Positions 1 to 64,000 of a stretch of DNA of 64,000 nt are shown piece after piece (the first letter of the stretch is position 1; the number at the start of each line of letters is the position of its first letter). A model generated the notes under the pieces. It searched no databases. It saw nothing but the letters and a program-made list of their open reading frames with translations, and had not been told where the DNA came from. A program made the translations under genes and the position numbers. The stretch covers positions 1 to 64,000 of the IMG/VR virus record IMGVR_UViG_3300047548_000738; one strand, written 5' to 3'. The stretch comes from a virus.

Positions 1-66
1 TACACATGCACTTGCCCAGGTTTCGTATTTCGACATAAATGTAAACATGTGGAAAATCTATCATGA
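1..66 (+). CDS. C-terminal end of a protein with a SWIM-type zinc-finger motif (partial)
   Basis: An open frame enters from the left edge and stops at 64-66, leaving 21 residues. They carry C3-x-C5 followed by C14-K-H16, the CxC...CxH pattern of SWIM zinc fingers, which bind DNA or protein. The stop overlaps the next start as ATGA. With only the tail visible, the motif is suggestive and the full protein cannot be named. Confidence 0.5.
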   Translation, partial: YTCTCPGFVFRHKCKHVENLS

Positions 67-182
67 CATTAAATGAATTTACAATGTTTGTGACTGGAGT
101 AATCTGGGGTATTTTTATCATCGAACCTATTTGGCGTATTGCTAAGAAGGTTTACAAAAACGCAAAGGATAATTCCAAATGA
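63..182 (+). CDS. small membrane protein, 39 aa
   Basis: This 39-residue protein starts at ATG 63, overlapping the previous stop, and ends in an ATGA overlap with the next gene. Residues 8-20 (MFVTGVIWGIFII) form one hydrophobic span and the tail is rich in Lys. It looks like a single-pass inner-membrane peptide. Support is the coupled spacing and hydrophobic pattern; I do not recognise a family. Confidence 0.5.
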   Translation: MTLNEFTMFVTGVIWGIFIIEPIWRIAKKVYKNAKDNSK

Positions 183-493
183 ATACGGTACCGAACAAGT
201 TTCGCCCTAATTCTATTATGAACACCAAGAGTGTTATGCGTGAAAGGTTGAAGTATGGACGCACTGATAACTACAACTGGCAAAGTCGTGTAGAGTGGTA
301 TCCTGCCGGCTACAGACTTAACAAGAAAACTATTTTTAAGCAGTTTGGCCGTCTACATTACCTTGCTTGTCATTCACCCAAGCCTGTACAAAAACGTTGG
401 GCCAAGGCATACAGTGCTTTCTACAAACGACATTTTGGTGTCACTGGAAGTATGCGTTATCTCAACACATGGAGTTGTCATAGTTGGCTATGA
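179..493 (+). CDS. hypothetical protein, 104 aa, basic
   Basis: The 104-residue product is rich in Arg, Lys, Tyr and Trp, with no membrane span or recognised motif. Its start overlaps the stop of the upstream gene (ATGA at 179) and its stop overlaps ATG 490, so it sits in a translationally coupled chain of small genes. The basic, aromatic make-up might suit nucleic-acid binding, but that is only composition. Confidence 0.55.
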   Translation: MNTVPNKFRPNSIMNTKSVMRERLKYGRTDNYNWQSRVEWYPAGYRLNKKTIFKQFGRLHYLACHSPKPVQKRWAKAYSAFYKRHFGVTGSMRYLNTWSCHSWL

Positions 494-699
494 ATATTGA
501 ACATGAAAATACAGCGAGAGCGTTGAAGGATGAACCATTGTTTGCTACTAATCAATGGTGGTGTGCTTTCGGTATACACACTTGGCTACAATGGGGTAAG
601 ATTGGTATGAATAAACGAGGTTCTTATACTATCGTTGAACAATATCGCTCATGTGGATGTTGCGGTAAGTCACAGCGTAGGCAATTGGACATAAGATAA
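490..699 (+). CDS. hypothetical protein, 69 aa, C-terminal CxCC
   Basis: I chose ATG 490, which overlaps the upstream stop (ATGA), over the TTG six bases earlier. The product is small, with three Trp in the middle and a C-terminal SCGCCGKSQRR segment that could be half of a metal site or a redox pair. No family recognised. Confidence 0.5.
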   Translation: MNIEHENTARALKDEPLFATNQWWCAFGIHTWLQWGKIGMNKRGSYTIVEQYRSCGCCGKSQRRQLDIR

Positions 700-700
700 T

Positions 701-916
701 ATGCCAAGAGTATTGAACAAAAGTATTTGGCCACACCAAGTCACAATGAAGGACTTGGGCGAAGATCCTGACCCTCGGGTAGAATGGATGAGAGAAAAAT
801 TATATCACGGTGGGTATTACGAACCTAAATGGCACGTTGTACCAGGTTATGTCGAAAACACATACTGTTTTCAAGACGAAAAAGAATACTTACATTTTTT
901 ATTGGTGTGGCAATGA
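701..916 (+). CDS. hypothetical protein, 71 aa
   Basis: This 71-residue protein starts one base after the previous stop region and ends in an ATGA overlap with the gene at 913. It is Trp- and Tyr-rich (WPHQV, YHGGYYEPKWHV) and has no membrane segment. Function unknown; coding status rests on tight spacing in a same-strand gene chain. Confidence 0.5.
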   Translation: MPRVLNKSIWPHQVTMKDLGEDPDPRVEWMREKLYHGGYYEPKWHVVPGYVENTYCFQDEKEYLHFLLVWQ

Positions 917-1206
917 CAACATATTACAAAATCAGATACAAAGACGATCCTGAAAAGTACATCAAGGGTACCCCTGCTTACCAGAGTTTTGACAAAACTG
1001 GTCGTATGTTTGCATCACTTGGTCAACTAAGAACCTTTCTTACTGGTGTAATGAACAACGATAATTGGTATAGTAAGAATGACCATGGTAGTCGCAATCG
1101 TATAGCAGATTGGGAAGTCGTTGAATATGAATTGACCGAAAAAGAAGTTAAGGGTATCCACGAAGTTATCACTGCTAAGAAACTTAAAGAATTGATTATG
1201 AAATAA
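913..1206 (+). CDS. hypothetical protein, 97 aa
   Basis: The open frame extends upstream to 829, but ATG 913 overlaps the preceding stop and gives a natural N-terminus (MTTYYKIRYKDDPEKY). The protein is mixed-charge and ends in a Lys/Glu-rich helix. A segment 'QSFDKTGRMFASLGQLRTFL' reads like a phage protein that handles a display or threshold, but I recognise no domain. It is the last gene before a strong promoter. Confidence 0.55.
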   Translation: MTTYYKIRYKDDPEKYIKGTPAYQSFDKTGRMFASLGQLRTFLTGVMNNDNWYSKNDHGSRNRIADWEVVEYELTEKEVKGIHEVITAKKLKELIMK

Positions 1207-1208
1207 AC

Positions 1209-1237
1209 TTGACACAATCTACTTTTGGTGTCATAAT
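1209..1237 (+). promoter_or_regulatory. sigma70-type promoter for the phosphoesterase gene
   Basis: TTGACA at 1209-1214 and CATAAT at 1232-1237 are separated by 17 bp. Only six bases separate the -10 box from the ATG at 1244, so the predicted transcript would be nearly leaderless. Confidence 0.65.
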
Positions 1238-1243
1238 CACGTT

Positions 1244-2092
1244 ATGAAAATCGCAATTTGTTCAGACCTACACCTAGAGTTTCAGGATATAGACCTTCAG
1301 AATACAGAAGGTGCAGAAGTCCTTATCCTGTCAGGCGACATTATGATCGCCGAAGACCTACACAACCACAAGCATTTTGAGTACAATCCGTACACTGTAG
1401 GTGCTCTTGAGGATTTGGGTCGTAGACAACACACTGCCCTTCGCTTTCGTGAATTCTTAAAGCGGTGTAGTCAAGCGTTCCCGCATGTTATCTATGTTGC
1501 AGGTAACCATGAGTTCTATCATGGTCGTTGGAAACAAAGTTTGGATCACCTTCGTGAAGAATGTGCGGTGTTTCCCAATGTTTACTTTCTGGAACGTGAT
1601 GTTAAAGTTATCAATGATGTGACATTCATTGGGGCCACACTGTGGACTGACATGAACAAGGGCGATCCTTTGACACTTCATGCTATCAATGACATGATGA
1701 ACGATTTTAAGATCATCCGAAATGACGAACATGGGTTCACCAAACTGCGGCCTGCACATGCAATGTATCGGCACCAACAAACTATTAGTTACCTGAAGGC
1801 AATCCTTCCTGATATGAAGGACCGTAAGGTTGTATTTGTTGGCCATCATAGCCCAAGCCATCAAAGTATCCATGTTGATTACGCACGTGACACGTTGATG
1901 AATGGTGGCTATCACAGTAATTTGGATGAGTTCATTATGGATCATCCTGAGATTGTGTTGTGGACTCATGGACATACCCATATGCCCTTCGACTACTACA
2001 TCGGTTCTACACGAATTGTGTGTAATCCTCGAGGGTATTCAGGCTGGGATTCTCAAGCAGATGTGTTCCAACTGAAGTTTTTGGACATTTGA
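1244..2092 (+). CDS. calcineurin-like metallophosphoesterase, 282 aa
   Basis: A dimetal phosphoesterase of the calcineurin/MPP fold, which hydrolyses phosphomono- or diesters; the substrate cannot be read from sequence. The metal motifs are all present in order: D-x-H (SDLHLEF, residues 8-14), G-D (LSGDI near 30), G-N-H-E (near 90), G-H-H (VGHHSPS near 203) and G-H-x-H (HGHTHMPF near 243). In phages such enzymes may act in end processing or nucleotide signalling. A plus-strand gene at 28861 appears to be a relative that has lost these residues. It has its own promoter directly upstream. Confidence 0.85.
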   Translation: MKIAICSDLHLEFQDIDLQNTEGAEVLILSGDIMIAEDLHNHKHFEYNPYTVGALEDLGRRQHTALRFREFLKRCSQAFPHVIYVAGNHEFYHGRWKQSLDHLREECAVFPNVYFLERDVKVINDVTFIGATLWTDMNKGDPLTLHAINDMMNDFKIIRNDEHGFTKLRPAHAMYRHQQTISYLKAILPDMKDRKVVFVGHHSPSHQSIHVDYARDTLMNGGYHSNLDEFIMDHPEIVLWTHGHTHMPFDYYIGSTRIVCNPRGYSGWDSQADVFQLKFLDI

Positions 2093-2116
2093 ATGAAATC
2101 AGGTGTCCAATATGTG

Positions 2117-2145
2117 TTGCACAATAGAAAACAATATCGTATAAT
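2117..2145 (+). promoter_or_regulatory. sigma70-type promoter for the HTH gene
   Basis: TTGCAC at 2117-2122, a 17 bp spacer and a perfect TATAAT at 2140-2145 lie ahead of ATG 2192. A purine-rich AAAAAGGAAAAAG ribosome-binding stretch lies between. Confidence 0.7.
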
Positions 2146-2191
2146 TTATGTACGTTGTGAGAGCAACGATTCATTTAAAAAGGAAAAAGTT

Positions 2192-2446
2192 ATGAATACG
2201 ACTAAATCTCAAGCCCTCTTAGAGGCACTTCAAAAAGGTGAACAACTCACCGCTAAACAAATTACTGCACGTTTTGGCATTGCTAATCCTACTGCAACCG
2301 TAAGCGATCTTCGTTTCTCTGGTTACGCAGTTTACGCAAACAAGCGTACCAACAAGCGTGGTGAAACCTTTACCAAGTATCGTTTAGGTACTCCTAGCCG
2401 CGCAATCATCGCCGCAGGCTATCGTGCGCTTTCCGCACAAGCCTAA
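2192..2446 (+). CDS. helix-turn-helix domain protein, 84 aa
   Basis: I start it at ATG 2192, behind a strong promoter and a purine-rich ribosome-binding site; the frame is open to 2093 but the extra part overlaps the promoter. Residues about 12-45 read as a winged or simple helix-turn-helix (ALQKGEQLTAKQITARFGI followed by a recognition-like helix TATVSDLRFSG), then a wing-like basic strand with KRTNKRGE. It is probably a small DNA-binding regulator or accessory protein. Monocistronic: its own promoter upstream and a terminator 20 bases downstream. Confidence 0.7.
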   Translation: MNTTKSQALLEALQKGEQLTAKQITARFGIANPTATVSDLRFSGYAVYANKRTNKRGETFTKYRLGTPSRAIIAAGYRALSAQA

Positions 2447-2466
2447 TCTCAGTAGAGATAAGCAAC

Positions 2467-2490
2467 GAAAAGGGCATTTGTGCCCTTTTC
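2467..2490 (+). terminator. rho-independent-type hairpin after the HTH gene
   Basis: GAAAAGGGCA and TGCCCTTTTC form a perfect 10 bp stem around a TTTG loop, ending in a short T run. It closes the transcript of the small HTH gene. Confidence 0.75.
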
Positions 2491-2494
2491 CTAC

Positions 2495-2523
2495 TTGTGT
2501 TAAATTAAAAAGTATGCTATAAT
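2495..2523 (+). promoter_or_regulatory. sigma70-type promoter for the cupin-like gene
   Basis: TTGTGT at 2495-2500 and TATAAT at 2518-2523 with 17 bp between, followed by TAGGAG as ribosome-binding site ahead of ATG 2552. Confidence 0.65.
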
Positions 2524-2551
2524 TGTGTATCAATTTCTATAGGAGCAATCA

Positions 2552-3082
2552 ATGGGTCTCTTTCACAAAGTAATGAACAAGCTAGGTCGCTATCGTCTTA
2601 TTCCCGACCGTCGCACAGGTGAAGACTATATGCACCGATACTACTTGTTTCTGAAAGACCGCAAGTGGTTCCCTTTTAATTTGACACTTCACAAAATCGT
2701 TAAGTCTGACGATCCTATTTTTCACGACCATCCTTGGCCTTATATGACTATTGTTCTTAAAGGTGGCTACTGGGAACACACACCTGTCTTTGATAAACAA
2801 GGTAAAAAGATTGCTGAATTTAGTACTTGGCGCGGCCCTGGTTCTATCATCAAGCGTGGTGCTGGTGAATATCACTGGCTTGAACTTGACGAAAGCGTTG
2901 GTCCAGCAACTACGCTTTTCTTTATGGGCCCACAACAACGTGATTGGGGTTTCTTGGTTGACAAAACAAAAGCTAAGACACAATGGATTCAATGGGAAAA
3001 TTATCTACAGAACTACAAAGATTACCACAAACGATATATTGAACCAAAAGTAGTTGCAATGGCAAGCAAAAAGAAAGACTAA
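2552..3082 (+). CDS. cupin-like protein, 176 aa
   Basis: Residues about 52-70 (F-H-D-H-P-W-P then I-V-L-K-G-G-Y-W-E) give the H-x-H...G...E pattern of the first cupin motif, a beta-barrel metal site. A later stretch (GEYHWLELDE) supplies a plausible second-motif His. The family can act as a dioxygenase, sugar isomerase or binding protein, so no reaction is assigned. It carries its own promoter and heads a run of coupled small genes reaching to 6418. Confidence 0.6.
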   Translation: MGLFHKVMNKLGRYRLIPDRRTGEDYMHRYYLFLKDRKWFPFNLTLHKIVKSDDPIFHDHPWPYMTIVLKGGYWEHTPVFDKQGKKIAEFSTWRGPGSIIKRGAGEYHWLELDESVGPATTLFFMGPQQRDWGFLVDKTKAKTQWIQWENYLQNYKDYHKRYIEPKVVAMASKKKD

Positions 3083-3083
3083 T

Positions 3084-3296
3084 ATGGTTGATCGATTCAC
3101 ACTTGAACAAGATATTATGAAGTGCTGGAATGTAACTGATGATATTGATTTACTGTATCGCAGTGTTATGGATAGTGACTTGACCAACGATGACATTGCC
3201 AATGCATTGCTTGGTATGAAAACATTATATGAAATGAAGTTTGAAGAATTGTTTAATTGTTTTGAAACTCTTGTCCAGGAAAAGAAAATCATATGA
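3084..3296 (+). CDS. hypothetical acidic protein, 70 aa
   Basis: Start taken at ATG 3084, just after the stop of the cupin-like gene; the longer frame would overlap that gene. The product is helical and acidic, ends in EKKII and overlaps the next start as ATGA. No family recognised. Confidence 0.55.
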   Translation: MVDRFTLEQDIMKCWNVTDDIDLLYRSVMDSDLTNDDIANALLGMKTLYEMKFEELFNCFETLVQEKKII

Positions 3297-3562
3297 ATGA
3301 ACTAGTTGCAAAATTAGCTGAACAAGCTGGTCAATTGTCTTTTGATAGTGAAAATGAATTGAATTTGATTGTCTCAACAGATGATAGTTCTTACGAAGTA
3401 CCTGCAAATTTTATTGAAAAGTTCGCCGAGTTGATTGTCAAGGAATGTATGGAATTGTGTAAAAAACAAGAATATGATTATTGGCGGTCTTCCGAAGATC
3501 AAGACTTTACTCCAATTGATTGTGCAGATGCGATTAAAGAACATTTCGGAGTTGAAGAATGA
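3293..3562 (+). CDS. member of an 'EKFAELIV-EC' small-protein family, 89 aa
   Basis: The protein has the core EKFAELIVKECMELCKK and the tail HFGVEE. The same core and tail recur in the protein at 39046 and, more loosely, at 60755 and 22645, so the phage carries several paralogues. All are short, acidic and helical. Function unknown. Its last 24 bases are identical to the last 24 bases of the gene at 39046, 35 kb away on the other strand. Confidence 0.65.
   Translation: MNELVAKLAEQAGQLSFDSENELNLIVSTDDSSYEVPANFIEKFAELIVKECMELCKKQEYDYWRSSEDQDFTPIDCADAIKEHFGVEE
3539..3562 (+). repeat. 24-bp gene-end repeat, copy 1
   Basis: This segment encodes the last codons (EHFGVEE-stop) and is identical, in reverse orientation, to 39046-39069. 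A third, partial copy of 16 bases (CGGAGTTGAAGAATGA) ends the next gene at about 3663-3678. Confidence 0.75.
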
Positions 3563-3678
3563 CACAAAATGATTGGCTACTTTTAATTTGCCTAGCAATT
3601 GGATGGTTGCAGGGTTTGTATATTGGATGGGTGTTGTGGCGTAAACCACAACTAAAATATCACGGAGTTGAAGAATGA
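3559..3678 (+). CDS. small membrane protein, 39 aa
   Basis: Start ATG 3559 overlaps the previous stop and the stop overlaps ATG 3675. Residues 6-28 are a hydrophobic, Trp-rich membrane span (WLLLICLAIGWLQGLYIGWV) followed by WRKP, giving an N-out/C-in signal. Its last codons (HGVEE) copy the end of the gene before it, although the two proteins are otherwise unrelated. Confidence 0.55.
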   Translation: MTQNDWLLLICLAIGWLQGLYIGWVLWRKPQLKYHGVEE

Positions 3679-3980
3679 AGTACGAAGAATTTGTACTCAG
3701 TGTAGAAGAATACGGTGCAACATTGACGGAGCATAGTCATCAAGTGTTGTATTGGCTAAATCGAAACGGCTACCTAAATAACGATAATACTGAATACCTT
3801 CTCACTAATCTAGTCGTTGTGCCTATTCGTAATCATAAAGGCTTTGGTCGTCGCCTACTTGATAAATTCTTTAATAAAGATTCTACTGATAATGCGTATG
3901 TGTTCCCTATTACTTTGTTAGAGAACGACATAGTAAGTAACGAATCTAATAACAAACCCACACTCACCCTAGTTAAATAA
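3675..3980 (+). CDS. hypothetical protein, 101 aa
   Basis: Coupled by ATGA to the previous gene. N-terminal half is acidic and helical (EEFVLSVEEYG), followed by a basic patch GFGRRLLDKFF. No domain recognised. The tail contains a Asn/Ser-rich stretch. Confidence 0.5.
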   Translation: MKYEEFVLSVEEYGATLTEHSHQVLYWLNRNGYLNNDNTEYLLTNLVVVPIRNHKGFGRRLLDKFFNKDSTDNAYVFPITLLENDIVSNESNNKPTLTLVK

Positions 3981-3984
3981 GAAT

Positions 3985-4347
3985 ATGGAGCTACTTCTTC
4001 TAGTTCTCGCGGGATTTATAGGGTACTTTATCGGAAGTATGGTAACTGTTTGGAGGCTTAGAGAGTTCTTCAAAGAAGCTGCTAAAGCTGAGGGCATTGA
4101 TGTAGGTGAAGATTTTGTTATAAAAGAACAGAAACCTACTGAAATCTATAAATTAGAAATCGAAGAAATCAACAACACTCTTTATTTGTTTGAACGGGAA
4201 ACGCATAATTTCATCTGCCAAGGTTCTACACTTGAAGAACTAGCTAAGCTGTCTAAGGATTATAAAAATATTGCATTAGCAACTGTGATTCACCGCAACA
4301 AAGTATTCATGTTTGTAAACGGACTTTCTAAAGAGTACACCGGATGA
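3985..4347 (+). CDS. membrane-anchored protein, 120 aa
   Basis: Residues 2-23 form one membrane anchor (LLLLVLAGFIGYFIGSMV) and the rest is a soluble domain with alternating strands and helices that contains a conserved-looking C (NFICQGSTLEEL). The C-terminal part, with its short helix and paired strands, resembles small phage proteins of unknown role. A TTAAATAA box sits at 3972-3979. The stop overlaps the next start. Confidence 0.55.
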   Translation: MELLLLVLAGFIGYFIGSMVTVWRLREFFKEAAKAEGIDVGEDFVIKEQKPTEIYKLEIEEINNTLYLFERETHNFICQGSTLEELAKLSKDYKNIALATVIHRNKVFMFVNGLSKEYTG

Positions 4348-4880
4348 AAGTAAACATTAAAAACTGGCCCAAAACCGGACACCGAAAAATCTCAGTAGAG
4401 ATAGAGGGGTTTGATACTTGGGACCTTGATAGCACATTAGCTAAAATCATTTATCCTGCACTATTACAACTTAAGGAACGCAGTAATAGTGTACCCAATG
4501 AACTTACTAAAGACATAGGCGGCGAAGATTACGCAGACCAAAGTAGCTTTGACTTTTATAAAGAAACATATAATGAGGCTTTTAGTGAAGTATGCAAACG
4601 TTGGGATGAAATACTGAACAAAATAATTTGGTCATTTCAACAACTCGCAATGGAAGAGTATGATAAAAAATACCACCATGGCGTGGGTGAATATGAATGG
4701 GTAGAAACCTCTACTTTGTATCCAAATCCCATAACAGGTAAAATGGAAAAAACATATCAAATGGTTGATAAAAATCCAGACGAACATTGGTATGACCATG
4801 CAGGACATATGTTACATGAAAAACGAATTCAAGAAGGTCTTGAACTGTTCGGCAAGTATTATAGGAATCTTTGGGATTAA
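4344..4880 (+). CDS. conserved phage-type hypothetical protein, 178 aa
   Basis: The N-terminus (VNIKNWPKTGHRKISVEIEGF) and the block IYPALLQLKE are of a kind I associate with T4-like phage genomes, without a known function. A later stretch H-x5-D-H-A-G-H could bind metal but is not a known signature. It is soluble and lies in a coupled gene chain; its start overlaps the preceding stop. Confidence 0.55.
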   Translation: MKVNIKNWPKTGHRKISVEIEGFDTWDLDSTLAKIIYPALLQLKERSNSVPNELTKDIGGEDYADQSSFDFYKETYNEAFSEVCKRWDEILNKIIWSFQQLAMEEYDKKYHHGVGEYEWVETSTLYPNPITGKMEKTYQMVDKNPDEHWYDHAGHMLHEKRIQEGLELFGKYYRNLWD

Positions 4881-4881
4881 T

Positions 4882-5130
4882 ATGTCGGCAGTATTTGATC
4901 AAATGACGTTTGAACTATCTCGTGAAACATTTAGAGATTACGGGGCAACAAAAATTTCTCAAGAGGATTTCGACACCTTTTATAAAGAGTATATCTTTCA
5001 AAAATTAAAGGGCATAAAATTAGGAGAGGCATTTGCTAAAAAATTTAACATCCGAGACAGAGTGCTATATACGTTTAGCAATGACGAAGATGTATTGACT
5101 CACATAGCTTATTGCAAATACGTAGAATGA
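4882..5130 (+). CDS. hypothetical protein, 82 aa
   Basis: I use ATG 4882, just after the preceding stop, rather than the long frame from 4765 that lies inside it. The product is helical and charged, and its stop overlaps the dCMP deaminase start as ATGA. Unknown family. Confidence 0.55.
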   Translation: MSAVFDQMTFELSRETFRDYGATKISQEDFDTFYKEYIFQKLKGIKLGEAFAKKFNIRDRVLYTFSNDEDVLTHIAYCKYVE

Positions 5131-5642
5131 AACAGAAGTATATAAATTATTACATGGATGTAGCTGAACGCACAGGTAAACTTAGTCATGCGGTTCGCAG
5201 ACAAGTAGGTGCAGTTATAGTTAAGGATAATCGCATTCTTAGTTATGGGTACAATGGTATGCCAACAGGCTGGCCCAATGAATGTGAATATAAAGAGTAC
5301 ATGAATGCTGCTAAAGCAGGATTCATGCCTGAGAACGAAATTTTAGAAAAGTTCCCGCATGAGGAATATGTTGAAGAATTTCAAGCAATACGTAGATATC
5401 GTTTAGTTACACGTGACGAGGTATTACACGCAGAAAGTAACGCAATCGCTAAAGTGTCCGGTAGTACGGAATCTAGCGAAGGAGCGACTATGTTTTGTAC
5501 TACAGCACCTTGCATTCATTGTGCGAAAATGATTTTTCAGGCAGGAATCAAAAACGTCTTTTATCGTGATACCTACCGCGATAATAACGGAGTAGATTTT
5601 TTGGAAAAGAGTGGGGTCAATGTTACAAGATACATGGAATAA
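5127..5642 (+). CDS. deoxycytidylate (dCMP) deaminase, 171 aa
   Basis: Converts dCMP to dUMP, feeding thymidylate synthesis during phage DNA replication. The zinc site is complete: H-A-E (VLHAESNAIAK near residue 105) and C-x-x-x-P-C-x-x-C (CTTAPCIHCAK near 130), with the catalytic Glu between. An insertion between the first strand pair and HAE, with EYKEYM and RRYRLVTRDE, matches the longer T4-type enzymes. I use ATG 5127, which overlaps the preceding stop. No thymidylate synthase is in this window. Confidence 0.9.
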   Translation: MKQKYINYYMDVAERTGKLSHAVRRQVGAVIVKDNRILSYGYNGMPTGWPNECEYKEYMNAAKAGFMPENEILEKFPHEEYVEEFQAIRRYRLVTRDEVLHAESNAIAKVSGSTESSEGATMFCTTAPCIHCAKMIFQAGIKNVFYRDTYRDNNGVDFLEKSGVNVTRYME

Positions 5643-5820
5643 AGTTGATGTTAATCTAGGTTACGGCGAACTCGGTGCAATAGTTGAATGGGCAAAGAGT
5701 AACTGTACAAATAACTGGAATTACGAGATAATAGAGCAAGCCGGCAATGAGGCAGGCTCATATAGATTTTATTTTAGGGACGACAAAGATGCATTTGCAT
5801 TTACGTTATGGAAAAAATGA
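5620..5820 (+). CDS. hypothetical phage protein, 66 aa
   Basis: ATG 5620 is preferred to GTG 5611. The product (WNKVDVNLGYGELGAIVEW at the N-terminus, ending FAFTLWKK) is compact and mixed alpha/beta. It overlaps the 3' end of the deaminase gene by 23 bases in another frame, and its stop overlaps the next start. Confidence 0.55.
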   Translation: MLQDTWNKVDVNLGYGELGAIVEWAKSNCTNNWNYEIIEQAGNEAGSYRFYFRDDKDAFAFTLWKK

Positions 5821-6056
5821 AGTACATTACTTTTTACAGAGAAAATAATGATTTCAAAGAAATACTACTCGATCCTAATCTTAAAAAACTTATTTACGAA
5901 AAGATATCTTGGGCTAATCACTTGATTATTGGAATCAAGGAAGATGAAAAAATTCTAAGTTACATAACATTAAAATACGGTGACGACATTAGAAACAGTT
6001 TGATTCCTGATTACTCGCCCATACCTAATATTGACTATACTCCACAAAGACGATGA
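5817..6056 (+). CDS. hypothetical protein, 79 aa
   Basis: Start at ATG 5817 by ATGA overlap. The protein is Ile/Lys-rich, soluble and of unknown function. It ends in an overlap with the DUF3307-type gene. Confidence 0.5.
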   Translation: MKYITFYRENNDFKEILLDPNLKKLIYEKISWANHLIIGIKEDEKILSYITLKYGDDIRNSLIPDYSPIPNIDYTPQRR

Positions 6057-6418
6057 CTACTGAAATTATTGTTTTCTTATTACTTCTCCAAATCAAGCAT
6101 TGGTATATTGATTTTGTAAATCAATCAGATATTGAAGTAAAGGGAAAAGGAATCTACGGAAACTATCATGGACTCATGCATAGTGCTAAGCATGGGTTAG
6201 GTACAATTATTTGTGCATTATTTGTAGCCGGACATACTTATATTATATTTGCAATCATATTAGGTATAGTCGATTTTGTAACACATTATCATATCGATTG
6301 GACTAAAATGAACTATGGTAATCGTGATATCAGCACACCCCAATTTTGGAACCATTTAGGACTAGACCAAATGGCGCACCAATTAGTCTATTTGCTGCTA
6401 GCATTTTTAATGAGTTGA
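6053..6418 (+). CDS. DUF3307-like membrane protein, 121 aa
   Basis: The protein has three or four membrane spans and the spaced charged residues typical of DUF3307: H16-W-x-x-D (KHWYIDF), HGLMHSAKHG, D near 79 with THYHIDW, and a final GLDQMAHQLVYLLLAF. Members occur in bacteria and phages and their role is unknown. It is the last plus-strand gene of the block and converges with the minus-strand genes, overlapping the next by 12 bases. Confidence 0.75.
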   Translation: MTTEIIVFLLLLQIKHWYIDFVNQSDIEVKGKGIYGNYHGLMHSAKHGLGTIICALFVAGHTYIIFAIILGIVDFVTHYHIDWTKMNYGNRDISTPQFWNHLGLDQMAHQLVYLLLAFLMS

Positions 6419-6721
6419 ACCAGCCTTTGGTACTATCAATTCTAACTTATCACCCACACCAATAACGCAAGTTATATCATTTTTTGTAGACAGTATAGTC
6501 CAAGTTTTTGAAGCGGGATTAACCCATAGTGACATTACTGTATTTGCAATGTCACTTGTTTTCCCCAACACAAATGGTATTTCTTTGTAATCTTTCTTCA
6601 AGGTATTGAAGATAATAGAAGTATCATCACAGGATATTTTGATATTGTGTTCTATTATCTCTGCGTTACTTACTAGTGGCGCGATAGACACCATCCCAAT
6701 CATTAGGTAAATTAGCTTCAC
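6407..6721 (-). CDS. small secreted protein, 104 aa
   Basis: Starts at GTG 6721 with AATAGGAG seven bases upstream. Residues 1-20 are a clear signal peptide ending SNA|EII, leaving a mature 84-residue periplasmic protein with two Cys (near 31 and 86) that could form a disulfide. The start lies inside the 3' end of the cyclase gene (56-base overlap), so translation is likely coupled. The block MSLWVNPASKTWTIL is of a kind I recall from uncultured phages. Possibly the secreted partner of the CHASE2 sensor, but this is inference from position. Confidence 0.65.
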   Translation of the reverse strand: MKLIYLMIGMVSIAPLVSNAEIIEHNIKISCDDTSIIFNTLKKDYKEIPFVLGKTSDIANTVMSLWVNPASKTWTILSTKNDITCVIGVGDKLELIVPKAGSTH

Positions 6722-8729
6722 GAAGTTCTCCTATTCTTTCAATCATCATATCATAGTAGTGGTCCATATTACTATCAAACTCACCTTTGAGTTTTTCTAG
6801 AAGATTTAACGCACTACTCCATTTTTGTTCACGATAATGGGCTAACATCAAGTCATGCAATTCTCGTGTCTGTAGATATTCGACCATAGAGTTACTATCT
6901 GTTTCTAGGACTGTGAATATATTGACCCCTTGTGTTTTACCTTTAACTGCGATGCAATCTAGTTCTAATACAAAATATTCATCTTTAATTTTTTCAGCGG
7001 TTAGAGCACCGATAACAATTCTGACACCATAGGGCTTAGACTGTCCCTCCAAACGGCTAGCAAGATTAACGCCGTCACCGAGACAAGTATAGTCAAACCT
7101 CTGACTAGACCCCATATTTCCAACAACAACAGTATCGGTGTTAATTCCCAAACCCATACCAAATGCCGGTACACCTTCTTTAGCAATTTCCATATTGAAC
7201 GCATCTAAACTCCCTAACATAGAGATTGCAGTCCTCACCGCATTGTGTGCGTGTCTTGGATCATCCAATGGCGCGTTCCAGAAAGCCATTTGTGCATCCC
7301 CTATATACTTATCTAGTGTACCTTCGTTCTCCAATATCTTAGCAGTCATTGCGGTCATGTATCTGTTCATTATTGATGTTAAGCCTTGTACATCTTTACC
7401 GTAATGCTCACTAATACCGGTGAAGCCTCTAACGTCTGTAAACATAATTGAAAGTTCACGTGACTCGCCGCCCAATGTCAGTAGTTCAGGATTCTTCTGT
7501 AACTTCTCTACAAGTGCAGGACTCAAATATGTTCCAAATTGTTTCTTTATTTGTTGTTTCTGTAAAAATTCGCTTATAAACTTGACACCATAGGCATGCA
7601 AAGAGACCAAGACTGTGCCACTAAGAACGGCAGTTGCATCAAATAAAAATAGATAGTTGCTGAACATATACTGGCTACCAACAACCACGCCAACACATAT
7701 AATAATAACCGACGCCAACCCGACATATATATACCTCGTTAAGAATAATAAAATTATACCCATTACTGCTATTGCGATTATTTCTAAACCGTCAGCGTAA
7801 TCAGGTCTTTGAATTACAACACCATTCATCATAGTGCCTATGACACTTGCTTGTAATTCATGTGGGAATACTGCACCAATGCTCGTTGGTACAGGATTAC
7901 TTAATCCAGCAGCAGTGGTACCGACAATTACTATTGCGCCATTCAAATCTTTTGGTAAGTTTGTCAAACTGTAGCTTTGACTTTTCTGGCTGTAATCAAT
8001 CCAAATACGACCTAAACTATCTGTTGCAATAGGACCAAATTTTGGTATACGCATCTTTTCTACGCCAAGTTCATTAAGTTTAACTTGAACAGTACTATCA
8101 CCAGCAGCTACTCGTAATGTCTCTATACTCAAGCTAGGATAGATTTTTCCGTCTACTGTTATCACTAATGGAATTCTGCGATTAACACCGTCTATTTCAG
8201 GTAACGTATTTGTGATGCCTATACCAGCTGCCGCATTTTCTACTATGGGAGTATTTGCAATTAGCCCCGGATACTGAACAATCATGTCAGTGTGTTGGCT
8301 ACCAACTACTGCACTTCCAGGATTTCTTGGTTTGTTTTTTGTTTGTTCGGCAGGACTACTAGGTAGTATAACAGGATATTTGTTTAGATACTGTGCAAAC
8401 CTATCGTCTTGGCCACTTCTATCAGGATTAGGCATAAGCACATTAAACACAACAAGACCGGCGTTCTTTTTATATAATTCTTCGATGATTTTTCCATATT
8501 CACCTCTGGGTAATGGCCATTGACCGTATTTTGATAAACTATCTTCGTCAATGTTAACAGTGATAATATTATTTTGGGTAATTTCTTTACTAACAATAAG
8601 AGTATCAAAATATCTTAATCGTACACTTTCAACAAATGTAGGATCTGTTGCTCTTACTCCGATAATTAAGGCCAATGTTGCTAAAGCAGTCCACGGACTT
8701 AGTAGAAGTTTTTTAATTATTTTTTTCAT
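6666..8729 (-). CDS. CHASE2-domain class III adenylate cyclase, 687 aa
   Basis: Membrane sensor making a cyclic nucleotide, most likely cAMP. Domains: one membrane span at 11-25, a periplasmic CHASE2 sensor at about 30-310 (ITVNIDEDSLSKYGQWPLPR is typical), a three-span membrane block at about 312-380 and a cytoplasmic class III cyclase at about 425-600. Catalytic residues are intact: metal Asp 432 (MFTD) and 478 (YIGD), purine-recognising Lys 474 and Asp 552, and transition-state Asn 555 and Arg 559 (VNLASR). Lys/Asp favours ATP over GTP. CHASE2 cyclases are often paired with FecR-domain proteins in bacteria, and here one is encoded 2.3 kb upstream. Full-length, no frameshift. Finding it in a phage-like genome is unusual. 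Confidence 0.92.
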   Translation of the reverse strand: MKKIIKKLLLSPWTALATLALIIGVRATDPTFVESVRLRYFDTLIVSKEITQNNIITVNIDEDSLSKYGQWPLPRGEYGKIIEELYKKNAGLVVFNVLMPNPDRSGQDDRFAQYLNKYPVILPSSPAEQTKNKPRNPGSAVVGSQHTDMIVQYPGLIANTPIVENAAAGIGITNTLPEIDGVNRRIPLVITVDGKIYPSLSIETLRVAAGDSTVQVKLNELGVEKMRIPKFGPIATDSLGRIWIDYSQKSQSYSLTNLPKDLNGAIVIVGTTAAGLSNPVPTSIGAVFPHELQASVIGTMMNGVVIQRPDYADGLEIIAIAVMGIILLFLTRYIYVGLASVIIICVGVVVGSQYMFSNYLFLFDATAVLSGTVLVSLHAYGVKFISEFLQKQQIKKQFGTYLSPALVEKLQKNPELLTLGGESRELSIMFTDVRGFTGISEHYGKDVQGLTSIMNRYMTAMTAKILENEGTLDKYIGDAQMAFWNAPLDDPRHAHNAVRTAISMLGSLDAFNMEIAKEGVPAFGMGLGINTDTVVVGNMGSSQRFDYTCLGDGVNLASRLEGQSKPYGVRIVIGALTAEKIKDEYFVLELDCIAVKGKTQGVNIFTVLETDSNSMVEYLQTRELHDLMLAHYREQKWSSALNLLEKLKGEFDSNMDHYYDMMIERIGELREANLPNDWDGVYRATSK

Positions 8730-8782
8730 GTGGTGTTCTCTTGTAGTGCCACCACCATATAAGGTAATTTCACTATAATCTA

Positions 8783-8929
8783 TTATTTATGATTTTTTGG
8801 AACCTTACCTGTTTCTTTAACTGTTTTCTTAGCTGCTTCTAGCATTTTTTCAGTAGCAGGACTTGTCCTATGATGGGGTAAATGCTTAGGTGGTTCTTTG
8901 ACTCTTGGACTTTTTCTATACCAGCTCAT
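8783..8929 (-). CDS. small basic protein, 48 aa
   Basis: Reads from ATG 8929 behind AGGAGAAAGTT. The peptide is Lys/Pro/His-rich (MSWYRKSPRVKEPPKHLPHH at the start) and ends in a Lys-rich helix; no membrane span. I recall similar short basic peptides from freshwater phage genomes, without function. It lies between the cyclase gene and a terminator hairpin. Confidence 0.6.
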   Translation of the reverse strand: MSWYRKSPRVKEPPKHLPHHRTSPATEKMLEAAKKTVKETGKVPKNHK

Positions 8930-8942
8930 AACTTTCTCCTAT

Positions 8943-8964
8943 AAAAAAGGCCCCTTTCGGGGCC
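8943..8964 (-). terminator. rho-independent terminator, minus strand
   Basis: On the minus strand GGCCCC-GAAA-GGGGCC is followed by TTTTTT. It follows the stop of the gene at 8968-9174 within four bases. It may lower, rather than abolish, transcription into the cyclase gene downstream. Confidence 0.85.
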
Positions 8965-8967
8965 ATA

Positions 8968-9174
8968 TTATGCATTAAGATATTTAGAAACTATTTCGTG
9001 TGCCTCATCGTAACTTGTTGCGTATATTTTGAATCTACCCTTGTTTTGTGAGACAAGTGGCTCATAAGGTATTACACCGCTGAGTTGCTTACCTTCGGGT
9101 ACCTCAACTTCAATAGTAAATTCACGCATTCTGTTAAATTTGTCTATAATTGCTTGTTGATTATACGTACTCAT
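8968..9174 (-). CDS. hypothetical protein, 68 aa
   Basis: A 68-residue soluble protein with an acidic middle and the central block TIEVEVPEGKQLSGVIPYEP. The start follows the previous stop by five bases. No recognised domain. Its stop is followed at once by a strong hairpin terminator. Confidence 0.6.
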   Translation of the reverse strand: MSTYNQQAIIDKFNRMREFTIEVEVPEGKQLSGVIPYEPLVSQNKGRFKIYATSYDEAHEIVSKYLNA

Positions 9175-9178
9175 AATT

Positions 9179-9712
9179 TTACATCCAAAGCCAAATACCT
9201 TGGCTCATTAAAATCGCACCTATTCCACTAACAGCAATACTCCCCCAGAATAGTGGCATACTAACAGCTAGAATACTAGCTGACAATAAAACAATACCCA
9301 ATTGATATGACATACCGCTAAACGTCATCCATGGACCTGACTTACGGATATGATCTCTCTCAGCTTCTAAAGCACGTGCTTTTGCCATTAGTTCTTTCTT
9401 TCCTTCACCAGTTTCAGGTTCAGATTCATAACGTGCAATCTTGGCTTTTAGTTTTTCAGCTTTTTCTTTATCACCGCGGGCTATCGCATCATCTAAACTT
9501 TGCTCAGCTAGTGTTTGTTTGATTGATTTAGCTTGGTAGAAACTCCAAGTATCATTGGCTTTAATTGTGTTGTTTAATACTTTACTAGAGTTACCGTTAG
9601 AAATATAAGTATTTACCGCAAGTAGTGCAGCAATTACGGTGATTACCCACCCTGCTTTATCTTTTATTTTTGCTTCTCTCTCGCTTCTAGATAATGGTTT
9701 TTTCTCTGACAT
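9179..9712 (-). CDS. DUF4337-like membrane protein, 177 aa
   Basis: One N-terminal membrane span at about 20-38, then NDTWSFYQAKSIKQTLAEQ, a block typical of DUF4337, then a charged coiled-coil (about 75-120) and two further hydrophobic spans near 130-177. Function of the family is unknown. It separates the curli cassette from the cyclase genes and has a CTAAATAT box and CTCC-complement ribosome-binding site just upstream of the start. Confidence 0.65.
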   Translation of the reverse strand: MSEKKPLSRSEREAKIKDKAGWVITVIAALLAVNTYISNGNSSKVLNNTIKANDTWSFYQAKSIKQTLAEQSLDDAIARGDKEKAEKLKAKIARYESEPETGEGKKELMAKARALEAERDHIRKSGPWMTFSGMSYQLGIVLLSASILAVSMPLFWGSIAVSGIGAILMSQGIWLWM

Positions 9713-9755
9713 AATTTCTCCTTTACTATATTTAGTGTAATATATAAATCTAGTT

Positions 9756-11018
9756 TTATTGTCTTATCACAGTAGTGCATCCTGCGGGATTAGTGCAACT
9801 TTGTATAATAGTAAAGTTCTTCCCACCTGATTGTTGAAGGTCCAGACTTGCAGGACCACCCGCATTAGTTAAATCAACGTTAGCATTGTTCCCTGTAGAA
9901 CCTGTTTGAGAAGATAGAACTGTATTTCCGTTGCCTGTTAACTTGTTTTCTAAATAATGATTGCCGGAACCTGATTGACTAGCAGTAATAGTATTGTTAC
10001 TACCGTTAATAGTGTTAAACATTAAGTTATTACCATTTCCTATCTGTGTGGCATTGATAGTATTACCCGTATAAGTATTGCTCATTATTTTAGTTTCTTG
10101 GTAATTCGATCCTGCGGTGTTGGATTGCGAAGATGTTAATTGATTTTGCGTTCCTTGCACTAGACCATTCAAATAATTAGTCCCTGTTTGGTCTGCGGAC
10201 ACTGTATTGCTACTACCGTTGAGTCCTAAATACATTGTGTTTTTTGATCCAGACTGAGTAATCGTAACAGAATTATAGTTCCCGCTAACTTGGTCTATGT
10301 AAAGATAATTATTCACATTGCTTGGATTAGCATTAGTACTCCAATTTGTTTGAGATGTAGTCTGTGCATTGGATGGACCTGCTGTACTAGAACTACCGCT
10401 TGTTATGACTTCTGTACCAGGACTGTTCGTTTGTGTGATTGTTCCACCGGTGATAGTGGGTCCTGATGGTGTTGGAGTAGCCGTGTATGTTTGTCCGGAT
10501 GCAAGTGGAGATGTACTACCATAACTGTTAGCAAACGAATCAACTTGTGATAATGTAGGGTTTAAAGTACCAGTCCAAGAATATCCGCTATTTCCTGTCA
10601 TACCGTAGTTAGCACTAAACAATTGTCCTGTATTATCATCATTACCGACAAAGAAGAATAGAGCGTATCCATTTGAGTCAACACCCATGTTTATAATTTT
10701 ACCAGTCCCCACTGTTCCTGCTAACGTTCCGTTGCTGTTATAAACATTAGCTGTGTAAGGATAAGAAGAATTGCCGCTTAGGGAAAATTTAACGTATTGC
10801 CCGGCTTGCCAGCTCCATTGCCCGTTATACCAAGGAATAGTATACATTGTTCCGGGCTGAGTGTAATATATGTTACAAGTGGAAGTATATAAGCAAGCAC
10901 CAACATCCCATTGAGAATCTGCAATTTGATACTGACCAAATTTTAAATCCGTGAAACTTACAGCCCAAGATGCGATACTGCACAAAGATAACACTAATCC
11001 AAGAAGAAATTTCTTCAT
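9756..11018 (-). CDS. secreted curlin-repeat protein with an extra N-terminal domain, 420 aa
   Basis: Signal peptide at 1-19 (ending SWA|VSF). Residues about 20-165 form an unrecognised Tyr/Trp/Gly-rich domain with a CLYTSTCNIYY Cys pair, followed by a Thr/Pro linker. The C-terminal half (about 230-405) carries curlin-type repeats of the form Q-x-G-x-x-N, for example ITQSGSKN, ADQTGTN, ATQIGNGNN, ASQSGSGN and SSQTGS. Such repeats stack into the amyloid beta-solenoid of CsgA/CsgB. It ends in a Cys-containing tail. Its start overlaps the FecR-type gene (ATGA), so the two are coupled. Likely an adhesin-curlin or minor subunit exported through CsgG. Confidence 0.8.
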   Translation of the reverse strand: MKKFLLGLVLSLCSIASWAVSFTDLKFGQYQIADSQWDVGACLYTSTCNIYYTQPGTMYTIPWYNGQWSWQAGQYVKFSLSGNSSYPYTANVYNSNGTLAGTVGTGKIINMGVDSNGYALFFFVGNDDNTGQLFSANYGMTGNSGYSWTGTLNPTLSQVDSFANSYGSTSPLASGQTYTATPTPSGPTITGGTITQTNSPGTEVITSGSSSTAGPSNAQTTSQTNWSTNANPSNVNNYLYIDQVSGNYNSVTITQSGSKNTMYLGLNGSSNTVSADQTGTNYLNGLVQGTQNQLTSSQSNTAGSNYQETKIMSNTYTGNTINATQIGNGNNLMFNTINGSNNTITASQSGSGNHYLENKLTGNGNTVLSSQTGSTGNNANVDLTNAGGPASLDLQQSGGKNFTIIQSCTNPAGCTTVIRQ

Positions 11019-12124
11019 CTTTGTACCACTGTAATAATTGTATTGCCACCATTATTGATGCGGTTCTTAAACTCTAACGTACCTTGTGTTTGGTACAATG
11101 TTGAGTTTTGAGTTAATGGTGTAGTTATGCACTGTATATCAGCGCCACTGTCTCTACATAATTGTATAGTTGGATCTTCTTTTACTACTACGATTCCACT
11201 ACTTTTTCTGTAATCCGGTATTACGGAATCAATCTGTGCTAACAAATTTTCATTCAACGCATTACCTATAATGTCAAATAGGCTTGCTAAAAAGCTATTG
11301 GATAAAAAGTTTCTTTCTAATTGAGCGTAGAAGAATTGTTTGTTTTGTTCGTCTAGTGCATTCTTTAATTCATCTTTGTCTAGTGCATTAAAGTCTAGCG
11401 GATTCCAAATTTTTGTCTCTGCTGCTTGTGAATTTTTGATCTCTTTCGGGGGACTCAATATCAATAAATTACTAATTGCCATCTCAGACAAATTTAATAT
11501 AACAGGCTTGGTGGGTTGATCGCTCCTGCTATTTACTTTAGTCACTTGAAATGGTTGGTTTAATATAACAGATCCAACATCAGTTATAACTTCAATTTCT
11601 CCTGTCTTACAAGCAGCCTCAATATCTTTTACTGTTCTAGTAGGACGATCATTTGGACAACTAGGTAATAAAATTATAGTTGATTCACCAAGTTCTTCTA
11701 CAGTGGCAGTAAAATCTGTACCGCGGACAGCAATAGTAGCACTAGGAGTATTAAGTGAAACGGATCTAGGGTTGTTGTGAGCAATGGCTCCACTAGCGTA
11801 CCTAACTGTGCCAAGAGCGACTTTAGCACCAAGTTTACCTGCTTTATTTTTTGGATCATAAACAAAATCATCAATTACTAGTTTAGAATTTTCATTAACT
11901 TGAACACGTGTACTATCTTCAAATGTGATACCTACTTTACCTTGTTGGGTTTTTATGGCATCATTCATTTCAACACTAAACCCTTTTGTCCCCTGTAATG
12001 ATGCTTTGTCTCTTTGAATAGTAGCCACTGCATTAACTTGTTCTGTTACTGTGCCAATAGCGGCATTACAAATTGATGCCGCTGCTGAGAAACAAAGAAA
12101 AATTAATACGTTACATAATTTCAT
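11015..12124 (-). CDS. secreted FecR-domain protein, 369 aa
   Basis: Signal peptide at 1-21, then a FecR domain at about 45-165, with GKVGITFEDSTRVQVNENS and SATIAVRGTDFTATV as diagnostic blocks. FecR domains are periplasmic sensory or polymer-contact modules, and in bacteria they often sit beside CHASE2 sensors. The C-terminal half is helical (LDEQNKQFFYAQLERNFL) and has a Cys pair near the end (LCRDSGADIQC). It is encoded between two curlin-repeat genes and shares a four-base overlap with the second. A role as sensor of fibre assembly is inference. Confidence 0.85.
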   Translation of the reverse strand: MKLCNVLIFLCFSAAASICNAAIGTVTEQVNAVATIQRDKASLQGTKGFSVEMNDAIKTQQGKVGITFEDSTRVQVNENSKLVIDDFVYDPKNKAGKLGAKVALGTVRYASGAIAHNNPRSVSLNTPSATIAVRGTDFTATVEELGESTIILLPSCPNDRPTRTVKDIEAACKTGEIEVITDVGSVILNQPFQVTKVNSRSDQPTKPVILNLSEMAISNLLILSPPKEIKNSQAAETKIWNPLDFNALDKDELKNALDEQNKQFFYAQLERNFLSNSFLASLFDIIGNALNENLLAQIDSVIPDYRKSSGIVVVKEDPTIQLCRDSGADIQCITTPLTQNSTLYQTQGTLEFKNRINNGGNTIITVVQR

Positions 12125-12125
12125 G

Positions 12126-13076
12126 TTAGTTTTTCTGTAGTATGGTATAGCTATTATTATTTCCTGTTATTTTAACATTTGACAAATTATCAACTGATCC
12201 CTGTTGGGTAATTGACAAATTATTGCTTGATCCGTTAATTAGTAGTTGAGTATTTTGTCCTGCACTAGCGCCACCGCTCTGAGCCAAAACAATTACGTTG
12301 TTGCTGCCAGTGCCGGTATAGTTAAATATGTTATCGTATAAACCACTTTGAGTAACTGTAGTGTCGTTACCACTACCAGTAAGATTTATATTCACTGTAG
12401 CACCATTAACTCCACCACCGCTCTGATTAATGTCAATCAAGTTAGCAGCACCGATACTAGCAATTAATACTTGACCTTTGTTACCTGTCATACTTACTGT
12501 AGTTTCATTTCCGCCACCACCAGTCTGATTAATAGTTGTTACTGTTTCGCTTGCATTGATATTTGCTGTTAGCTTGTTACCACTTCCGCCTGCTGAAGTG
12601 TATGATAGTTGATTGCTTGTACCTGTCATACGTAAATCAACATTACCCCCACCGTCTTGCGTAATTCCAATCACGTTGCCTGCTGAAGTACCTAACCCGT
12701 TGTTGTTAACGTTAATGTAACCTGTGTTGTTGCTACCAGTTACTTCATAATTCAAATTAGCACCGATGTTAGTATAATTTGGTACTGTGCCACCTTGCGT
12801 AGAAGTAATCCCCAAAGACAATACGTTATTAGTACCCGTTTGTTGAATGTTAACTGTTTGGGCATCACCTGCTAACTTAGCAGAATCTGTAGTGCCTCCG
12901 GGCGTTCCGTTGATCAGAATTCCCTTTACTTTATTACTAGAACCATCTTGAGTAATAGTTATTGTACTATTATCCCCTGCTTGGTCTATATACACACTGT
13001 TGTCAGCGGCAATGCCGTTGAAAGAAACCATTGCACTTATTAGTAATGCTATTATATTTTTATATGGTTTAACCAT
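12126..13076 (-). CDS. curlin-repeat (CsgA/CsgB-like) protein, 316 aa
   Basis: Signal peptide at 1-23 (ending IAA|DNS). The mature protein is almost wholly Gly/Asn/Gln/Thr-rich with Q-x-G-x-x-N repeats: IDQAGDN, ITQDGSSN, IQQTGTNN, ITQDGGGN, INQTGGGGN, INQSGGG, VTQSGLYDN, LAQSGG and ITQQGS. In CsgA each strand-loop-strand repeat carries Gln and Asn that stack in the amyloid. It is longer than E. coli CsgA (about 150 aa), so it would hold more repeats. It lies directly downstream of csgG, which would form its export channel. Confidence 0.85.
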   Translation of the reverse strand: MVKPYKNIIALLISAMVSFNGIAADNSVYIDQAGDNSTITITQDGSSNKVKGILINGTPGGTTDSAKLAGDAQTVNIQQTGTNNVLSLGITSTQGGTVPNYTNIGANLNYEVTGSNNTGYINVNNNGLGTSAGNVIGITQDGGGNVDLRMTGTSNQLSYTSAGGSGNKLTANINASETVTTINQTGGGGNETTVSMTGNKGQVLIASIGAANLIDINQSGGGVNGATVNINLTGSGNDTTVTQSGLYDNIFNYTGTGSNNVIVLAQSGGASAGQNTQLLINGSSNNLSITQQGSVDNLSNVKITGNNNSYTILQKN

Positions 13077-13112
13077 TTTAGTTCTCCCGGATGCTTATGC
13101 ATCTTTTTGTTA

Positions 13113-13910
13113 TTATTCTTCTTTTATGTACCCCCATAAACCTTTTCTTTCGCCGTCTTTGATTAACTCAACAACGGCTGCTTCAATAGCTGATTTAACA
13201 GCGTAGGTCCCTGGTTCGTTTATTGTCATACCCATTTCTGCTTCAAACGATCTTGTACCTGCATCAAAAAATCTTAATGCTGAAACACTATCTGCTGAAC
13301 TGAGTATTGTTTTTTGTACTGTCACTGAAGTTAACACTTTTCCAGTGTTTACTGAAATTGCACGAACACTTACAGTTACTATATCCTCAGAGTATTGACT
13401 TTGCGGTCCAATGCCTAACCAACGCATTGCGACTCCACCTGACTTCGTGCTGCTGTCATATCCTACAATACCGCCTTCTACTATGATACCAGCAAATTGC
13501 ATAGGCATCAAAGGTTTGGCATCTTTACCTTCGTATGATTCACGCATTTGGCGAATAATTAAACGTTCTTTTGTTATGTTATCTAAGCCAACACGTTCTA
13601 CAACATCAAACCATTTTCCTTGACCAACATCTTGTAATGCTTTAATCAAAAATGTTTCGGCACCTTGTGTTACCGCAGTTGATAAACTAGCGATGTTGGC
13701 AGTAGGTCTACGCTGCCCAGTTAAATCTCTAAAGTTATAAACAGCCACACTAATTTTCTTCCCATTACTTGGGCCCGGAATAGTGTCGAATTCCTTCTGC
13801 ATCATTACTTTAGATACTTCAGGTTTTATCTCCGGAGTCAAAGGATTAAACTGAGTAATTGCACACCCACTTAGAGTAATTGCCACTAGGACTAATATCA
13901 TGTTCTTCAT
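13113..13910 (-). CDS. csgG: CsgG, curli outer-membrane secretion lipoprotein, 265 aa
   Basis: CsgG makes the nonameric outer-membrane channel for curli subunits. The lipobox LSGC places the lipidated Cys at 16. The family core is strongly conserved: ISVAVYNFRDLTGQ, LSTAVTQGAETFL, IIVEGGIVGYDSSTKSGGVAMRWLGIG (given here in two parts of one block), TILSS and a C-terminal GLWGYI. Length (265) is close to E. coli CsgG (277). By eye, the Tyr/Asn/Phe trio that lines the E. coli pore constriction (PYPASNF) is replaced by PTANIASL, so the eyelet may have a different width or chemistry. It is flanked by csgF and curlin genes on the same strand. Confidence 0.95.
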   Translation of the reverse strand: MKNMILVLVAITLSGCAITQFNPLTPEIKPEVSKVMMQKEFDTIPGPSNGKKISVAVYNFRDLTGQRRPTANIASLSTAVTQGAETFLIKALQDVGQGKWFDVVERVGLDNITKERLIIRQMRESYEGKDAKPLMPMQFAGIIVEGGIVGYDSSTKSGGVAMRWLGIGPQSQYSEDIVTVSVRAISVNTGKVLTSVTVQKTILSSADSVSALRFFDAGTRSFEAEMGMTINEPGTYAVKSAIEAAVVELIKDGERKGLWGYIKEE

Positions 13911-13913
13911 ACA

Positions 13914-14459
13914 TTAGTTCCCCGGTATTTGAAAACTAGACAAAGGAATGTATATACAACTCATTCCTATATCTGTGCATAATGCACTTGCTGGGTTAGT
14001 AGCGGTATTATCACCGATTTTCATTAAAATGCAAGTTCCATTTGGAGATCCTACACAGTTACTAGCGTCACTGACTCTGCTCCAACCAATATAATTTCCT
14101 TGGAAATTTATCTGCCCGGAACAATTAGTAGTAGCATCTGACGTATTGCATTGATTGTTAGCAAACATAGCAGTCGCTACGTTTTGGGAAATTTGTGCGT
14201 ATATACGACTTTCTAAGTTGTTTATGAACTTCAGTAAATTGGTGCTATTTTGCGCTGATGCTGCTTTATCTATTGCAGCCTGTACGGCGTCAGCACGAGC
14301 TTTTTCGGCTTGTTGTTCTAGGTTATAAATCGTTAGGGTGTGGGAACTGTATCCCTGTCCGTTAAATGATGGGCTTTTGAACTGATAATCACCCAATGGT
14401 GCAGCAATAGCTGCCGTAATCATCATCATAAGAAAGCCTATTATAATTCTTGGTTTCAT
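13914..14459 (-). CDS. csgF: CsgF-like curli assembly protein, 181 aa
   Basis: CsgF plugs the outer end of the CsgG pore and links it to the nucleating subunit. Signal peptide 1-19 (ending AIAA|PLG). The mature N-terminus YQFKSPSFNGQGYSS matches the CsgF N-terminal segment that enters the channel (FQF.NP.FGG in E. coli), and LLKFINNLESRIYAQIS matches its helix. The rest is longer than E. coli CsgF and adds six Cys, which would form disulfides. It is four bases upstream of csgG. No CsgE or CsgC gene lies nearby. Confidence 0.85.
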   Translation of the reverse strand: MKPRIIIGFLMMMITAAIAAPLGDYQFKSPSFNGQGYSSHTLTIYNLEQQAEKARADAVQAAIDKAASAQNSTNLLKFINNLESRIYAQISQNVATAMFANNQCNTSDATTNCSGQINFQGNYIGWSRVSDASNCVGSPNGTCILMKIGDNTATNPASALCTDIGMSCIYIPLSSFQIPGN

Positions 14460-14541
14460 TGAGGCGCCTCTGATAAATATATCAATATATATTTAATTGA
14501 CCTATATCAAAGTATATAGCAGTCTACATACGAGGTGTATT
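14460..14541. promoter_or_regulatory. divergent intergenic region between csgF and the holin-like gene
   Basis: This 82 bp AT-rich gap must start transcripts in both directions. On the plus strand GATAAATA (14472-14479) is a late-promoter-like box. On the minus strand, TTAAATATA lies about 30 bases ahead of csgF. GAGGCGCCTC at 14461-14470 is a perfect palindrome next to the csgF start that could hide or form its ribosome-binding site. Confidence 0.45.
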
Positions 14542-14823
14542 ATGAGTGATGTTTTTAAACTAATAGGTGATTTGGGTTTCCCCATAGCAGTTGCATTGGC
14601 GGGTGGTTATTTTGTATACTTAACTATAAAGTTACTTCTACAAGGAGTTTTGGGTAGTATCAATGGAATGAAGGGCATTATTGTTGCTTTAGATAACCGA
14701 GTAAAAACAATGAACCACGATGTTATCCGAATCGACACAATCGTAAGTAACGCTTTAGGTTTGAAGCCCGACGTAGATCGTATTGCCCGCTCAGATGGTA
14801 AGAACGATGCAAGGCGTGATTGA
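14542..14823 (+). CDS. holin-like small membrane protein, 93 aa
   Basis: I start at ATG 14542 behind ACGAGG. One membrane span covers about residues 11-33 (GFPIAVALAGGYFVYLTIKLLL), followed by an amphipathic region and a coiled-coil-like helix ending in charged residues. That arrangement matches the phage holin-like proteins whose N-terminal span begins with GFPI. A second protein of the same plan is encoded at 15004. Function is inferred from topology only. Confidence 0.6.
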   Translation: MSDVFKLIGDLGFPIAVALAGGYFVYLTIKLLLQGVLGSINGMKGIIVALDNRVKTMNHDVIRIDTIVSNALGLKPDVDRIARSDGKNDARRD

Positions 14824-15026
14824 TGAAACATTTAGATTTTGATTGGGATATAGAAGATTGGGGTATCACATTTGATGACGAATTGAATCTTGCAAAATTC
14901 GGTTGGGAAGACGGAGATTATTTTAAATTTGTAATAATTGATGGTAAGCGGTATCTTAAAAAAGTAGACAAACTAGAAGAATTTATATTAAAGGGAGTAG
15001 AAGATGGATGTAGTAGAACTAATTAA
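14823..15026 (+). CDS. small acidic protein, 67 aa
   Basis: ATG 14823 overlaps the previous stop by one base (TGATG). The peptide is Asp/Trp-rich (FDWDIEDWG), soluble and of unknown function. It overlaps the next gene by 23 bases. Short DW-rich proteins like this recur in the window. Confidence 0.55.
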   Translation: MKHLDFDWDIEDWGITFDDELNLAKFGWEDGDYFKFVIIDGKRYLKKVDKLEEFILKGVEDGCSRTN

Positions 15027-15363
15027 CAAATATGGTTTCCCTATAGTTATGTCAGTGGGCATGGGCTATATTATCAAGTATGTATGGGAGTGGAGTACGA
15101 AAGAAGTCAAGCCTGTTATTAGTGAAGCAAACACTGTGCTTATTGCCCTTATAGACCGTATACGAATGCTAGATAATGACTTGATTAGACTAAACCAAAA
15201 AGTCAACACAGTCTTGCATTTACGTGGTAAGATTATTGAATCTGACCGAGTTATGGAACAAGTAAAAGTTGAGACAGAAGCCAAAGACAAATTCGAAAAA
15301 GCAATGACTCACAAAAAAGTTGACCCTGATGATGAAAAAACAGCAGCAGCTGGTGAAGGATAA
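15004..15363 (+). CDS. holin-like membrane protein, 119 aa
   Basis: Same layout as the protein at 14542: an N-terminal span with GFPIVMSVGMGYIIKYVWEW, then a helix with a heptad pattern (ALIDRIRMLDNDLIRLNQKV) and a charged C-terminal tail. The shared GFPI-span and DND-I-RL-pattern suggest the two arose by duplication. One may be the holin and the other an antiholin or spanin-like partner; this is inference. It starts at ATG 15004 inside the previous gene. Confidence 0.55.
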   Translation: MDVVELINKYGFPIVMSVGMGYIIKYVWEWSTKEVKPVISEANTVLIALIDRIRMLDNDLIRLNQKVNTVLHLRGKIIESDRVMEQVKVETEAKDKFEKAMTHKKVDPDDEKTAAAGEG

Positions 15364-15918
15364 ATGAAAAACGCACACGACAAAATTCCGCATTTATATC
15401 TAGATATGGATGGGGTCCAAGCAGATTTCTTCGGAGCTTGGGCAGAAAAACATAACGTCACGCATTGGAGAGCAATCGCTGATAAGGAAAAAGAAATCGA
15501 AGAATTAGCTCACAGCAGCCCCGATGAAGTATACAAATTCTTCCTAAACTTGAAGCCTTTACCCGGTGGTAAAAAAATAGTTGAGTGGTTGAACCAACAT
15601 CATATCCCCTTCACAATTTTATCTGCACCTCTGCGCGGACCTTACGCTGAATACAGTAAGAAAGCCAAGAAAGATTGGTTAGACATTCATGTTCCCGGAA
15701 CAAGCAATAAAGCCATTTTTACTAGCAAAAAATTTCAGTACGCAATCACTGACGATAAACCTAACGTTTTAGTAGATGATTTCGGGCCTTATATTCAGAA
15801 ATGGACAGACGCCGGCGGTATTCCTGTTAAACATGAAGATGAATCTGAAGTGCCTAATTCCGCAGAATTGACTATAAAAGAATTAGAACGAATATATAGT
15901 CCGTACATAAATATTTAA
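15364..15918 (+). CDS. HAD-family 5'(3')-deoxyribonucleotidase-like protein, 184 aa
   Basis: The N-terminal motif LDMDGVQADFF (about 13-23) contains the DxDG nucleophile/acid pair of HAD phosphatases, and LSAP (about 83) and DKPNVLVDDFG (about 137) supply the second and fourth motifs. The pattern fits the NT5C group, which removes the phosphate from deoxynucleoside monophosphates. In a phage it could balance dNMP pools. It starts directly after the preceding stop (TAAATG). Confidence 0.8.
   Translation: MKNAHDKIPHLYLDMDGVQADFFGAWAEKHNVTHWRAIADKEKEIEELAHSSPDEVYKFFLNLKPLPGGKKIVEWLNQHHIPFTILSAPLRGPYAEYSKKAKKDWLDIHVPGTSNKAIFTSKKFQYAITDDKPNVLVDDFGPYIQKWTDAGGIPVKHEDESEVPNSAELTIKELERIYSPYINI
15906..15913 (+). 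promoter_or_regulatory. late-promoter-like CATAAATA box
   Basis: CATAAATA, ten bases ahead of ATG 15923 and within the end of the preceding gene. It matches the (G/C)ATAAATA motif seen before other late-type genes here. Confidence 0.4.
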
Positions 15919-15922
15919 AATT

Positions 15923-16108
15923 ATGACTAAGCACAATACCGAATACATCAGCTACGAAGTTACCGTACAAGAAGACGAGGATTCTGGTGATTTATTGTTA
16001 CCAATACCACCTGCACTACTTGCTGCACTAGATTGGAAAGAGGGTGATGAAGTAGAATTTGACTTAGATGATAAGGGTAATTATGTCATTAGAAAGGCTA
16101 ACAAGTGA
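15923..16108 (+). CDS. SpoVT/AbrB-like domain protein, 61 aa
   Basis: The block LLLPIPPALLAALDWKEGDEVEFDLDDKGN is the swapped-hairpin AbrB/MazE fold, seen in transition-state regulators and antitoxins, where the dimer binds DNA. It occurs here without any partner toxin in the adjacent genes. It has a late-type box upstream and its stop overlaps the next start. Confidence 0.75.
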   Translation: MTKHNTEYISYEVTVQEDEDSGDLLLPIPPALLAALDWKEGDEVEFDLDDKGNYVIRKANK

Positions 16109-16467
16109 GTAGCTACATAGATTATACAAATACTGCTAACGGTTTTGATACATATACTATTTCCGCAGGTGCTACTGGATCTTCATATGCGTATGATATT
16201 GGGGTAATGAATACTGCAACCTCACTAACTCAAATAAGTAACACATTGCAAGTTAATGGAAATGCCGACATTTCCGGCAATCTCAAAGTCGGCGGCAAAG
16301 ACATAGCAGAATCACTAGAACGAATCGAAGAACGACTGGCAATTCTCAGACCCAACGAGGAGCTAGAAGAAAAGTGGGAGAACTTGCGTGGTCTACGCAA
16401 AGCCTACATGGAGCTTGAAGCTGAATTAATTGAAAAAGAGAAGGTTTGGGGCATACTCAAAAAGTAA
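16105..16467 (+). CDS. phage structural-type protein with coiled-coil tail, 120 aa
   Basis: GTG start overlapping the previous stop (GTGA). The N-terminal half has Ser/Thr/Asn/Gly-rich beta repeats (LQVNGNADISGNLKVGG) like the shafts of tail fibres or virion-decorating proteins. The C-terminal part (residues about 65-120) is a Leu/Glu-rich coiled-coil. The combination resembles small virion proteins encoded near fibre genes in T4-like phages. Confidence 0.65.
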   Translation: MSSYIDYTNTANGFDTYTISAGATGSSYAYDIGVMNTATSLTQISNTLQVNGNADISGNLKVGGKDIAESLERIEERLAILRPNEELEEKWENLRGLRKAYMELEAELIEKEKVWGILKK

Positions 16468-16481
16468 TACTTGAGTAGTAC

Positions 16482-16510
16482 TTGACAAATAAAGTAATGG
16501 CGTATATACT
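16482..16510 (+). promoter_or_regulatory. consensus sigma70 promoter
   Basis: Perfect TTGACA at 16482-16487, 17 bp spacer and TATACT at 16505-16510. The start at 16543 follows after 32 bases. Unlike most of the plus-strand genes here, this one would be read by unmodified host polymerase. Confidence 0.8.
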
Positions 16511-16542
16511 ATCAATATGTTTCTAACTATGGATTGCTATCT

Positions 16543-16935
16543 ATGACCATGCACCTCGCACACCCTGCCCTAACTCTGGGCGGCAAGCGTAAAGGTAAAC
16601 AAAAGTTTCGCAATGCTGACGAGGCACGTAAGGCACGTGAACTTGATGCATCATGGGCCGAACTACAGAAAAAGTGGGGCGTTGAAGCTGACGAAAAGAA
16701 ACGCAAACGTGCTATGGCTGCTGAGCCACTGACCTACAAACTATCTGCGCCTGCAGGTCGTTCTACAACCAATCACATTCCTAGCCGTGTAACTGAGGGC
16801 GGTTCTACTGCTGCCGTTCATAAAGTCTACACCGGCGACAAAGTTCTAGGCATTGCTACTATGCACAAAGGTAATGCTGTACCCGTATTCTCCCCCGAGC
16901 AAGCTGTAGATATCTCTAGGATGCGCCGTGGCTGA
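16543..16935 (+). CDS. hypothetical basic phage protein, 130 aa
   Basis: I prefer ATG 16543 over the TTG at 16534. The protein is Lys/Arg-rich in its first half (GGKRKGKQKFRNADEARKAR), with a helix-rich middle and a loop-rich C-terminus that contains HKVYTGDKVLGIATMHKGN. It is of a type I recall from T4-like phages but cannot name. A strong promoter precedes it, so it may be made early. GTG of the next gene overlaps its end. Confidence 0.6.
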   Translation: MTMHLAHPALTLGGKRKGKQKFRNADEARKARELDASWAELQKKWGVEADEKKRKRAMAAEPLTYKLSAPAGRSTTNHIPSRVTEGGSTAAVHKVYTGDKVLGIATMHKGNAVPVFSPEQAVDISRMRRG

Positions 16936-17179
16936 TGTATACTTTGAAATCGCTGGTTGTGCTATCCCGAAATTCGGGAGAAAGTATTTTGTTTCGCATG
17001 GGGTAGATAACTCCCCTATTCCGAGACACCGAATTTTATACCTACAACACAGTGACCGAGCATGGATGGAACACGAAGGTACAGTTTGGTTTATCAAACA
17101 TCGCTATATAACCAATGCAACAGTTGACATGAAAGAATTCATGTGGGTCAAACTCAGTGCGGAGACAGTTCATGGGTAA
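16928..17179 (+). CDS. hypothetical protein, 83 aa (first of a tandem pair)
   Basis: GTG start within the preceding gene. The C-terminal block RYITNATVDMKEFMWVKLSAE is nearly copied in the next gene (YVTKNEEAMKQFMWVKLQAQ), and both have an aromatic middle ending in a WFIKHR/VRIVKNR-type strand. They are likely a tandem duplication. No function assigned. Confidence 0.55.
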   Translation: MADVYFEIAGCAIPKFGRKYFVSHGVDNSPIPRHRILYLQHSDRAWMEHEGTVWFIKHRYITNATVDMKEFMWVKLSAETVHG

Positions 17180-17456
17180 CACTGTTTATTATTGTGAGAT
17201 AGAAGGTGACTACACTCCTGAATTCCCTAAGGGTGTAATCTCTATTCCCTATCGTGTAGAATATTTCACTAAGATCCGACGCTGTATGTCATACAGTCAG
17301 AGAGTATGGGCACAAGGTTCACGTGGTGGCGTCAGGATAGTCAAAAATAGAATGGATGCAAAAAACTTATACGGTTATGTAACCAAAAATGAAGAAGCAA
17401 TGAAACAGTTTATGTGGGTCAAACTTCAGGCCCAACCATTAGCAAATTATACTTAA
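17172..17456 (+). CDS. hypothetical protein, 94 aa (second of a tandem pair)
   Basis: I start at ATG 17172, which overlaps the preceding stop. Sequence MGNTVYYCEIEGDYTPEF opens the protein, and the end resembles the protein before it in MKQFMWVKL and in the Y-V-T-K/I-T-N segment. Function unknown. The gene for IF-1 follows 18 bases later. Confidence 0.55.
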   Translation: MGNTVYYCEIEGDYTPEFPKGVISIPYRVEYFTKIRRCMSYSQRVWAQGSRGGVRIVKNRMDAKNLYGYVTKNEEAMKQFMWVKLQAQPLANYT

Positions 17457-17474
17457 GGAGAAAGCAAACTTAAA

Positions 17475-17690
17475 ATGGCAAAAGAAGAAGGTTTTAAAAT
17501 GGACGGGGTAGTAACTGAAGTTTTACCCAATGCAATGTTCAGGGTCAAGATGCCCGGAGATAACGTTATTATGGGGTATATCTCTGGCAAAATGCGGCAA
17601 CATGATATTAAGATTCTACTAGGAGACACGGTAGAAATTGAATTTAGTCCATATGACTTGACAAAAGGTCGTATCACGCGCCGTCGCTGA
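17475..17690 (+). CDS. infA: translation initiation factor IF-1 homologue, 71 aa
   Basis: IF-1 is the S1-fold (OB) protein that binds the ribosomal A site during initiation and raises start-codon fidelity. The match is end to end: MAKEEGFKMDGVVTEVLPN, MFRVKMPGDN, ISGKMRQHDI and the C-terminal PYDLTKGRITRRR mirror E. coli IF-1 (MAKEDNIEMQGTVLETLPN, MFRVE, ISGKMRKNYI, PYDLSKGRI). Length is the family's 71-72 residues. The ribosome-binding site AAGGAGAAAG lies 14 bases upstream. A host-type copy in a phage would bias initiation toward some mRNAs. It is followed by SOD. Confidence 0.92.
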   Translation: MAKEEGFKMDGVVTEVLPNAMFRVKMPGDNVIMGYISGKMRQHDIKILLGDTVEIEFSPYDLTKGRITRRR

Positions 17691-17698
17691 CTAAATAC
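17691..17698 (+). promoter_or_regulatory. late-promoter-like CTAAATAC box before SOD
   Basis: CTAAATAC directly follows the infA stop codon and lies six bases before the ATG of the SOD gene at 17705. It is a variant of the (G/C)ATAAATA motif. Confidence 0.35.
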
Positions 17699-17704
17699 TC
17701 TACG

Positions 17705-18256
17705 ATGTATGACGTTGTAGAGAAATTAGAAGAATCCCGAAGGAAACAGATAGAGTTAGAACCACTCCAATATTCCTACACCGATCTAAGTCCGGTACTT
17801 TCTAAAGCCACTTTAGAATTACATTACGATACCCTAGCAAAGGGGTATGTTAAACGTTACAAGAACAAAGAAGGCGACAGCGATTTTAATTACGCTGGCG
17901 CTTTCCTACATAATATCTACTTTTCACAGTTTCGTAAGCCACAAGAAAATAATACCCCTAACGGACCCGTACTGAATCTTATAAAAAGAAAGTACGGATG
18001 GTGGCGTGACTTCAAAGAAGTATTCAAAGAAGAAGCATTGAAACTTCAGGGTTCTGCTTGGATATATATGTCGTTTACCGGTGAAATAAAGACAATCGTA
18101 AACCATGAAGTTCGTGACGACATATTAATTTTAGTTGACTGGTGGGAACATGCCTGGACACTTGATTACCTAGCTGATAAAAAAGAATATCTAGAAAATA
18201 CCTGGAAGATAATGAATTGGTCTCACATCAACACCCGTTGGGGTAGACATTTGTGA
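17705..18256 (+). CDS. iron/manganese superoxide dismutase-like protein, 183 aa
   Basis: Converts superoxide to hydrogen peroxide and oxygen. The four metal ligands of Fe/Mn SODs are present: His 40 (LHYDT), His 69 (LHNIYF), Asp 145 and His 149 (VDWWEHAW, matching DVWEHAY). Also conserved are GSAWIYM (GSGWAWL in E. coli) and the C-terminal NWSHINTRW. The protein is slightly shorter than E. coli SodA/SodB (about 190-206) and its N-terminus is atypical. It lies seven bases after a late-type box. Phage-encoded SODs are rare; this is worth confirming by structure. Confidence 0.85.
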   Translation: MYDVVEKLEESRRKQIELEPLQYSYTDLSPVLSKATLELHYDTLAKGYVKRYKNKEGDSDFNYAGAFLHNIYFSQFRKPQENNTPNGPVLNLIKRKYGWWRDFKEVFKEEALKLQGSAWIYMSFTGEIKTIVNHEVRDDILILVDWWEHAWTLDYLADKKEYLENTWKIMNWSHINTRWGRHL

Positions 18257-18262
18257 TAAATA
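18255..18262 (+). promoter_or_regulatory. late-promoter-like GATAAATA box
   Basis: GATAAATA overlaps the stop codon of the SOD gene and lies 20 bases before ATG 18283. Resembles the T4 late box TATAAATA. Confidence 0.5.
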
Positions 18263-18282
18263 CTATATTAAGGTACTAGAAT

Positions 18283-19623
18283 ATGGCTATTTCAGGACAA
18301 AATAACATCGACATAGGTGGTGAAAATCAAGCTGCGGGTAGTGATACTCTCTATGAAGCATTCACTAAAATACAACAAAATTTCACTACATTATTTGATG
18401 GGGCTAGTTCATACGACACTTTTATCGGCAGCCCCGGTATAGGTATATCAACAAATCCATCTACTGGAAACGTAGAAATAGAAAACACTGGAGTGGTAAG
18501 CATTATTGCTGGTACTGGGATATCGCTTTCTAGTTCTAATGGTAATGTAGTAATTTCTTCTAGTGGAGGAAGCAACGCCGGCGGCACTGTAACCAGTGTA
18601 GCTTTATCTTCCGAAACTTTGACAATTTCTGATTCTCCTATTGTAAGTAGTGGTACGATTAATGTAGAATTACCGTATATACCAACAGGCCCGGCTTTTG
18701 CTGCTGGGGAATATGTTGCACCAACACTAACCGTTGATAATTACGGTAGAATCACTGAAATAGCAAACACCGTGAGCATAGGCACAGTTACTAGTGTGGC
18801 GATCACAGCAACAGGTGACGGTTTACAAATCACAAATAGTCCCATAACAAGTAGTGGTACAATAGAGATTGAAAATACTGGTGTTACTGCTATTACTGCA
18901 GGAAACAATATCTCTATCAGTAATAGTACTGGAAATGTAACCATCGATGCTAATTTCGGTGATTTGGGCACTGTTACTAGAATTGATGTAACTAGTAACA
19001 CGTTGACTATTACTGGATCACCAGTTACAACTGAAGGTGATATTACGATTGATATCCCCGATGATGTTGAAGTTGCAGGTAATATTGTAGCCAATACGTT
19101 TACTGCAAATTCATATATTGAGACTGTAGATTTTGAAGTCACCGGAACAGCAACAATTAATGCTGCCAATATTACTACACTAAATGCAAATATAGGTGGT
19201 TATTTTGACGGTATCATAGGTGATAATACACCCAACGCCGCATCATTTACTGATATTGAAATCTCGGGAAATGCGAATATTACATCAAACGTAAATGTAT
19301 CGGACACTTTGAATATTGTAGGTGATGACAGTGCTGTAAGATTTTTAAATTCTTCTGGTAATTCTGTCTCATTTGTAACACCTTCAGTGATAGAAGATAG
19401 TAGTTTTTATGTTCCCGATTCACCAGGAACAATTTATCAAGTTTTGGGAGTTACGGCGGACGCTAGTACCCAGACATTAGGATGGAAAACTATCCCAGTC
19501 CAATATCTTACTATCACATTGCGTGATGGAGTAAGTACAGTCTCTGCACCACCTGATGTAGTCCTAAGAAAGTATACTTTGGAAACTCGTACCGGTGCCC
19601 TTGTTCAGATTTCATTGAGTTGA
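18283..19623 (+). CDS. modular tail-fibre-like protein, 446 aa
   Basis: A fibrous, beta-rich virion-type protein, Thr/Ser/Gly/Asn-rich and very poor in charged residues. It carries three tandem modules starting GTVTSVAL, GTVTSVAI and GTVTRIDV, each followed by SPI/SPV-x-SSGTI-like turns. A separate block (NTGVVSIIAGTGISLSSSNGN) recurs in the protein at 47323. The last part (residues about 310-446) looks like a folded tip. This build is typical of receptor-binding fibres. It follows a late-type box, as expected for a structural gene. Confidence 0.75.
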   Translation: MAISGQNNIDIGGENQAAGSDTLYEAFTKIQQNFTTLFDGASSYDTFIGSPGIGISTNPSTGNVEIENTGVVSIIAGTGISLSSSNGNVVISSSGGSNAGGTVTSVALSSETLTISDSPIVSSGTINVELPYIPTGPAFAAGEYVAPTLTVDNYGRITEIANTVSIGTVTSVAITATGDGLQITNSPITSSGTIEIENTGVTAITAGNNISISNSTGNVTIDANFGDLGTVTRIDVTSNTLTITGSPVTTEGDITIDIPDDVEVAGNIVANTFTANSYIETVDFEVTGTATINAANITTLNANIGGYFDGIIGDNTPNAASFTDIEISGNANITSNVNVSDTLNIVGDDSAVRFLNSSGNSVSFVTPSVIEDSSFYVPDSPGTIYQVLGVTADASTQTLGWKTIPVQYLTITLRDGVSTVSAPPDVVLRKYTLETRTGALVQISLS

Positions 19624-19629
19624 TAAATA
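19622..19629 (+). promoter_or_regulatory. late-promoter-like GATAAATA box
   Basis: GATAAATA overlaps the stop codon of the preceding fibre gene, 17 bases before ATG 19647. AAAGGA serves as ribosome-binding site in between. Confidence 0.5.
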
Positions 19630-19646
19630 TATAAAAGGATAAAAAA

Positions 19647-20483
19647 ATGGCAAATAGATACCCATTAGTAGTAGATTCAAGTTCATCCGTGATTAAGGAA
19701 CTTCCGTCTGCTGATAGTTTAGAATTAGGTGGTTCAGACATAAGTAATGTCGGTAACATAAACGTAACCGTTAGCGCAAATTTAGGTGCCGTAGGTAATA
19801 TTACAATTACCGGAGGAAGTGCTGGTCAAGTGTTAAAAACAAACGGTTCAGGTGTGCTAAGTTGGGGAGCTGACTCAGCAAGTGCGGGCGGGGCAAACAC
19901 ACAAGTTCAATTTAACGATGGTGGAAGTCTTGCTGGAAACTCTAACCTAACATTCAATAAAACAACTTCTAATCTTACTTTAACAGGTAATATTATTGTT
20001 ACTGGCAGCATTAGTGCTACCGGTAACGCAAATGTTACTGGAACAGCTAACGTAGGAAACGTTTATTCCACTGGAACAATCACAAGTGTAGGTAACCTTA
20101 CTGCCGGTAACATTTCGGCAACTCTGGGTACGACAGCAATGAAAGACGGCACTTTCTCAAATTCTGCTGTAATTGCAAATACTGGTTACTTGAAATTAAA
20201 CACAGTAACAGATAACTCTAAATTTGTTGCATTTCAGGGTCCCAATAGCATCGGGTCGTCCTACATACTTTGGCAATTACCCAATACTGCAGGTTCAGTA
20301 GGTCAATTCTTAACACAAGACGGTAATGGTATAATGAATTGGGGGAATGTGACTATTAGTAGCACAGTACCTACAACAGCATCAGACACCGGAACTGCTG
20401 GACAAATTGCATATGACAGTACCTATGTTTATATATGTATTGCAACCAATACATGGAAACGAGCGGCACTTTCAACGTGGTAA
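19647..20483 (+). CDS. tail-fibre-like protein, 278 aa
   Basis: Beta-rich and Gly/Thr/Asn-rich, with repeats GNITITGGSAGQVLKTNGSG, LTLTGNIIVTGSISATGNAN and GNVYSTGTITSVGN. The GQVLKTNGSGVLSW motif is common in phage and prophage tail-fibre proteins. The C-terminal region (TAGQIAYDSTYVYICIATNTWKRA) is typical of fibre tips that join a chaperone or trimerise. It ends at a bidirectional terminator where it meets the minus-strand block. Confidence 0.8.
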   Translation: MANRYPLVVDSSSSVIKELPSADSLELGGSDISNVGNINVTVSANLGAVGNITITGGSAGQVLKTNGSGVLSWGADSASAGGANTQVQFNDGGSLAGNSNLTFNKTTSNLTLTGNIIVTGSISATGNANVTGTANVGNVYSTGTITSVGNLTAGNISATLGTTAMKDGTFSNSAVIANTGYLKLNTVTDNSKFVAFQGPNSIGSSYILWQLPNTAGSVGQFLTQDGNGIMNWGNVTISSTVPTTASDTGTAGQIAYDSTYVYICIATNTWKRAALSTW

Positions 20484-20508
20484 AAAAAGCCCCTTAAGGG
20501 GCTTTTTT
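20482..20508. terminator. bidirectional terminator between converging genes
   Basis: AAAAAAGCCCCTT-AAGGGGCTTTTTT is a perfect palindromic hairpin with A and T runs on either side, so it can stop transcripts from both strands. Confidence 0.85.
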
Positions 20509-20725
20509 ATTTCTTACTTTTCACTAACTTGTCAAGCATGTAAGTTGTAAACTTACCCTCGCACATCGCGGGCACTTCAACATACGGATCCTCTAGATAA
20601 AAAGGGCATGACGCTCTCCATTTACCGTTATCTTTGAAATACTTAAGTTCTTTCAAATCTTCGGGGTTAGAAGGATCAAAGTCTCTGCGCTGAACTAATT
20701 TCCGACGAAAAGTAGTAAGTAGCAT
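20507..20725 (-). CDS. hypothetical protein, 72 aa
   Basis: Start taken at ATG 20725, which overlaps the preceding gene's stop. The protein is helical and charged, with a CPFYLEDPYVEVPAMCEGKF segment containing two Cys. Unknown family; last gene before the terminator. Confidence 0.55.
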   Translation of the reverse strand: MLLTTFRRKLVQRRDFDPSNPEDLKELKYFKDNGKWRASCPFYLEDPYVEVPAMCEGKFTTYMLDKLVKSKK

Positions 20726-20726
20726 A

Positions 20727-20924
20727 TCAACTATCCCGAGTAATTTCAGTTGCGACCTCTTTGATAACTGCATTGACTTCATCTAAAGTAGAACAAAGTA
20801 CTTTTGCAGTAGCCCAATCACCGTCGTCATTGCGGCCTGACACCTCAACCATGTAACCGTTGTCGTACATGTTGACAGTCAGGCTGTCGCTGACTTTAGA
20901 GAGTTTGTCGGACACTTTCATCAT
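20727..20924 (-). CDS. conserved small phage-type protein, 65 aa
   Basis: ATG 20924 overlaps the stop of the preceding gene. The strand-like VNMYDNGYMVEVSGRNDDGDW pattern is one I associate with small T4-like phage proteins. No function known. Confidence 0.6.
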   Translation of the reverse strand: MMKVSDKLSKVSDSLTVNMYDNGYMVEVSGRNDDGDWATAKVLCSTLDEVNAVIKEVATEITRDS

Positions 20925-21316
20925 GCAGGATCTACATTATGGAGATCAGCTGCCGCAACGATTTCTTCTGCGGTGACTTCTTTCTTTTTACCACGAGCCT
21001 TGATAGCTTCAATGCTGGGCTTAGCTGTTTTGGTAGCCTTGACTTTAACTACGCCCTTATTTGCGGTTTTCTGACGATCTTCCAGTGCGTCAGCAATAAG
21101 TGCCTGATCTTCTGCGCTAGAAAAATCAGCATGAGATTGCATATATTGCAATGCCTCTACCTTTGTCATCTCACTGGGAAGTTCCATAAGGTCGATGCGT
21201 GTCGCACCACCTTTTGTGAATTGCTTCACCCGACGGATGAGGTCGTCAGTGAAACGAACTTTAGAATTACCGTTATGAGTAGTAATACCTGCAACTTTGA
21301 AAGTTTGATTAGCCAT
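20921..21316 (-). CDS. hypothetical protein with basic linker, 131 aa
   Basis: The N-terminal half is a folded domain (TTHNGNSKVRFTDDLIRRVKQF). The middle-to-C-terminal part is Lys/Ala-rich (GVVKVKATKTAKPSIEAIKARGKKK), suggesting contact with nucleic acid. It heads an operon under its own promoter, with an inverted repeat ATGTC-TTAC-GACAT in the leader. Function unknown. Confidence 0.6.
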   Translation of the reverse strand: MANQTFKVAGITTHNGNSKVRFTDDLIRRVKQFTKGGATRIDLMELPSEMTKVEALQYMQSHADFSSAEDQALIADALEDRQKTANKGVVKVKATKTAKPSIEAIKARGKKKEVTAEEIVAAADLHNVDPA

Positions 21317-21350
21317 GATGTTTCCTTTAATAGCTAGGTTGATGAAAAAT

Positions 21351-21400
21351 ATGTCTTACGACATAGTTATAATGATAACACCTACAGTTATTTTTGTCAA
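21351..21400 (-). promoter_or_regulatory. sigma70-type promoter with palindrome in the leader
   Basis: On the minus strand TTGACA (21395-21400), 17 bp, TATCAT (21372-21377), driving the gene at 20921-21316. Immediately downstream, 21351-21364 reads ATGTC-TTAC-GACAT, a palindrome that could be an operator. Confidence 0.65.
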
Positions 21401-21419
21401 CCATAGATGTTACCAAAAT

Positions 21420-21557
21420 TCAGTTAAGAAGCAATGCCTTACCGACCGGGCTTTGACCTTGACCAATCGCCTGGGCAGTAAACCAGTTTTCAGCCATAAT
21501 CACAGTATCGGTAAATTGAGATTCAGTCAGGAAGATTCGAATACGGAATTGTTGCAT
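21420..21557 (-). CDS. small protein, 45 aa
   Basis: Reads from ATG 21557, behind GGACTAATC. Sequence is mixed (MQQFRIRIFLTESQFTDTVI at the start) and ends KALLLN. It fills the space between the promoter for the 20921 gene and the gene at 21567 on the same strand. No family. Confidence 0.5.
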   Translation of the reverse strand: MQQFRIRIFLTESQFTDTVIMAENWFTAQAIGQGQSPVGKALLLN

Positions 21558-21566
21558 GATTAGTCC

Positions 21567-21992
21567 TTAGTTAGAGAAAATGTAGGGTTTGTTCCACTTA
21601 CCAATGTTCACATCCACGTACCAACCTACGTCAAAGTAGTCAGTTTGGATATCGGAATTATCGTGGTTGCCATTGTTCATTACGGGCAAAAGTTCAGACA
21701 AGAAAGCCTTAGCCTTACCAGAGAAGTGTTCCTTGTACCAGTAAGGATTCACATCCAGAGATTGGTTCTTCCGAATGTAGTCAATTTGAGATTGATCCAT
21801 TTTGCGACCGATATTGCTGTCGGCATCGGTTTGGATGAAATTTTCAATAAAGTCAATAGGACCCGACTTGATGTTGACAACCAGGGTAGAATGATTGCGA
21901 ACAGCGATAGTACCCTTGACACCGTACTTTTTCAGCACTGCTTTGATAGCAGGGACCAGTTGCTTTTTCAGGTCTTGACTAACATACGCCAT
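21567..21992 (-). CDS. LPD29-like hypothetical protein, 141 aa
   Basis: The protein resembles the large-polyvalent-protein-associated domain LPD29: YGVKGTIAVRNHSTLVV near residues 23-39, and NGNHDNSDIQTDYFDVGWYVDV near residue 108. This is from memory of the family, not a search. Such domains are found in phage and conjugative-element proteins and have no proven activity. It is under a strong promoter that carries the shared palindrome. Confidence 0.55.
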   Translation of the reverse strand: MAYVSQDLKKQLVPAIKAVLKKYGVKGTIAVRNHSTLVVNIKSGPIDFIENFIQTDADSNIGRKMDQSQIDYIRKNQSLDVNPYWYKEHFSGKAKAFLSELLPVMNNGNHDNSDIQTDYFDVGWYVDVNIGKWNKPYIFSN

Positions 21993-22016
21993 TTGTTAAC
22001 TCCTGTTTATCAGTTT

Positions 22017-22055
22017 CAATACAAGTATTGTAGCAGATTTGGGAATATTTGTCAA
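22017..22055 (-). promoter_or_regulatory. promoter with CAATACAAGTATTG operator-like palindrome
   Basis: On the minus strand TTGACA (22050-22055), 17 bp, TACAAT (22027-22032), continuing into the palindrome CAATACTTGTATTG at 22017-22030, which overlaps the -10 box. One of seven near-identical promoter/operator units. Confidence 0.8.
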
Positions 22056-22084
22056 ATTTTTGGGTGTTGTTTTGGCGCAACAAT

Positions 22085-22092
22085 GATAAATA
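22085..22092 (+). promoter_or_regulatory. late-promoter-like GATAAATA box
   Basis: GATAAATA, 61 bases before the start of the GIY-YIG gene, on the plus strand inside an otherwise minus-strand block. Its longer distance from the start sets it apart from the other copies. Confidence 0.4.
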
Positions 22093-22153
22093 AAAGTGTA
22101 GTTCGCGGGCGTCGGAAACCCCAACTACTCTAACGCTATTGAGGAGCATCAGC

Positions 22154-22648
22154 ATGAATATTTATTCAAAATCAAATCCGCCCAACGGATTCTATGTTTA
22201 CGCATATCTGAGACAAGATAATACCCCATATTATATCGGAAAAGGTTTAGGTAAAAGAGCCTGGATTAAAGGAAAAGGTGAGGTTTATCCGCCGGTTAAT
22301 ATTAATAAAATTATAATAATAGAGTCCAATTTAACTGATATTGGTGCATTAGCAATTGAGCGTAGATTAATTAAATGGTATGGAAGAAAAGATATTAATA
22401 CCGGTATATTACGCAATAAATCTGATGGAGGGGATGGTGCCACTGGAGCAAAAAGGTCTGAGGATCATAAAAAGAAAATCAGAGACAAAATGCTAGGTCG
22501 TACTCAAACTTGGAGAGTTAAAGGATGTGTAGCACCTGACGGTACGATATTCAATAAGTTAATAGATGCCGCAAATGCGTATCATATAACCAGTGAAGGC
22601 ATCCGATACAGGTGCTCTGTCAATAAAGATGGTTGGTCCTATCTTTAA
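22154..22648 (+). CDS. GIY-YIG homing-type endonuclease, 164 aa
   Basis: Begins at ATG 22154 behind GAGGAGC. Motif [21 protein letters not shown] (about residues 10-30) is the GIY-YIG core, followed by an Arg-bearing GKRAW and Glu in ALAIERRLI, giving the catalytic set. The C-terminal part ([16 protein letters not shown], then [26 protein letters not shown]) is a NUMOD-type DNA-binding helix pair, as in SegA-E. It stands alone on the plus strand among minus-strand genes and overlaps the next gene's end by four bases, consistent with mobile insertion. Confidence 0.85.
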
Positions 22649-22908
22649 TCAATCCCAAAATCAGTTTTTACAGATTGTTTAATATGTTCAACCATGGCTT
22701 TTGCTTCGGCACTTTGAAAAATTTCAGTGTGTGCTTCAATGATATCCAATGTCCGTTGGACAATCAACTGGGCGAACAATTCATAACTTGAATGAATCCT
22801 GTCCCACAGTATTGGATCGGGATTTGGGTCAAATGGCACATCGCCAGGAAAAGCCTCAGCCGCGGCCTCTTGAGCCTTGCACCGAAGTTCATAAATTCGT
22901 TGGTTCAT
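22645..22908 (-). CDS. hypothetical protein of the FAxLIV family, 87 aa
   Basis: The block [16 protein letters not shown] is a loose match to the EKFAELIVKEC core of the proteins at 3293 and 39046. The N-terminus is Ala/Glu-rich helical. It overlaps the upstream small gene by ATGA, so the two are coupled. Confidence 0.5.
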
Positions 22909-23048
22909 ACTAATGTTCCTTCAATTTCTTTTTCAACTATTTTCCAAAGATTCCAACCTTTGATGCTGTCAATGTGTTCCTGAGCCTTTTCTTGTGTTAG
23001 AAACACCGAATCAATTTTATCGTTGCGAATGACAATATAGACGGACAT
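22905..23048 (-). CDS. small protein, 47 aa
   Basis: ATG 23048, stop TGA overlapping the next start. Sequence MSVYIVIRNDKIDSVFLTQE then a Trp-rich end. First gene behind the repeated promoter at 23065-23103. Similar short proteins with a YIVI-like strand and a Lys/Glu helix are common in T4-like phages. Confidence 0.55.
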   Translation of the reverse strand: MSVYIVIRNDKIDSVFLTQEKAQEHIDSIKGWNLWKIVEKEIEGTLV

Positions 23049-23064
23049 GTGTTGCTTTCAAACT

Positions 23065-23103
23065 CAATACAAGTATTATATGCCCAAAACCATTTATTGT
23101 CAA
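23065..23103 (-). promoter_or_regulatory. promoter with operator-like palindrome
   Basis: TTGACA (23098-23103), 17 bp, TATAAT (23075-23080), with CAATACAAGTATTA at 23065-23078. The -35 box overlaps the 3' end of the gene at 23100-23288. Drives the 22905 and 22645 genes. Confidence 0.8.
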
Positions 23104-23288
23104 CCGCGCTGGTAGCGAGATTGAGCAAGGTATTCAAGGTCAACATTGATATCCTCAATCAGAGCATCAATTTGATTGGCAGACATTTGGTAGGAGTCAG
23201 TGTCACCCAGAGCCTCTTTGATCTGGAATTTTGCATATTCCAGAGTATTGATAGCTTGTTCCAATTTGAGTACTTTTTTGTTACGCAT
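23100..23288 (-). CDS. hypothetical helical protein, 62 aa
   Basis: A predicted two-helix peptide (LKLEQAINTLEYAKFQIKEAL, then IDALIEDINVDLEYLAQ) with a strong heptad pattern, likely to dimerise. Stop lies three bases from the start of the next gene's promoter region. No family recognised. Confidence 0.55.
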   Translation of the reverse strand: MRNKKVLKLEQAINTLEYAKFQIKEALGDTDSYQMSANQIDALIEDINVDLEYLAQSRYQRG

Positions 23289-23290
23289 GA

Positions 23291-23620
23291 TTAGACTTTC
23301 AGAATACGATATGTTACACCTTGTGCAGTCTTGACCTTCTCAAGACCTTCGTTTTTGTAGCACATGTCCAGAAGGATCAGACCTTTGTTATCCTTTACCT
23401 GTGCTTTGTGTACTTTTACACTAATGAATTTTTTGCGGTATTCAATGAATACTTTTTCAGCACTGTAAACCATTTCCAGAGCCAATTTGACACGCTCGGC
23501 TTTCAGTTTTTGAGTATCAGAAAAAGTAGTACTATTGACTGCACTACGCATACGGGCATCACGCTCAGCAAACCAAGCCCATTGACCTGCGTTTTTGTGT
23601 TCGGTTTCTTTTTCAAACAT
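23291..23620 (-). CDS. hypothetical protein, 109 aa
   Basis: N-terminus is charged with tandem Trp (AGQWAWFAERDAR) and then a long helix; the C-terminus is a beta-rich segment (YRKKFISVKVHKAQVKDNKG). Under a palindrome-bearing promoter at 23642-23680, and its stop is two bases before the next start. Confidence 0.55.
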   Translation of the reverse strand: MFEKETEHKNAGQWAWFAERDARMRSAVNSTTFSDTQKLKAERVKLALEMVYSAEKVFIEYRKKFISVKVHKAQVKDNKGLILLDMCYKNEGLEKVKTAQGVTYRILKV

Positions 23621-23641
23621 TTCAGTGCTCCGTTAATCAAT

Positions 23642-23680
23642 CAATACATGTATTGTATGCCCAAAACGATTTATTGTCAA
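23642..23680 (-). promoter_or_regulatory. promoter with CAATACATGTATTG palindrome
   Basis: TTGACA (23675-23680), 17 bp, TACAAT (23652-23657), perfect 14-bp palindrome at 23642-23655. The spacer ends TGGGCA, as in four other copies. The -35 overlaps the end of the upstream gene. Confidence 0.85.
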
Positions 23681-23880
23681 TCCTTTTTCTTCGGTATACA
23701 GAGGTAAGACTTTTGTGTATTGGCCCGAATATTAATACTTTCGTTTAACTCAGGCAGGCGCTGTCCAGCAGGGTTGATTTGAAATGCGTAAATTTCACGG
23801 ATCGCATTCTGACACGAGGCTAGGTTATAATATTCCCCTAAGAAGACCGGGGTAGATAAAATGAATACTAAAGTATACAT
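23677..23880 (-). CDS. small secreted or membrane-linked protein, 67 aa
   Basis: The N-terminal MYTLVFILSTPVFLGEYY looks like a signal or anchor segment. Two Cys (near 23 and 61) could pair if exported. It ends in IPKKKD. Function unknown. Confidence 0.5.
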   Translation of the reverse strand: MYTLVFILSTPVFLGEYYNLASCQNAIREIYAFQINPAGQRLPELNESINIRANTQKSYLCIPKKKD

Positions 23881-23898
23881 TTTTTGTTAGCTTTCGTA

Positions 23899-24108
23899 TT
23901 AGTTTTTACCCACAAGCAGGCTCAAGATTTGATTTTGCAGTTCCTGCACGTCCTCATATTCGACATAGAAGTCGGTAGTAGGATCGTAGTACTTTCCTTC
24001 TTTCGGATCGTAGTACAGAACCTGACCGTTCGGGTAGAAGAAAGGACCTTCCAGACCGTCACGGGGTTGATACTTAGCATCACGCTCACGCAGAATTTTG
24101 TAACCCAT
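23899..24108 (-). CDS. hypothetical protein, 69 aa, Tyr/Asp-rich
   Basis: The middle has a PFFYPNGQVLYYDPKEGKYYDP stretch, a repeat of a Y-Y-D-P motif, followed by a helical acidic tail. It is of unknown function. Its start lies 11 bases after the stop of the 54-aa membrane gene. Confidence 0.55.
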   Translation of the reverse strand: MGYKILRERDAKYQPRDGLEGPFFYPNGQVLYYDPKEGKYYDPTTDFYVEYEDVQELQNQILSLLVGKN

Positions 24109-24119
24109 AGTATTACCTT

Positions 24120-24284
24120 TCAGTCCATTTTGAACGCACGACGGTTAGAACGATAAGCACTTTTTGTTTCACTGACAGTCCAGTGATATGCTTGAATAGT
24201 CAGAATGTATACATTTTTGACCAGAATGACCAAGAACAACAGGGGCATAAATGCAAGATTTAAGTAGTACAAAACAGTATTCAT
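24120..24284 (-). CDS. small membrane protein, 54 aa
   Basis: ATG 24284. Residues 5-22 are strongly hydrophobic (LYYLNLAFMPLLFLVILV), then a basic tail SAYRSNRRAFKMD, giving a single-span, C-in topology. It is the first gene behind the palindrome-bearing promoter at 24301. Confidence 0.55.
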   Translation of the reverse strand: MNTVLYYLNLAFMPLLFLVILVKNVYILTIQAYHWTVSETKSAYRSNRRAFKMD

Positions 24285-24300
24285 TTCGGTCTTTTTCAAT

Positions 24301-24339
24301 CAATACATGTATTATATGCCCGAAATGATTTATTGTCAA
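24301..24339 (-). promoter_or_regulatory. promoter with CAATACATGTATTA palindrome
   Basis: TTGACA (24334-24339), 17 bp, TATAAT (24311-24316); palindrome 24301-24314 with one mismatch. Drives the 24120 and 23899 genes. The -35 box overlaps the end of the gene at 24336-24575. Confidence 0.8.
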
Positions 24340-24575
24340 GCCATATTCAGTTGAACTTGCATACCTTCCCAAGTGCCAGATTGTCCAACAGTGTTGGACA
24401 GAACACCACCGCAAGAGCGGGTGTATTCCAAAGATTCCAGAGCCTTTTGTGTTGCGGCATTGCAAACACCAAAGTCACCGACACCATTACGAATCTGTTT
24501 AGCGGTTGCGTAAAACGACACAGCACCGATACAAATACGAAAACGTTGGGTTTGTTTGAAACGCTTGATAGTCAT
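24336..24575 (-). CDS. hypothetical protein, 79 aa
   Basis: Basic N-terminus, then a middle with three Cys (near 15, 38 and 55) and a Gly-rich end. No domain recognised. Own palindrome-bearing promoter at 24596. Confidence 0.5.
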   Translation of the reverse strand: MTIKRFKQTQRFRICIGAVSFYATAKQIRNGVGDFGVCNAATQKALESLEYTRSCGGVLSNTVGQSGTWEGMQVQLNMA

Positions 24576-24595
24576 GTCAGACTCCTTTAATCAAT

Positions 24596-24634
24596 CAATA
24601 CATGTATTGTATGCCCAAACTGATTTATTGTCAA
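24596..24634 (-). promoter_or_regulatory. promoter with CAATACATGTATTG palindrome
   Basis: TTGACA (24629-24634), 17 bp, TACAAT (24606-24611); perfect palindrome at 24596-24609. The -35 box touches the T run of the terminator at 24637. Confidence 0.85.
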
Positions 24635-24636
24635 CC

Positions 24637-24666
24637 AAAAAAAACAGCCTCGGGGGCTGTTTTTTG
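24637..24666 (-). terminator. rho-independent terminator
   Basis: On the minus strand AAAAACAGCC-CCCGA-GGCTGTTTTTTTT follows the stop of the gene at 24668-25405. It lies three bases from the -35 box of the next promoter, a terminator-promoter junction. Confidence 0.85.
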
Positions 24667-24667
24667 T

Positions 24668-25405
24668 TTACTTTTGTGTTAACTGATTAAAAATTGATTG
24701 TAAACCACGCATATATTCCATTTGATTTGGATATAATTTATTTCGCTGTCTTATTAAGTTGAGATATTGCGCTTCTTTATTAATTAACATTAATTGTTCT
24801 TGTTTTGTTTTAGCATTAATTAATTGATTATATAAATTTCTTTGTGGCCATTGATTATCAGTAGTTTTAGCTAATTTAATTAAAGGATTCTCTACGGATT
24901 TTTGTGGAGCTACTTGGGAAGGTTTTTCTTTAGGTGTATAATCAGGTTTATTAGTTGGTGATTTTTGAACAATATCTTTTTTAGTTACATTCAATAATGA
25001 AGAATCACTATCACCTGCAAATTTCATATTGGCCCAGCGTGTAGCCATTTGCTGTTGCCTTTGCATATTAGGTGGATTACCAGTACCTAAATCATCGTGA
25101 CTATATATACCGTATAATGTTAATGTATTATCAGCTTGATTAACGCTGTATACTATACTTAGATTATGTGTTAAATGTGCATGACTTAGATTACTACCGC
25201 CCTTTGTTAAATTACCTCTAGTATTAAATCTCTTATCACTATCACCGAAACCTTGAAATCCGGGTGCAGAACCATTAAATGGAATATTATTTTTCCATTT
25301 AATAAAAGAGGATAATTCTTTTTTTAGGCGCTCTTTTTGGTCACTAAATTTGTTTAGTGTTCGTTCTAATTCTCCGCCTGTTTGTGTACCTAAAACCCTG
25401 AGCAT
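24668..25405 (-). CDS. hypothetical protein with a RelE/YafQ-like segment, 245 aa
   Basis: Residues about 70-115 (NLSHAHLTHNLSIVYSVNQAD then LTLYGIYSHDDLG) resemble the core of RelE/YafQ-type mRNA interferases, in which H...IY.I...L.L..I..H.dL is conserved. The remainder is Lys/Gln/Asn-rich with a helical C-terminus. A 60-residue acidic protein encoded directly upstream could be an antitoxin. This is a weak pattern match; it could equally be a phage structural protein. Confidence 0.45.
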   Translation of the reverse strand: MLRVLGTQTGGELERTLNKFSDQKERLKKELSSFIKWKNNIPFNGSAPGFQGFGDSDKRFNTRGNLTKGGSNLSHAHLTHNLSIVYSVNQADNTLTLYGIYSHDDLGTGNPPNMQRQQQMATRWANMKFAGDSDSSLLNVTKKDIVQKSPTNKPDYTPKEKPSQVAPQKSVENPLIKLAKTTDNQWPQRNLYNQLINAKTKQEQLMLINKEAQYLNLIRQRNKLYPNQMEYMRGLQSIFNQLTQK

Positions 25406-25410
25406 TAACC

Positions 25411-25593
25411 TTAAACCTTATCGAGCCACTCAAGTGCTTCTTCCACGGTCATGCTTTCCTGATTGTGGTTAAAGTTGCTCACGGATTCCGTGATCTCCTG
25501 CAAGGTGTCATCGTTGAAAGTGTGGTCTTTATCAGACTTGAGACTTTCAAAAATTGCTTTTTTGCTAGGTTGGTTGATTTCATTGAGTCGCAT
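25411..25593 (-). CDS. small acidic protein, 60 aa
   Basis: Starts MRLNEI and is Glu/Asp/Ser-rich with a C-terminal helix TVEEALEWLDKV. Antitoxins are often small and acidic, and this one precedes the RelE-like gene by five bases; either role is inference. It has two candidate promoters: the sigma70 box at 25624 and a GATAAATA box seven bases upstream. Confidence 0.5.
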   Translation of the reverse strand: MRLNEINQPSKKAIFESLKSDKDHTFNDDTLQEITESVSNFNHNQESMTVEEALEWLDKV

Positions 25594-25599
25594 AATAAG

Positions 25600-25652
25600 T
25601 ATTTATCATTTTTGATACTACTAATTATGCGCCCAAATTCATTTTTTGTCAA
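25600..25652 (-). promoter_or_regulatory. sigma70 promoter plus GATAAATA box
   Basis: TTGACA (25647-25652), 17 bp, CATAAT (25624-25629). Unlike the other copies there is no palindrome. GATAAATA at 25600-25607 lies seven bases from the start codon, so this gene could be read early and late. Confidence 0.65.
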
Positions 25653-25654
25653 CC

Positions 25655-25679
25655 AAAAAAAAGCCCCGACTCGCGGAGC
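25655..25679 (-). terminator. rho-independent terminator after clpP
   Basis: On the minus strand GCTCC-GCGAGTC-GGGGC is followed by TTTTTTTT. It is separated by two bases from the -35 of the next promoter, the same layout as at 24637. Confidence 0.7.
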
Positions 25680-25697
25680 ATTTTGAATACTAGAGTG

Positions 25698-26318
25698 TTA
25701 CTCTCGCTTCTCGACCACTTTGTCTGCGAGACCCCAATCAACCGCTTCCTGTGCTGACAAGAATGTATCAAACTTCATGGTTTCAAACAATTCTTCGTAA
25801 GACTTACCTGCGGAGTTGTGCTTCACATAGAGTTCGGTCAAACGTTTGTTAATACGTTGACTTTCTTCAAATGTGCGCTTGGCATCTTCAAATTGAAGTT
25901 CTTGTACATGAACACTACCTCGTGTACTAGGAGTACCAGAACTAACACGGTGAATCATAGTACGTGCTTCTGGGAGAACAAATCGTTTGCCCTTAGCACC
26001 TGCTTGTGCTAGGAACGAACCCATGCTACAAGCCTGACCCAATACGATAGTTTGAACATCACACTTAATAAATTGCATCGTATCATAGATTGCTAGACCA
26101 GCAGTTACTTGACCACCTGGGCTGTTGATATACATGCTAATATCTTTGTCGGGGTTTTCTGATTCTAGGAAAAGCAATTGGGCAACAATCAAATTTGCCA
26201 TTTGGTCATGAACTTCACCTTCAAGCATGACAACACGGTCACGCAATAGGCGGCTGTAAATGTCATAACTACGCTCACCCTTTGCAGTTTGTTCGACAAC
26301 GATTGGAACTAGACTCAT
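25698..26318 (-). CDS. clpP: ClpP, ATP-dependent Clp protease proteolytic subunit, 206 aa
   Basis: Serine peptidase that forms the chamber of ClpXP. The Ser is in [17 protein letters not shown], the His in [12 protein letters not shown] and the Asp in [12 protein letters not shown], where the family has D in an equivalent D-x-F-M-S-A. Length matches E. coli ClpP (207). The phage also encodes ClpX and ClpS, so the protease may be complete. A sigma70-type promoter lies just upstream. Confidence 0.95.
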
Positions 26319-26343
26319 AAACTTCCTTTGTAAAATAAAAACT

Positions 26344-26371
26344 ATTATACAGTTTTTATGTAGGAAGTCAA
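26344..26371 (-). promoter_or_regulatory. sigma70-type promoter for clpP
   Basis: TTGACT (26366-26371), a 16 bp spacer and TATAAT (26344-26349), 26 bases ahead of ATG 26318. Confidence 0.6.
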
Positions 26372-26372
26372 C

Positions 26373-27929
26373 TTATTTGGCTCGTTTTTCTCTACCTATT
26401 CCAGAAGTTGCTTGTGGCTTTCGTTTGGATCTAGGTTCCGTAATATCAGATGCAGCTTTTGCCAAATCATCAGTATCCTGTGTCTTGCTTGGTTCTACTG
26501 TAGATTCTGGAGCATCATCACCCGAACTAGCTTTGGGTTTACCTTGTCCTTGGTCAATTAAGAAAGTGAAGTTACCCTTGATTTCAGTACTGGAGTAATT
26601 TTTACCAGCACTCAAAAACACACCTTTAATTGCATCACTTGGATAAACTGTTTTGAATTCGTTTAAAGTCCATTGATCTTTTCCCTCATTCGCTTTTGTG
26701 TAGACCTGAACTAGTGCTCCGTTGTTTAAAATGTCAGCAGCAGCTTTAGGGAAATTAGTTGTTGCATTTACGTGTTCAGCTACTTTATGTGCAATCGCAG
26801 CGATTAAGTGCATGTAGATGTTAACTGAAGTGGGATTTTTTGTCTTTCTAGATTTTGCTAGGTTCTTTAATTTAGCAGACAATTTTAGTCCACCTACATT
26901 CTCTAAATCTATTTTAGGTAAGTTTCGCAATGCTTTAACTTGTTCAGCTTCTTCTGCATCAATCAGACCCTCATCTACTGCTAGTTTCAATGGAGCTCCG
27001 TGCATACCAGCACCAATCATGTCATCTAATAGTTGAACTTCTTTAGCATACTTCTTTAAAAACTTTTGTCCAGTAGGATTAGTTTTTAATTTCTGAACCT
27101 CATCATACAAGTTTTTAGCACTTGCTTCTGCACCTTTACCACCTTTGCTACTAATAAGCAAAGTTTTTCCGTCTTTAGTGCTTATAACACTGTCAGTCAA
27201 ACCACCTGTTTTTGTTGCACCGAATGTAATCAACGTATCTTCAAAGGATCCATCTAAAAATCTTTCGGCCGCATCCATAGCATTACCATTGAATTGTCCT
27301 TTTTGCAATGCAATGGGCTGTAATATCTCACAGAAATAATCACGGAAAGCAGCAAATGGTATGTCTTTAGGTGCTTTGAATGACATAGGTAACGGCTCAC
27401 CTATAGCAACTTTGTGTGCGACTGCGTACAATGGATGACTTGTTCCTAAACTTTTGGCAAGTTGATTCATGATGCCGGGTATGGTTTGCAAATCTCTGTC
27501 AGTCAATAAGTCTAACGGTGATAATCCTGATTGTTCTTTCTTAGCTGATTTACTAGCAAACTTCCAATTCTGACCGTTCATTACAAATTTGTTATCAATT
27601 GTATTCTGTACAGGATCAGCTTTTACATCGTTTAGATAACGACCTATTGTTGTAGGACCACTTTTAGTATCAAATGTGATTAGAGCAAAACCACCTGCCC
27701 TAGTAGTTTTTGCGTTTTGCCATTGAATGTTGGGTATCTGTTTAGATACTTGTGCGATTGCTTGGTCGAGTTCTTCGGGTTCATATCTCCCGCCACCTTC
27801 AGGAAAGAATTGAATATTGTTAAATGTAATGGTTTCCCCAGCATCGTTTTGAAAGGGGTCTCCGGGTTTTCTTCCTGCTAGCCCAGTAGCTTCAATTAAT
27901 AGGGTAAGTTTATCTAAAATATCACGCAT
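26373..27929 (-). CDS. large hypothetical phage protein, 518 aa
   Basis: The largest unassigned gene in this block. Residues about 250-275 (DSVISTKDGKTLLISSKGGKGAEAS) have a (D/E)-x-K-like spacing seen in some PD-(D/E)XK nucleases, but this is a weak match. The C-terminus is a Pro/Ser/Thr/Lys linker. It is the type of long, mostly soluble protein common in huge phages with no known fold. CATAAATA lies six bases upstream of its start. Confidence 0.5.
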   Translation of the reverse strand: MRDILDKLTLLIEATGLAGRKPGDPFQNDAGETITFNNIQFFPEGGGRYEPEELDQAIAQVSKQIPNIQWQNAKTTRAGGFALITFDTKSGPTTIGRYLNDVKADPVQNTIDNKFVMNGQNWKFASKSAKKEQSGLSPLDLLTDRDLQTIPGIMNQLAKSLGTSHPLYAVAHKVAIGEPLPMSFKAPKDIPFAAFRDYFCEILQPIALQKGQFNGNAMDAAERFLDGSFEDTLITFGATKTGGLTDSVISTKDGKTLLISSKGGKGAEASAKNLYDEVQKLKTNPTGQKFLKKYAKEVQLLDDMIGAGMHGAPLKLAVDEGLIDAEEAEQVKALRNLPKIDLENVGGLKLSAKLKNLAKSRKTKNPTSVNIYMHLIAAIAHKVAEHVNATTNFPKAAADILNNGALVQVYTKANEGKDQWTLNEFKTVYPSDAIKGVFLSAGKNYSSTEIKGNFTFLIDQGQGKPKASSGDDAPESTVEPSKTQDTDDLAKAASDITEPRSKRKPQATSGIGREKRAK

Positions 27930-27935
27930 AATATG

Positions 27936-27943
27936 TATTTATG
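27936..27943 (-). promoter_or_regulatory. late-promoter-like CATAAATA box
   Basis: CATAAATA on the minus strand, six bases from the start of the 518-aa gene. Confidence 0.4.
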
Positions 27944-27948
27944 ACATA

Positions 27949-28440
27949 TTAGGTTTTAAATAAATCTTGATGTTTGTACCATTTACGCTGACTGTGTGCA
28001 GTCTTTAATGGTATAAAATGATCTTCTAATTTGTCTTTAAAACTGAAGAATGAAGGCCCATGACTCATTAAAAATGGTTTACCTTCATCATATCGTTGCG
28101 GGCCTAGAATATCCCATTGATATTGATGAACCATTTCGTGCGCTAGTGTGGCTACCATCCATTGAACACTTATCCACTTATCCATTAACTCTATATCACA
28201 GTAACTTCCTGTTTTTTGCATCTCTATATTGCCGATGCACATCCCCCAATATTTTTGTCTTCTAGGGGCAATTATTAGTCTTGGTTTTCTGAGTTTATTG
28301 TTAAAAACGTGATAGTTAATTAACTCATAAACATGATGAATTTGTCGAGGTGATGGCCTAAAATACAATCTTTTTTGCTCAGTATAAGAGGGTAACGGTA
28401 ACTCCATTAACTCTCGCAAAGTTAGATCGGTGTATGCCAT
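27949..28440 (-). CDS. SprT-like zinc metallopeptidase, 163 aa
   Basis: The zinc motif H-E-x-x-H is present in LAHEMVHQYQ (about residue 101), with the catalytic Glu. The N-terminus (RQIHHVYELINYHVFNNKL) matches SprT-family proteins, whose eukaryotic relative Spartan digests DNA-protein crosslinks. In phage the role could be in removing crosslinks or in virion maturation; this is inference. Confidence 0.75.
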   Translation of the reverse strand: MAYTDLTLRELMELPLPSYTEQKRLYFRPSPRQIHHVYELINYHVFNNKLRKPRLIIAPRRQKYWGMCIGNIEMQKTGSYCDIELMDKWISVQWMVATLAHEMVHQYQWDILGPQRYDEGKPFLMSHGPSFFSFKDKLEDHFIPLKTAHSQRKWYKHQDLFKT

Positions 28441-28512
28441 ACTATTATTTAGTACAATATAAAAAATACCATTCTGTATAAAATATCTAAATAGTATGAT
28501 AAGGAGAACATT

Positions 28513-28845
28513 ATGTTTAATTTTTTAAAGAAACTATTCGGAATTGCAGATACTGCTGCCCCGCAGGCACCATATAAGGTGGAAACACCAAAGCAGCCTG
28601 AACCTGTGAAATGTGGCTGCGGCCGTAGTCCTACAGGATACTGTGTTGGGTTGCATAAGTTATCTGAAACTGAGTGGGCGACACATGCTGACAATCCAAA
28701 TAAGGTTGCAGCAGCACCTGTAGCAGAAGTAGCAGAAAAAGCTAAAAAACCTGCTAAAAAGGCAGCTAAGCCAAAAGCCACCGGTGGAGCTAAAAAGCCT
28801 GCAGCAAGAACGGCAAAGCCAAAAGCTAGCAAACCTAAAGAGTAA
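28513..28845 (+). CDS. CDGSH-like small Fe-S motif protein with lysine-rich tail, 110 aa
   Basis: Residues about 36-50 carry C-x-C-x-x-S...C-x-G-x-H (CGCGRSPTGYCVGLH), a close match to the CDGSH [2Fe-2S] signature. From about residue 70 the tail is Lys/Ala/Pro-rich (KKPAKKAAKPKATGGAKK), like bacterial histone H1-type tails, and would bind DNA. A combination of a small metal or redox motif with a basic tail is uncommon. The reverse strand gives an artefactual hydrophobic frame. Confidence 0.6.
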   Translation: MFNFLKKLFGIADTAAPQAPYKVETPKQPEPVKCGCGRSPTGYCVGLHKLSETEWATHADNPNKVAAAPVAEVAEKAKKPAKKAAKPKATGGAKKPAARTAKPKASKPKE

Positions 28846-28860
28846 TTTTTCAATTAACCA

Positions 28861-29556
28861 ATGATCTTCGGGTTTGATTTACTTAGCGACCTACAGTTAA
28901 CGTCCGAATCCGAGTTCAATTGGACTGGTAAACCCACAAGTTTGTTTTGTGTGTTATCCGGTAATATATCTAATGATATAGGTGTTTTACACAGGACTTT
29001 AAGACACCTCAGCGGTTTATACCATGGGGTGTTTTTTATTGATGGTACATTAGAGAATGAATATTCTATATCTAGGGATACCAAGATAAAAGAAATACAG
29101 AGTATTTGTTCAAACTATAGAAACGTAATTTATTTACATAACAACGTGGTAGTTATTGATGGTATTGCTATAGTAGGTATAAACGGTTGGCAAGAAAAAT
29201 ATTTTGACTTTAGTGAAATGATTGATTTCCAACAGAAACTGTTCAAGTATGAAGATATAAACTATCTAGAAAAGACTCTGGAAAAACTTCAATTACACAA
29301 TGATGTGAGAAAGATTGTCTTAATAAGCAATTGTATTCCTCTTAAAGAACTGTTCTTTAAGGAGAAAGAACCAAATACTGACGATTTCTATGCAGGTAGT
29401 GTTTTAGATAAAGACACTGAGAAAAAAGTTACAATATGGGTATACGGTTCTGATAATAAAATGGTTGACACCGTGATTAACGGTGTCAAGTATGTAAATA
29501 ATTCTAAATTTGACAGAGATCCCTATTATCCCAAGCGTATAGAGATAAAGATTTAA
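28861..29556 (+). CDS. degenerate calcineurin-like phosphoesterase (pseudoenzyme), 231 aa
   Basis: The fold's order of motifs is kept: LSDLQL, LSGNI, FIDGTLENE, a strand ending LISNC and VYGSDNKM. All the metal-binding residues are altered: D-x-H is DLQ, GD is GN, GNHE is GTLE, the first GH is SN, and GHxH is GSDN. It would keep the shape without activity, perhaps binding nucleotide or protein. It may descend from a gene like the intact enzyme at 1244. Convergent with clpS, overlapping by four bases. Confidence 0.6.
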   Translation: MIFGFDLLSDLQLTSESEFNWTGKPTSLFCVLSGNISNDIGVLHRTLRHLSGLYHGVFFIDGTLENEYSISRDTKIKEIQSICSNYRNVIYLHNNVVVIDGIAIVGINGWQEKYFDFSEMIDFQQKLFKYEDINYLEKTLEKLQLHNDVRKIVLISNCIPLKELFFKEKEPNTDDFYAGSVLDKDTEKKVTIWVYGSDNKMVDTVINGVKYVNNSKFDRDPYYPKRIEIKI

Positions 29557-29858
29557 GATTCTGCTTCAATTTTAACTTGAAGTGGGAATCCTTGATCTCT
29601 CGCCTCTAATGTTACTTCCATGCCTTTTTGTTCTGCGATTTCAAAGGGTAATACAGCAACTACTGCACTTCCTGATTCGTGAATACCGCTAGTGATATGC
29701 GATGCGGTATCTATGGTATAATTGAAGTGATCGATAAGACTAGAGACAACAAACTCCATAGTGGTAAAGTCATCATTCATATAGATTACTTTAAACATAG
29801 GCGGTTCGTTGACTTTTAAGTTTGGTTTAATTGTTACTTTAGAATCAGTTTGTGGCAT
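29553..29858 (-). CDS. clpS: ClpS, Clp protease adaptor, 101 aa
   Basis: ClpS delivers N-degron substrates to Clp chaperones. The block PPMFKVIYMNDDFTTMEFVV matches the family's hallmark, with the N-D-D that contacts the substrate N-terminus, followed by HITSGIHESGSAVVAV and a C-terminal EIAEQKGMEVTLEARDQGFPLQ. I start at ATG 29858 rather than the upstream extension. It is the last gene of the chaperone group. Confidence 0.92.
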   Translation of the reverse strand: MPQTDSKVTIKPNLKVNEPPMFKVIYMNDDFTTMEFVVSSLIDHFNYTIDTASHITSGIHESGSAVVAVLPFEIAEQKGMEVTLEARDQGFPLQVKIEAES

Positions 29859-29923
29859 GATATTTAATCTCAAGAATGTGTGCAAGGGTCACTTGCACAC
29901 GTATTTAATATAGATTGATTATA

Positions 29924-30370
29924 TTATTTATTGTACTTAATTGCAATGTTTTTCGGTTTCTTTTCTTCCGGAATCTTTCTTTCCAGCGAAATGTTCAAAA
30001 TGCCGTTAAGAATTTCTGCATTGATTACTTCTACGTGCTCCGCAAGAGTAAATTTTTGCTTAAAGTTTCTTCGGCTCAATCCTCGATGAAAATACTCCCA
30101 ATTTGCACCTTCAGTGTGTACATGTTCTCCTGAAATATTCAGTACACTATTTTCCACAGTGATACTTATTTCCCCTTCATTGAAGCCTGCCACAGCAACC
30201 TCAATCAATACAGTTTCTTCCCCTGTTTTGATTACATTATAGGGTGGATAGTTTCCCTGTGTTTGTGCTGATGCTGCACGTAGCAGTTCATCGAACATTG
30301 AATCAAATCCTATACCGAATTTGTGGATATTTGGAATATCTGTAGAACGTAGTGATAATTCTCTTGTCAT
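29924..30370 (-). CDS. Hsp20 small heat-shock protein, 148 aa
   Basis: Holdase chaperone of the alpha-crystallin domain. Residues about 40-135 contain the conserved NVIKTGEETVLIEVAVAGFN, ILNISGEHV and FKQKFTLAEHVEVINAEILNGIL, ending in an LSLE/IPEEKKPKNI tail with an I-x-I-like motif. Start at ATG 30370 behind AAGGAG; the longer frame is spurious. It is 62 bases downstream of dnaK and probably cotranscribed with it. Confidence 0.92.
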   Translation of the reverse strand: MTRELSLRSTDIPNIHKFGIGFDSMFDELLRAASAQTQGNYPPYNVIKTGEETVLIEVAVAGFNEGEISITVENSVLNISGEHVHTEGANWEYFHRGLSRRNFKQKFTLAEHVEVINAEILNGILNISLERKIPEEKKPKNIAIKYNK

Positions 30371-30432
30371 TGTTTTCTCCTTAAAAAGCAAGAATGAATA
30401 TCGGGCCTGCCCCATGCAGCACCCGATACAAA

Positions 30433-32319
30433 TTACGCAGATTCTTTTACTTCTGCATCTACTACAGTCTCATCTACTGACTGTGTATTCTTTCCAGAAC
30501 CCTCAGACTCTTGCTTCTTAACAAGCACAGGTCCGATTGCCTGATGTAGATCGTTTACTGATTGCTGAATAGCTTCAGTATTGTCTCCCGCAATAGCAAC
30601 TTCACATGCATCGATTGCAGTTTGAATCTTTTCACTTTCTTCAGATGTGATTTGATCCTTGAACTTCTTATAATCATTGCTGTAATTATTCAACACTGAT
30701 TCTGCATGATTACGTGCTTGAATGAGTTCAACCATCTTTTTATCAGCTTCTGCATTTTCTTCCGCTTCACGGACCATTCGTTGAATTTCTGCTTCATGAA
30801 GTCCGCTGTCACTCTTAATAGTGATTTTGTTTTCTTTACCTGTACCTTTGTCTCTTGCAGAAATATGCATGATACCGTTAGCATCAATATCAAAGGTAAC
30901 TTCAATCTGGGGCATTCCGCGTGGCGCGGGCGCAATACCGTCAAGTTTAAACTCACCTAATAGTTTGTTGTACTTAAACAATTCACGCTCACCTTGACCG
31001 ACTTTAATATCTACTGCAGGTTGATTGTCGTCAGCAGTAGAGAATGTCTGACTAGCTTTAGTTGGAATAGTTGTGTTCTTTTGAATTAACTTAGTAAACA
31101 CACCGCCCATTGTTTCGATACCCAAACTTAGTGGTGTAACATCAAGTAATAGAACGTCTTTTCTGTCTCCGGATAAAACACTACCTTGAATAGCGGCGCC
31201 TGCGGCTACAGCTTCGTCTGGGTTAACATCCTTACGAGGTGCTTTACCAAACAACTGTTCTACAACTTCTTGTACCTTAGGCATACGTGTCATACCACCG
31301 ACGAGAATAACTTCATCGATTTCACTGACAGTAACACCAGCATCCTGAAGTGCTTGTTTACAAGGTTTAATACTACGTTGAATCAACTCGTCAACTAAAC
31401 TTTCCAACTTAGCACGAGTGATTTTAATGTTTAAATGTTTAGGTCCTGTTGCATCAGCAGTAATGTAGGGCAAGTTAACGTCTGTCTGTGCAGAACTAGA
31501 CAATTCAATCTTTGCCTTTTCTGCAGCCTCTTTTAAACGCTGTAGTGCCAATACATCTTTAGTCAAGTCAATACCTTGTTCTTGTTTAAAGGTATCAACC
31601 AAGAAGTCCATAATGCGTTGGTCAAAGTCTTCACCGCCAAGGAATGTGTCACCGTTTGTTGAAAGAACTTCAATTTGTTTATCGCCATCAACGTTTGCAA
31701 TCTCGATAATGGAAACGTCAAAAGTACCGCCACCTAAATCATACACTGCAATTTTTCGGTCTTTTGTATCTTGTTTGTCTACACCGTATGCTAGAGCAGC
31801 CGCAGTTGGTTCATTAATAATACGTAGAACCTCTAGACCTGCTATACGACCTGCATCTTTAGTAGCTTGACGTTGACTGTCGTTAAAGTATGCGGGAACT
31901 GTAATAACTGCTTGAGTTACTTCATGCCCCAAATAATCTTCCGCAGTCTTTTTCATCTTGCGAAGAACCTCAGCAGATACTTGAGGAGGTGCAAGTTTTT
32001 TGTCTTGTGCCTTGATCCATGCATCACCGTTGCTATTTTCAACAATAGTGTATGGCATTAAGTCAATATCTTTTTGAACTGCTTCTTCTTTAAACTTACG
32101 ACCTATCAAACGCTTAGCCGCATAGATTGTATTTTTAGGATTTGTCACAGCTTGACGTTTAGCACTAGCACCGACTAAAACTTCGTCACTAGTATATGCA
32201 ACGATACTAGGGGTAGTACGTGCACCTTCGCTGTTTTCGATGATTTTTGAAACGCCGTTTTCAATAACGGCTACGCATGAATTTGTGGTACCCAAATCGA
32301 TACCGATGACTTTGCTCAT
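30433..32319 (-). CDS. dnaK: DnaK (Hsp70) chaperone, 628 aa
   Basis: ATP-dependent foldase with the complete domain set: phosphate-binding [13 protein letters not shown] at the N-terminus, phosphate 2 [10 protein letters not shown] near 196 and adenosine motif VGGMTRMP near 340, then the substrate domain with [20 protein letters not shown], and a helical lid. Length matches E. coli DnaK (638), with a shortened tail. No grpE or dnaJ gene is in this window. A sigma70-type promoter lies upstream, so it is probably expressed early. Confidence 0.95.
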
Positions 32320-32381
32320 TGTGTTCTCCTTTAATTAAGCAAGAATTTTATAAAGATATAGACCTGTTTAGCATCTATATA

Positions 32382-32410
32382 ATTATATCTATTTTATTTG
32401 ATTGTGTAAA
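32382..32410 (-). promoter_or_regulatory. sigma70-type promoter for dnaK
   Basis: TTTACA (32405-32410), 17 bp, TATAAT (32382-32387), about 60 bases ahead of ATG 32319. Confidence 0.6.
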
Positions 32411-32427
32411 ATATACAACTATTTAGG

Positions 32428-32646
32428 TTAGAATAGTTTGGGAGGAAGCTGCTGGTCACGCAAGTGTTTTTTCCAACGACGGACTGCTTGGTTTTTTGCA
32501 ATTTTTCTTTTTACTGCGGGTTTAACAAATTCTTGTCTATCTTTTAGTTCCTGTAGTAAACCCGTGTCAGTGATTTTCTTTTTTAATTTTCTTAGTGCCT
32601 TTTCCCAGTTTCCGTCATGCACTTGTACTCGTCTTCCTTTTGTCAT
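32428..32646 (-). CDS. rpsU: ribosomal protein bS21, 72 aa
   Basis: bS21 is a small-subunit protein that sits near the anti-Shine-Dalgarno region, and phage copies are thought to change which mRNAs are started. The basic helical protein ([21 protein letters not shown], then [24 protein letters not shown]) matches the family over its length. Its start overlaps the clpX stop, so it is coupled to clpX. Together with IF-1 at 17475 this makes two phage-encoded initiation factors. Confidence 0.93.
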
Positions 32647-33839
32647 ATTAATATTGTAGGGTTAATAACCTGCTCCTTTGTAATATTTAGTGTTTTTATG
32701 TTATTTTCTTTATATATTCTAGTATTATACATATGACACATTAATACTCGTTCGATTTCTGTATGTAATCCACGTGCACCTGTTTTTAAACTTAGCGTAT
32801 TTTCTGCAATTTGTTCTAAAGCATCAGGGGTGAATGTCAACTCAATTCCGTCTAGTTCAAACAAGTACGAATATTGACTGATATAATTGTTTTTAACGTC
32901 AGTGAGAATTTTGACTAATTGTTCCTTCGACAATTCATCAATACTCACTGTTGTAGTAAATCTACCGATGAATTCTGGAATCATGCCAAATTTAGTAAGA
33001 TCATCGGGAGTAACTTCCTTCAACGAACCTTCTAGTTTAACGTCTTTAACAGTAGCACTGAAACCGATACTTCCACCGTCTTTACGTTTTTGCACCAGTT
33101 CTTTCAATCCTACAAAAGCACCACCGGCAATAAACAGAATGTTTTTAGTATCAATTTCTAACATATCTGCTCCTGGGTGTTTTCTCCCACCTTGACCAGA
33201 AACTCTACAAATAGTTCCCTCAACAAGTTTAAGTAATGCTTGTTGTACTCCCTCACCTGATACATCACGGGTAATACTAGTCGATTCTCCTTTGCGGGCA
33301 ATTTTGTCAATCTCATCGATGAAAACAATACCGCGTTCTGCAAGGGCCTTATCACCACCTGCAGCATTTAGTAGCATATTAATCATGGATTCTACATCAT
33401 CACCTACATATCCTGCTTCGGTTAAACTAGTAGCATCAGCAATTACAAATGGTACTTGTAGATATTTTGCCGCAGTTTTCGCCAACAACGTTTTACCGGA
33501 ACCAGTTGGCCCTAATATTAATACATTGCCCTTTTGCATTTCAAGATTTTTGGGTGGGTTAGTAATTCTCTTATAGTGGTTAGCTATAGCAACACTTAGC
33601 ACCATTTTGGCATCATCTTGCCCTATGATGTGAGTATCTAAATAACTTTTAATTTTGTCTGGGTAATACTCTGGCAATGTATCTTCTTTTATGGATTGAT
33701 CATCTTGTATAAGATCCTCACACAATGAAACACAGTCGCTACAAATGGCAACGTTATCACCCACAATTAATTTTTTAACTACATCTTTGCTGTTACCGCA
33801 AAAACTGCAATGATTGATTGGTTTTAGTTCTTCGGACAT
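32643..33839 (-). CDS. clpX: ClpX, ATP-dependent unfoldase, 398 aa
   Basis: Unfolds substrates and feeds them to ClpP. N-terminal C4 zinc domain at 11-36 (C-x-x-C...C-x-x-C: HCSFCGN and ICSDCVSL), Walker A GPTGSGKT (near 111), Walker [11 protein letters not shown] (near 175), the sensor 2 region and a [10 protein letters not shown] near the end. The IGF-like loop that docks to ClpP should lie after the second strand (IGFSATVKD), with GFSAT present. Length is slightly shorter than E. coli ClpX (424). Confidence 0.95.
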
Positions 33840-33890
33840 TGTTTTATATTTTTATTATGTTACTTATCACAAAATACATATGCTATTAAA

Positions 33891-34871
33891 TTAGCATCTA
33901 GTGCGGCTTACCGACAAATCAATTTGATGCGCCCTAGAAATTTTATCACTTCTGTCTATTTCTATGAACATAGATTCTGAATCTTGGGCGTTACCTTGTA
34001 TAATAAACCCACGATAATCTATATGCGGCACTGAATATGCAACAGCACATGTATTATATAAAGTTGTTCCTTGATGGTCTAGTACCTTTGCGTGTACATA
34101 CACATCACCTAAAAACTTAGACTTAATCTGTCGTAGTCTTTGGGTATCATTGAAATTATAATGTACAGTACTACCGAATATACTTCCAGGAGCTTTACTA
34201 ATGATAGTAAACTTCTCGCCCTGATTACCTTGGTCACTTACATGTTGTAATACTTCATGTAGTGCAAGTAGGAAATTGTAGTTCCATCGAACAGTGTAGG
34301 GAATTTGCAAAACTGCGTTACCGGTATTAGTTAGCTTAAAGCAAAAACTTCCTCGGGTTGGATCACCGCAATTAATTTTCGGATTCGTAACAACAAAGGC
34401 TTTGCTAGGGTATTCCATCATTATTTGGTCGAAAATCTTATGTGCGCTATCTTTACTTTCGTTGTAGGTTCTGTATTGTTCAAATAACTTGTCTCCGTTT
34501 ACTGAACTACTATTATTACCAGTACTTAGCAACCGCTGGTGTATTTTACTGGTATGAACTTTGACGTCCATCACTATGATAAACTCACCGGTATGAGTCT
34601 GCGATTCAGTTATAATAACGAAGTCTAAAATATAGCCAGCACTATGAGCCCCGATATCTTGGCGAATTAGCTTATTATTTACAACTTTTTTGTCAGAGAC
34701 AATCAATGTACCTACAGCAAGTTCGATTGCTGTTTGGAAGCCTTCTTCTTTGGCTTGTCTGCTAGTAACACCTTTACCAGTTACCCGAACATATTCATTT
34801 GAAGTTGTTGAGTAACTGGGTGTAGAAAAAGATGTTGCAACTATAGCGATGAGTACGGCAACCCACTTCAT
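33891..34871 (-). CDS. secreted protein with an FlgT/LPP20-like N-terminal domain, 326 aa
   Basis: Signal peptide 1-21 (ending SYS|TTS). Residues about 27-110 (VRVTGKGVTSRQAKEEGFQTAIELAVGT) match the repeat-like domain of FlgT and LPP20 proteins, which sit in the outer envelope. The C-terminal half has Cys near 166 and 174 and again near 280 and 326. It overlaps the lipoprotein gene by four bases. Function in the phage unknown; an envelope or lysis role is possible. Confidence 0.6.
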   Translation of the reverse strand: MKWVAVLIAIVATSFSTPSYSTTSNEYVRVTGKGVTSRQAKEEGFQTAIELAVGTLIVSDKKVVNNKLIRQDIGAHSAGYILDFVIITESQTHTGEFIIVMDVKVHTSKIHQRLLSTGNNSSSVNGDKLFEQYRTYNESKDSAHKIFDQIMMEYPSKAFVVTNPKINCGDPTRGSFCFKLTNTGNAVLQIPYTVRWNYNFLLALHEVLQHVSDQGNQGEKFTIISKAPGSIFGSTVHYNFNDTQRLRQIKSKFLGDVYVHAKVLDHQGTTLYNTCAVAYSVPHIDYRGFIIQGNAQDSESMFIEIDRSDKISRAHQIDLSVSRTRC

Positions 34872-35491
34872 CGGTTCAGCGTTTTGTAAAGTTGACGAAT
34901 AGAAGTATCGCTGTTACGTTCCCAACGAATAGTTACAGAAATTTCTTGATTACCTGTACGTTGTTCACTAACTGTTCTAAAGCCTCGCAGAATAGTTTCG
35001 GCTTCCGCTTTGATGGTACGGGTGATAGTTCTAGCAGTATCGTTAGAATTTTCACGCAAACCTTTATTGGTTTGTGTTGCTTCTTTGTCAGTCATGTAGC
35101 TTTCGCCTTGACCAGAAGTTTCATAAGAGTCTCTGGCCTTTTCAATGTGCTTTGCGACAACATTAGTGACACGTGTACTAGTAATTTTTTCATTTAGAAA
35201 GTGTGCTACGTTTGCACCTGCTTCCATTCTAGCTACCTTACGTGCTTCATTGACTTGAACAATCGATGCACCGTTAGTCCATGTCGTGCCAACTGATTCG
35301 ATAGCTACAATCTCACACTTAGATTTCCAAAACTTATACCAAGCACAGTCGGTCTCGATCTTAACTCCGTCTTCCGTAAAATTAGTAGACAATTTTTGAT
35401 TTCGGATCGGTTCATCAATATTAGCAACTGGTGCGGACCCGCATGCAGTTAATACAATTGAACAAAAAACAATTGAAAGAGCAGTTTTCAT
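34868..35491 (-). CDS. lipoprotein, 207 aa
   Basis: I start at ATG 35491. Residues 1-17 end in the lipobox LTAC-GS, so the mature protein is lipidated. The body contains an acidic helix pattern and Arg/Thr-rich repeats (ITRTIKAEAETILRGF) and ends near RQLYKTLNR. The gene lies between a membrane coiled-coil protein and the FlgT-like protein, all on the minus strand. Confidence 0.65.
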   Translation of the reverse strand: MKTALSIVFCSIVLTACGSAPVANIDEPIRNQKLSTNFTEDGVKIETDCAWYKFWKSKCEIVAIESVGTTWTNGASIVQVNEARKVARMEAGANVAHFLNEKITSTRVTNVVAKHIEKARDSYETSGQGESYMTDKEATQTNKGLRENSNDTARTITRTIKAEAETILRGFRTVSEQRTGNQEISVTIRWERNSDTSIRQLYKTLNR

Positions 35492-35569
35492 AAAAACCTT
35501 AATAGGTAGAGTTGTTGATGTAATGATTGTATGATAAGGTCTATTTTTAGACAATAGTTTTGGGCAGCG

Positions 35570-37078
35570 TTATTTTTTCATGTAATTTTGGATAGTATCT
35601 TGTTCAACATCTGTTAACAATTCAATATCATATTCACCCGAAGAAATCTTATTAATTAAAAATTCTACGTATTTTTCGGTTAAGTAAGAAGAAGTAGTAT
35701 CTTTTTGGATTTCAATCCATTTTCTTCCGTTGAATTTGAATACTTTATTGGGTATCGAGTCTGTTTTTACAAAAATGTTACCAGATTCTGCTATTAAAGG
35801 AAAAGTCGTACCGAATCCGTCGCCTATTTGTTTATCGTAGTTTTGAAATAATTTTGGGTCAATTGAACGGGCAACACTTTCTTTCATTTGCTTACCGTTG
35901 TATGTCACATAGCCATCACCTGTGTTAATGATAACAGGCACTTTAGTTTCAATATTAGTTTCAATATAATCTCCGGGTCTTTCTGGACTAGAAGATTCTG
36001 CTAGGATTGGCTCTGGATCTGACTTGATTTCTTCAACTTGTTCTTGTACTGGTTGCTTTGTGGGTTTTGATTTTTTGGTTTTCTTATTCTTTTTCTTTGT
36101 TGGTATTAAGGAACCAAACATCCATCCTATGGGTGCAGGATCCTTAGATGGAGATGAGTTATCCGGTTCAATTACTGAATCCTTAAGTTGAGTTAACTGT
36201 TCAGTTGTTAATGGACCGTCATCTTGTTCATAGCTTTTTATTTCTTCGGCTGTTGGTTTTTCACCTACGTCAGCTATCCAGGGATCGGGCTTATCACTGT
36301 CAGATTCTTCTTTGTCCCATTCTTTGCTAGCGTTAGCAGCCAAAACTAGTGCAATAGCCAACGGGTCGAACACTATAACAATAAGAATAATAACCCATCT
36401 AACTGCAGCCTCTAGTAAATTGGTGTCAGGATTGTCACCGTATATAAATGCCGCAATGTATTTGATTGGACCCACTTCGGCTTCAACTTTTCTGACTTCT
36501 GCACGAATAGGTGCAGCTTGGTCATTCAACGAAGCAATTAGTTTTTGATTGGCTTCAATCTCTTTGTTAATTCTATTTCTATCACGTTGCTGGCTTTTAC
36601 GAATCGTGTTTGATTTGTCGGCGCCTTGTTCTGTGGTACTACGTGCCATGACTTGATCCACGGCGGCATCCATTTGTTTGAGTTCGTTTCTAAGGCTTTG
36701 AATATTTTCTTTTGCAGTACTAATCTTTTGTTCGTATATTTCCAACTTTGATAGAACATCTCCGCTGACTAAACTTTGGTCACTATGAGCCTTGGATAAG
36801 AAACCAAAGATACCCATGCTGGTCAAGAAGGCAAGAAGTACCACTGCGGGCACCAGATATAGTTTCAGAGTAATACTTGCACGATGCCAGTACTTTCTCA
36901 ACCAAACTGTAGTGGTAATTTTACCTATTTCTAGTATAGAACCCATAACAATAATAGGAATAACCGCACCTGCAAAGATTGCGGTTAAACCTATAATACT
37001 GTAATAGGCTGCTACTGTACTTAATGATAGTGCTACTAACAGTGTTACGTTAGAGAAACTGATATATTTTTTAAACAT
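35570..37078 (-). CDS. membrane protein with long coiled coil and low-complexity linker, 502 aa
   Basis: Three N-terminal spans at about 10-100, a coiled-coil at about 110-200 (KENIQSLRNELKQMDAAVDQV then RNRINKEIEANQKLIASL), another span near 225-245 (WVIILIVIVFDPLAIALVLAA), then a Lys/Pro-rich tail (about 330-350). Proteins with this plan occur in T4-like phages, where they are often called 'coil containing'. GATAAATA lies six bases upstream of the start. Function unknown, perhaps host-envelope related. Confidence 0.6.
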   Translation of the reverse strand: MFKKYISFSNVTLLVALSLSTVAAYYSIIGLTAIFAGAVIPIIVMGSILEIGKITTTVWLRKYWHRASITLKLYLVPAVVLLAFLTSMGIFGFLSKAHSDQSLVSGDVLSKLEIYEQKISTAKENIQSLRNELKQMDAAVDQVMARSTTEQGADKSNTIRKSQQRDRNRINKEIEANQKLIASLNDQAAPIRAEVRKVEAEVGPIKYIAAFIYGDNPDTNLLEAAVRWVIILIVIVFDPLAIALVLAANASKEWDKEESDSDKPDPWIADVGEKPTAEEIKSYEQDDGPLTTEQLTQLKDSVIEPDNSSPSKDPAPIGWMFGSLIPTKKKNKKTKKSKPTKQPVQEQVEEIKSDPEPILAESSSPERPGDYIETNIETKVPVIINTGDGYVTYNGKQMKESVARSIDPKLFQNYDKQIGDGFGTTFPLIAESGNIFVKTDSIPNKVFKFNGRKWIEIQKDTTSSYLTEKYVEFLINKISSGEYDIELLTDVEQDTIQNYMKK

Positions 37079-37083
37079 CCTAA

Positions 37084-37091
37084 TATTTATC
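37084..37091 (-). promoter_or_regulatory. late-promoter-like GATAAATA box
   Basis: GATAAATA on the minus strand, followed by TTAGG and then the start codon at 37078. Confidence 0.5.
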
Positions 37092-37104
37092 AGATATAAC
37101 TCTG

Positions 37105-37320
37105 TTAAGTATGTTCATTGTTTAGTCCAAACAAATGCCCAAAACTATCCGTAAATTGCGTAAGTGTCATAACCAAACGTCTAGGAAGACTGTTACCTTG
37201 AAAAATTTCATAAGTGATAAAGGGTTGTACCTCACCGTCAACTTCTTTATCTCTTATTTGTATGATTTTAATAGCGTTACCGTCTTCAAAATGGTATGAC
37301 TTGCCAACTAAATTTTGCAT
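37105..37320 (-). CDS. hypothetical protein, 71 aa
   Basis: Small soluble protein (NLVGKSYHFEDGNAIKIIQIRD and a strand VTYEIFQGN). Its start shares a base with the stop of the gene at 37320 (TAATG). Unknown family. Confidence 0.55.
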   Translation of the reverse strand: MQNLVGKSYHFEDGNAIKIIQIRDKEVDGEVQPFITYEIFQGNSLPRRLVMTLTQFTDSFGHLFGLNNEHT

Positions 37321-37847
37321 TATTCTTCATCCACATCATCAAACATCGCATTAATTTCTTCTATGCGCTTTTTACTTTCTTCTTCTTTGGCAAGGCCCTC
37401 GGGCGTTAGTTCAACGTCACTATCGCACATAGGGCAAATTTTCTTAGCTTCATCGAGGCTATTGCCATTACTGTCTTCCCAGACCCACTCTGCATCGTAA
37501 CTCTGACCCTTCCACCTACATTTGGTACACTTATGTGTAGGCTCTGGTGGAGGAGGCTCACTGTGCCAACTAGATTCATCGCCTAACTCATAAGTGATAT
37601 CGTATCCGCCTTTTCGGTCAGTCCAGCAATCATCGTATTGGAAACCCCATTCGATTTCTACATCGTTGTCCCAAGCATCATTGATAACATCATTTACATC
37701 AACTTCGCCTTCTTCGATTTGTTTCAAAAGAGTTTTTAGTTCTTTTTTCTTCATGTCGGGATAAATTTCACCCAACAAATCTAAATCCATTTCGATAGCA
37801 TATTGTCTATCATGTGAATGCCATTCATGTTTTACAATCGTTACCAT
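37320..37847 (-). CDS. acidic zinc-ribbon-like protein, 175 aa
   Basis: N-terminal acidic region with DVNDVINDAWDNDVEIEWG. A zinc-ribbon-like C-x-x-C...C-x-x-C set occurs at about 110-140 (HKCTKCRWKG and KICPMCDSD), and the C-terminus is a charged helix. It shares a Trp/Asp-rich style with the proteins at 40938 and 60119, which may be relatives. Function unknown. Confidence 0.6.
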   Translation of the reverse strand: MVTIVKHEWHSHDRQYAIEMDLDLLGEIYPDMKKKELKTLLKQIEEGEVDVNDVINDAWDNDVEIEWGFQYDDCWTDRKGGYDITYELGDESSWHSEPPPPEPTHKCTKCRWKGQSYDAEWVWEDSNGNSLDEAKKICPMCDSDVELTPEGLAKEEESKKRIEEINAMFDDVDEE

Positions 37848-37856
37848 AATAGTTCC

Positions 37857-38702
37857 TTACTTAATGTTTACAAACGGAGTAGAGTTACCAAGCATAGTGT
37901 TTGGAAGTTTACCGTCCCACTTTTCAATTGCTTGCAGTTGAACATACGCTTGACCCCCATTACTTTGAATAGCCTGCGCTTGAATCGCAATAGCTTTAGC
38001 TTCACCTTCAGCTTGTGCAATACGACTTGCGGCCTCAACTTTAATACGTTCTAAGTCTTGCTCAGCCTTCAGCTTAGCCTGAGTAGCAGTAACTTTCGCT
38101 TCAATAGCCTTCTGATATTCAACACTGAAACCAAAGTTTACCAAACTGACGTTACTGATATCAATGTCGAAGGGTGCGACTTTGTTAGCAATTTGTGTAG
38201 TAATTGCTTGTCGAACCTCGTCACGTTTAGTAATCAATTCTTCGCTGGTATACTTTGCAGTCACTGCCTTGAATGATTCATTCAGTGCAGGGCCAAGAAC
38301 CTTGTCATCCACATTCAAGCCGAATTCTTTGTAGATGTGAGGGACCTTGTTACCACTAAGACGGAAGTTAACTACAATATCAGTGTGAACTTGTTGCAAG
38401 TCTTTGGTACCTGCACTTGCGTTTTTCAATTCAGCACGTTGTAGTCGAACATCAACGTTACGGACACTTGAGATAGGGTTCACAAGTTGAGCACCTTCTT
38501 GTAGTGCCTCAGGATTAATTTTACCTAGCGTAACTTGCACGCCTACATGACCACCTGGCACAACAGTGAAGGATTCGAACAATAGCACAACAATAAACAA
38601 CAGTGCGCCACCGAGAATACCCAATTTACTTTTCTCAAAGAGAACATAAACGCCCACTGCAATGACGATAGCAAGCAGAGCGGCAACGATTAACATAAAC
38701 AT
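37857..38702 (-). CDS. SPFH-domain (prohibitin-like) membrane protein, 281 aa
   Basis: Two membrane spans at about 3-22 and 29-43, then an SPFH/Band-7 domain (FTVVPGGHVGVQVTLGKI, VDVRLQRAELKNASAGTKD) and a long helix (KLKAEQDLERIKVEAASRIAQAEGEAKAIAI) characteristic of prohibitin and HflK/C. Such proteins form rings that control membrane proteases. It is inside a small-gene chain, not next to an FtsH gene. A phage could use it to shield proteins from host FtsH; this is inference. Confidence 0.88.
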   Translation of the reverse strand: MFMLIVAALLAIVIAVGVYVLFEKSKLGILGGALLFIVVLLFESFTVVPGGHVGVQVTLGKINPEALQEGAQLVNPISSVRNVDVRLQRAELKNASAGTKDLQQVHTDIVVNFRLSGNKVPHIYKEFGLNVDDKVLGPALNESFKAVTAKYTSEELITKRDEVRQAITTQIANKVAPFDIDISNVSLVNFGFSVEYQKAIEAKVTATQAKLKAEQDLERIKVEAASRIAQAEGEAKAIAIQAQAIQSNGGQAYVQLQAIEKWDGKLPNTMLGNSTPFVNIK

Positions 38703-38711
38703 AACTTATCC

Positions 38712-38849
38712 TTAAAGGGTTGATTTGATTTTAGAAATGACCTCAAGTGCTTCCTTGAAGTCGCTATATTGTAGCATGTCCTCAATAGTTTTGTCTAGAG
38801 GACTTACCCAATTTGTGTATGACTGCCGCCAGGAAATAGTGTAGTTCAT
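38712..38849 (-). CDS. small protein, 45 aa
   Basis: Reads from ATG 38849 (MNYTISWRQSYTNW at the start) to a TAA at 38712, ending in a helix LEVISKIKSTL. It overlaps the upstream gene's stop by ATGA. Unknown. Confidence 0.55.
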   Translation of the reverse strand: MNYTISWRQSYTNWVSPLDKTIEDMLQYSDFKEALEVISKIKSTL

Positions 38850-39049
38850 TTGGTTGGATTCCTTAAACTCTTTTCAAACCATTCAGTCAAGTTAGAATTC
38901 ATCGTGACCGTATTGTCCTCATAGAATTCCCGTTCACATGCTATCCTAATCATCTTGTAAAGATCAATGATGTTCTGACGATGTGCAGAACTCTGACGAA
39001 CCTCACGCTGGATGATTCGATTCATAAACCATTCTTCAAACTTGTTCAT
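38846..39049 (-). CDS. small helical protein, 67 aa
   Basis: Strongly charged, with Arg-rich first half (NRIIQREVRQSSAHRQNIIDL) and a second helix ending LTEWFEKSL. Overlaps both neighbours as ATGA, in a coupled chain of four small genes. Confidence 0.5.
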   Translation of the reverse strand: MNKFEEWFMNRIIQREVRQSSAHRQNIIDLYKMIRIACEREFYEDNTVTMNSNLTEWFEKSLRNPTK

Positions 39050-39069
39050 TCTTCAACTCCGAAATGTTC
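39046..39069 (-). repeat. 24-bp gene-end repeat, copy 2
   Basis: Identical to 3539-3562 as read on the coding strand (GAACATTTCGGAGTTGAAGA, then ATGA). It includes the stop codon and the start of the following ATGA overlap. Confidence 0.75.
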
Positions 39070-39234
39070 TAGTTTCTCATTTAAGAGATTCCAACTGACG
39101 CTACCAACTACAAACATATCACGACATTCCTGAACAATCAACTCGGCGAATTTTTCAGCGTTGTCAATATTCATCCATTTGCCACTGGTATCTGTACCAG
39201 CTTGATTCATAAGTTCTTTGATTCGTTCTTTCAT
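39046..39234 (-). CDS. EKFAELIV-EC family protein, 62 aa
   Basis: Contains EKFAELIVQECRDMF and ends LEHFGVEE, matching the protein at 3293. The last 24 bases are identical to the end of that gene, in inverted orientation in the genome. Coupled by ATGA on both sides. Function unknown. Confidence 0.65.
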   Translation of the reverse strand: MKERIKELMNQAGTDTSGKWMNIDNAEKFAELIVQECRDMFVVGSVSWNLLNEKLEHFGVEE

Positions 39235-39398
39235 TTTTTCAGAATCTCCATCATTTGTTGTTTGTGATTATCAATGTAATTCTGTGCGACTTTCAACATG
39301 AATTCAGCATGTTCCAAACTAATAGGAATGACCACCTTTTCACCTTCTTCAATTTCTTTTAGAAGGAGTAGTTTTTCAGTATCAGTATATGGAATCAT
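39231..39398 (-). CDS. small helical protein, 55 aa
   Basis: ATG 39398. MIPYTDTEKLLLLKEIEEGE opens it, then a helix EHAEFMLKVAQNYIDNHKQQ. It overlaps the previous gene by ATGA. No family recognised. Confidence 0.5.
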   Translation of the reverse strand: MIPYTDTEKLLLLKEIEEGEKVVIPISLEHAEFMLKVAQNYIDNHKQQMMEILKK

Positions 39399-39601
39399 GT
39401 GCCCTCCCAATGTTTACGCCAAGTTCCAGTATAGTACATTACTTCTCCGCATTGAGTACAACGATATCTTCCAATATCAATGTCCTCAGTCGTTTGTACT
39501 GTGGTATACTCCCAGTGACCCGGTTCAGTATAACCCCAGTCATTCTCAAATTCATCATGCCAGATACTGACACTTCGTTGATGGTTACATTTATTTGTCA
39601 T
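39395..39601 (-). CDS. small zinc-ribbon-like protein, 68 aa
   Basis: I choose ATG 39601, which overlaps the DNA ligase stop by 11 bases. C-terminal RYRCTQCGEVMYYTG and an N-terminal Cys/His pair (NKCNHQ) give a C...H and C-x-x-C arrangement that could bind zinc. It sits next to the ligase gene, but that is not evidence for a shared job. Confidence 0.55.
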   Translation of the reverse strand: MTNKCNHQRSVSIWHDEFENDWGYTEPGHWEYTTVQTTEDIDIGRYRCTQCGEVMYYTGTWRKHWEGT

Positions 39602-40928
39602 CACGGAATCGAACAAAGCGAGGGAATCTGAGGCTGTAACTACCATCTTGGTTCTGTGTAATCACATCACACAACACCTCAGCAGTGCGACCAACAATCA
39701 GGTTGCTGTTAGCCCAGTAACTGTCACGATCCTCGTCACTATAACCACTACCAACATTTACTTGAATGAATTTACCGTCATCGGTACCTTCACACACAAG
39801 AGCACCAAGACGACCTTGATTGCGACCAGTACCTTCTTCAAGACCTACAACAGTCAAGTCAACAGTAATAGTAGGCTTCCATTTCATCCAAAACGTATTA
39901 CGCTTGCACTCATAAGGAGCGCCAGTATCCTTAATCATAATGCCCTCGAACCCTGCGTTCACTTGATCTTTGGCATATCGATTTAGTTGGTCACGGCCTG
40001 CGGCAGTGTCGAGGTCAACCATGATGTGGGGCAACAGTTCAACGTTGGGCATAGTGTCAATTACACTACGCATATCTTCTAGGATTTTGATACGTTTATC
40101 AAGTTGTGCATTCCAGTATCCTCGACGGAAGTCAGCTAGTGGGATAATGTCAAAGATATTGAACACACTATCCTCAGCTTGTACGTTTTCTTTGCGGCGT
40201 GCTTGTCGCATAAGTTCTTGGAAAGTATTACCGATCACTTCTCCGTCGAGGACAAACCCCATACTAAGATTACTGGTTGCGGCTTTGCGAACCAACTTAA
40301 CAAAGTTGTCTTGGATTTGTTTTTCAATGTGGGTAAAGTTCTCAAATACTTTACCATTACGGCTGTAGCATGTAGTAATGACCTCACCGTCATCACTGTG
40401 AATAACCATCAACAATACACGTACACCATCCAACTTGGGTTCAAGTCGTTTAATGCCCTTCATTTCGGGACGACCTTCGCTATTAGTCGCAAGTTGACAA
40501 CCAAAGATTGGAATCTCGTATTCAGTTTTCTTACAGATTTTGTTGATAGTTTTGTCAGAAATGCCCGCACGAAGGTCTCGGCGAATGACAGGAGCACAGA
40601 ATTTATTCCATTCTTCGCTGTCAAAACGCTCGGAAATATTATCAATGGCAGTCAATGCGGCATTACCAGTAAGTTCTCGCTTACTGAGTTTAATCAACAA
40701 GTCATTATATTCATGCCAAGGATTTTCTGCACCGGTGATACCAATTGTGTCTGGTACTTTTCGTACACCGAATGTAATAAAGGGATTATAACAGGCTTTG
40801 ACTAAACCCAGAAAGATTTGAGCATTGGTTGAACCAAGCACACATGCCTCAAGTGCTTGTTTGAGTACGTCCTCTTTATGAAGACGGCTATCGGACTCGT
40901 TAAGTTTATTAATCCAGCTTGCGGACAT
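39591..40928 (-). CDS. ATP-dependent DNA ligase (T4 gp30-like), 445 aa
   Basis: Seals nicks with ATP. The nucleophile motif K-x-D-G is at residue 165 (PKLDGVRVL). The other nucleotidyltransferase motifs follow in order: SRNGKVFEN, FVLDGEVIG, EGIMIKDT and WMKWKPT. Length is close to T4 gp30 (487). An N-terminal helical domain of about 140 residues is kept. Its role is joining of Okazaki fragments. Confidence 0.93.
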   Translation of the reverse strand: MSASWINKLNESDSRLHKEDVLKQALEACVLGSTNAQIFLGLVKACYNPFITFGVRKVPDTIGITGAENPWHEYNDLLIKLSKRELTGNAALTAIDNISERFDSEEWNKFCAPVIRRDLRAGISDKTINKICKKTEYEIPIFGCQLATNSEGRPEMKGIKRLEPKLDGVRVLLMVIHSDDGEVITTCYSRNGKVFENFTHIEKQIQDNFVKLVRKAATSNLSMGFVLDGEVIGNTFQELMRQARRKENVQAEDSVFNIFDIIPLADFRRGYWNAQLDKRIKILEDMRSVIDTMPNVELLPHIMVDLDTAAGRDQLNRYAKDQVNAGFEGIMIKDTGAPYECKRNTFWMKWKPTITVDLTVVGLEEGTGRNQGRLGALVCEGTDDGKFIQVNVGSGYSDEDRDSYWANSNLIVGRTAEVLCDVITQNQDGSYSLRFPRFVRFRDDK

Positions 40929-40937
40929 GTATATTCC

Positions 40938-41462
40938 TTAGAAGGGCCATGCACTATTCTTGTCAATAGGTGGCCGGGGTTTCAGTTCAACTCGTTCTTC
41001 TGAAACAATATTATAATCTACAATGGTTAATTTGTCAACCACAAAGGGACCGTAAATTGTAATACTTTCGTAGTCAACTTGCCAGTCATGGTCTCCGTCA
41101 TAAAGCCAGGCAGCATTACTCATACCATCCTGGTCACCTTCACAATAGCATCGTTCGATTTCTTCCCTTTCTGATTCAGTAAGGTCGTCATCATAATCAA
41201 AGTCAATGCTGATACCATCGTCAAGTTCACATCCTAAACCAATGTTAGGATCTACACTAACGGTTTTATCTTCTAGGTACGGAATATCATCTTCGCCTTC
41301 AACAAATCCTTGACCCCAGCGATAAAGTTCAGTGACTTGCCAACCAACAGTAGACCCGTCTTCTTTTTCTTTGTAAACATCATAAAATACCTCAATAGAT
41401 TTTTTATCTACTGGCTTGATGCGATATAAAATTTCAGTTGTCGCCAATTTGCTTCTCCTCAT
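40938..41462 (-). CDS. acidic protein of a WPF-ending family, 174 aa
   Basis: Very acidic with DYDDDLTESEREEIERCYCEGD in the middle and a C-terminal SAWPF. The YDGDHDWQVDYES and RWGQGF blocks recur in the 210-aa protein at 60119 (RWGEFLVYTDDD; YNCDYETELIET; and a late VWPF). This is probably a shared family. Possible roles such as a DNA-mimic inhibitor are only composition-based. Confidence 0.6.
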   Translation of the reverse strand: MRRSKLATTEILYRIKPVDKKSIEVFYDVYKEKEDGSTVGWQVTELYRWGQGFVEGEDDIPYLEDKTVSVDPNIGLGCELDDGISIDFDYDDDLTESEREEIERCYCEGDQDGMSNAAWLYDGDHDWQVDYESITIYGPFVVDKLTIVDYNIVSEERVELKPRPPIDKNSAWPF

Positions 41463-41754
41463 TTAGGATATTGAATAGTTCAAGACCTGCAACTGTCTCC
41501 ATAGTCTCGTCAAGTTTTGAAATAATTTCTTCTAGATTGTCTTTAGTTTTCTGTAGTGTATCCTTACGAATACTACGAACGAATTGGCTGGTAGCAACCA
41601 TCTTTTTGAGGTTACATTCTGTGCCCACTGTAGACATTTGTTCTTTGTTGAAACCTGATTCATATGAACTACGATACCCGTTTAGGAAAGCAAGTTCTTC
41701 CATTGTAACTTCGCACAATACGCGGCTACTATCTACTTTAGCGATAATTTTCAT
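41434..41754 (-). CDS. hypothetical protein, 106 aa
   Basis: Mostly alpha helical, with a heptad-like C-terminal part (TLQKTKDNLEEIISKLDETM). Overlaps the gene downstream by 29 bases and the gene upstream by four. Function unknown. Confidence 0.5.
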   Translation of the reverse strand: MKIIAKVDSSRVLCEVTMEELAFLNGYRSSYESGFNKEQMSTVGTECNLKKMVATSQFVRSIRKDTLQKTKDNLEEIISKLDETMETVAGLELFNILNEEKQIGDN

Positions 41755-42098
41755 GTTTGAACCTCCGGTACTTTTGCGCCCTTTAACATTCTAACAAGTT
41801 GACGGTTGCGTTCATCTTGCTCTTTACGCTCACGCTTTTTATTATCGGACACTTTGAGATATTCATCATAGTTTCGTGCCCACTCAATGCCTGCTAGAAA
41901 TGATTCTAGTTCATCAATCGTACCATAAAAGAATTCAGCATCACGGGCATAGATGGGAAATGCATCTTTATCCTTAGGCTTGATCCCAACCATGTCAACA
42001 TCACGATTGCCGAACTTGGGGTAGCAAAGCATAAAGCCGAGTTTGTCTGCTCGTTCTCTAATGCGTTCGCACTTCAAAATCATGTGATACCCGCTCAT
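41751..42098 (-). CDS. hypothetical protein, 115 aa
   Basis: I use ATG 42098, which overlaps the preceding stop. It carries GFMLCYPKFGNRDVDMVGI in the N-terminal half and a helical, basic C-terminus (KVSDNKKRERKEQDERNRQ). Not recognised. Confidence 0.5.
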   Translation of the reverse strand: MSGYHMILKCERIRERADKLGFMLCYPKFGNRDVDMVGIKPKDKDAFPIYARDAEFFYGTIDELESFLAGIEWARNYDEYLKVSDNKKRERKEQDERNRQLVRMLKGAKVPEVQT

Positions 42099-42283
42099 AA
42101 CCACCTCAAACTAAACCATTCGAAATTTTTTCTGATACTAAAACCTATAGCCATTGGGGTACTAGATTCATGTAAAAATTTTACATCATTTTTATTCATC
42201 CAATTCATTACTTCTGTAAACTCTTCCCAAGTCTTAACAAAGTAATAATTGTTGGGGTAACCCCTTTGTTGAAAAACTTTCAT
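42095..42283 (-). CDS. hypothetical protein, 62 aa
   Basis: ATG 42283 (TAATG junction with the stop before it). The protein is Tyr/Trp/Phe-rich with a NNYYFVKTWEEFTEVMNW segment. Unknown. Confidence 0.5.
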   Translation of the reverse strand: MKVFQQRGYPNNYYFVKTWEEFTEVMNWMNKNDVKFLHESSTPMAIGFSIRKNFEWFSLRWL

Positions 42284-42744
42284 TACCAACTTGAGTTATA
42301 GAATACTTTACGACCAAGGAACAGTTCTGCCTTAGCATCAATACAGAATTGGAGGTCTTGTTTTCTGTAATAATCATCGCTAGGATCACCGAAAAAGAAT
42401 CCCTTAGTACCTAGTTTAGCGACACTACCAGCTTTGATATCTTTCTCAAGTTTATCAACATCGTCCCAAGTCAATTCAAGTTCAACACCATTGAAATCAT
42501 CCAGTGGTTGTTTATTCTGAATAAATTGGTCTCGATTGTCGGTGGGATAACCATTCTTACGCAACCAAAGTTTCTCCATCCAACCCTGCAGATTAGGATG
42601 CTTGCGCCAATAAGCAATTTCTTGCGGCTTGGTAATGTTGGGATTTTCAAACTCATTAGTTTCTTTATTAAATTCAGCACCGTCATACCATTCGGCGCGA
42701 TGCCCTTGCTTATTTGCAATGTATGCGTATTGATCCAATCCCAT
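42283..42744 (-). CDS. MGLDQY-type hypothetical protein, 153 aa
   Basis: Start at ATG 42744. The N-terminus MGLDQYAYIANKQGHRAEWY, the block EIAYWRKHPNLQGWMEKLW and the near-C-terminal GFFFGDPSDDYY form a pattern I recall from many phage genomes, of unknown function. It is soluble. The longer frame to 42804 overlaps another small gene. Confidence 0.6.
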   Translation of the reverse strand: MGLDQYAYIANKQGHRAEWYDGAEFNKETNEFENPNITKPQEIAYWRKHPNLQGWMEKLWLRKNGYPTDNRDQFIQNKQPLDDFNGVELELTWDDVDKLEKDIKAGSVAKLGTKGFFFGDPSDDYYRKQDLQFCIDAKAELFLGRKVFYNSSW

Positions 42745-42751
42745 AATTAAC

Positions 42752-42880
42752 TCACTTGATGGTTTCTGTTGCAATATCTTTAGTCTTTTCAATGCCTTTG
42801 TCAAGCATACGTGCGATGCCTGTAAAGCCTACAGTAGACACGACAATTCCAAAAATAGTTCCAAGAATAAAGTTTCTCAT
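42752..42880 (-). CDS. small membrane protein, 42 aa
   Basis: Residues 3-22 are hydrophobic (NFILGTIFGIVVSTVGFT) followed by a charged helix. ATG 42880 shares its base with the stop of the gene upstream (TAATG). Unknown. Confidence 0.55.
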   Translation of the reverse strand: MRNFILGTIFGIVVSTVGFTGIARMLDKGIEKTKDIATETIK

Positions 42881-43560
42881 TAAATTACCTTTACACGGTT
42901 GAGTTGAGTTGATTTGTCACGGGTACCCTTGACAGTTCCTTGTATTGTAACACGATCTCCAATATTCATTTGCTTTTTGTATGCGAAAAACAACACTTGG
43001 TCAGCGTCAGTTATCCCAGTTATGTACCAGGTATTCCATTTCTGTGACCAAAGTTGCTTAACCACTTCAAATTCAATTACTACTTTGTCACCTACCGTGC
43101 CCAAATAGCCACCGGTTGCAAAATTTATGCGGCGATCCACATCGTCACGCTTTATAGCCTTTTCGTAGGTAGCAGGTAGACTGATAATCACAGCAATATC
43201 ATAATTGGTGGTTATAATATCACGCTCGGCAATCAGCATTGCCGTGTTATTGAATTCATTTAACTGCTTGCCTTGTAGAACTTTGAATGTAAGACCCTTA
43301 AAGTACTGACGAACCAGAACTGCCTTGTCACGGCTTTCCTGTGTGATTTGTGTAGGGTCAACAAGCAAACGCATAACGATTTGCTTGTTAGTTTCGGAGC
43401 CAATTACACCAGGCTCAAGGGCTTTAATGTAAGCACCATTGATAGATTGTGCTTGGACAGCCGCGGCCCAAATATCATCCGCATTGTAATTTATCGGGAC
43501 TGCAGGTATCCTCTTAATCGGCTTATTATGTTTAACTTGTAAACTGACAAAATTAGACAT
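42880..43560 (-). CDS. hypothetical phage protein, 226 aa
   Basis: Soluble, alpha/beta, with KRIPAVPINYNADDIWAAAVQA near the start and a C-terminal block MNIGDRVTIQGTVKGTRDKS that looks like an OB-fold strand. The C-terminal half could bind single-stranded nucleic acid; this is inference from a local pattern. Confidence 0.5.
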   Translation of the reverse strand: MSNFVSLQVKHNKPIKRIPAVPINYNADDIWAAAVQAQSINGAYIKALEPGVIGSETNKQIVMRLLVDPTQITQESRDKAVLVRQYFKGLTFKVLQGKQLNEFNNTAMLIAERDIITTNYDIAVIISLPATYEKAIKRDDVDRRINFATGGYLGTVGDKVVIEFEVVKQLWSQKWNTWYITGITDADQVLFFAYKKQMNIGDRVTIQGTVKGTRDKSTQLNRVKVI

Positions 43561-43568
43561 AATTGACC

Positions 43569-43766
43569 TCAGATAAAATCGTAGACAGTTTCATTACCGG
43601 ACTTACAGAAGGTGATTGCAGGAGTAACACCATTGTAGATTGCACTAAAAACTTCAACTGCGGTTTTGCTGTCGCCGGTGTTGAGAAACAATGTACCATT
43701 GAAAAAGTATGCGTCGGTGTTAGTGACAGACTTAACAACTTCCAGAACTTTTGCTTCGTCAATCAT
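43569..43766 (-). CDS. hypothetical protein, 65 aa
   Basis: Reads MIDEAKVLEVVKSVTNTDAY and ends YDFI. It is the last gene of the minus-strand block and lies under the palindrome-bearing promoter at 43787. Overlapping frames on this strand are alternatives without a good start. Confidence 0.5.
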   Translation of the reverse strand: MIDEAKVLEVVKSVTNTDAYFFNGTLFLNTGDSKTAVEVFSAIYNGVTPAITFCKSGNETVYDFI

Positions 43767-43786
43767 TACATGATCCTTTAATCAAT

Positions 43787-43825
43787 CGATACATGTATTG
43801 TATGCCCAAACTAATTTATTGTCAA
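43787..43825 (-). promoter_or_regulatory. promoter with CGATACATGTATTG palindrome
   Basis: TTGACA (43820-43825), 17 bp, TACAAT (43797-43802), palindrome 43787-43800 with one mismatch. It is 20 kb from the other copies of this promoter, showing that the family is spread in the genome. Confidence 0.8.
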
Positions 43826-43867
43826 CCTAGAAAAGTGAACTTTTTAACAAACAAGAGTATTACCTTT

Positions 43868-43987
43868 ATGAAACTTACAAACCCGCATCTATATGAATTT
43901 TATAATAATGAGCATACAATCTCTGTTTGCAGTAAAAAGAGTAGTACACATGAACCATCTATAAAAATTTATGAACACACACACTGA
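43868..43987 (+). CDS. 39-aa upstream frame before the LuxR-type gene
   Basis: ATG 43868 opens MKLTNPHLYEFYNNEHTISV and the frame ends at 43987, overlapping the start of the LuxR-type gene by 17 bases in another frame. It could be a short protein or a leader that couples translation of the regulator. No clear ribosome-binding site for the LuxR gene lies within it, which favours coupling. Confidence 0.45.
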   Translation: MKLTNPHLYEFYNNEHTISVCSKKSSTHEPSIKIYEHTH

Positions 43988-44846
43988 AAATTTCAACGAA
44001 GATCAGTATCCTATACGTGATGCTGGAAGTTTAGTTTGGTATCATCTGTACAACAGTACAGGTAGTACTAGTACAGCCTTTACAACAAATGACGGAAGTA
44101 CATCCTATACTATCGAAGGCAATCTAAAAAGGGGTAACACAGTAAGTAAGTCTATAAACATTAAGAAGGATGTTCAAATGACTATAGATGATAGACCAAC
44201 TCACTTGTATTTCGATAGAGATCCGTGTAAATTGAAAATTACTCCAGAAATTCAAAAACATTTAGATGCACAACCTAGAAAAATTGTTATTTGTAAAAAA
44301 TGGAGTGACTTACCCTCACTACTAGACAATAGTGTTTATTCTATATGTTTCGCCGAATCTGAATTGAAATATAGTTCGGCTGTAGAAATCGTTAACATGG
44401 TTAACACTATGTCTAAATTAGTCAATCTCATGCACACAGTCACTGTGACAATGGCTATTACTAAAGATACTCGATATGAAACCATAAAGTTGCTACAAAA
44501 AAGTAATATTTTCGGTATCATACCAGTTCATACTGATTTTGGTTTAGACGAGGCTACAAAAGGCTGTGCAGCACAATGGGCAAATATACCATATTGGCCT
44601 AAACAGATTCTTGATAAGTTATCTGGTTCAAAAAGAACCACTGATATTGCTAAGCCTGGACAAATTAAGTTAACTCAAAGACAACAACAAATTCTAGACC
44701 TGATAAGAGAAAGAGGAGCTAGTAACAAAGTCATCGCCAAGACATTGAATATTAGCGAAAGTACAGTTAAACTTCACGTTGGAATCGTACTTAAAAAATT
44801 TAATGTAAAGAACAGAACACAATTGGCACTGTTTAGTAAAAAATAA
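43971..44846 (+). CDS. LuxR/NarL-type transcription regulator with atypical receiver-like domain, 291 aa
   Basis: C-terminal residues about 230-288 form a LuxR/GerE helix-turn-helix (LTQRQQQILDLIRERGASNKV then KTLNISESTVKLHVGIVLKK). The middle (about 100-215) has the alternating hydrophobic strands of a response-regulator receiver, but no clear phospho-acceptor Asp (the expected position reads FAESE). Residues 1-90 have no recognised domain. It is monocistronic, with a strong terminator downstream. It may use small molecules or act as a constitutive DNA-binding factor. Confidence 0.75.
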   Translation: MNTHTENFNEDQYPIRDAGSLVWYHLYNSTGSTSTAFTTNDGSTSYTIEGNLKRGNTVSKSINIKKDVQMTIDDRPTHLYFDRDPCKLKITPEIQKHLDAQPRKIVICKKWSDLPSLLDNSVYSICFAESELKYSSAVEIVNMVNTMSKLVNLMHTVTVTMAITKDTRYETIKLLQKSNIFGIIPVHTDFGLDEATKGCAAQWANIPYWPKQILDKLSGSKRTTDIAKPGQIKLTQRQQQILDLIRERGASNKVIAKTLNISESTVKLHVGIVLKKFNVKNRTQLALFSKK

Positions 44847-44867
44847 AAGTCTCCTGCCTATCTCATT

Positions 44868-44893
44868 AGCACACTTCGGTGTGCTATTTTTTT
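44868..44893 (+). terminator. rho-independent terminator
   Basis: AGCACAC-TTCG-GTGTGCT hairpin followed by TTTTTTT, 22 bases after the stop of the LuxR-type gene. Confidence 0.9.
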
Positions 44894-45026
44894 GATTGTG
44901 TTATGAAGTATAGGCTATCATAGAGTACATAAAAGTGTTACGTAAAGTCATTTAAGTAATATTAGAGAATCTTACTCAGTGAGTGGTTCACTATTGTAAC
45001 AGTTCTCTATTACAAGGAAAAATAAA
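44894..45026 (+). promoter_or_regulatory. leader region ahead of the coiled-coil gene
   Basis: This 133-base stretch contains no gene. Near 44962-45009, AGAGAA...ACTCAGTGAGT...TTCTCT can fold into a nested hairpin just upstream of the ribosome-binding site ACAAGGAA. No clear -35/-10 pair was found by eye. Confidence 0.4.
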
Positions 45027-45782
45027 ATGGCAGACGTAGATACAAATTACTTAGCAGGTCAACATGCAGATATTCGCCGTGAGGCAGCAGAGCACCGCGC
45101 AACAATTCAGTTGGAAAACATGAAAGGTTTTGACCGTGTTAATGCAGATGTTCTAAGAGGAACTAACGAAATCGTTAAGGAAGGTTTAAAAGAATCTTTC
45201 AACATTCGTGGTGATGTCAAAGACGCTCGATACGATATCGGTGAGCGTGTTGGCAATCAAGGCGATCGTGTAACAGACAGACTGGTTGAGCATGACGCAA
45301 AAGTTGCTGCTCGTTTCTTCGACATTGGTCGTGATACACAGGACATCCGTGCTCAAATCATTTCAGCACAACAGGCAATGGTTACTGGATTCTTAGGTGT
45401 AACTAAGGATACAGAAATTCAAGCTCTCAAGAATCAAGCAGAACTAGCCAAGCAGACAACATACTTGTCTGACAAGATTAGTCACGAGAACGAAAAGACT
45501 CGTGACCTAATCAATGATCTCAAGTATCACGATCTAAACCGTGGCTTAGTTGAGCGTAATACAGAGTTGGTCAATAGTGAACAAGATCGCCGTCACTATC
45601 GTGATCGTTGGGACGATGCTCGTTTCAACCAGATTCAAGCAGGTTTCCAAGGTCAGTGGGCACAACTACAATCTCAGATTCAGGCTTTCCAGAGTCAACT
45701 ACAAGAAACTCGTCAAGGAATGGTTAACTTCGGCACAATGGCTGGCGTTGGTCAATCCTCTACAAGCAACAACGTAAGATAA
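45027..45782 (+). CDS. coiled-coil virion-type protein, 251 aa
   Basis: Nearly all alpha-helical and charged, with Arg/Asp/Glu/Gln-rich heptads ([57 protein letters not shown]). No signal peptide or membrane span. It starts the 45-48.7 kb structural-type block and has a terminator after it. Likely a virion or scaffold-like protein; family not recognised. Confidence 0.6.
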
Positions 45783-45808
45783 TCTAATCTTATTGTTTAG
45801 TAGTGTAA

Positions 45809-45839
45809 TAGGCGGACCCACAAAGGTTCGCCTATTTTT
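45809..45839 (+). terminator. rho-independent terminator
   Basis: TAGGCGGACC and GGTTCGCCTA pair around CACAAA (one G-T pair), followed by TTTTT. It lies 27 bases after the stop of the coiled-coil gene. Confidence 0.8.
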
Positions 45840-45855
45840 CAATAAGGATTATATT

Positions 45856-46455
45856 ATGAATAGCTTAGAGCGTAGATTAGTAGAACTTAATCAAGCATTG
45901 CTTAAATTAAACTCAGGTGAACCAATAGATCCTAAAATATTTGAGCAAGCAAGACAAGTATTAGCTGGCGGATCTCCTATTAACACGGGGCCCGGCAATG
46001 ATACTGTTATTATAAATCAAGGAGTTAATAATGAGCCATGTGACTGTCCACCAGGTCCACCAGGACCTCCAGGCCCTCAAGGACCGCCTGGACCGTCTGG
46101 AGAACCGGGCCCTCAAGGAGAACCAGGCCCTGCAGGACCTCCTGGTCCGCCTGGAGAGTGTACTTGTGAATGCCAAAGAATTCTGGTATCACAAGACTAC
46201 ACTGCTACGGTGGATGATTATTATATTGGTGTTAATAGTACTGGACCGGTTACTATCACACTTCCCTCAGATTGCGACTCTAGTTGCGAAATTGTTGTGA
46301 AGGCAGAGATGGGTCCACCATTGGGCACTCGCAAAATCACAATTGTGCCGGCCGAAGACTGGCAAACAATTGATGGTGCTAGCGAATACGTAATTGAGGT
46401 ACCATATCAATCAGTGAATCTTATTTGTAACGGGGACAACTGGTGGATAATATGA
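45856..46455 (+). CDS. collagen-like repeat protein, 199 aa
   Basis: Residues about 66-100 are Gly-X-Y triplets ([20 protein letters not shown] and so on), which fold as a collagen-type triple helix and act as the shaft of some phage fibres. Two Cys (CDC) precede and four Cys follow (CTCEC). The C-terminal domain ([20 protein letters not shown] onward) is shared with the protein at 47323. Start is ATG 45856 behind AAGGAT. Confidence 0.88.
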
Positions 46456-46913
46456 GCATAGCACGAAATCCAACTAATCTTGAATTATTGCAATTAGCAA
46501 AAGAGTTAGCTTACTCTGATTATAATAATCGCAGAGCTAATATTCATAATCAATGGTTAGCAGATAACGAAACTATGCTAAGAACTCGCAGAGTAAGTGT
46601 TCCTTACCCGGCAATACCACCGTATCCAGATGAAGAAGAAATCATACAACGAGCCAAAAGGCTTATCGATTTTCTAAACCAACCTAGACCTGATTTAGAA
46701 AAACAGAAACTTCACGAAGAAGTGAAAGAACTCATTCAGGATGTAAGTCAAGAAATCGGCAAAGTAATTGTTGTAGAAGAACAGCCCACCCCTACACAAA
46801 CAACTATAAGTGAACCAGTTAATCAGGATGAACTAAATCCGTCCCCTGAACTCACTACTGAAACTACTGAAAAAACATCGGTGATTGAGAAAATAAAAAA
46901 TGTATGGCGTTAA
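46452..46913 (+). CDS. hypothetical protein, 153 aa
   Basis: I use ATG 46452, which overlaps the preceding stop. Helical N-terminus ([20 protein letters not shown]), a short Pro-rich segment ([15 protein letters not shown]) and a Pro/Thr/Glu-rich C-terminus. Probably virion-associated from its position; no domain recognised. Confidence 0.55.
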
Positions 46914-46931
46914 TTTATAAAGGAGAATAAA

Positions 46932-47318
46932 ATGACACGCAAACCAAGAATGCCTAGAAGACCACAAGGCCCGCAAAACAAACCTAACAAACCAGGACAT
47001 TACTATCCATATCATCATTATTGGTACTATGATGATTGGTACTATGATGATTGGTATTACCATGATTGGTACTGGGATTACGATGACTGGTACTACGATG
47101 ATTATTATTATGATTGGGATTGGGATTACATGGCAAAACCACAAATGCCCCAAACTTCTCAATCTCCGGATTCAACAAAGCAAATGATGAAGCAGGCGTA
47201 TAAGAAAGGATTCGCTGACGGAGTTAGATCAGTTAAAGAAAAGAACTGGCCAAAACCCGAGCCAACACCTGAGCCAATGCCACCTGGACCAGCTCCGACG
47301 CCACCGATAACGGAGTAA
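46932..47318 (+). CDS. Tyr/Trp/Asp-repeat protein, 128 aa
   Basis: Residues about 22-65 are an aromatic-acidic low-complexity array made of W-Y-Y-D-D and related units (YYDDWYYDDWYYHDWY and more), followed by KQMMKQAYKKGFADGVRSVKEKNW and a Pro-rich end (PEPTPEPMPPGPAPTPP). The N-terminus is basic and Pro-rich. No known family; the region encodes only few residue types yet is kept in frame. It lies among fibre-like genes and could act as an adhesive or sticky patch on the virion. Confidence 0.7.
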   Translation: MTRKPRMPRRPQGPQNKPNKPGHYYPYHHYWYYDDWYYDDWYYHDWYWDYDDWYYDDYYYDWDWDYMAKPQMPQTSQSPDSTKQMMKQAYKKGFADGVRSVKEKNWPKPEPTPEPMPPGPAPTPPITE

Positions 47319-47322
47319 TTAA

Positions 47323-47949
47323 ATGAGTTACCTATCTAATCCAACAAGTAAAACAGAATACGGTGTTGTAACGGTAGGTGACTTCATCAACGTACTTGAT
47401 GGAGTCATCTCTTTAGAACAGGATCTATCACCAAATGCTAATGTTACATTTAATAGTGGGAGCTTTGACGATTTATATGCTAATGGAAATCTTGTGGTCA
47501 CTGAAGTCACGCCCACTTCAGGAAACGGCATTCAAATTAGCAATCTTCAGTCTAGTGGTTATTACGCTAGTTTTACTGTAACTAATACAGGTGTTCTAAG
47601 CCTAACTGCAGGCCCGGGCATTTTAATTAGTTCAAGTACCGGTGACATTGTAATTAGTGCCACAGGCGCGGACTTGATTCAAGTATATGGCACTACAACT
47701 AGCTACACAGCAACACTTGAGGATGAATACATTGGTGTATATAGTGCAAGCGCAGTTACTATTACACTACCTCAAGGTGTAGATGGTCGTGTGTACTACA
47801 TCAAAGATGAATATGGACAGGGTTCTGGTAAAATTACAATTCACCCTTATACTAATGAATTAATTGACGGTAAACCTAGTTATGTTATAAGCGTTCCTAA
47901 TCAGTGCGCTAGTATGGTTTTTAGGGCAGGCTCATGGCGATTAATATAA
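47323..47949 (+). CDS. fibre-like protein, 208 aa
   Basis: Beta-rich with the block NTGVLSLTAGPGILISSSTGD, similar to the 18283 protein, and a C-terminal domain (TTSYTATLEDEYIGVYSASAV then TITLPQGVDGRVYYIKDEYG) shared with the collagen-like protein at 45856. The shared domain is about 95 residues and likely a fibre tip. Its 3' end overlaps the next gene by 16 bases. Confidence 0.75.
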   Translation: MSYLSNPTSKTEYGVVTVGDFINVLDGVISLEQDLSPNANVTFNSGSFDDLYANGNLVVTEVTPTSGNGIQISNLQSSGYYASFTVTNTGVLSLTAGPGILISSSTGDIVISATGADLIQVYGTTTSYTATLEDEYIGVYSASAVTITLPQGVDGRVYYIKDEYGQGSGKITIHPYTNELIDGKPSYVISVPNQCASMVFRAGSWRLI

Positions 47950-48701
47950 AATTAGGTTTTTTCACGTTAAAACCCAGTTCACCTGACAAACGTGATTACA
48001 AATATTCTCCTAAAAATACTGAGTTAAGAAACAGTGTCGATTTGCGTGAATGGGATAGTGTGGTTGAAAATCAACTTGACTTGGGAAGTTGTGTAGGTAA
48101 TGCAATTACAAATTGTTATGAACTAGAAACTAACCGCCTATACCCAGACACCTTTAAACAACTTAGCAGACTGTTTGTTTATTATAACGGCAGACTGTTG
48201 GAGGGGACAACAGAATATGACGAAGGAGTTGAAATTCGCAGCGCAATCAAAGGTGTTGCACATTTCGGTATTTGTACAGAAGAATTATGGCCATACAGTA
48301 TTGGCATGTTCAACGTGAAGCCAACACCTGAATGCTATCGTGATGCTAGTTATAGAGTCGTCCCTAAGTATGAGAGACTATATACACTATCAGATATGCT
48401 AGATGCTGTCAATGCTAATTATCCAGTTGTCGCAGGTATGTATCTTTATGAGAGTTTCTTGTACCTTGACAAGGATGATTATATTGTTAAAAATCCATCA
48501 TATAATGAAAAAACCATCGGCAGTCATGCGATGGCTATTGTGGGATATGATTTAGATATGAAGCATGTCATTGCAAAGAACAGCTTCGGTACAGAATGGG
48601 GGTTAAATGGATATTGTCATATACCATTTGATTATATCCAGACACAATGCTTTGAGCAATGGATCTTTGATATAGCAACCCCCACTATGATTACTTCTTA
48701 A
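47934..48701 (+). CDS. papain-like (C1A) cysteine peptidase, 255 aa
   Basis: The catalytic set of papain-type peptidases can be read in order: Gln and Cys in ENQLDLGSCVGNA (near 48-55), His in IGSHAMAIVGYD (near 196) and Asn in AKNSFGTEWGLNGYCHIP (near 215), with the family's W-G-x-x-G-Y block. No signal peptide or obvious propeptide. In phage it may process virion proteins or degrade host surface protein as part of a fibre; this is inference. It closes the structural block. Confidence 0.85.
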   Translation: MAINIKLGFFTLKPSSPDKRDYKYSPKNTELRNSVDLREWDSVVENQLDLGSCVGNAITNCYELETNRLYPDTFKQLSRLFVYYNGRLLEGTTEYDEGVEIRSAIKGVAHFGICTEELWPYSIGMFNVKPTPECYRDASYRVVPKYERLYTLSDMLDAVNANYPVVAGMYLYESFLYLDKDDYIVKNPSYNEKTIGSHAMAIVGYDLDMKHVIAKNSFGTEWGLNGYCHIPFDYIQTQCFEQWIFDIATPTMITS

Positions 48702-48966
48702 TTTGTGTAGCTTGATTTACAAAAGCATACATCTTTTCAGCAGTTTCTAGGATTTTATCAAGTCCTGGAAACTCCGGCATGTTAACTTTGTTAACAATCT
48801 GTCCAGTTTTTTCGTCACGTTCTGCGGTCATTTCCCAACCTTGGAACTTAACGTGAAAATCTTGACCCACGAGGTCTTTTGCCATTGCCAAGATTTCAGT
48901 GCGAATCTCGTAACCATTTTTATTAAATTTAACTTCGGGTAGTTTTGGTGTGTTGAATTCAGACAT
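48691..48966 (-). CDS. conserved phage-type protein, 91 aa
   Basis: Start at ATG 48966 behind AAAAGGAG. The sequence EFNTPKLPEVKFNKNGYEIRT and the GLDKILETAEKMYAFV tail form a pattern I recall from T4-like phages, without a known function. It is the first gene of the last minus-strand block and overlaps the papain-like gene at its 3' end. Confidence 0.65.
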   Translation of the reverse strand: MSEFNTPKLPEVKFNKNGYEIRTEILAMAKDLVGQDFHVKFQGWEMTAERDEKTGQIVNKVNMPEFPGLDKILETAEKMYAFVNQATQIKK

Positions 48967-49015
48967 TGTTGTCTCCTTTTGTGTGTTAGTGTGCAACTAT
49001 AACAAACCTATTTTG

Positions 49016-49603
49016 TTATAGCAAGGGTTTTGGCATAATTGCGTTCGACCACAATTCTTTGTAACGCTTACGCAACTTTGCAAACTCAACCATGATTTCA
49101 TTATGTTCTTTCCATAGCTGAGCATTAGCTTCAAAAACAGTAGCCTCAGGTACAGATAGTGCAGCAGTACGTTCACCATCACCTCTAGATTTTGTTTTTA
49201 ACTCATGCTTGACTGCCAAGTGCTGAATCACTTTGTTATCTTCAATACAGTGCATATAGACTTCTGGAATGTGATGGAACTTAGCCCATGTCAACATTTC
49301 AGAAATTAATTGATCTCCTATGCCTTGTCGTTGATATTCGTGATCAACACTAACAGCAAGTTCCCAAGAACCATCATCGTTCTTAGCCATATGACCCCAT
49401 CCAACACGCTTGTCATCAACCTTTGCATACCATAACTCATGGTCTTTGTGGTTGTAACACATATTCAAAATTAACTGGTCGATATTGTAGTCACTGATTC
49501 TATAACCGAAGCGTGAATATCTATCTTCTTCGGTGAGATTCTTTAAATGCCTACTGTATTCAGGAATTTTGTATATGGTCGTGTGTTGGATATATACGGT
49601 CAT
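49016..49603 (-). CDS. GNAT-family N-acetyltransferase, 195 aa
   Basis: Acetyl-CoA-dependent acyltransferase fold. The hallmark VDHEYQRQGIGDQLISEML (near 105) contains the R/Q-x-x-G-x-G/A loop that binds the pyrophosphate. The region before it (ELAVS) is the beta4 strand. The substrate is not visible; phage GNATs can modify host proteins or block antiviral toxins. Confidence 0.85.
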   Translation of the reverse strand: MTVYIQHTTIYKIPEYSRHLKNLTEEDRYSRFGYRISDYNIDQLILNMCYNHKDHELWYAKVDDKRVGWGHMAKNDDGSWELAVSVDHEYQRQGIGDQLISEMLTWAKFHHIPEVYMHCIEDNKVIQHLAVKHELKTKSRGDGERTAALSVPEATVFEANAQLWKEHNEIMVEFAKLRKRYKELWSNAIMPKPLL

Positions 49604-49692
49604 AATATGTTTTTGTATTTCTTAGCTTTATAGGCTTTAGCTTCTTGTATAGCCTCTAAAATAGAAATCAAAATTTTCTTTAACATTTTCAT
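49600..49692 (-). CDS. small amphipathic peptide, 30 aa
   Basis: ATG 49692: MKMLKKILISILEAIQEAKAY and a Lys-rich tail, ending at TGA that overlaps the GNAT start. It is a single basic helix that could contact membrane. Coupled by ATGA on both sides. Short, so only moderate confidence. Confidence 0.5.
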   Translation of the reverse strand: MKMLKKILISILEAIQEAKAYKAKKYKNIL

Positions 49693-49877
49693 AGAAAAGT
49701 CCTTTGTTCTCTTTCCTGGTACTCTCTAGTTAAACGTTCAACGTCAGCGGCATCTTTAGGATGATTATTGACGATGTAGTTTTCTAGGCGAGAACCATAG
49801 TTATCACCTTTAGCTATTGCAGGTGCAACAGCGCCCACAACGGCTAAAACAACAAATGCTAAGATGACGCCTAACAT
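49689..49877 (-). CDS. small membrane protein, 62 aa
   Basis: Residues 2-22 form one hydrophobic span (LGVILAFVVLAVVGAVAPAIA) followed by a charged soluble tail with EYQEREQR. Stop overlaps the start of the 30-aa gene. Confidence 0.6.
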   Translation of the reverse strand: MLGVILAFVVLAVVGAVAPAIAKGDNYGSRLENYIVNNHPKDAADVERLTREYQEREQRTFL

Positions 49878-49879
49878 GA

Positions 49880-50158
49880 TTATTTGACTTTCTTGCTCTT
49901 AGCGCAAGCGGCTGTGGGGAAATACTCAGAAACTTTGTCAACGAATTTGACATACGGTGTACGATCCATAAGAATCTCACTGGTCTTTGTCATTGCGTCA
50001 GAACCAGCTGTGATGGCAGCTTTTGTATACTCAGTTTGAGCATCAACAAAACCATTTAGAACTTTTTGGAATCCGTCGTGTTGAACGAAAGTGTTTACGA
50101 ATTGCTTTTTAGCAGATTGAATGCCGTCGACGGCTTGGAATGCGAATTGATTAAACAT
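49880..50158 (-). CDS. hypothetical helical protein, 92 aa, phasin-like in outline
   Basis: The helix-rich stretch QAVDGIQSAKKQFVNTFVQHD, with QTEYTKAAITAGSDA and Lys at the end, resembles phasins that coat polyhydroxyalkanoate granules. This is a weak likeness by eye and could be a generic amphipathic helix. AGGAGAAAATT precedes the start at 50158. Confidence 0.45.
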   Translation of the reverse strand: MFNQFAFQAVDGIQSAKKQFVNTFVQHDGFQKVLNGFVDAQTEYTKAAITAGSDAMTKTSEILMDRTPYVKFVDKVSEYFPTAACAKSKKVK

Positions 50159-50214
50159 AATTTTCTCCTGTGTAAGTGTGTTTAATTGAGTTTTTATAGG
50201 CAGAACTCTAACTG

Positions 50215-50238
50215 CATATTAGTATTTACACTAATATG
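50215..50238 (-). promoter_or_regulatory. 9-bp inverted repeat, operator-like
   Basis: CATATTAGT-ATTTAC-ACTAATATG has perfect 9 bp arms. It lies 57 bases upstream of the 50158 start, downstream of the 50254 gene, and has no following T run, so it is more likely a protein-binding site or RNA hairpin than a terminator. Confidence 0.5.
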
Positions 50239-50253
50239 ATAGCGTAAAATATA

Positions 50254-50424
50254 TTATTTCTTAGCTTCTTCAGACTTTTTATCCTTCTTTTCTTTGGCTT
50301 CTTTGTCCTTATCAGCTTTCTTTTTAGCCAATTTCATTTCTGTTTTTGGCTTTTCTGCAGGTTCTGTAGCAAATGCAGGTGCAAGCAACCCCATAGATAA
50401 TAAAGTTGTGATTAAAAATTTCAT
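50254..50424 (-). CDS. small secreted lysine-rich protein, 56 aa
   Basis: ATG 50424. Signal peptide MKFLITTLLSMGLLAPAFA|TEP, then a highly charged Lys/Glu/Asp tail (KADKDKEAKEKKDKKSEEAK). A CTAAATAC box lies just upstream of the start. Possibly periplasmic; function unknown. Confidence 0.6.
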   Translation of the reverse strand: MKFLITTLLSMGLLAPAFATEPAEKPKTEMKLAKKKADKDKEAKEKKDKKSEEAKK

Positions 50425-50443
50425 AATGTTCTCCTTTAAGTAT

Positions 50444-50614
50444 TTAGCCCCCACGACCAGTTTTTCTCATTACAGATGATCCAAATCCTTTGGTGGGTTT
50501 GGGTGCTTTTGCTTTTTGAACTTGTGCAGCCTTTTCAGGAGCAACTTTTAGATTACGTTCTTTAGCTTCACGTGCCATATTAATAAATGGATTAGGGCTT
50601 TTCTTTTCTGTCAT
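50444..50614 (-). CDS. conserved small phage protein, 56 aa
   Basis: MTEKKSPNPFINMAREAKER, a Lys/Pro-rich middle (QVQKAKAPKPTKG) and a C-terminal FGSSVMRKTGRGG. I recall this short protein from T4-like phages, without function. Its stop codon TAA lies inside the CTAAATAC box used for the next gene downstream. Confidence 0.65.
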   Translation of the reverse strand: MTEKKSPNPFINMAREAKERNLKVAPEKAAQVQKAKAPKPTKGFGSSVMRKTGRGG

Positions 50615-51000
50615 TTCTTTACCTTTATTGATTCTAAATATGATTCTAAATCCCCGTATAGAGTTAGCATCATTGCTATCCTGCTATCGTAGAGTCTAAT
50701 GTAGGGGATATTTCCTGTCTCACTCTTACTTACATCAATATAATAGGGGCATTTAATTTTTTTGCTTAAATCTATTACAAATCCGTAAAAATTTTTACCT
50801 ATTTTCTTTATCTCGTGGTCTGAATATTCTATACCTGCATTTCTGAATTCGTGATCACCCATAGGTTTGAGGCGAAGACCAACGTCCCGCCTCGGGTTTT
50901 GCCACCATTTTTTCATTGCGTTGTCAAAGGTCCAATAACTATCTTCAAGCTGGTCTAATACAGTTTGGGTTATTTGCTCTTTGTAAGTTAGCTTAGTCAT
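50611..51000 (-). CDS. hypothetical protein, 129 aa
   Basis: Soluble, with WTFDNAMKKWWQNPRRDVGL near 23-42, a beta strand FYGFVIDLSKKIKCPYYID and a helical tail. Overlaps both neighbours by four to eight bases. Unknown. Confidence 0.55.
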   Translation of the reverse strand: MTKLTYKEQITQTVLDQLEDSYWTFDNAMKKWWQNPRRDVGLRLKPMGDHEFRNAGIEYSDHEIKKIGKNFYGFVIDLSKKIKCPYYIDVSKSETGNIPYIRLYDSRIAMMLTLYGDLESYLESIKVKK

Positions 51001-51286
51001 CCGGATAGACTTTGGTGCCGTTATTCATAAACACAACACTAAACTTATCAGTTTTAAATTGCTTGTTTAATTTACGGCACAAATTTCTAGCATGTCCGGG
51101 ATTGCTAAAACTAGTCTTTTTATATTTGGGTACAGCTTCGCTATCCAAGTAATGCTGACTCTTTAGGTTAATAGGTTGCCCGTCATAAAACACCGCCCAG
51201 ATACCTGCCGCTTCGACAATCTGGTCGCATTTATATGTTGACTTGTCTACTATTTCTAGTAAAACTTTGGGTTGTGTTCTGCTCAT
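50993..51286 (-). CDS. hypothetical protein, 97 aa
   Basis: A beta-alpha protein (VDKSTYKCDQIVEAAGIWAVFY and a later HARNLCRKLNKQFKTD). Two Cys. Its end overlaps the next start by eight bases. No family. Confidence 0.5.
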   Translation of the reverse strand: MSRTQPKVLLEIVDKSTYKCDQIVEAAGIWAVFYDGQPINLKSQHYLDSEAVPKYKKTSFSNPGHARNLCRKLNKQFKTDKFSVVFMNNGTKVYPDD

Positions 51287-51290
51287 GTAC

Positions 51291-51476
51291 TCACCATTTT
51301 CCGCCCTTCACTACAACATCAATCACTTCATTTTTGTTATTTTCAACTTTATCTAGTAACAACTTCATGATTTCATCACGTAGTTCTTTGGCGTCATTGA
51401 TCGGGATTAATACGTCCCTAACTTGCCTAGCTTCAGCCATGGCAATTTTATCAATAAATTTTTTAATACTACTCAT
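51291..51476 (-). CDS. hypothetical helical protein, 61 aa
   Basis: SSIKKFIDKIAMAEARQVRDV, then a helix LLLDKVENNKNEVIDVV. A CATAAATA box lies five bases upstream of the start. Function unknown. Confidence 0.55.
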   Translation of the reverse strand: MSSIKKFIDKIAMAEARQVRDVLIPINDAKELRDEIMKLLLDKVENNKNEVIDVVVKGGKW

Positions 51477-51931
51477 TTTATATTTATGCTACTTTTAGCC
51501 TCTTCTTCCGTCATAAAAGGACCAAGATAGTCGTAACGCTGTACAAATATGTACTTTGGGCAAAAAATAGTCTCAAATTCTTCACATTGCTTTAGTGCGA
51601 ACCACCCTGCGGCATAATAGCATTTGCTTTTAGGAGTCTTTGTAAAGATATGTAATTTACGCTTTACGTCATAAAAACTATTGTAGATTTTACCTGCAGG
51701 CGTCGGAAAAACCGCAAACACCGGTTTCTCTACTTTTGCGGGTTTAATTGTTTTTAAGAATTCAATTTGGGTATGTTTTTCGATTTCTTTTGTAGAATCG
51801 TATAACTGAATCTTGTTATCTAATTTAACTGCAAATTCAGTACCTTCAGCGATAACGTTACCTACTTTTCTCTCACCGTCAGTGACTACCCAATATTGAT
51901 TTTTAATTATAGGTTTAGCTTTTAAGTTCAT
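51473..51931 (-). CDS. hypothetical protein, 152 aa
   Basis: Mainly beta (NQYWVVTDGERKVGNVIAEG near the start), with a Pro-rich centre and CEEFETIFCPKYIFVQRYDYLG later. It overlaps the two neighbours in the chain. Unknown. Confidence 0.5.
   Translation of the reverse strand: MNLKAKPIIKNQYWVVTDGERKVGNVIAEGTEFAVKLDNKIQLYDSTKEIEKHTQIEFLKTIKPAKVEKPVFAVFPTPAGKIYNSFYDVKRKLHIFTKTPKSKCYYAAGWFALKQCEEFETIFCPKYIFVQRYDYLGPFMTEEEAKSSINIK
51481..51488 (-). promoter_or_regulatory. late-promoter-like CATAAATA box
   Basis: CATAAATA on the minus strand, ending four bases before the start codon of the gene at 51476, inside the end of the preceding gene. Confidence 0.35.
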
Positions 51932-52385
51932 GGTTCTCCTTTGTTAACTCGCATACAAGCATAAAATGTTCATATGCATTTTTAACTGCTGGGTTAGCCA
52001 ACAGCTTGTTTGCCTCTTCCATCATGGCTTTAATGCCTTCTTCTGCGGCTTCACGATAACTGCAATATTCTAATGCATATCGTTCATCGCCCATTACGTC
52101 GGAAAGGTGTTGCCATGCTTTGTGTTGTTCGGGTGTAAGTTTTCTATCACTACGAGGACGCATAGCACTGATATCCATAATGCGTTTACTGATAGCATCT
52201 TCTGCAACTCGACCGGCAGCAATCATGGCAGCATAGTTCGGGTCAATGTTATATCGAGTAGACTTACCACCGGGATAACTCATAATGATATGAGTACCCT
52301 TAGGCAAGGCGTCCAGTAAGTCACTGTCATACTCACTTACTGGTACATACCTACGGCCAATCTTTTCGTAAAAAATCTTTTTCAT
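51915..52385 (-). CDS. hypothetical protein, 156 aa
   Basis: N-terminus MKKIFYEKIGRRYVPVSEYD, then a helix-rich part with PRSDRKLTPEQHKAWQHLSD and a Glu/Ala-rich C-terminus. Overlaps neighbours by 17 and 4 bases. Unknown family. Confidence 0.5.
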   Translation of the reverse strand: MKKIFYEKIGRRYVPVSEYDSDLLDALPKGTHIIMSYPGGKSTRYNIDPNYAAMIAAGRVAEDAISKRIMDISAMRPRSDRKLTPEQHKAWQHLSDVMGDERYALEYCSYREAAEEGIKAMMEEANKLLANPAVKNAYEHFMLVCELTKENHELKS

Positions 52386-52642
52386 TTGATTAATTGAAAT
52401 TTTTTAAGATACTCTTTTGCTTCTGTGGTGTCAATATCTTGTTCAAAATCTTGAACTGGAAATTCTTCATCTAATACTTTGGCAACATTAGACAAGTCAT
52501 TAAGCAATTCTCTATTATACATTTTTACAATTTCAACTGCGTACATTCTGTCTTCATCATCTAGTGATTCCCACCAGTCAAACAATTCTGATGGAGTTTT
52601 TGACAAAATAAATTTAATATTTTCATAATCACGTGGTTCCAT
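52382..52642 (-). CDS. hypothetical acidic protein, 86 aa
   Basis: I use ATG 52642, two bases from the upstream stop. Sequence has an SPSELFDWWESLDDEDRMYAV-like block (here TPSELFDWWESLDDEDRM), a strand and an acidic tail (DFEQDIDTTEAKEYL). Unknown. Confidence 0.55.
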   Translation of the reverse strand: MEPRDYENIKFILSKTPSELFDWWESLDDEDRMYAVEIVKMYNRELLNDLSNVAKVLDEEFPVQDFEQDIDTTEAKEYLKKFQLIK

Positions 52643-52644
52643 AA

Positions 52645-52872
52645 TCAATCCTTCAATGTTTCCCAAACATATTCTTCTTCACGAATATATGCCACGGGCG
52701 TAATCCAACCTCTTGATATAGCATTAGATATTTCAAAAATTATAGATGCAGGACAATCATTACCAAATTCAATAGCTGCCCTGTGCGCTATTTTTACTCC
52801 GTCTGTCATAGTAAATTTTTTGTCGCCTGGCTCAAGGCGCTTGAAAGTAACCTTAGACGTAGTAATATTCAT
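52645..52872 (-). CDS. hypothetical protein, 75 aa
   Basis: MNITTSKVTFKRLEPGDKKF, then helices with AIEFGNDCPASIIFEISNAI and WITPVAYIREEEYVWETLKD at the end. No recognised domain. Its start overlaps the upstream stop by four bases. Confidence 0.5.
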   Translation of the reverse strand: MNITTSKVTFKRLEPGDKKFTMTDGVKIAHRAAIEFGNDCPASIIFEISNAISRGWITPVAYIREEEYVWETLKD

Positions 52873-53105
52873 TTCTTTAGCTCATCCAATACAATACGTT
52901 TTGCTCGTGCATCCAATTCAATTTCTTGCTGTCTAAGCATCAATGGGGCAAACGTTTCAATAAACTCCATAATAGCTTCTTTACCTCCGTCATTGAAATG
53001 ATTGTACTCACCTTTTTTGCCCACGCTAGATTGGTAATATGAATCTCTGTCATTCAGCACAGCTAACACAGCCGCATATAATTGCTTTTCCAAGACTTTA
53101 CTCAT
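52869..53105 (-). CDS. hypothetical protein, 78 aa
   Basis: Start ATG 53105 overlaps the RNase H gene stop. Contains SKVLEKQLYAAVLAVLNDRD and a EAIMEFIETFAPLMLRQQEIE helix. Unknown; probably coupled to the nuclease. Confidence 0.55.
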   Translation of the reverse strand: MSKVLEKQLYAAVLAVLNDRDSYYQSSVGKKGEYNHFNDGGKEAIMEFIETFAPLMLRQQEIELDARAKRIVLDELKK

Positions 53106-54099
53106 GTACCTTACCTTCGTACGGAGAATTAAGCCACTTAGCATAAGACTCAGCATTTTGAGAAATTTTTTCAAGTTCATACTTACCACAGAATTTCATA
53201 AAGTGAACACCAACCTGAGGAGTAGTTTTTACTCTAACAGATTCACGAATACGCTGATCAACCTTTTGTTTAATATCATCGGGTTGGGCGGTGAGGTCAA
53301 TTAGCATTTTGTTACGTTCATAACAATCACGCACCCGATGTTCGATGCCATTATGATCCACCCAACGTTGCAACATGAAAGTGTTCCAATTAAAGCCTTG
53401 CTTATCACGGTCTTCAAATGCTTCCATGATACCGACTTTGTTCTTAGAACCTTTCTCACGTACACCAGGGTATGCAGTGAACACATTGTCACCTGCATCA
53501 CCTCGAACAATTTTCTTGAACAACAGATATTCGGGACTACCTTCAAGTAGCTTAGGTTTCTTTTCCTTGTCTAGCACAGGCTTGCCGCTGTCCTTGAAAT
53601 ACCCGTTGAGTGTAATGAGTTCATTCGTGACACCATTGTATTGGAGCACGTTTGGAGCAATAAGCTGAACATAATCGGAATCAGTGCTAATAATGTAATG
53701 CGTGTCATTTGGATGAAGATGAATGAATCGAGCAATTAGGTCGTCTGCCTCAGCATTTTCATGCCTAAGGACACTTACGTTTGTCTTTTCTTTGAGATAG
53801 GTTGTGAAGGCATCGTATGTCTGCCAGAACATTTCGTTTTCTTCTTTTTCTGCTTCGGTGACTGACATTGCATCAACCACACGATTCTTTTTGTAAGGCT
53901 CGTAAACATCCTTACGCCAGCTTCTGCCTTCCAGACAAAAGACAACGTGGTCAATTTTATGATTACGAACTACTTGATTCACTGACGCAAGTGTCAGGTG
54001 TAGTGCCATACCTATCTTAGCCCAAGTGTCAGTATTGCGACTAGCAATATGACGGGCGCGGAAGAAAGTGTTTGCAGTGTCTATGAGTGCGTAATTCAT
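53098..54099 (-). CDS. rnh: T4 RNase H-like 5'-3' exonuclease (FEN family), 333 aa
   Basis: Removes RNA primers from lagging-strand DNA. The N-terminal ALIDTANTFFRARH, HVVFCLEGRSWRKDVYEPYKKNR (in part), AEADDLIARF and DTHYIISTDSDYVQL give the acidic metal residues of FEN/PIN-type nucleases, followed by VRGDAGDNV and a helix-hairpin-helix-like region. Length matches T4 Rnh (305) with a C-terminal addition. It is one of the replication genes of the block. Confidence 0.9.
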   Translation of the reverse strand: MNYALIDTANTFFRARHIASRNTDTWAKIGMALHLTLASVNQVVRNHKIDHVVFCLEGRSWRKDVYEPYKKNRVVDAMSVTEAEKEENEMFWQTYDAFTTYLKEKTNVSVLRHENAEADDLIARFIHLHPNDTHYIISTDSDYVQLIAPNVLQYNGVTNELITLNGYFKDSGKPVLDKEKKPKLLEGSPEYLLFKKIVRGDAGDNVFTAYPGVREKGSKNKVGIMEAFEDRDKQGFNWNTFMLQRWVDHNGIEHRVRDCYERNKMLIDLTAQPDDIKQKVDQRIRESVRVKTTPQVGVHFMKFCGKYELEKISQNAESYAKWLNSPYEGKVHE

Positions 54100-54132
54100 C
54101 GGGGATAGTATGTAGTTGAATAATATACGTAA

Positions 54133-54162
54133 ATTATACGACTATTTTGCGTTTTTTGTCAA
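54133..54162 (-). promoter_or_regulatory. sigma70-type promoter for the RNase H gene
   Basis: TTGACA (54157-54162), 18 bp, TATAAT (54133-54138), inside the 3' end of the GIY-YIG-like gene, about 34 bases from ATG 54099. Confidence 0.6.
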
Positions 54163-54610
54163 CACTTTTGATATCCAAATACATTTCTGGATTAGAAATC
54201 AACTCTTTGACTGTAATCTTACGATGGTGATCCAAATTACTAAATGGAAGATAATCGTCCTTAATTGGATATACTTTAAACCCTTCTTGCCTAATGGTGT
54301 CATTTATCAACTTAATCATTTGAGATTGAGTCATTTTAGCTTTTGGACTGATCCATTCAACAGGTTCCCCGTAAATTTTATGTGTGTTACTTGCGACCCG
54401 CTGTTTGATGATTGATTCTAGTGCCTTAATTTGTGTTGTCGTGCCGAAGTATAAATTAGAAAATTCTTGTTCGGTCCCAGAATGGTCACTGTATTGCTTT
54501 GATCTTTTTTTGGGATTGATAGTTATCCCATACCCCAAAAGTTGTACGAACTCATCACTGTACTTAATGTAATGAGCTGTCTCAATCACATAGAAGAAGC
54601 ACCCGGTCAT
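54134..54610 (-). CDS. GIY-YIG-like protein, 158 aa
   Basis: Residues about 5-45 (FFYVIETAHYIKYSD then YGITINPKKRSKQYSDHSG) give a Y-V-I ... Y-G-I-T ... R ... Y pattern like the GIY-YIG/T5orf172-type core. The Glu after the second helix (ALESIIKQRV) could be the metal residue. It overlaps the ParB-like gene by four bases. Moderate confidence because the core is degenerate. Confidence 0.55.
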   Translation of the reverse strand: MTGCFFYVIETAHYIKYSDEFVQLLGYGITINPKKRSKQYSDHSGTEQEFSNLYFGTTTQIKALESIIKQRVASNTHKIYGEPVEWISPKAKMTQSQMIKLINDTIRQEGFKVYPIKDDYLPFSNLDHHRKITVKELISNPEMYLDIKSVDKKRKIVV

Positions 54611-55875
54611 GGGTTTACTTTCATGGCTTTCTTAACAGGTGCTGACAAGTATTTGGTCAAGTCACCTGCTTTACTGTTATCATACAGATCAACAATATCA
54701 GGCAACTGTTGGGAGCCGCCGAGTTGACGGTACATTTTCATCAATAACACAAAGGACGCTTGCGCTTCAACTTTCTTTTCAGCCTCGTCAACGGACACAT
54801 CCCAAGTCTTGGCATACCAGCGTTTGAAAGTGTTAGCACTTTCACTACTTAGATTTTCAGGTGTGCTGAACAGAGTTTGGATGATTGCGTGAAACGAATC
54901 CAAAAATTCAGACTGAAACTTTTTAGAGTAAACATCTACTTTCATTTTGACTTTGAAATAGTCATACATAAAACCATACAAGTCAATCTCCATACCGTGA
55001 AGTTTGATGTTAGGCCAATACTTAGCATGAGTTTTCAAAATAAACTCCCAGTGCTGTGGTTTTTCTTTATACTTACGCATTGCACTGATGTGAGTGATAG
55101 ATTTTGGATGACCCGCATTATCGTCATCGTCCTCAGAAATAGGTTCGAAACCATTATCTTCACAAATTTGTTGCAGAGTAGCAGATTGCTTATTCTCTGT
55201 TTCCATATTACCGTCAACACGGTAAGACAGAACTTCAATCTTGTGGTGATCGTATGGACCGATTGGTTTAGAGAATTTTCCATTAAGAACACGGAATGCT
55301 TGACGAGCCATTGAACGATCATCAGTTTCAATGTACAAGAAGGGAACTTCTAAATCTTTCCAATCACCGGTGTAATCTTCCCAAAGTCCATGGAATGCAT
55401 AGGCAGCTTCAAGTACAACAGTGTGTTGTGCATTAGTTGAGTGAAAGCGCCATTTGCCAACTTCTTTGGTTCCTTGAATTGCGGACATGAACGGGACACG
55501 GAAGTTTTCGATGTTAGCAATCTTTACTATATGGTCAGGATCCATATCACGTTGGATATCGTCATCAATAAAAATATCCTTGAGTTTAACCATTGCGAAT
55601 TTGATTCGCATACCGCGCTTAAATTTTAAGCCCTTCTTTTGCAAGAGAGCCAAATGTTTATGCCACTTTACGTTAACTGGATCGAACAATTCAGTAAGGC
55701 GATCCTGAACACTAATTTCAGTATACTGGCCTTTTTTACGCTTCAACCGGTGTACAATCTTTCGCAGCATCTTAACAGCCGCAGGCTTTTTATAAGTGAA
55801 TGGGAAAGTAGTACGTGTTGATTTTGACGGTTCTTTTGCAAGTTTCATTGATTTTGCCAGTTTTACAGTAGACAT
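54607..55875 (-). CDS. ParB/Srx-like protein, 422 aa
   Basis: Residues about 90-210 resemble the ParB N-terminal fold (VKLKDIFIDDDIQRDMDPDH, then STNAQHTVVLEA in place of the usual G-x-x-R-x-x-A motif). The N-terminus is very basic (KLAKEPSKSTRTTFPF with RLKRKKGQY). Such domains can act as CTPases or nucleases, and phage members are used in DNA processing. The gene has the palindrome-bearing promoter directly upstream at 55901. Confidence 0.65.
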   Translation of the reverse strand: MSTVKLAKSMKLAKEPSKSTRTTFPFTYKKPAAVKMLRKIVHRLKRKKGQYTEISVQDRLTELFDPVNVKWHKHLALLQKKGLKFKRGMRIKFAMVKLKDIFIDDDIQRDMDPDHIVKIANIENFRVPFMSAIQGTKEVGKWRFHSTNAQHTVVLEAAYAFHGLWEDYTGDWKDLEVPFLYIETDDRSMARQAFRVLNGKFSKPIGPYDHHKIEVLSYRVDGNMETENKQSATLQQICEDNGFEPISEDDDDNAGHPKSITHISAMRKYKEKPQHWEFILKTHAKYWPNIKLHGMEIDLYGFMYDYFKVKMKVDVYSKKFQSEFLDSFHAIIQTLFSTPENLSSESANTFKRWYAKTWDVSVDEAEKKVEAQASFVLLMKMYRQLGGSQQLPDIVDLYDNSKAGDLTKYLSAPVKKAMKVNP

Positions 55876-55900
55876 GTGAATACTTTATCAGGTTGTTTAA

Positions 55901-55939
55901 CAATACTTGTATTGTAAACCCGTTTTTAATATTTGTCAA
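55901..55939 (-). promoter_or_regulatory. promoter with CAATACTTGTATTG palindrome
   Basis: TTGACA (55934-55939), 17 bp, TACAAT (55911-55916); palindrome at 55901-55914. The spacer lacks the GGGCA end found in most copies but keeps the rest of the layout. Confidence 0.75.
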
Positions 55940-55960
55940 CCGTACACTAAAGTACTCTTT

Positions 55961-56473
55961 TTAGGGTGCGATAACTTCCTGAAAAGAGCACTGGAATCTA
56001 TCCCATATGTCACCTACAGGTACAAAGTTTTGAAATGTAATCTTAAGAGGATGCTTACTACGTTTAGAATAATAACTATAAGGTATACGCATAAAATATA
56101 TGCGATGTAGGTTTGCTCCGGGCATACCCATACAGATTCGTAGATCGCCTATTTTCTTTTCTATACCTGAAATAGTAGCTTGCATTCTTCCGTCTGCATA
56201 CCTACAAACCATAGCAAATTTTGCATCACTGTTATCTGCGTAGTCTCTATAATGTGCATTTCTTTCTAGGATTACAGTATGCAGCATTCCTTTAGCCAAC
56301 ACCTGTTCCCAAAATCTACCTTTAAGTTGGTCATCCTTCAACATTTGTTTTAATGCAAAGTTTCTTACCTCTTGTGATTCATCTTCATAAAGATAATCAA
56401 CCAACTCATGCAAGAATTTCGGATTAAATTTTGTTTTGGCTGGGCTATCGAGTAATTCAGATACCAATTCCAT
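55961..56473 (-). CDS. hypothetical protein, 170 aa
   Basis: N-terminal helix-rich region with HEAT-like character (FLHELVDYLYEDESQEVRNF), then a beta-rich half with YADGRMQATISGIEKKIGDLR and IPYSYYSKRSKHPLKI. Not recognised. It follows the 56474 gene directly (one base apart). Confidence 0.5.
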   Translation of the reverse strand: MELVSELLDSPAKTKFNPKFLHELVDYLYEDESQEVRNFALKQMLKDDQLKGRFWEQVLAKGMLHTVILERNAHYRDYADNSDAKFAMVCRYADGRMQATISGIEKKIGDLRICMGMPGANLHRIYFMRIPYSYYSKRSKHPLKITFQNFVPVGDIWDRFQCSFQEVIAP

Positions 56474-56923
56474 TTAACTTACCTCTGTTCGATTGTTTCC
56501 AATGTCTTTAGTCTTAATCGTACGCATATCACGGTTTGTGGGGTCTGCCTCTACTTGTTCATACATTTCGAGGGCAACGTTTCTGCAAATATTCTGAAAC
56601 CAACGGTCTACAATTTCTTGGTCGGTATCTTTTTCGTTAAACTTGTAACCCGATTTAATCAAGTTAACAACGAACTTGTCATTCCAGTCCAGTTCGAATG
56701 CCCCGGCATTTATGTCGTTGGGGTCTACTTCCATACGCAAAATATTAACATATGGTTCACCAGCTTGTGTTGCTTTTTCTTTTTCTGAAAGAATTTTTTC
56801 TTGTTTAGGTTTTCGCGGCTTGCGTGGTTTTTTAGGTTTAACAGTTTCTTCTTTTTGCTTAGGTGCTTCTACTGGTTTAACAGTATCTTGTTTTCCACCG
56901 AATAGTTTATCAAATATTCCCAT
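56474..56923 (-). CDS. conserved phage-type protein with Pro/Lys linker, 149 aa
   Basis: I start at ATG 56923. MGIFDKLFGGKQDT, a Lys/Pro-rich linker (VKPKKPRKPRKPKQ), then a conserved folded half: AGEPYVNILRMEVDPNDINAG, AFELDWNDKFV, DRWFQNICRNV. I recall this protein from many T4-like phages, with no known role. It overlaps uvsE by 14 bases. Confidence 0.65.
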   Translation of the reverse strand: MGIFDKLFGGKQDTVKPVEAPKQKEETVKPKKPRKPRKPKQEKILSEKEKATQAGEPYVNILRMEVDPNDINAGAFELDWNDKFVVNLIKSGYKFNEKDTDQEIVDRWFQNICRNVALEMYEQVEADPTNRDMRTIKTKDIGNNRTEVS

Positions 56924-57929
56924 AGTATTGCTCGTATAGTTTATGGCTTGCAAGATTCTTAGCCTTGCTTTCGCACATCATATCGAATTTATCATGAAAT
57001 GTCATTGCCCAATTATTTACTGCATTATTCCAATAATAGTCGCTATGTGCGCGGAGTTTTTGTTTATTAGTACCACCGGCGATTAGGCTCTCGCGGCATG
57101 GAAGAGTATTAGTGCAATGACCAACAAGGATATCTTCACGTGAAACAGAATAATGTAGAGTAGGGCGAACGCCGCGCCAAGAATCAATAACCCGCTGAAC
57201 ACGCTCTGAGGATGCCTCCAAGTATTCTCCTTCTCGCACCCAATGATGATGAATGTCCAACACAATTGGAAGCAAATCAGATAGAGTAAGGCAATCATCA
57301 AGTCCCCAGGCATTTTCTTCGTTCTCAATAGTAATACAGTTACGTGCTTCAGGAGTTAGTCGTTGATACGCTTTGCGAATGCCTGCAGGACCTTGTCGAC
57401 CACTGATATGAACATTAATTTTCATATCCTGAAATGTCTTGCCATAACCCATCCAGCGAGCCATATCAGTGTGATACTCAAACTCCTCGATACTCTTATT
57501 TACAATATTTTCGTTTTCACTAGCAAGAACTACAAACTGATCGGGATGAAAAGAAACACGAACATTATTGGCACGTGCAGTCTCGCCCAGTGGTGCGAAC
57601 CAACGTGCAAGTTGGTCTTGCGTATTTGTAGATTGCCAGAATCCTTGCCAGTCTTCGTGTGTATAGAAACTAAGCATGTCACTAGTGATGCGTAACATAC
57701 GCAGTGGTTCAGGTAGTGTAGCTACCTTCTTAATCAGTGCATGTGTATTCATAATGTTGGTCTTAGCAACATCAATGATTTTTTGTTCGACAGTAGCACG
57801 ACTGTTGCGCTTTGCCCATGCCATAGTAGTACCGCCAGTATTCAAACCTTCAGTACTGGCGATCTCGCCTTTTTTGTTAATCTCTGCCCACTTGCAGGCA
57901 AAACCAATGCGTTTAATAGGTGTATTCAT
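56910..57929 (-). CDS. uvsE: UV-damage endonuclease UvsE (UVDE), 339 aa
   Basis: Nicks DNA next to UV dimers and other lesions. TIM-barrel blocks of the family are plain: RIGFACKWAE at the N-terminus, ITSDMLSFYTHEDW, RVSFHPDQFVVLASENENI, NVHISGRQGP, ITIENEENAWGLDDC and VLDIHHHWV, supplying the metal-binding His, Glu and Asp residues. I chose ATG 57929; the extra residues upstream lie inside the promoter. The likely transcription start is almost at the ATG. Confidence 0.93.
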   Translation of the reverse strand: MNTPIKRIGFACKWAEINKKGEIASTEGLNTGGTTMAWAKRNSRATVEQKIIDVAKTNIMNTHALIKKVATLPEPLRMLRITSDMLSFYTHEDWQGFWQSTNTQDQLARWFAPLGETARANNVRVSFHPDQFVVLASENENIVNKSIEEFEYHTDMARWMGYGKTFQDMKINVHISGRQGPAGIRKAYQRLTPEARNCITIENEENAWGLDDCLTLSDLLPIVLDIHHHWVREGEYLEASSERVQRVIDSWRGVRPTLHYSVSREDILVGHCTNTLPCRESLIAGGTNKQKLRAHSDYYWNNAVNNWAMTFHDKFDMMCESKAKNLASHKLYEQYYGNI

Positions 57930-57930
57930 A

Positions 57931-58791
57931 CTATGCAGTATACTTTTGTCTTTGTTTAATGTCAACACGCATTAGGTCCTGAATCGAATACTTTTGTATC
58001 ATGTATGGACTCACTTCTTCCAAAACACTACATGGCAGGTCACCTTTTCTTCTAGGTCCATAGTTAACATCAAAGTCACAGTTATTTACTTCTTGGAAAA
58101 TATTAACCATTTCTCTGACAGTGTGACCTACTCCGTGACCCAAACATTCAATCTTGTTACTAGGATTTTTGATTGCTAATTTTAGTGCTTCGCAAATTTC
58201 ATTAACATGCACGTAATCACGCACACATGTACCATCCCAAGATTGTTCGTAGTCTTTCCCAAAGATAGTGAATGAGCCAGTCTTCATGGCTTTCATGAGA
58301 TTGAACATAAGTCCATCTGGGTTAGTAGGGAATATTCCTTCAAATCCTACTACGTTATAGAACCTAAATGTTGTATAGTCAATGCCGCGCTTCTTACATA
58401 ATTCCCAAACAACATCTTCTGCGGCTCTTTTGCTGACACCGTATGCAGAACTACATCCTTCAGCAGCACCAGTACTAGCAAATACAAAGTTCTTTGCATC
58501 GATAAAATTTAGTACGTTCATTGTACCAATCAAGTTTGTAGTGTAATAGTCAACGGGAACTTTTTCACTTTCACCTACATTTACTAAGGCAGCTAAATGA
58601 ATTACTGTATCAAACTCAGGTTGAATCACAAAAGGTTGCGTGATATCCATAATGTACTGAGTATGCACGGGAACTTGTGGCTTTACTTTATCTAAACCTG
58701 TTACATGAAATTCGTCATCTTTCATTAATAGTTGTGAAAGATAAGATCCTATATATCCAGAATTTCCTGTAATTAAAACTTTGTGTGTCAT
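57931..58791 (-). CDS. NAD-dependent sugar epimerase (GalE-like), 286 aa
   Basis: Extended short-chain dehydrogenase. The NAD motif GNSGYIGS (near 9-16) is a variant of GxxGxxG, and the catalytic Y-x-x-x-K reads YGVSKRAAED (near 118), preceded by Ser in FASTGAAEG. The order resembles UDP-glucose 4-epimerase, but the substrate is not certain. It is coupled to the glycosyltransferase gene upstream (ATGA), so the pair probably makes one glycan. Confidence 0.85.
   Translation of the reverse strand: MTHKVLITGNSGYIGSYLSQLLMKDDEFHVTGLDKVKPQVPVHTQYIMDITQPFVIQPEFDTVIHLAALVNVGESEKVPVDYYTTNLIGTMNVLNFIDAKNFVFASTGAAEGCSSAYGVSKRAAEDVVWELCKKRGIDYTTFRFYNVVGFEGIFPTNPDGLMFNLMKAMKTGSFTIFGKDYEQSWDGTCVRDYVHVNEICEALKLAIKNPSNKIECLGHGVGHTVREMVNIFQEVNNCDFDVNYGPRRKGDLPCSVLEEVSPYMIQKYSIQDLMRVDIKQRQKYTA
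57937..57965 (-). promoter_or_regulatory. sigma70-type promoter for uvsE, near-leaderless
   Basis: TTGACA (57960-57965), 17 bp, TATACT (57937-57942). The predicted start site is around 57930, one base from ATG 57929. The box lies inside the epimerase gene. Confidence 0.65.
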
Positions 58792-60122
58792 AGTCCCTCA
58801 AATAATGAATTTGATTTTTCTTCAGTTGGTTCAAATGAAGGGTCTTTAGTCAAATAAGTATCGGTATCAGTATATATAACTCTGAATTTATGTTTGTTCG
58901 TTAACACGCTTCGTATATCGTCTATACAAATAATCTTACGATCCAAATCTTTAACATAATCTTCTAATTTTACTGTGGTCTCACTGCAAATCTTTGCGGT
59001 GTTATTATTAGATTCTTTTGGCTTAAACGTATTGAAACATTCATTCCATTTATGAAATACTGTTGATTCTTGTTGTCTAGCATGGGCTAATGAACCCAGT
59101 AAATACCAGGTGCTTGCGTTTTCAAAACTGTCATATAAATCTTTAGCACGTTTAGCCATGTCCTTCTTTGTGCAACTATAAAAGAAATCGTCATTAAAGT
59201 TTTTAGTCCAACGTTGTTCTGTTAAAACTAATGTCGGTAGTTGAATATGTTGTTCATAGAATGCCATCCCGTAACTCTCGACAACACTTGGGTTAAAAGC
59301 AATTCGTGAACTCTTAATGAAATCGACTTTCTCTTGTCCAACAATACTAGCACGAACATCATATGTTGCACCAATCTTTTTTAAGCGTTCTTCAAACTTT
59401 TTAACACCGTTTGGGCTTGTCATTACTTTAGCAGGCAATCCAGTTTGTTCAATCAAATCAATAAACAACTCAGGATTTTTACCTTCTTCCCATCGTCCTA
59501 CAAATAATACACCCTCACGCTCACCGTGATATTCTTCCAATAATGAACGTTCAGTAATGGGTATAGGAAGATGAAATGCAGATTCATCTAAGTTAAGTTG
59601 GTTGAATTTGCTTTGTGTACCTACATCAATATTAGGAATGCTTAGCTGGTGTCGCATCAATTCGTTAGTATTGTGTAAGAAAGGATTCTTTGTGTCTTTA
59701 AAAATTTGACTTTCTAAATGAGTATACGCAATAACTTGAATCACATCTTCTAGACCCATTGTGCTTGCTACTTGAACCGTTTCGTATGTGTTACAGATAA
59801 GTGCATCATACAAATTATGTTCTAACGCATTAACAATCGCATTGCGGAAGTTAGCCATGCGCTCATAACAAAATGTATCACCATACATAAAGATGTTGCT
59901 GTGATCCGTGTAGGACAATGAGTTTACCGGAGAAATAATATTAGCTTTTAGAGATTTTACAAAATCATTATCCTTAGGTTCTTTATCCGTGATAATATCT
60001 ACTTTGATATTATGTTCGTCCATCAACTCACAAAAACTTTTTGCGAATTGCCCAATACCACCGTGAGGTATCAATGTTTGATAACTCACTAAAAAACCAA
60101 TACGCTTATCGTATGTTCTCAT
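58788..60122 (-). CDS. glycosyltransferase of the GT4 (GT-B) type, 444 aa
   Basis: Transfers a sugar from a nucleotide-sugar donor. N-terminal GGIGQFAKSFCELMDEH is the acceptor domain start, and the C-terminal donor domain carries VLFVGRWEEGKNPELFIDLI and NPSVVESYGMAFYEQHIQLP, where the E-x7-E pattern of GT4 enzymes is recognisable. Coupled to the epimerase gene on one side and to an acidic gene on the other. It could modify phage DNA, LPS or a virion protein; the acceptor is not visible. Confidence 0.85.
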   Translation of the reverse strand: MRTYDKRIGFLVSYQTLIPHGGIGQFAKSFCELMDEHNIKVDIITDKEPKDNDFVKSLKANIISPVNSLSYTDHSNIFMYGDTFCYERMANFRNAIVNALEHNLYDALICNTYETVQVASTMGLEDVIQVIAYTHLESQIFKDTKNPFLHNTNELMRHQLSIPNIDVGTQSKFNQLNLDESAFHLPIPITERSLLEEYHGEREGVLFVGRWEEGKNPELFIDLIEQTGLPAKVMTSPNGVKKFEERLKKIGATYDVRASIVGQEKVDFIKSSRIAFNPSVVESYGMAFYEQHIQLPTLVLTEQRWTKNFNDDFFYSCTKKDMAKRAKDLYDSFENASTWYLLGSLAHARQQESTVFHKWNECFNTFKPKESNNNTAKICSETTVKLEDYVKDLDRKIICIDDIRSVLTNKHKFRVIYTDTDTYLTKDPSFEPTEEKSNSLFEGL

Positions 60123-60751
60123 CCTAGGTTGACTCTACCACCGCACTCAGGGCAAACATATGCACCCTTGTCATCATCGTTTGGATTGTCTACTAAGTCG
60201 TTGATATCCTCAGTACTATATCCACAATCTTCGCAAGTAAATTCTGCTAATTCAGTTTCTTCACTACTAGCATTTGTAAAGGGCCATACAGCACCTGTTT
60301 TAGGTAGTGCTTGCTCAGTATCTGCGTCTTCTTCCTGATTTGTTTCGACAAGTTCGCCACATGTGCCATCTTCGTTTAATTTTCTAATTTCAAGGTCACA
60401 GTCAATAATCATTTCACACTCATCTTGACTCCAACCATGTTCTTCAAGGTCAAGCCAACTATTACCTTCATCAAAAAATTCTTCTAACCATTCGCGGGTT
60501 TCGTCATCTACATCATCGTAATCATACTCTTCCCAACAACCATCGGTTGTTTCAATTAACTCAGTTTCGTAGTCACAATTGTAGATATCCACACCTGCTT
60601 CGATTTTTGGTGGATTGTCATCGTCAGTATATACTAAAAATTCACCCCAACGCCATCCCGTTTCTACCATAAAAGTTTGACCATCTTTAACAAGATAGTT
60701 ACGTTCAATGATAGATTTTTTCCATGATGGTTTTACACTCCACTCTGCCAT
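60119..60751 (-). CDS. acidic protein of the WPF family with C-terminal zinc ribbon, 210 aa
   Basis: Very acidic (YDYDDVDDETREWLEEFFDEG), with the blocks RWGEFLVYTDDD and YNCDYETELIET shared with 40938, and VWPFTNAS. The C-terminal C-x-x-C...C-x-x-C (FTCEDCGYS and YVCPECGGR) is a zinc-ribbon. It has the composition of a DNA-mimic, but that is unproven. ATGA overlap with the glycosyltransferase gene. Confidence 0.6.
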   Translation of the reverse strand: MAEWSVKPSWKKSIIERNYLVKDGQTFMVETGWRWGEFLVYTDDDNPPKIEAGVDIYNCDYETELIETTDGCWEEYDYDDVDDETREWLEEFFDEGNSWLDLEEHGWSQDECEMIIDCDLEIRKLNEDGTCGELVETNQEEDADTEQALPKTGAVWPFTNASSEETELAEFTCEDCGYSTEDINDLVDNPNDDDKGAYVCPECGGRVNLG

Positions 60752-60754
60752 GAT

Positions 60755-60982
60755 TTACTCCTTAAAAGTATCGTTAATTAATCTAATGCATTCTTGCACA
60801 ATTCTAGGATTAAAGCAAGCATCAAAAGTAGTATAGGTAACCTTTCTATAGTCACCGTTCTCTAATACTTTAACACATTCTTCTACAACCATTTCGCCGA
60901 ATTTTTCTAGTAATGCTCCACCCACATCTGGGTAATGACTACCGCCCACTTCTAGTGCTATTTCTTTAAATTTTTGTTTCAT
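60755..60982 (-). CDS. EKFxEMVVEEC family protein, 75 aa
   Basis: Start by ATGA at 60982. The core LLEKFGEMVVEECVKVLEN matches the EKFAELIVKEC family (3293, 39046). The C-terminal part differs (FDACFNPRIVQECIRLINDT). Function unknown. Confidence 0.6.
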   Translation of the reverse strand: MKQKFKEIALEVGGSHYPDVGGALLEKFGEMVVEECVKVLENGDYRKVTYTTFDACFNPRIVQECIRLINDTFKE

Positions 60983-61218
60983 TTTGTAAGTTTCCATAAC
61001 ATGAATTTGTTTCTATCAATCCAGTAATCTTCATATACTGGATCTCCGGGACCGGTAATCATACGAACACCGTGATAGGCTTTCTTTCCCCATAGTTGCT
61101 TTCCTGTTAGAAAACAAGTATTAGGGCGCCAGCATAGTTTGTACTTCCAGTTTTGTACTTTGTTTAAGCCCCAATCTTCTTCACGCGGAGCTCCTGATAC
61201 TTCTCCATCAAGCATCAT
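60979..61218 (-). CDS. hypothetical phage protein, 79 aa
   Basis: ATG 61218 overlaps the queE stop. Sequence MMLDGEVSGAPREEDWGLNK and RPNTCFLTGKQLWGKKAYHG, Trp-rich. Similar short proteins follow queE-type genes in some phages I recall, but a role in the pathway is not shown. Confidence 0.55.
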   Translation of the reverse strand: MMLDGEVSGAPREEDWGLNKVQNWKYKLCWRPNTCFLTGKQLWGKKAYHGVRMITGPGDPVYEDYWIDRNKFMLWKLTK

Positions 61219-62081
61219 GTACCCCACTCGTTCTTAAACAATGGAACTTGAAGTCTGTCACTATAACGCAATCCATGCTTCATTGCTAAATCTGCAACTC
61301 TGCGATTATTAAGACTATAGACATTTTCTACACCACCAACTGGCATCAAATATACAGGACCTTTAAATCCTGCGTTGCGATACTCATTAGTTGCTTCTAA
61401 TGCTTCGTCAACATCATCATGTATAGCTACTACGAACTTTAAGTAAGTGTAACCAACATCCTCATACTGCATGATAACATCAGGACGAATTGCATCTTCC
61501 CATTTTTCACCGCTGTTACTTAGTTTAGGACTTACGCTGAATGTCAAGCTATCACGACCTCGGCGACCACCAGGAGTACCGCGGGGATTCAAAGTCCAGT
61601 TCAACAAATAGTGTCTGAACTCTTTACTCAAATCTTGTGTACCGTTTGTTTCAAACGTCAACTCTTTCAAATCCTGCATTTTTTCGTGATTCAGCAAATC
61701 AGGATAAGCACGTTGCCAACCCAGTAATGGTTCACCGCCTGTAATTACCAAGTGTTCTTCACGCCAAGTTTTGAAAGGAAGAATATCAGTAATGCTTTCG
61801 GCAAGACTATCAGTACTGAGTACAGGAGAAAGATGCTTAAACCTAACATCCCAACTAGCATATGAATCGCATCCTGTAGATACGAGGGGCAAATCTTTAT
61901 AATTTTTAATATTGTCTGCGTCAATCTTGTTTCTTTCTTCACTAATAGTTCCCGCGGGCATTCCAAAACCGCCGCATGTAAAGTTGCAACCAAACGTGCG
62001 TAAGAACACGCTTGGTACGCCCATGTAACGACCTTCACCCTGGATACTATAAAATAATTCTGCTACTTTAATTTGTGACAT
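61215..62081 (-). CDS. queE: QueE-type radical SAM 7-carboxy-7-deazaguanine synthase, 288 aa
   Basis: Makes 7-carboxy-7-deazaguanine in queuosine or deazaguanine-DNA synthesis. N-terminal motif SIQGEGRYMGVPSVFLRTFG and C-x-x-x-C (CNFTC, near 32-36) are seen, but the third Cys of C-x3-C-x2-C is not at its usual place (Phe instead). After about 35 extra residues the sequence resumes with TGCDSYASWD, which resembles the usual WCDS-x-F-x-WD, so the third ligand may come from there. GGEPLLGWQ and FETNGTQDL are intact. It is encoded near queD. Confidence 0.82.
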   Translation of the reverse strand: MSQIKVAELFYSIQGEGRYMGVPSVFLRTFGCNFTCGGFGMPAGTISEERNKIDADNIKNYKDLPLVSTGCDSYASWDVRFKHLSPVLSTDSLAESITDILPFKTWREEHLVITGGEPLLGWQRAYPDLLNHEKMQDLKELTFETNGTQDLSKEFRHYLLNWTLNPRGTPGGRRGRDSLTFSVSPKLSNSGEKWEDAIRPDVIMQYEDVGYTYLKFVVAIHDDVDEALEATNEYRNAGFKGPVYLMPVGGVENVYSLNNRRVADLAMKHGLRYSDRLQVPLFKNEWGT

Positions 62082-62346
62082 AGATGTTTGACCACTTCTT
62101 CAGTTTTTCTTTTTTATTTTGCTTAGCAATGTCTAAGTTTGATTGTGATATTACACCCTGTTCTAGTAGAATGTCAACCATAGCAAGTACATCACCTATT
62201 TCATTTTCCAACATTATAGAATGTTCTAATCCGGTTTTATAATGTTTGCTAGCAAGCCCGAATCTTCGGCACTTGCTAACCTCAACGATAACCTCAGCAC
62301 ATTCTTCTTGTAAAATGTCTAACGTTTCTTGAATTCGGCTATCCAT
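62068..62346 (-). CDS. MazG-like NTP pyrophosphohydrolase, 92 aa
   Basis: The E-E-x-x-E and E-x-x-D metal motifs read LQEECAEVIVEV (near 12-23) and LENEIGDVLAMVD (near 46-58). MazG-like enzymes hydrolyse NTPs or dNTPs, or ppGpp in some settings. I use ATG 62346. It overlaps queE by 14 bases. Confidence 0.75.
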   Translation of the reverse strand: MDSRIQETLDILQEECAEVIVEVSKCRRFGLASKHYKTGLEHSIMLENEIGDVLAMVDILLEQGVISQSNLDIAKQNKKEKLKKWSNIYVTN

Positions 62347-62348
62347 AT

Positions 62349-62540
62349 TTACCAATGCCTAATAGTGTTTGCAATAATAAAGAAGCATGTTATCACATGT
62401 ATAACAACCCAGAAAGTTTTTAGGAACAATGAGATTCTTGCTTCACGCAAAGTTAGTATTGGTACATCCGGACGGTCATCGTCGGTATTACCCATTAGAT
62501 GACCGGTGGCTCTAGCCCAAATTTTTTCAATTGAATTCAT
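62349..62540 (-). CDS. small membrane protein, 63 aa
   Basis: ATG 62540. A soluble N-terminus (MNSIEKIWARATGHLMGNTD) and a hydrophobic span at about 40-60 (FLKTFWVVIHVITCFFIIAN). The start overlaps the end of queD by 14 bases. Unknown. Confidence 0.55.
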   Translation of the reverse strand: MNSIEKIWARATGHLMGNTDDDRPDVPILTLREARISLFLKTFWVVIHVITCFFIIANTIRHW

Positions 62541-63015
62541 TATCTTCTCTGTGGCCAACTCTCATTGCCATGTTGGAGTCAGTTTCACGAACTTCAACTC
62601 TACAGCACCAAAGTCTATCAGCCTCTGTCTTTCCACATGAGGGGAGGAATATCGTATTGATATATTCGTATAGAAAATCAGCAAGTCCTTCACATCCGGT
62701 CTTTTCGACCTCAGTAATTTTAGCAAGACCGAGTTCACCCAAACGCAATAGTTCTGCACGATGAGGATCATCTTGAGCAACCAATAAAGTGTGATCAAAC
62801 CATTCTTCGAGCTTATCTTTAAGTGGTCTGAGTCCACCATAGTCAAACGCCCAGTTACGAGCATCCAGATCATCTGTCTCAAATTCAAAATGGAACGAGA
62901 ATGCGTAACCATGGATCTGATTACAATGCGAGTCGGCACGCCATTGACGATAGGCGCACGGCGCAATTTGTCTATAAGTTTTCGTAGAGCGATATTTCTT
63001 TTCACGATATGTCAT
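62527..63015 (-). CDS. queD: QueD-type 6-carboxytetrahydropterin synthase, divergent, 162 aa
   Basis: T-fold enzyme that makes the pterin precursor for QueE. The blocks FDYGGLRPLKDKLEEWFDHTLL and VEVRETDSNMAMR match QueD, including the LDH-type Asp-His. However, the zinc motif normally H...C-x3-H-G-H is here SHCNQIHGYAF: the last His is Tyr, and the first ligand His (EAAH in E. coli) is not seen at its usual place. Either zinc is held otherwise or the reaction differs. Under its own promoter at 63032. Confidence 0.8.
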   Translation of the reverse strand: MTYREKKYRSTKTYRQIAPCAYRQWRADSHCNQIHGYAFSFHFEFETDDLDARNWAFDYGGLRPLKDKLEEWFDHTLLVAQDDPHRAELLRLGELGLAKITEVEKTGCEGLADFLYEYINTIFLPSCGKTEADRLWCCRVEVRETDSNMAMRVGHREDNEFN

Positions 63016-63031
63016 AATTTTCTCCTATATT

Positions 63032-63060
63032 AGTTTAACATAGGCAGCAGAATTTGTAAA
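63032..63060 (-). promoter_or_regulatory. sigma70-type promoter for the queD/queE operon
   Basis: TTTACA (63055-63060), 17 bp, TAAACT (63032-63037), with TAGGAGAAAATT as ribosome-binding site before ATG 63015. Confidence 0.6.
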
Positions 63061-63100
63061 GCGGGATGATGACCGAGGCCGCTATCTTTATTTACCATTT

Positions 63101-63400
63101 TTATTTGTAAAGTGCCAATAATGTTTGGTACTTATCATATGCATCTTTCAACGCTGGATATTGTTTGTGTAACCATTTTTCATCACTTTGGTCTTGCCAT
63201 AATCTAGTGTATTCACTATCTATCTTGACCAAATTTTCAAACCCACTACGTGTAAGTTCTATTTCAATTAGTTCTTCGCGGTCAGCGTAATAACTTGCAG
63301 GTTGATTGTAATTGTAATTAATAGTATCAAACTTACGGTCACGAACTACCTGAATATGTTTGACACTGAATCTTTGGACAAAATGATTGTAATCATTCAT
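63101..63400 (-). CDS. hypothetical protein, 99 aa
   Basis: MNDYNHFVQRFSVKHIQVVR, a Tyr/Asn-rich middle and a C-terminal helix KWLHKQYPALKDAYDKYQ. Its start overlaps the nucleotidyltransferase gene's stop by four bases. Function unknown. Confidence 0.55.
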   Translation of the reverse strand: MNDYNHFVQRFSVKHIQVVRDRKFDTINYNYNQPASYYADREELIEIELTRSGFENLVKIDSEYTRLWQDQSDEKWLHKQYPALKDAYDKYQTLLALYK

Positions 63401-63870
63401 TGGTTTCCCCTTTTGTTGGACTCACTATCATAGACACGTTTACGGAGGCTACTGGAACTAAAGGAGTGATCTCTGCCGTTATACACGATTTCTATCCCCC
63501 GAAGGGTGCATTCATTTTTTCCAGTGAACTCTTTGTCAGCATACTCGACACCGAGTATCCTTGTATCCACAGGCAGTATAAGGAGTAGGTCCACGAGGTC
63601 TTGTTCGGTAGAGTAAACAACAACTTCATCAACATATCTACAAGCAGCCAACTGTATCTGACGTTCAACAATACTTTGTATAGGTTTGTTTTTAGTGTCT
63701 GGCCTATCGATAGTGGGGTCTGTTTGTAGCCCGCATATGAGGTAGTCACAGTGGTTTTTCGCTTCACTAAGCATCGCAATGTGTCCCGCATGTAGCAAAT
63801 CAAATGTGCTAAACGTGATACCAATTCTTTTACCTTCTTGTTTAAGTTTTTTAACATGGTTGAAAATCAT
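63397..63870 (-). CDS. cytidylyltransferase-type nucleotidyltransferase, 157 aa
   Basis: Alpha/beta phosphodiesterase fold with STFDLLHAGHIAML (HxGH, near 25-33) and the C-terminal HSFSSSSLRKRV, in the family of TagD/RfaE-type cytidylyltransferases. It activates a polyol- or sugar-phosphate as a CDP derivative. With the epimerase and glycosyltransferase it suggests a small glycan pathway. Its stop region couples to the next gene and its start overlaps the preceding partial gene. Confidence 0.85.
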   Translation of the reverse strand: MIFNHVKKLKQEGKRIGITFSTFDLLHAGHIAMLSEAKNHCDYLICGLQTDPTIDRPDTKNKPIQSIVERQIQLAACRYVDEVVVYSTEQDLVDLLLILPVDTRILGVEYADKEFTGKNECTLRGIEIVYNGRDHSFSSSSLRKRVYDSESNKRGNQ

Positions 63871-64000
63871 AACTCTGTAATTTCCTCTACATACGGGGTA
63901 GGACCTACATCGCTGAACCCATATGTTACTTCATATTCTTTGCCTGCGTGATGGTATGTTTCAGTAAATGTTCGTTGATTATTACTAACATCTGTGGGTC
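63867..64000 (-). CDS. C-terminal end of an unknown protein (partial)
   Basis: The frame enters from the right edge and ends at 63867, with 43 visible residues (FTETYHHAGKEYEVTYGFSD, ending EEITEL). It overlaps the nucleotidyltransferase start as ATGA. Too short to assign. Confidence 0.5.
   Translation of the reverse strand, partial: PTDVSNNQRTFTETYHHAGKEYEVTYGFSDVGPTPYVEEITEL

Follow-up and report, generated by a model that had tools for sequence, protein, structure and literature searches.

The locus and its viral setting

Why would a phage carry genes for a curli-type secretion system next to a FecR-domain protein and a CHASE2 nucleotide cyclase? The purpose of phage curli clusters is disputed, and sibling capture, uptake and a lysis pore have each been put forward. 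The reading preferred here, with a probability of roughly 0.58, is a phage-encoded, CsgE-less curli-like system that would place an adhesive amyloid with exchangeable heads on the infected cell, with a cyclase feeding cAMP. The window analysed is a stretch of 64,000 nucleotides and forms part of an IMG/VR record of 83,732 b (~83.7 kb). Genes that mark the record as viral include a T4-type DNA polymerase, a DNA ligase, a dCMP deaminase and an exonuclease. The nearest relatives of the polymerase are found in jumbo phages, and the source is a large T4-like phage. Pfam and PHROG matches together with open reading frames located the whole gene set named by the sequence-only reading at its claimed positions, all on the minus strand between 6407 and 14459. 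The genes for CsgF and CsgG are adjacent and are followed by a curlin, FecR, a second curlin and the cyclase, in this order.

Joining of a host curli operon to a phage contig during assembly can practically be dismissed as an explanation. The G+C content is even across the cassette, and an independent contig (L022) repeats the layout, including two small membrane-protein genes beside csgF and a 104-aa gene following the cyclase. CsgG of the same kind was found in 79 further viral contigs and six phage isolate records, and viral and bacterial sequences split in the CsgG tree (99/96).

Linkage was counted at 80 viral csgG loci. FecR was encoded within 3 kb of CsgG in 58 of 58 relatives, and a full-length cyclase within 10 kb in 34 of 37. 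All six module genes are under purifying selection, with median dN/dS values of 0.10 for CsgF, 0.14 for CsgG, 0.12 for the first curlin, 0.10 for FecR, 0.15 for the second curlin and 0.12 for the cyclase. CsgF, CsgG and FecR co-evolve. For the cyclase domain, correlation with the other proteins is weak (rho 0.18 vs CsgG and 0.17 vs FecR); the cyclase is exchanged between phages, though it is nearly always present. The expectation that the neighbours are linked and do not vary independently thus holds for CsgF, CsgG and FecR, and for the cyclase in its presence but not in its recombining sequence.

No tRNA genes were found in the window, and an Rfam search gave 0 matches. The T4 late-promoter motif TATAAATA was considered as a clue to expression and discarded; it has 0 occurrences in the whole window and is therefore uninformative on the cassette.

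The CsgF/CsgG pore

The CsgF-like protein of 181 aa (13914-14459; PF10614, 3e-07; phrog_35372, 2.9e-37) is encoded next to the CsgG lipoprotein secretion pore of 265 aa (13113-13910; PF03783, 7.2e-50; phrog_20175, 2.2e-87). CsgG in the window is of the short type and lacks the SH3-like extension that many relatives have at the C-terminus. It is 51-77% identical to its viral-contig relatives and falls in a viral clade separate from the SAR11/OM43-phage clade. Type VIII secretion is recognized by a CsgG-family pore domain combined with secreted curlin-repeat subunits, and both are present. The reported absence of CsgE was borne out, as no match was found in the window's own record or in eight other records searched. 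CsgE is missing from viral and alphaproteobacterial modules and present in the enterobacterial type (PMC9599517). Lacking CsgE, the module is classed with the viral/alphaproteobacterial type and not with the enterobacterial one. In the proposed mechanism CsgG would form the outer-membrane pore and CsgF its cap, with the two curlin-repeat proteins as clients.

An uptake role, in which CsgG and CsgF would give the infected cell access to nutrients or cofactors of larger size, was suggested by Zaragoza-Solas et al. (PMC7029224) and Wittmers et al. (PMC9599517). A pore without CsgE may indeed stand open. This role, however, leaves two conserved curlins, swapped adhesive heads and CsgF unexplained, and we consider it very unlikely.

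Curlin-repeat proteins

The first curlin-repeat protein, of 316 aa (12126-13076), has a signal peptide-like N-terminus and matches PF07012 in two stretches (6.9e-06). The second, of 420 aa (9756-11018; PF07012, 1.4e-06), is built of an N-terminal head (about residues 20-180), a curlin stalk and a conserved C-terminal Cys pair. Pfam curlin scores are modest for both proteins. Across the second-curlin family the Gln/Asn ladder is conserved and the Cys pair is invariant. The head in the window is modelled with a pLDDT of about 90; no named Pfam domain and no significant solved-structure neighbour was found for it. Heads are swapped among relatives. F5/8C heads were identified by Pfam in five loci (L005, L015, L074, L076 and L083), PA14 heads in L003 (HTVC008M), L030 and L084, and other heads are unnamed. 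PA14-like stretches seen by eye in L009, L029, L032 and L033 were unconfirmed by Pfam, and the PA14 count takes in L003, L030 and L084 only.

The purifying selection on both curlins indicates that both are maintained proteins. They are real, selected genes, and the swapping of heads on the second extends to phages in culture, as shown by the PA14 head of HTVC008M. The first curlin is likely a plain fibre subunit, and the second probably displays an adhesive, glycan-binding domain on a conserved amyloid stalk. The same anatomy could also alter the surface in order to block superinfection instead of gluing cells, and competing phages or receptors could drive the variability of the heads. PA14 and F5/8C domains are, however, usually ligand binders and not shields, which counts against this explanation and makes it improbable.

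The FecR-domain protein

The secreted FecR-domain protein of 369 aa (11015-12124; PF04773, 5.2e-10) consists of a signal peptide-like start, the FecR domain, a helical linker and six short C-terminal strands. The structure model has a mean pLDDT of 75, and one signal-like helix immediately precedes the FecR domain, which is present in 48 of 48 relatives. In the published annotation of Wittmers et al. (PMC9599517), FecR is an iron-dependent regulator, and small upstream histidine kinases and cAMP control curli expression. A Foldseek match of the FecR fold to the PupR periplasmic signalling domain agrees with such a role. FecIR/PupIR-type regulators are, however, recognized by a cytoplasmic anti-sigma N-domain and a transmembrane helix ahead of the FecR domain. 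That arrangement is absent here; the anti-sigma N-domain was found in 0 of 48 FecR proteins examined, the start is signal-peptide-like, and the proteins of 93-119 aa by the cassette match no kinase family. Regulation of this kind is therefore given very little credence.

The FecR fold also matched an adhesin cell-surface anchoring domain, the match to 5ix9 being weak (TM 0.72 of target, E 0.014). After Hyphomonas, 18 of the best 20 alphaproteobacterial FecR matches lie inside open frames of 518-6,913 aa, and RTX or cadherin-like repeats occur in four of ten such large proteins scanned. In these alphaproteobacteria the FecR domain is the N-terminal part of one large protein, whereas it is a separate protein in the window. 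Since the closest relatives in cells form the N-termini of large surface proteins, often of the RTX/cadherin type, a role as an anchor or periplasmic sensor is favoured over one in iron regulation. FecR is most likely an envelope anchor or periplasmic partner and not an iron-dependent anti-sigma regulator. The FecR C-terminus (GGNTIITVVQR) was suspected of being a curlin strand, by eye and from the six modelled strands. The idea was rejected: profile comparison with the curlins gave a probability of 1-4%, while unrelated controls reached up to 10%.

The CHASE2 cyclase

The CHASE2-class III nucleotide cyclase of 687 aa (6666-8729; PF05226, 1.1e-41; PF00211, 7.7e-17; phrog_35576, 1.7e-242) retains all its catalytic residues, D432, K474, D478, T548, N555 and R559. 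Class III adenylate cyclases are defined by the metal-binding Asp pair, here D432/D478, a substrate Lys, here K474, and the transition-state residues, here N555/R559. D432, K474, D478 and R559 are kept in 33 of 33 aligned cyclases, and the Asn is replaced by Ser in 19 of the 33. The Lys in the substrate position points to ATP as the predicted substrate, which would make cAMP and not cGMP the product. No phage-encoded cNMP-binding protein or cAMP receptor was found in nine records, so that any receptor would be the host's. From its place in the inner membrane the cyclase would sense a periplasmic cue, for which FecR and the export state are plausible candidates; a putative contact between FecR and CHASE2 is suggested by gene neighbourhood. 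It may then report the state of the envelope as cAMP to a host receptor.

Accessory genes and the small membrane pair

Between the second curlin and the cyclase lie an accessory DUF4337 membrane protein of 177 aa (9179-9712; PF14235, 1.4e-28) and a 68-aa open reading frame (8968-9174) with no Pfam or PHROG family match. A DUF4337 gene is also close to the cassette in L016, L021, L022 and L062. They are followed on the minus strand by a strong intrinsic terminator-like hairpin (8949-8964; GGCCCC-GAAA-GGGGCC, then T6) and by a 48-aa reading frame (about 8783-8929) ahead of the cyclase. The hairpin parts the cyclase from the rest, and the module is therefore probably not a single transcription unit. 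Of 36 loci, 7 have a strict terminator in the interval from the second curlin to the cyclase, the locus in the window included. A small secreted-type protein of 104 aa with a GTG start (6407-6721; phrog_25396, 1.2e-06) overlaps the cyclase end. Its relatives occur in 12 viral loci, either in the gap between second curlin and cyclase or directly past the cyclase.

The module reaches past 14459 on the other side, where two overlooked small membrane proteins accompany it on the plus strand. Protein A (14542-14823; phrog_18771, 3.7e-29) is encoded divergently from csgF and has one hydrophobic segment and a coiled-coil-like tail; protein B (15004-15363; phrog_18771, 3.2e-28) is its paralogue. The pair is present in 22 of 23 curli-cassette carrier records tested, and among 50,697 phage records phrog_18771 occurs only in the six that carry curli genes. 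The pair belongs to the curli module. Wittmers et al. named the small genes by csgF HK (PMC9599517). The two phrog_18771 genes adjoin csgF without matching a kinase family and, judged by position and number, may be the same genes.

For the CsgG and CsgF of Methylophilales phage Melnitz, Buchholz et al. (PMC9004378) put forward a role as a gated lysis pore. A gated pore or pinholin-like channel would depolarise the cell and time lysis, with the small pair as holin-like helpers and the curlins secondary. The pair does travel with the cassette and weakly resembles holins; matches to holin phrog_4898 lie below the cut-off in the window (E 0.0054 for A and 0.0026 for B) and were seen in four of eight pair members tested (E 0.0001 to 0.13). 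Protein A also matched Pfam YvrJ below the cut-off (0.0041). No Pfam holin match above the cut-off was found for the pair, however, and CsgG alone, as an outer-membrane pore, would not depolarise the inner membrane. The proposal moreover assumed that curlins were missing (PMC9004378), but both are present in the window, Melnitz and HTVC008M, and the family shows purifying selection on each of them. A lysis pore is thus unlikely, although less so than a barrier to superinfection.

Proposed function

The adhesive amyloid fibre preferred here would likely benefit the phage by gluing infected cells to other cells or surfaces, or by masking the surface. No clumping was seen in Melnitz-infected cells (Buchholz et al., PMC9004378), which counts against a fibre. 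The missing CsgE, the modest curlin scores, the window's head with neither a named domain nor a structural match, the weak 5ix9 match and the poorly correlated cyclase domain also weigh against the preferred reading. Phage amyloid export with a linked cyclase had been proposed by the sequence-only reading as well; architecture, conservation and selection support it, but its novelty did not hold. Superinfection block or biofilm spread, which that reading offered as possible purposes, would be conceivable outcomes. More speculatively, the module may be a dedicated phage adhesion organelle with an amyloid stalk, heads diversified like tail-fibre tips, FecR as the anchor, and the cyclase and holin-like pair tied to the timing of infection or lysis. 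We hold this only tentatively. If true, a dying cell would be fitted by the phage with a surface organelle that recruits the next host.

Comparison with known systems

The joined module is not new, and the window is a member of a separate phage group. Wittmers et al. (2022; PMC9599517) had already described FecR and cyclase in viral curli clusters, and annotations exist for each gene of the module in Melnitz and for part of it in HTVC008M. The sequence-only reading had named CsgG in some marine T4-like phages, but no such joined module. The pelagiphage T8SS/curli cluster (HTVC008M and HTVC023P-type podophages; PMC9599517, PMC7029224) has the same order, CsgF-CsgG-curlin-FecR-curlin-cyclase, and likewise has no CsgE. 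It differs in its CsgG clade, and protein identity to the window is 38-47% (CsgG, FecR, cyclase). The small membrane pair is upstream of csgF in HTVC008M but divergent from it in the window. The inserted DUF4337 and small genes, the terminator before the cyclase and the jumbo-type DNA polymerase also set the window apart. The module is hereby placed in jumbo-type-polymerase phages, beyond the SAR11 and OM43 phages of earlier descriptions. Melnitz (MZ577097; PMC9004378) has the gene set and order of the window, with 46% identity in CsgG and 40% in the cyclase, whose catalytic subtype is K/D/S and not K/T/N as in the window.

Bacterial curli loci, for example alphaproteobacterial csg loci, have CsgF, CsgG and curlin repeats in common with the window. 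In contrast to it, 73 of 80 bacterial csgG loci have neither FecR nor a CHASE2 cyclase, and they usually encode several curlins. The remaining seven sequences branch with phages, and a clearly cellular contig was found for Hyphomonas only. In Hyphomonas sp. TMED17 (L091, a MAG; 705-kb contig) CsgF-CsgG-curlin-FecR-CHASE2 cyclase stand in a cellular setting. Unlike the window, this locus has a G+C content of 52%, no second curlin was seen in it, and its CsgG branch is very long. Hyphomonadaceae were considered as a lineage commonly carrying the module and rejected; it was found in 1 of 105 genomes, and this single cellular case is no proof of a donor.

The pairing of FecR and CHASE2 proteins in bacteria, also claimed beforehand, was confirmed by the BiofilmReg operon of Burkholderiales, where a LysM-FecR gene adjoins a CHASE2 histidine kinase (PMC5192318). 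As in the window, a secreted FecR protein is encoded beside a CHASE2 sensor, and the operon is linked to biofilms. It differs in its histidine-kinase output, in the LysM domain on FecR and in that curli genes are missing from the operon described (PMC5192318).

Genomic setting of the cassette

The sequence-only reading had described a block of curli, FecR and cyclase genes, and this was right: ten open reading frames on the minus strand at 6407-14459 agreed with the description. The window covers bases 1-64,000 of a virus record of 83,732 bases, which is itself a fragment. The cassette was surrounded by phage genes (DNA ligase, dCMP deaminase, exonuclease, a QueE-like gene and 5'-3' deoxyribonucleotidase), and base composition showed no shift at it. 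A T4-type DNA polymerase was encoded in the remainder of the record, beyond the window. Its best full-length matches, at 48-50% identity, were from jumbo phages, Sinorhizobium phage Phosso (469 kb) and Agrobacterium phage Atu_ph07 (490 kb). Another cassette-bearing contig, L013, is 265,680 bases long, so some carriers are larger than 200 kb.

The QueE-like radical SAM gene (61215-62081, phrog_2076) and its neighbours at 57931-62081 point to a possible 7-deazaguanine DNA modification. The T4 late-promoter motif TATAAATA occurred 0 times in the window (1-64000) against 6.2 expected from shuffles, which suggests avoidance of the motif. A ClpX-like ATPase (phrog_4339, also matching ATP-dependent proteases) was encoded at 32643-33839.

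Conservation of the cassette across viral loci

Among 2.9 million viral contigs scanned, 96 relatives of CsgG were found and 80 of them retained. FecR was found within 3 kb after CsgG in all 58 viral loci with enough sequence, and a full cyclase within 10 kb of CsgG in 34 of 37; the three loci without one nearby were close relatives of one another. Pairwise identity closely tracked that of CsgG for CsgF (rho 0.81) and FecR (rho 0.82), loosely for the second-curlin stalk and the CHASE2 half (both rho 0.40), and hardly at all for the cyclase domain (rho 0.18). The cyclase had two catalytic subtypes, lay on the opposite strand in 3/36 loci and was preceded by a strict terminator in 7/36, including the window (GGCCCCGAAAGGGGCC-T6 at 8949-8964). 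On the basis of these neighbourhood counts, correlations, subtypes, strands and terminators, CsgF-CsgG-curlin-FecR is a fixed core and the cyclase a nearly constant but exchanged partner.

A free-standing ORF of about 102-136 aa, matching only the cyclase tail (about residues 569-681), was observed upstream of csgF in L027-L029, L031, L038-L042, L044-L046, L049, L051, L060-L062, L068 and L077. No free copy of this domain was seen in the window.

Median dN/dS (Nei-Gojobori, moderately divergent pairs, which are not independent of one another) ranged from 0.10 for CsgF and FecR to 0.15 for the second curlin. Every cassette gene, both curlins included, is clearly maintained as protein, and the earlier idea of a phage amyloid module is well supported. 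A lysis pore has been proposed, and clumping was not seen (Buchholz et al. 2022, PMC9004378). Pore-only explanations that took the fibre genes as missing are weakened, because both curlins are under selection.

Second curlin and FecR protein

Second curlins ranged from 186 to 852 aa and shared conserved positions of a Gln/Asn ladder as well as an invariant Cys pair at the C-terminus. Their N-terminal domains differed between phages: F5/8C heads were found in L005, L015, L074, L076 and L083, and PA14 heads in L030, L084 and HTVC008M itself; short forms had no separate head. In the alignment, common head segments were joined to differing further domains ahead of a shared stalk. The window's head was modelled confidently (blocks around pLDDT 90) and had no match among solved structures. 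Exchange of heads while the stalk stays conserved would fit a putative displayed binding protein or adhesin.

The anti-sigma N-domain was absent from 48/48 FecR proteins. In the model, a signal-like helix was followed by a FecR domain that resembled the periplasmic domain of PupR; its likeness to an adhesin cell-surface anchoring domain was weaker. Among 385 alphaproteobacterial genomes, 18 of the 20 best cellular matches after Hyphomonas lay in open frames of 518-6,913 aa, and 4/10 scanned long frames also carried RTX or cadherin-like repeats. An anchor or periplasmic partner is a better reading of FecR than the iron signalling suggested by its name. A biofilm operon of Burkholderiales has the gene for a secreted FecR-LysM protein next to that for a CHASE2 histidine kinase, and by this analogy a FecR-CHASE2 sensory pair is plausible in the phage cassette.

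Small membrane-protein pair

Two paralogous small membrane proteins of phrog_18771 were encoded on the strand opposite csgF, A beside it at 14542-14823 and B at 15004-15363. The family was present in 22/23 carrier records, 21 of which had two copies, and was absent from all 14 control genomes; among phage records it was restricted to the six cassette carriers. The pair lies upstream of csgF in HTVC008M, Melnitz and the window, and elsewhere past the second curlin or the cyclase. Wittmers et al. (PMC9599517) stated that one or two histidine kinase genes invariably lie ahead of csgF, and by position the phrog_18771 genes are probably their 'HK'. No kinase family match was obtained for these proteins, and their faint likeness was to holins.

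Origin and earlier reports

The joined module had been thought novel, a claim that does not hold. By tblastn of 50,697 phage records, CsgG, FecR and a full-length cyclase co-occurred only in the cultured phage HTVC008M (Pelagibacter) and the Melnitz phages (Methylophilales), whose gene order is that of the window. A CsgF/CsgG operon was reported and 'sibling capture' proposed by Zaragoza-Solas et al. 2020 (PMC7029224). Wittmers et al. 2022 (PMC9599517) described viral clusters with curlins, FecR, 'HK' and adenylate cyclase, transferred between phage families and present ocean-wide. No paper on csgG in jumbo phages was found in a literature search of partial coverage, an absence that is no proof. 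What is new is a separate phage clade with a jumbo-type polymerase carrying the module, together with the exchangeable heads, loosely linked cyclase, adhesin-type FecR and constant small membrane pair.

In the CsgG tree, a 99/96 branch separated all phage sequences, phage-like MAG contigs and Hyphomonas sp. TMED17 from all ordinary bacterial CsgG. The window's CsgG was part of a viral set of 19 rows (99/96), separate from the group holding HTVC008M and Melnitz. Hyphomonas TMED17 (L091, a 705-kb contig), whose branch was very long, carried CsgF-CsgG-curlin-FecR-CHASE2 cyclase among cellular genes at 52% G+C. At least one cellular genome thus holds the joined operon; a cellular cassette was found in 1/105 genomes of that family. 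Phage-type cassettes on MAG-binned contigs L085, L086, L087, L089, L095 and L096 (labels in the set: Rhodobacteraceae Water_Bin34, Flavobacteriaceae, Pirellulales and Pelagibacter) branched with phages, and these are probably phage contigs binned together with hosts.

CsgG variants

CsgG exceeded 340 aa in 28/64 distinct viral ORFs, for example in L009, L010, L013, L017 and L048. The long forms inspected had a linker rich in proline and lysine together with a C-terminal domain of the bacterial SH3-like kind (SH3_4 match of 4e-05 in L010, slightly below cut-off), perhaps for peptidoglycan contact; the extension was absent from the window's CsgG. The 1.5-kb record OR851715.1 (hit H7), titled 'Salmonella phage S.Kent 1-2-1', also encoded a CsgG and is possibly host DNA deposited as phage.
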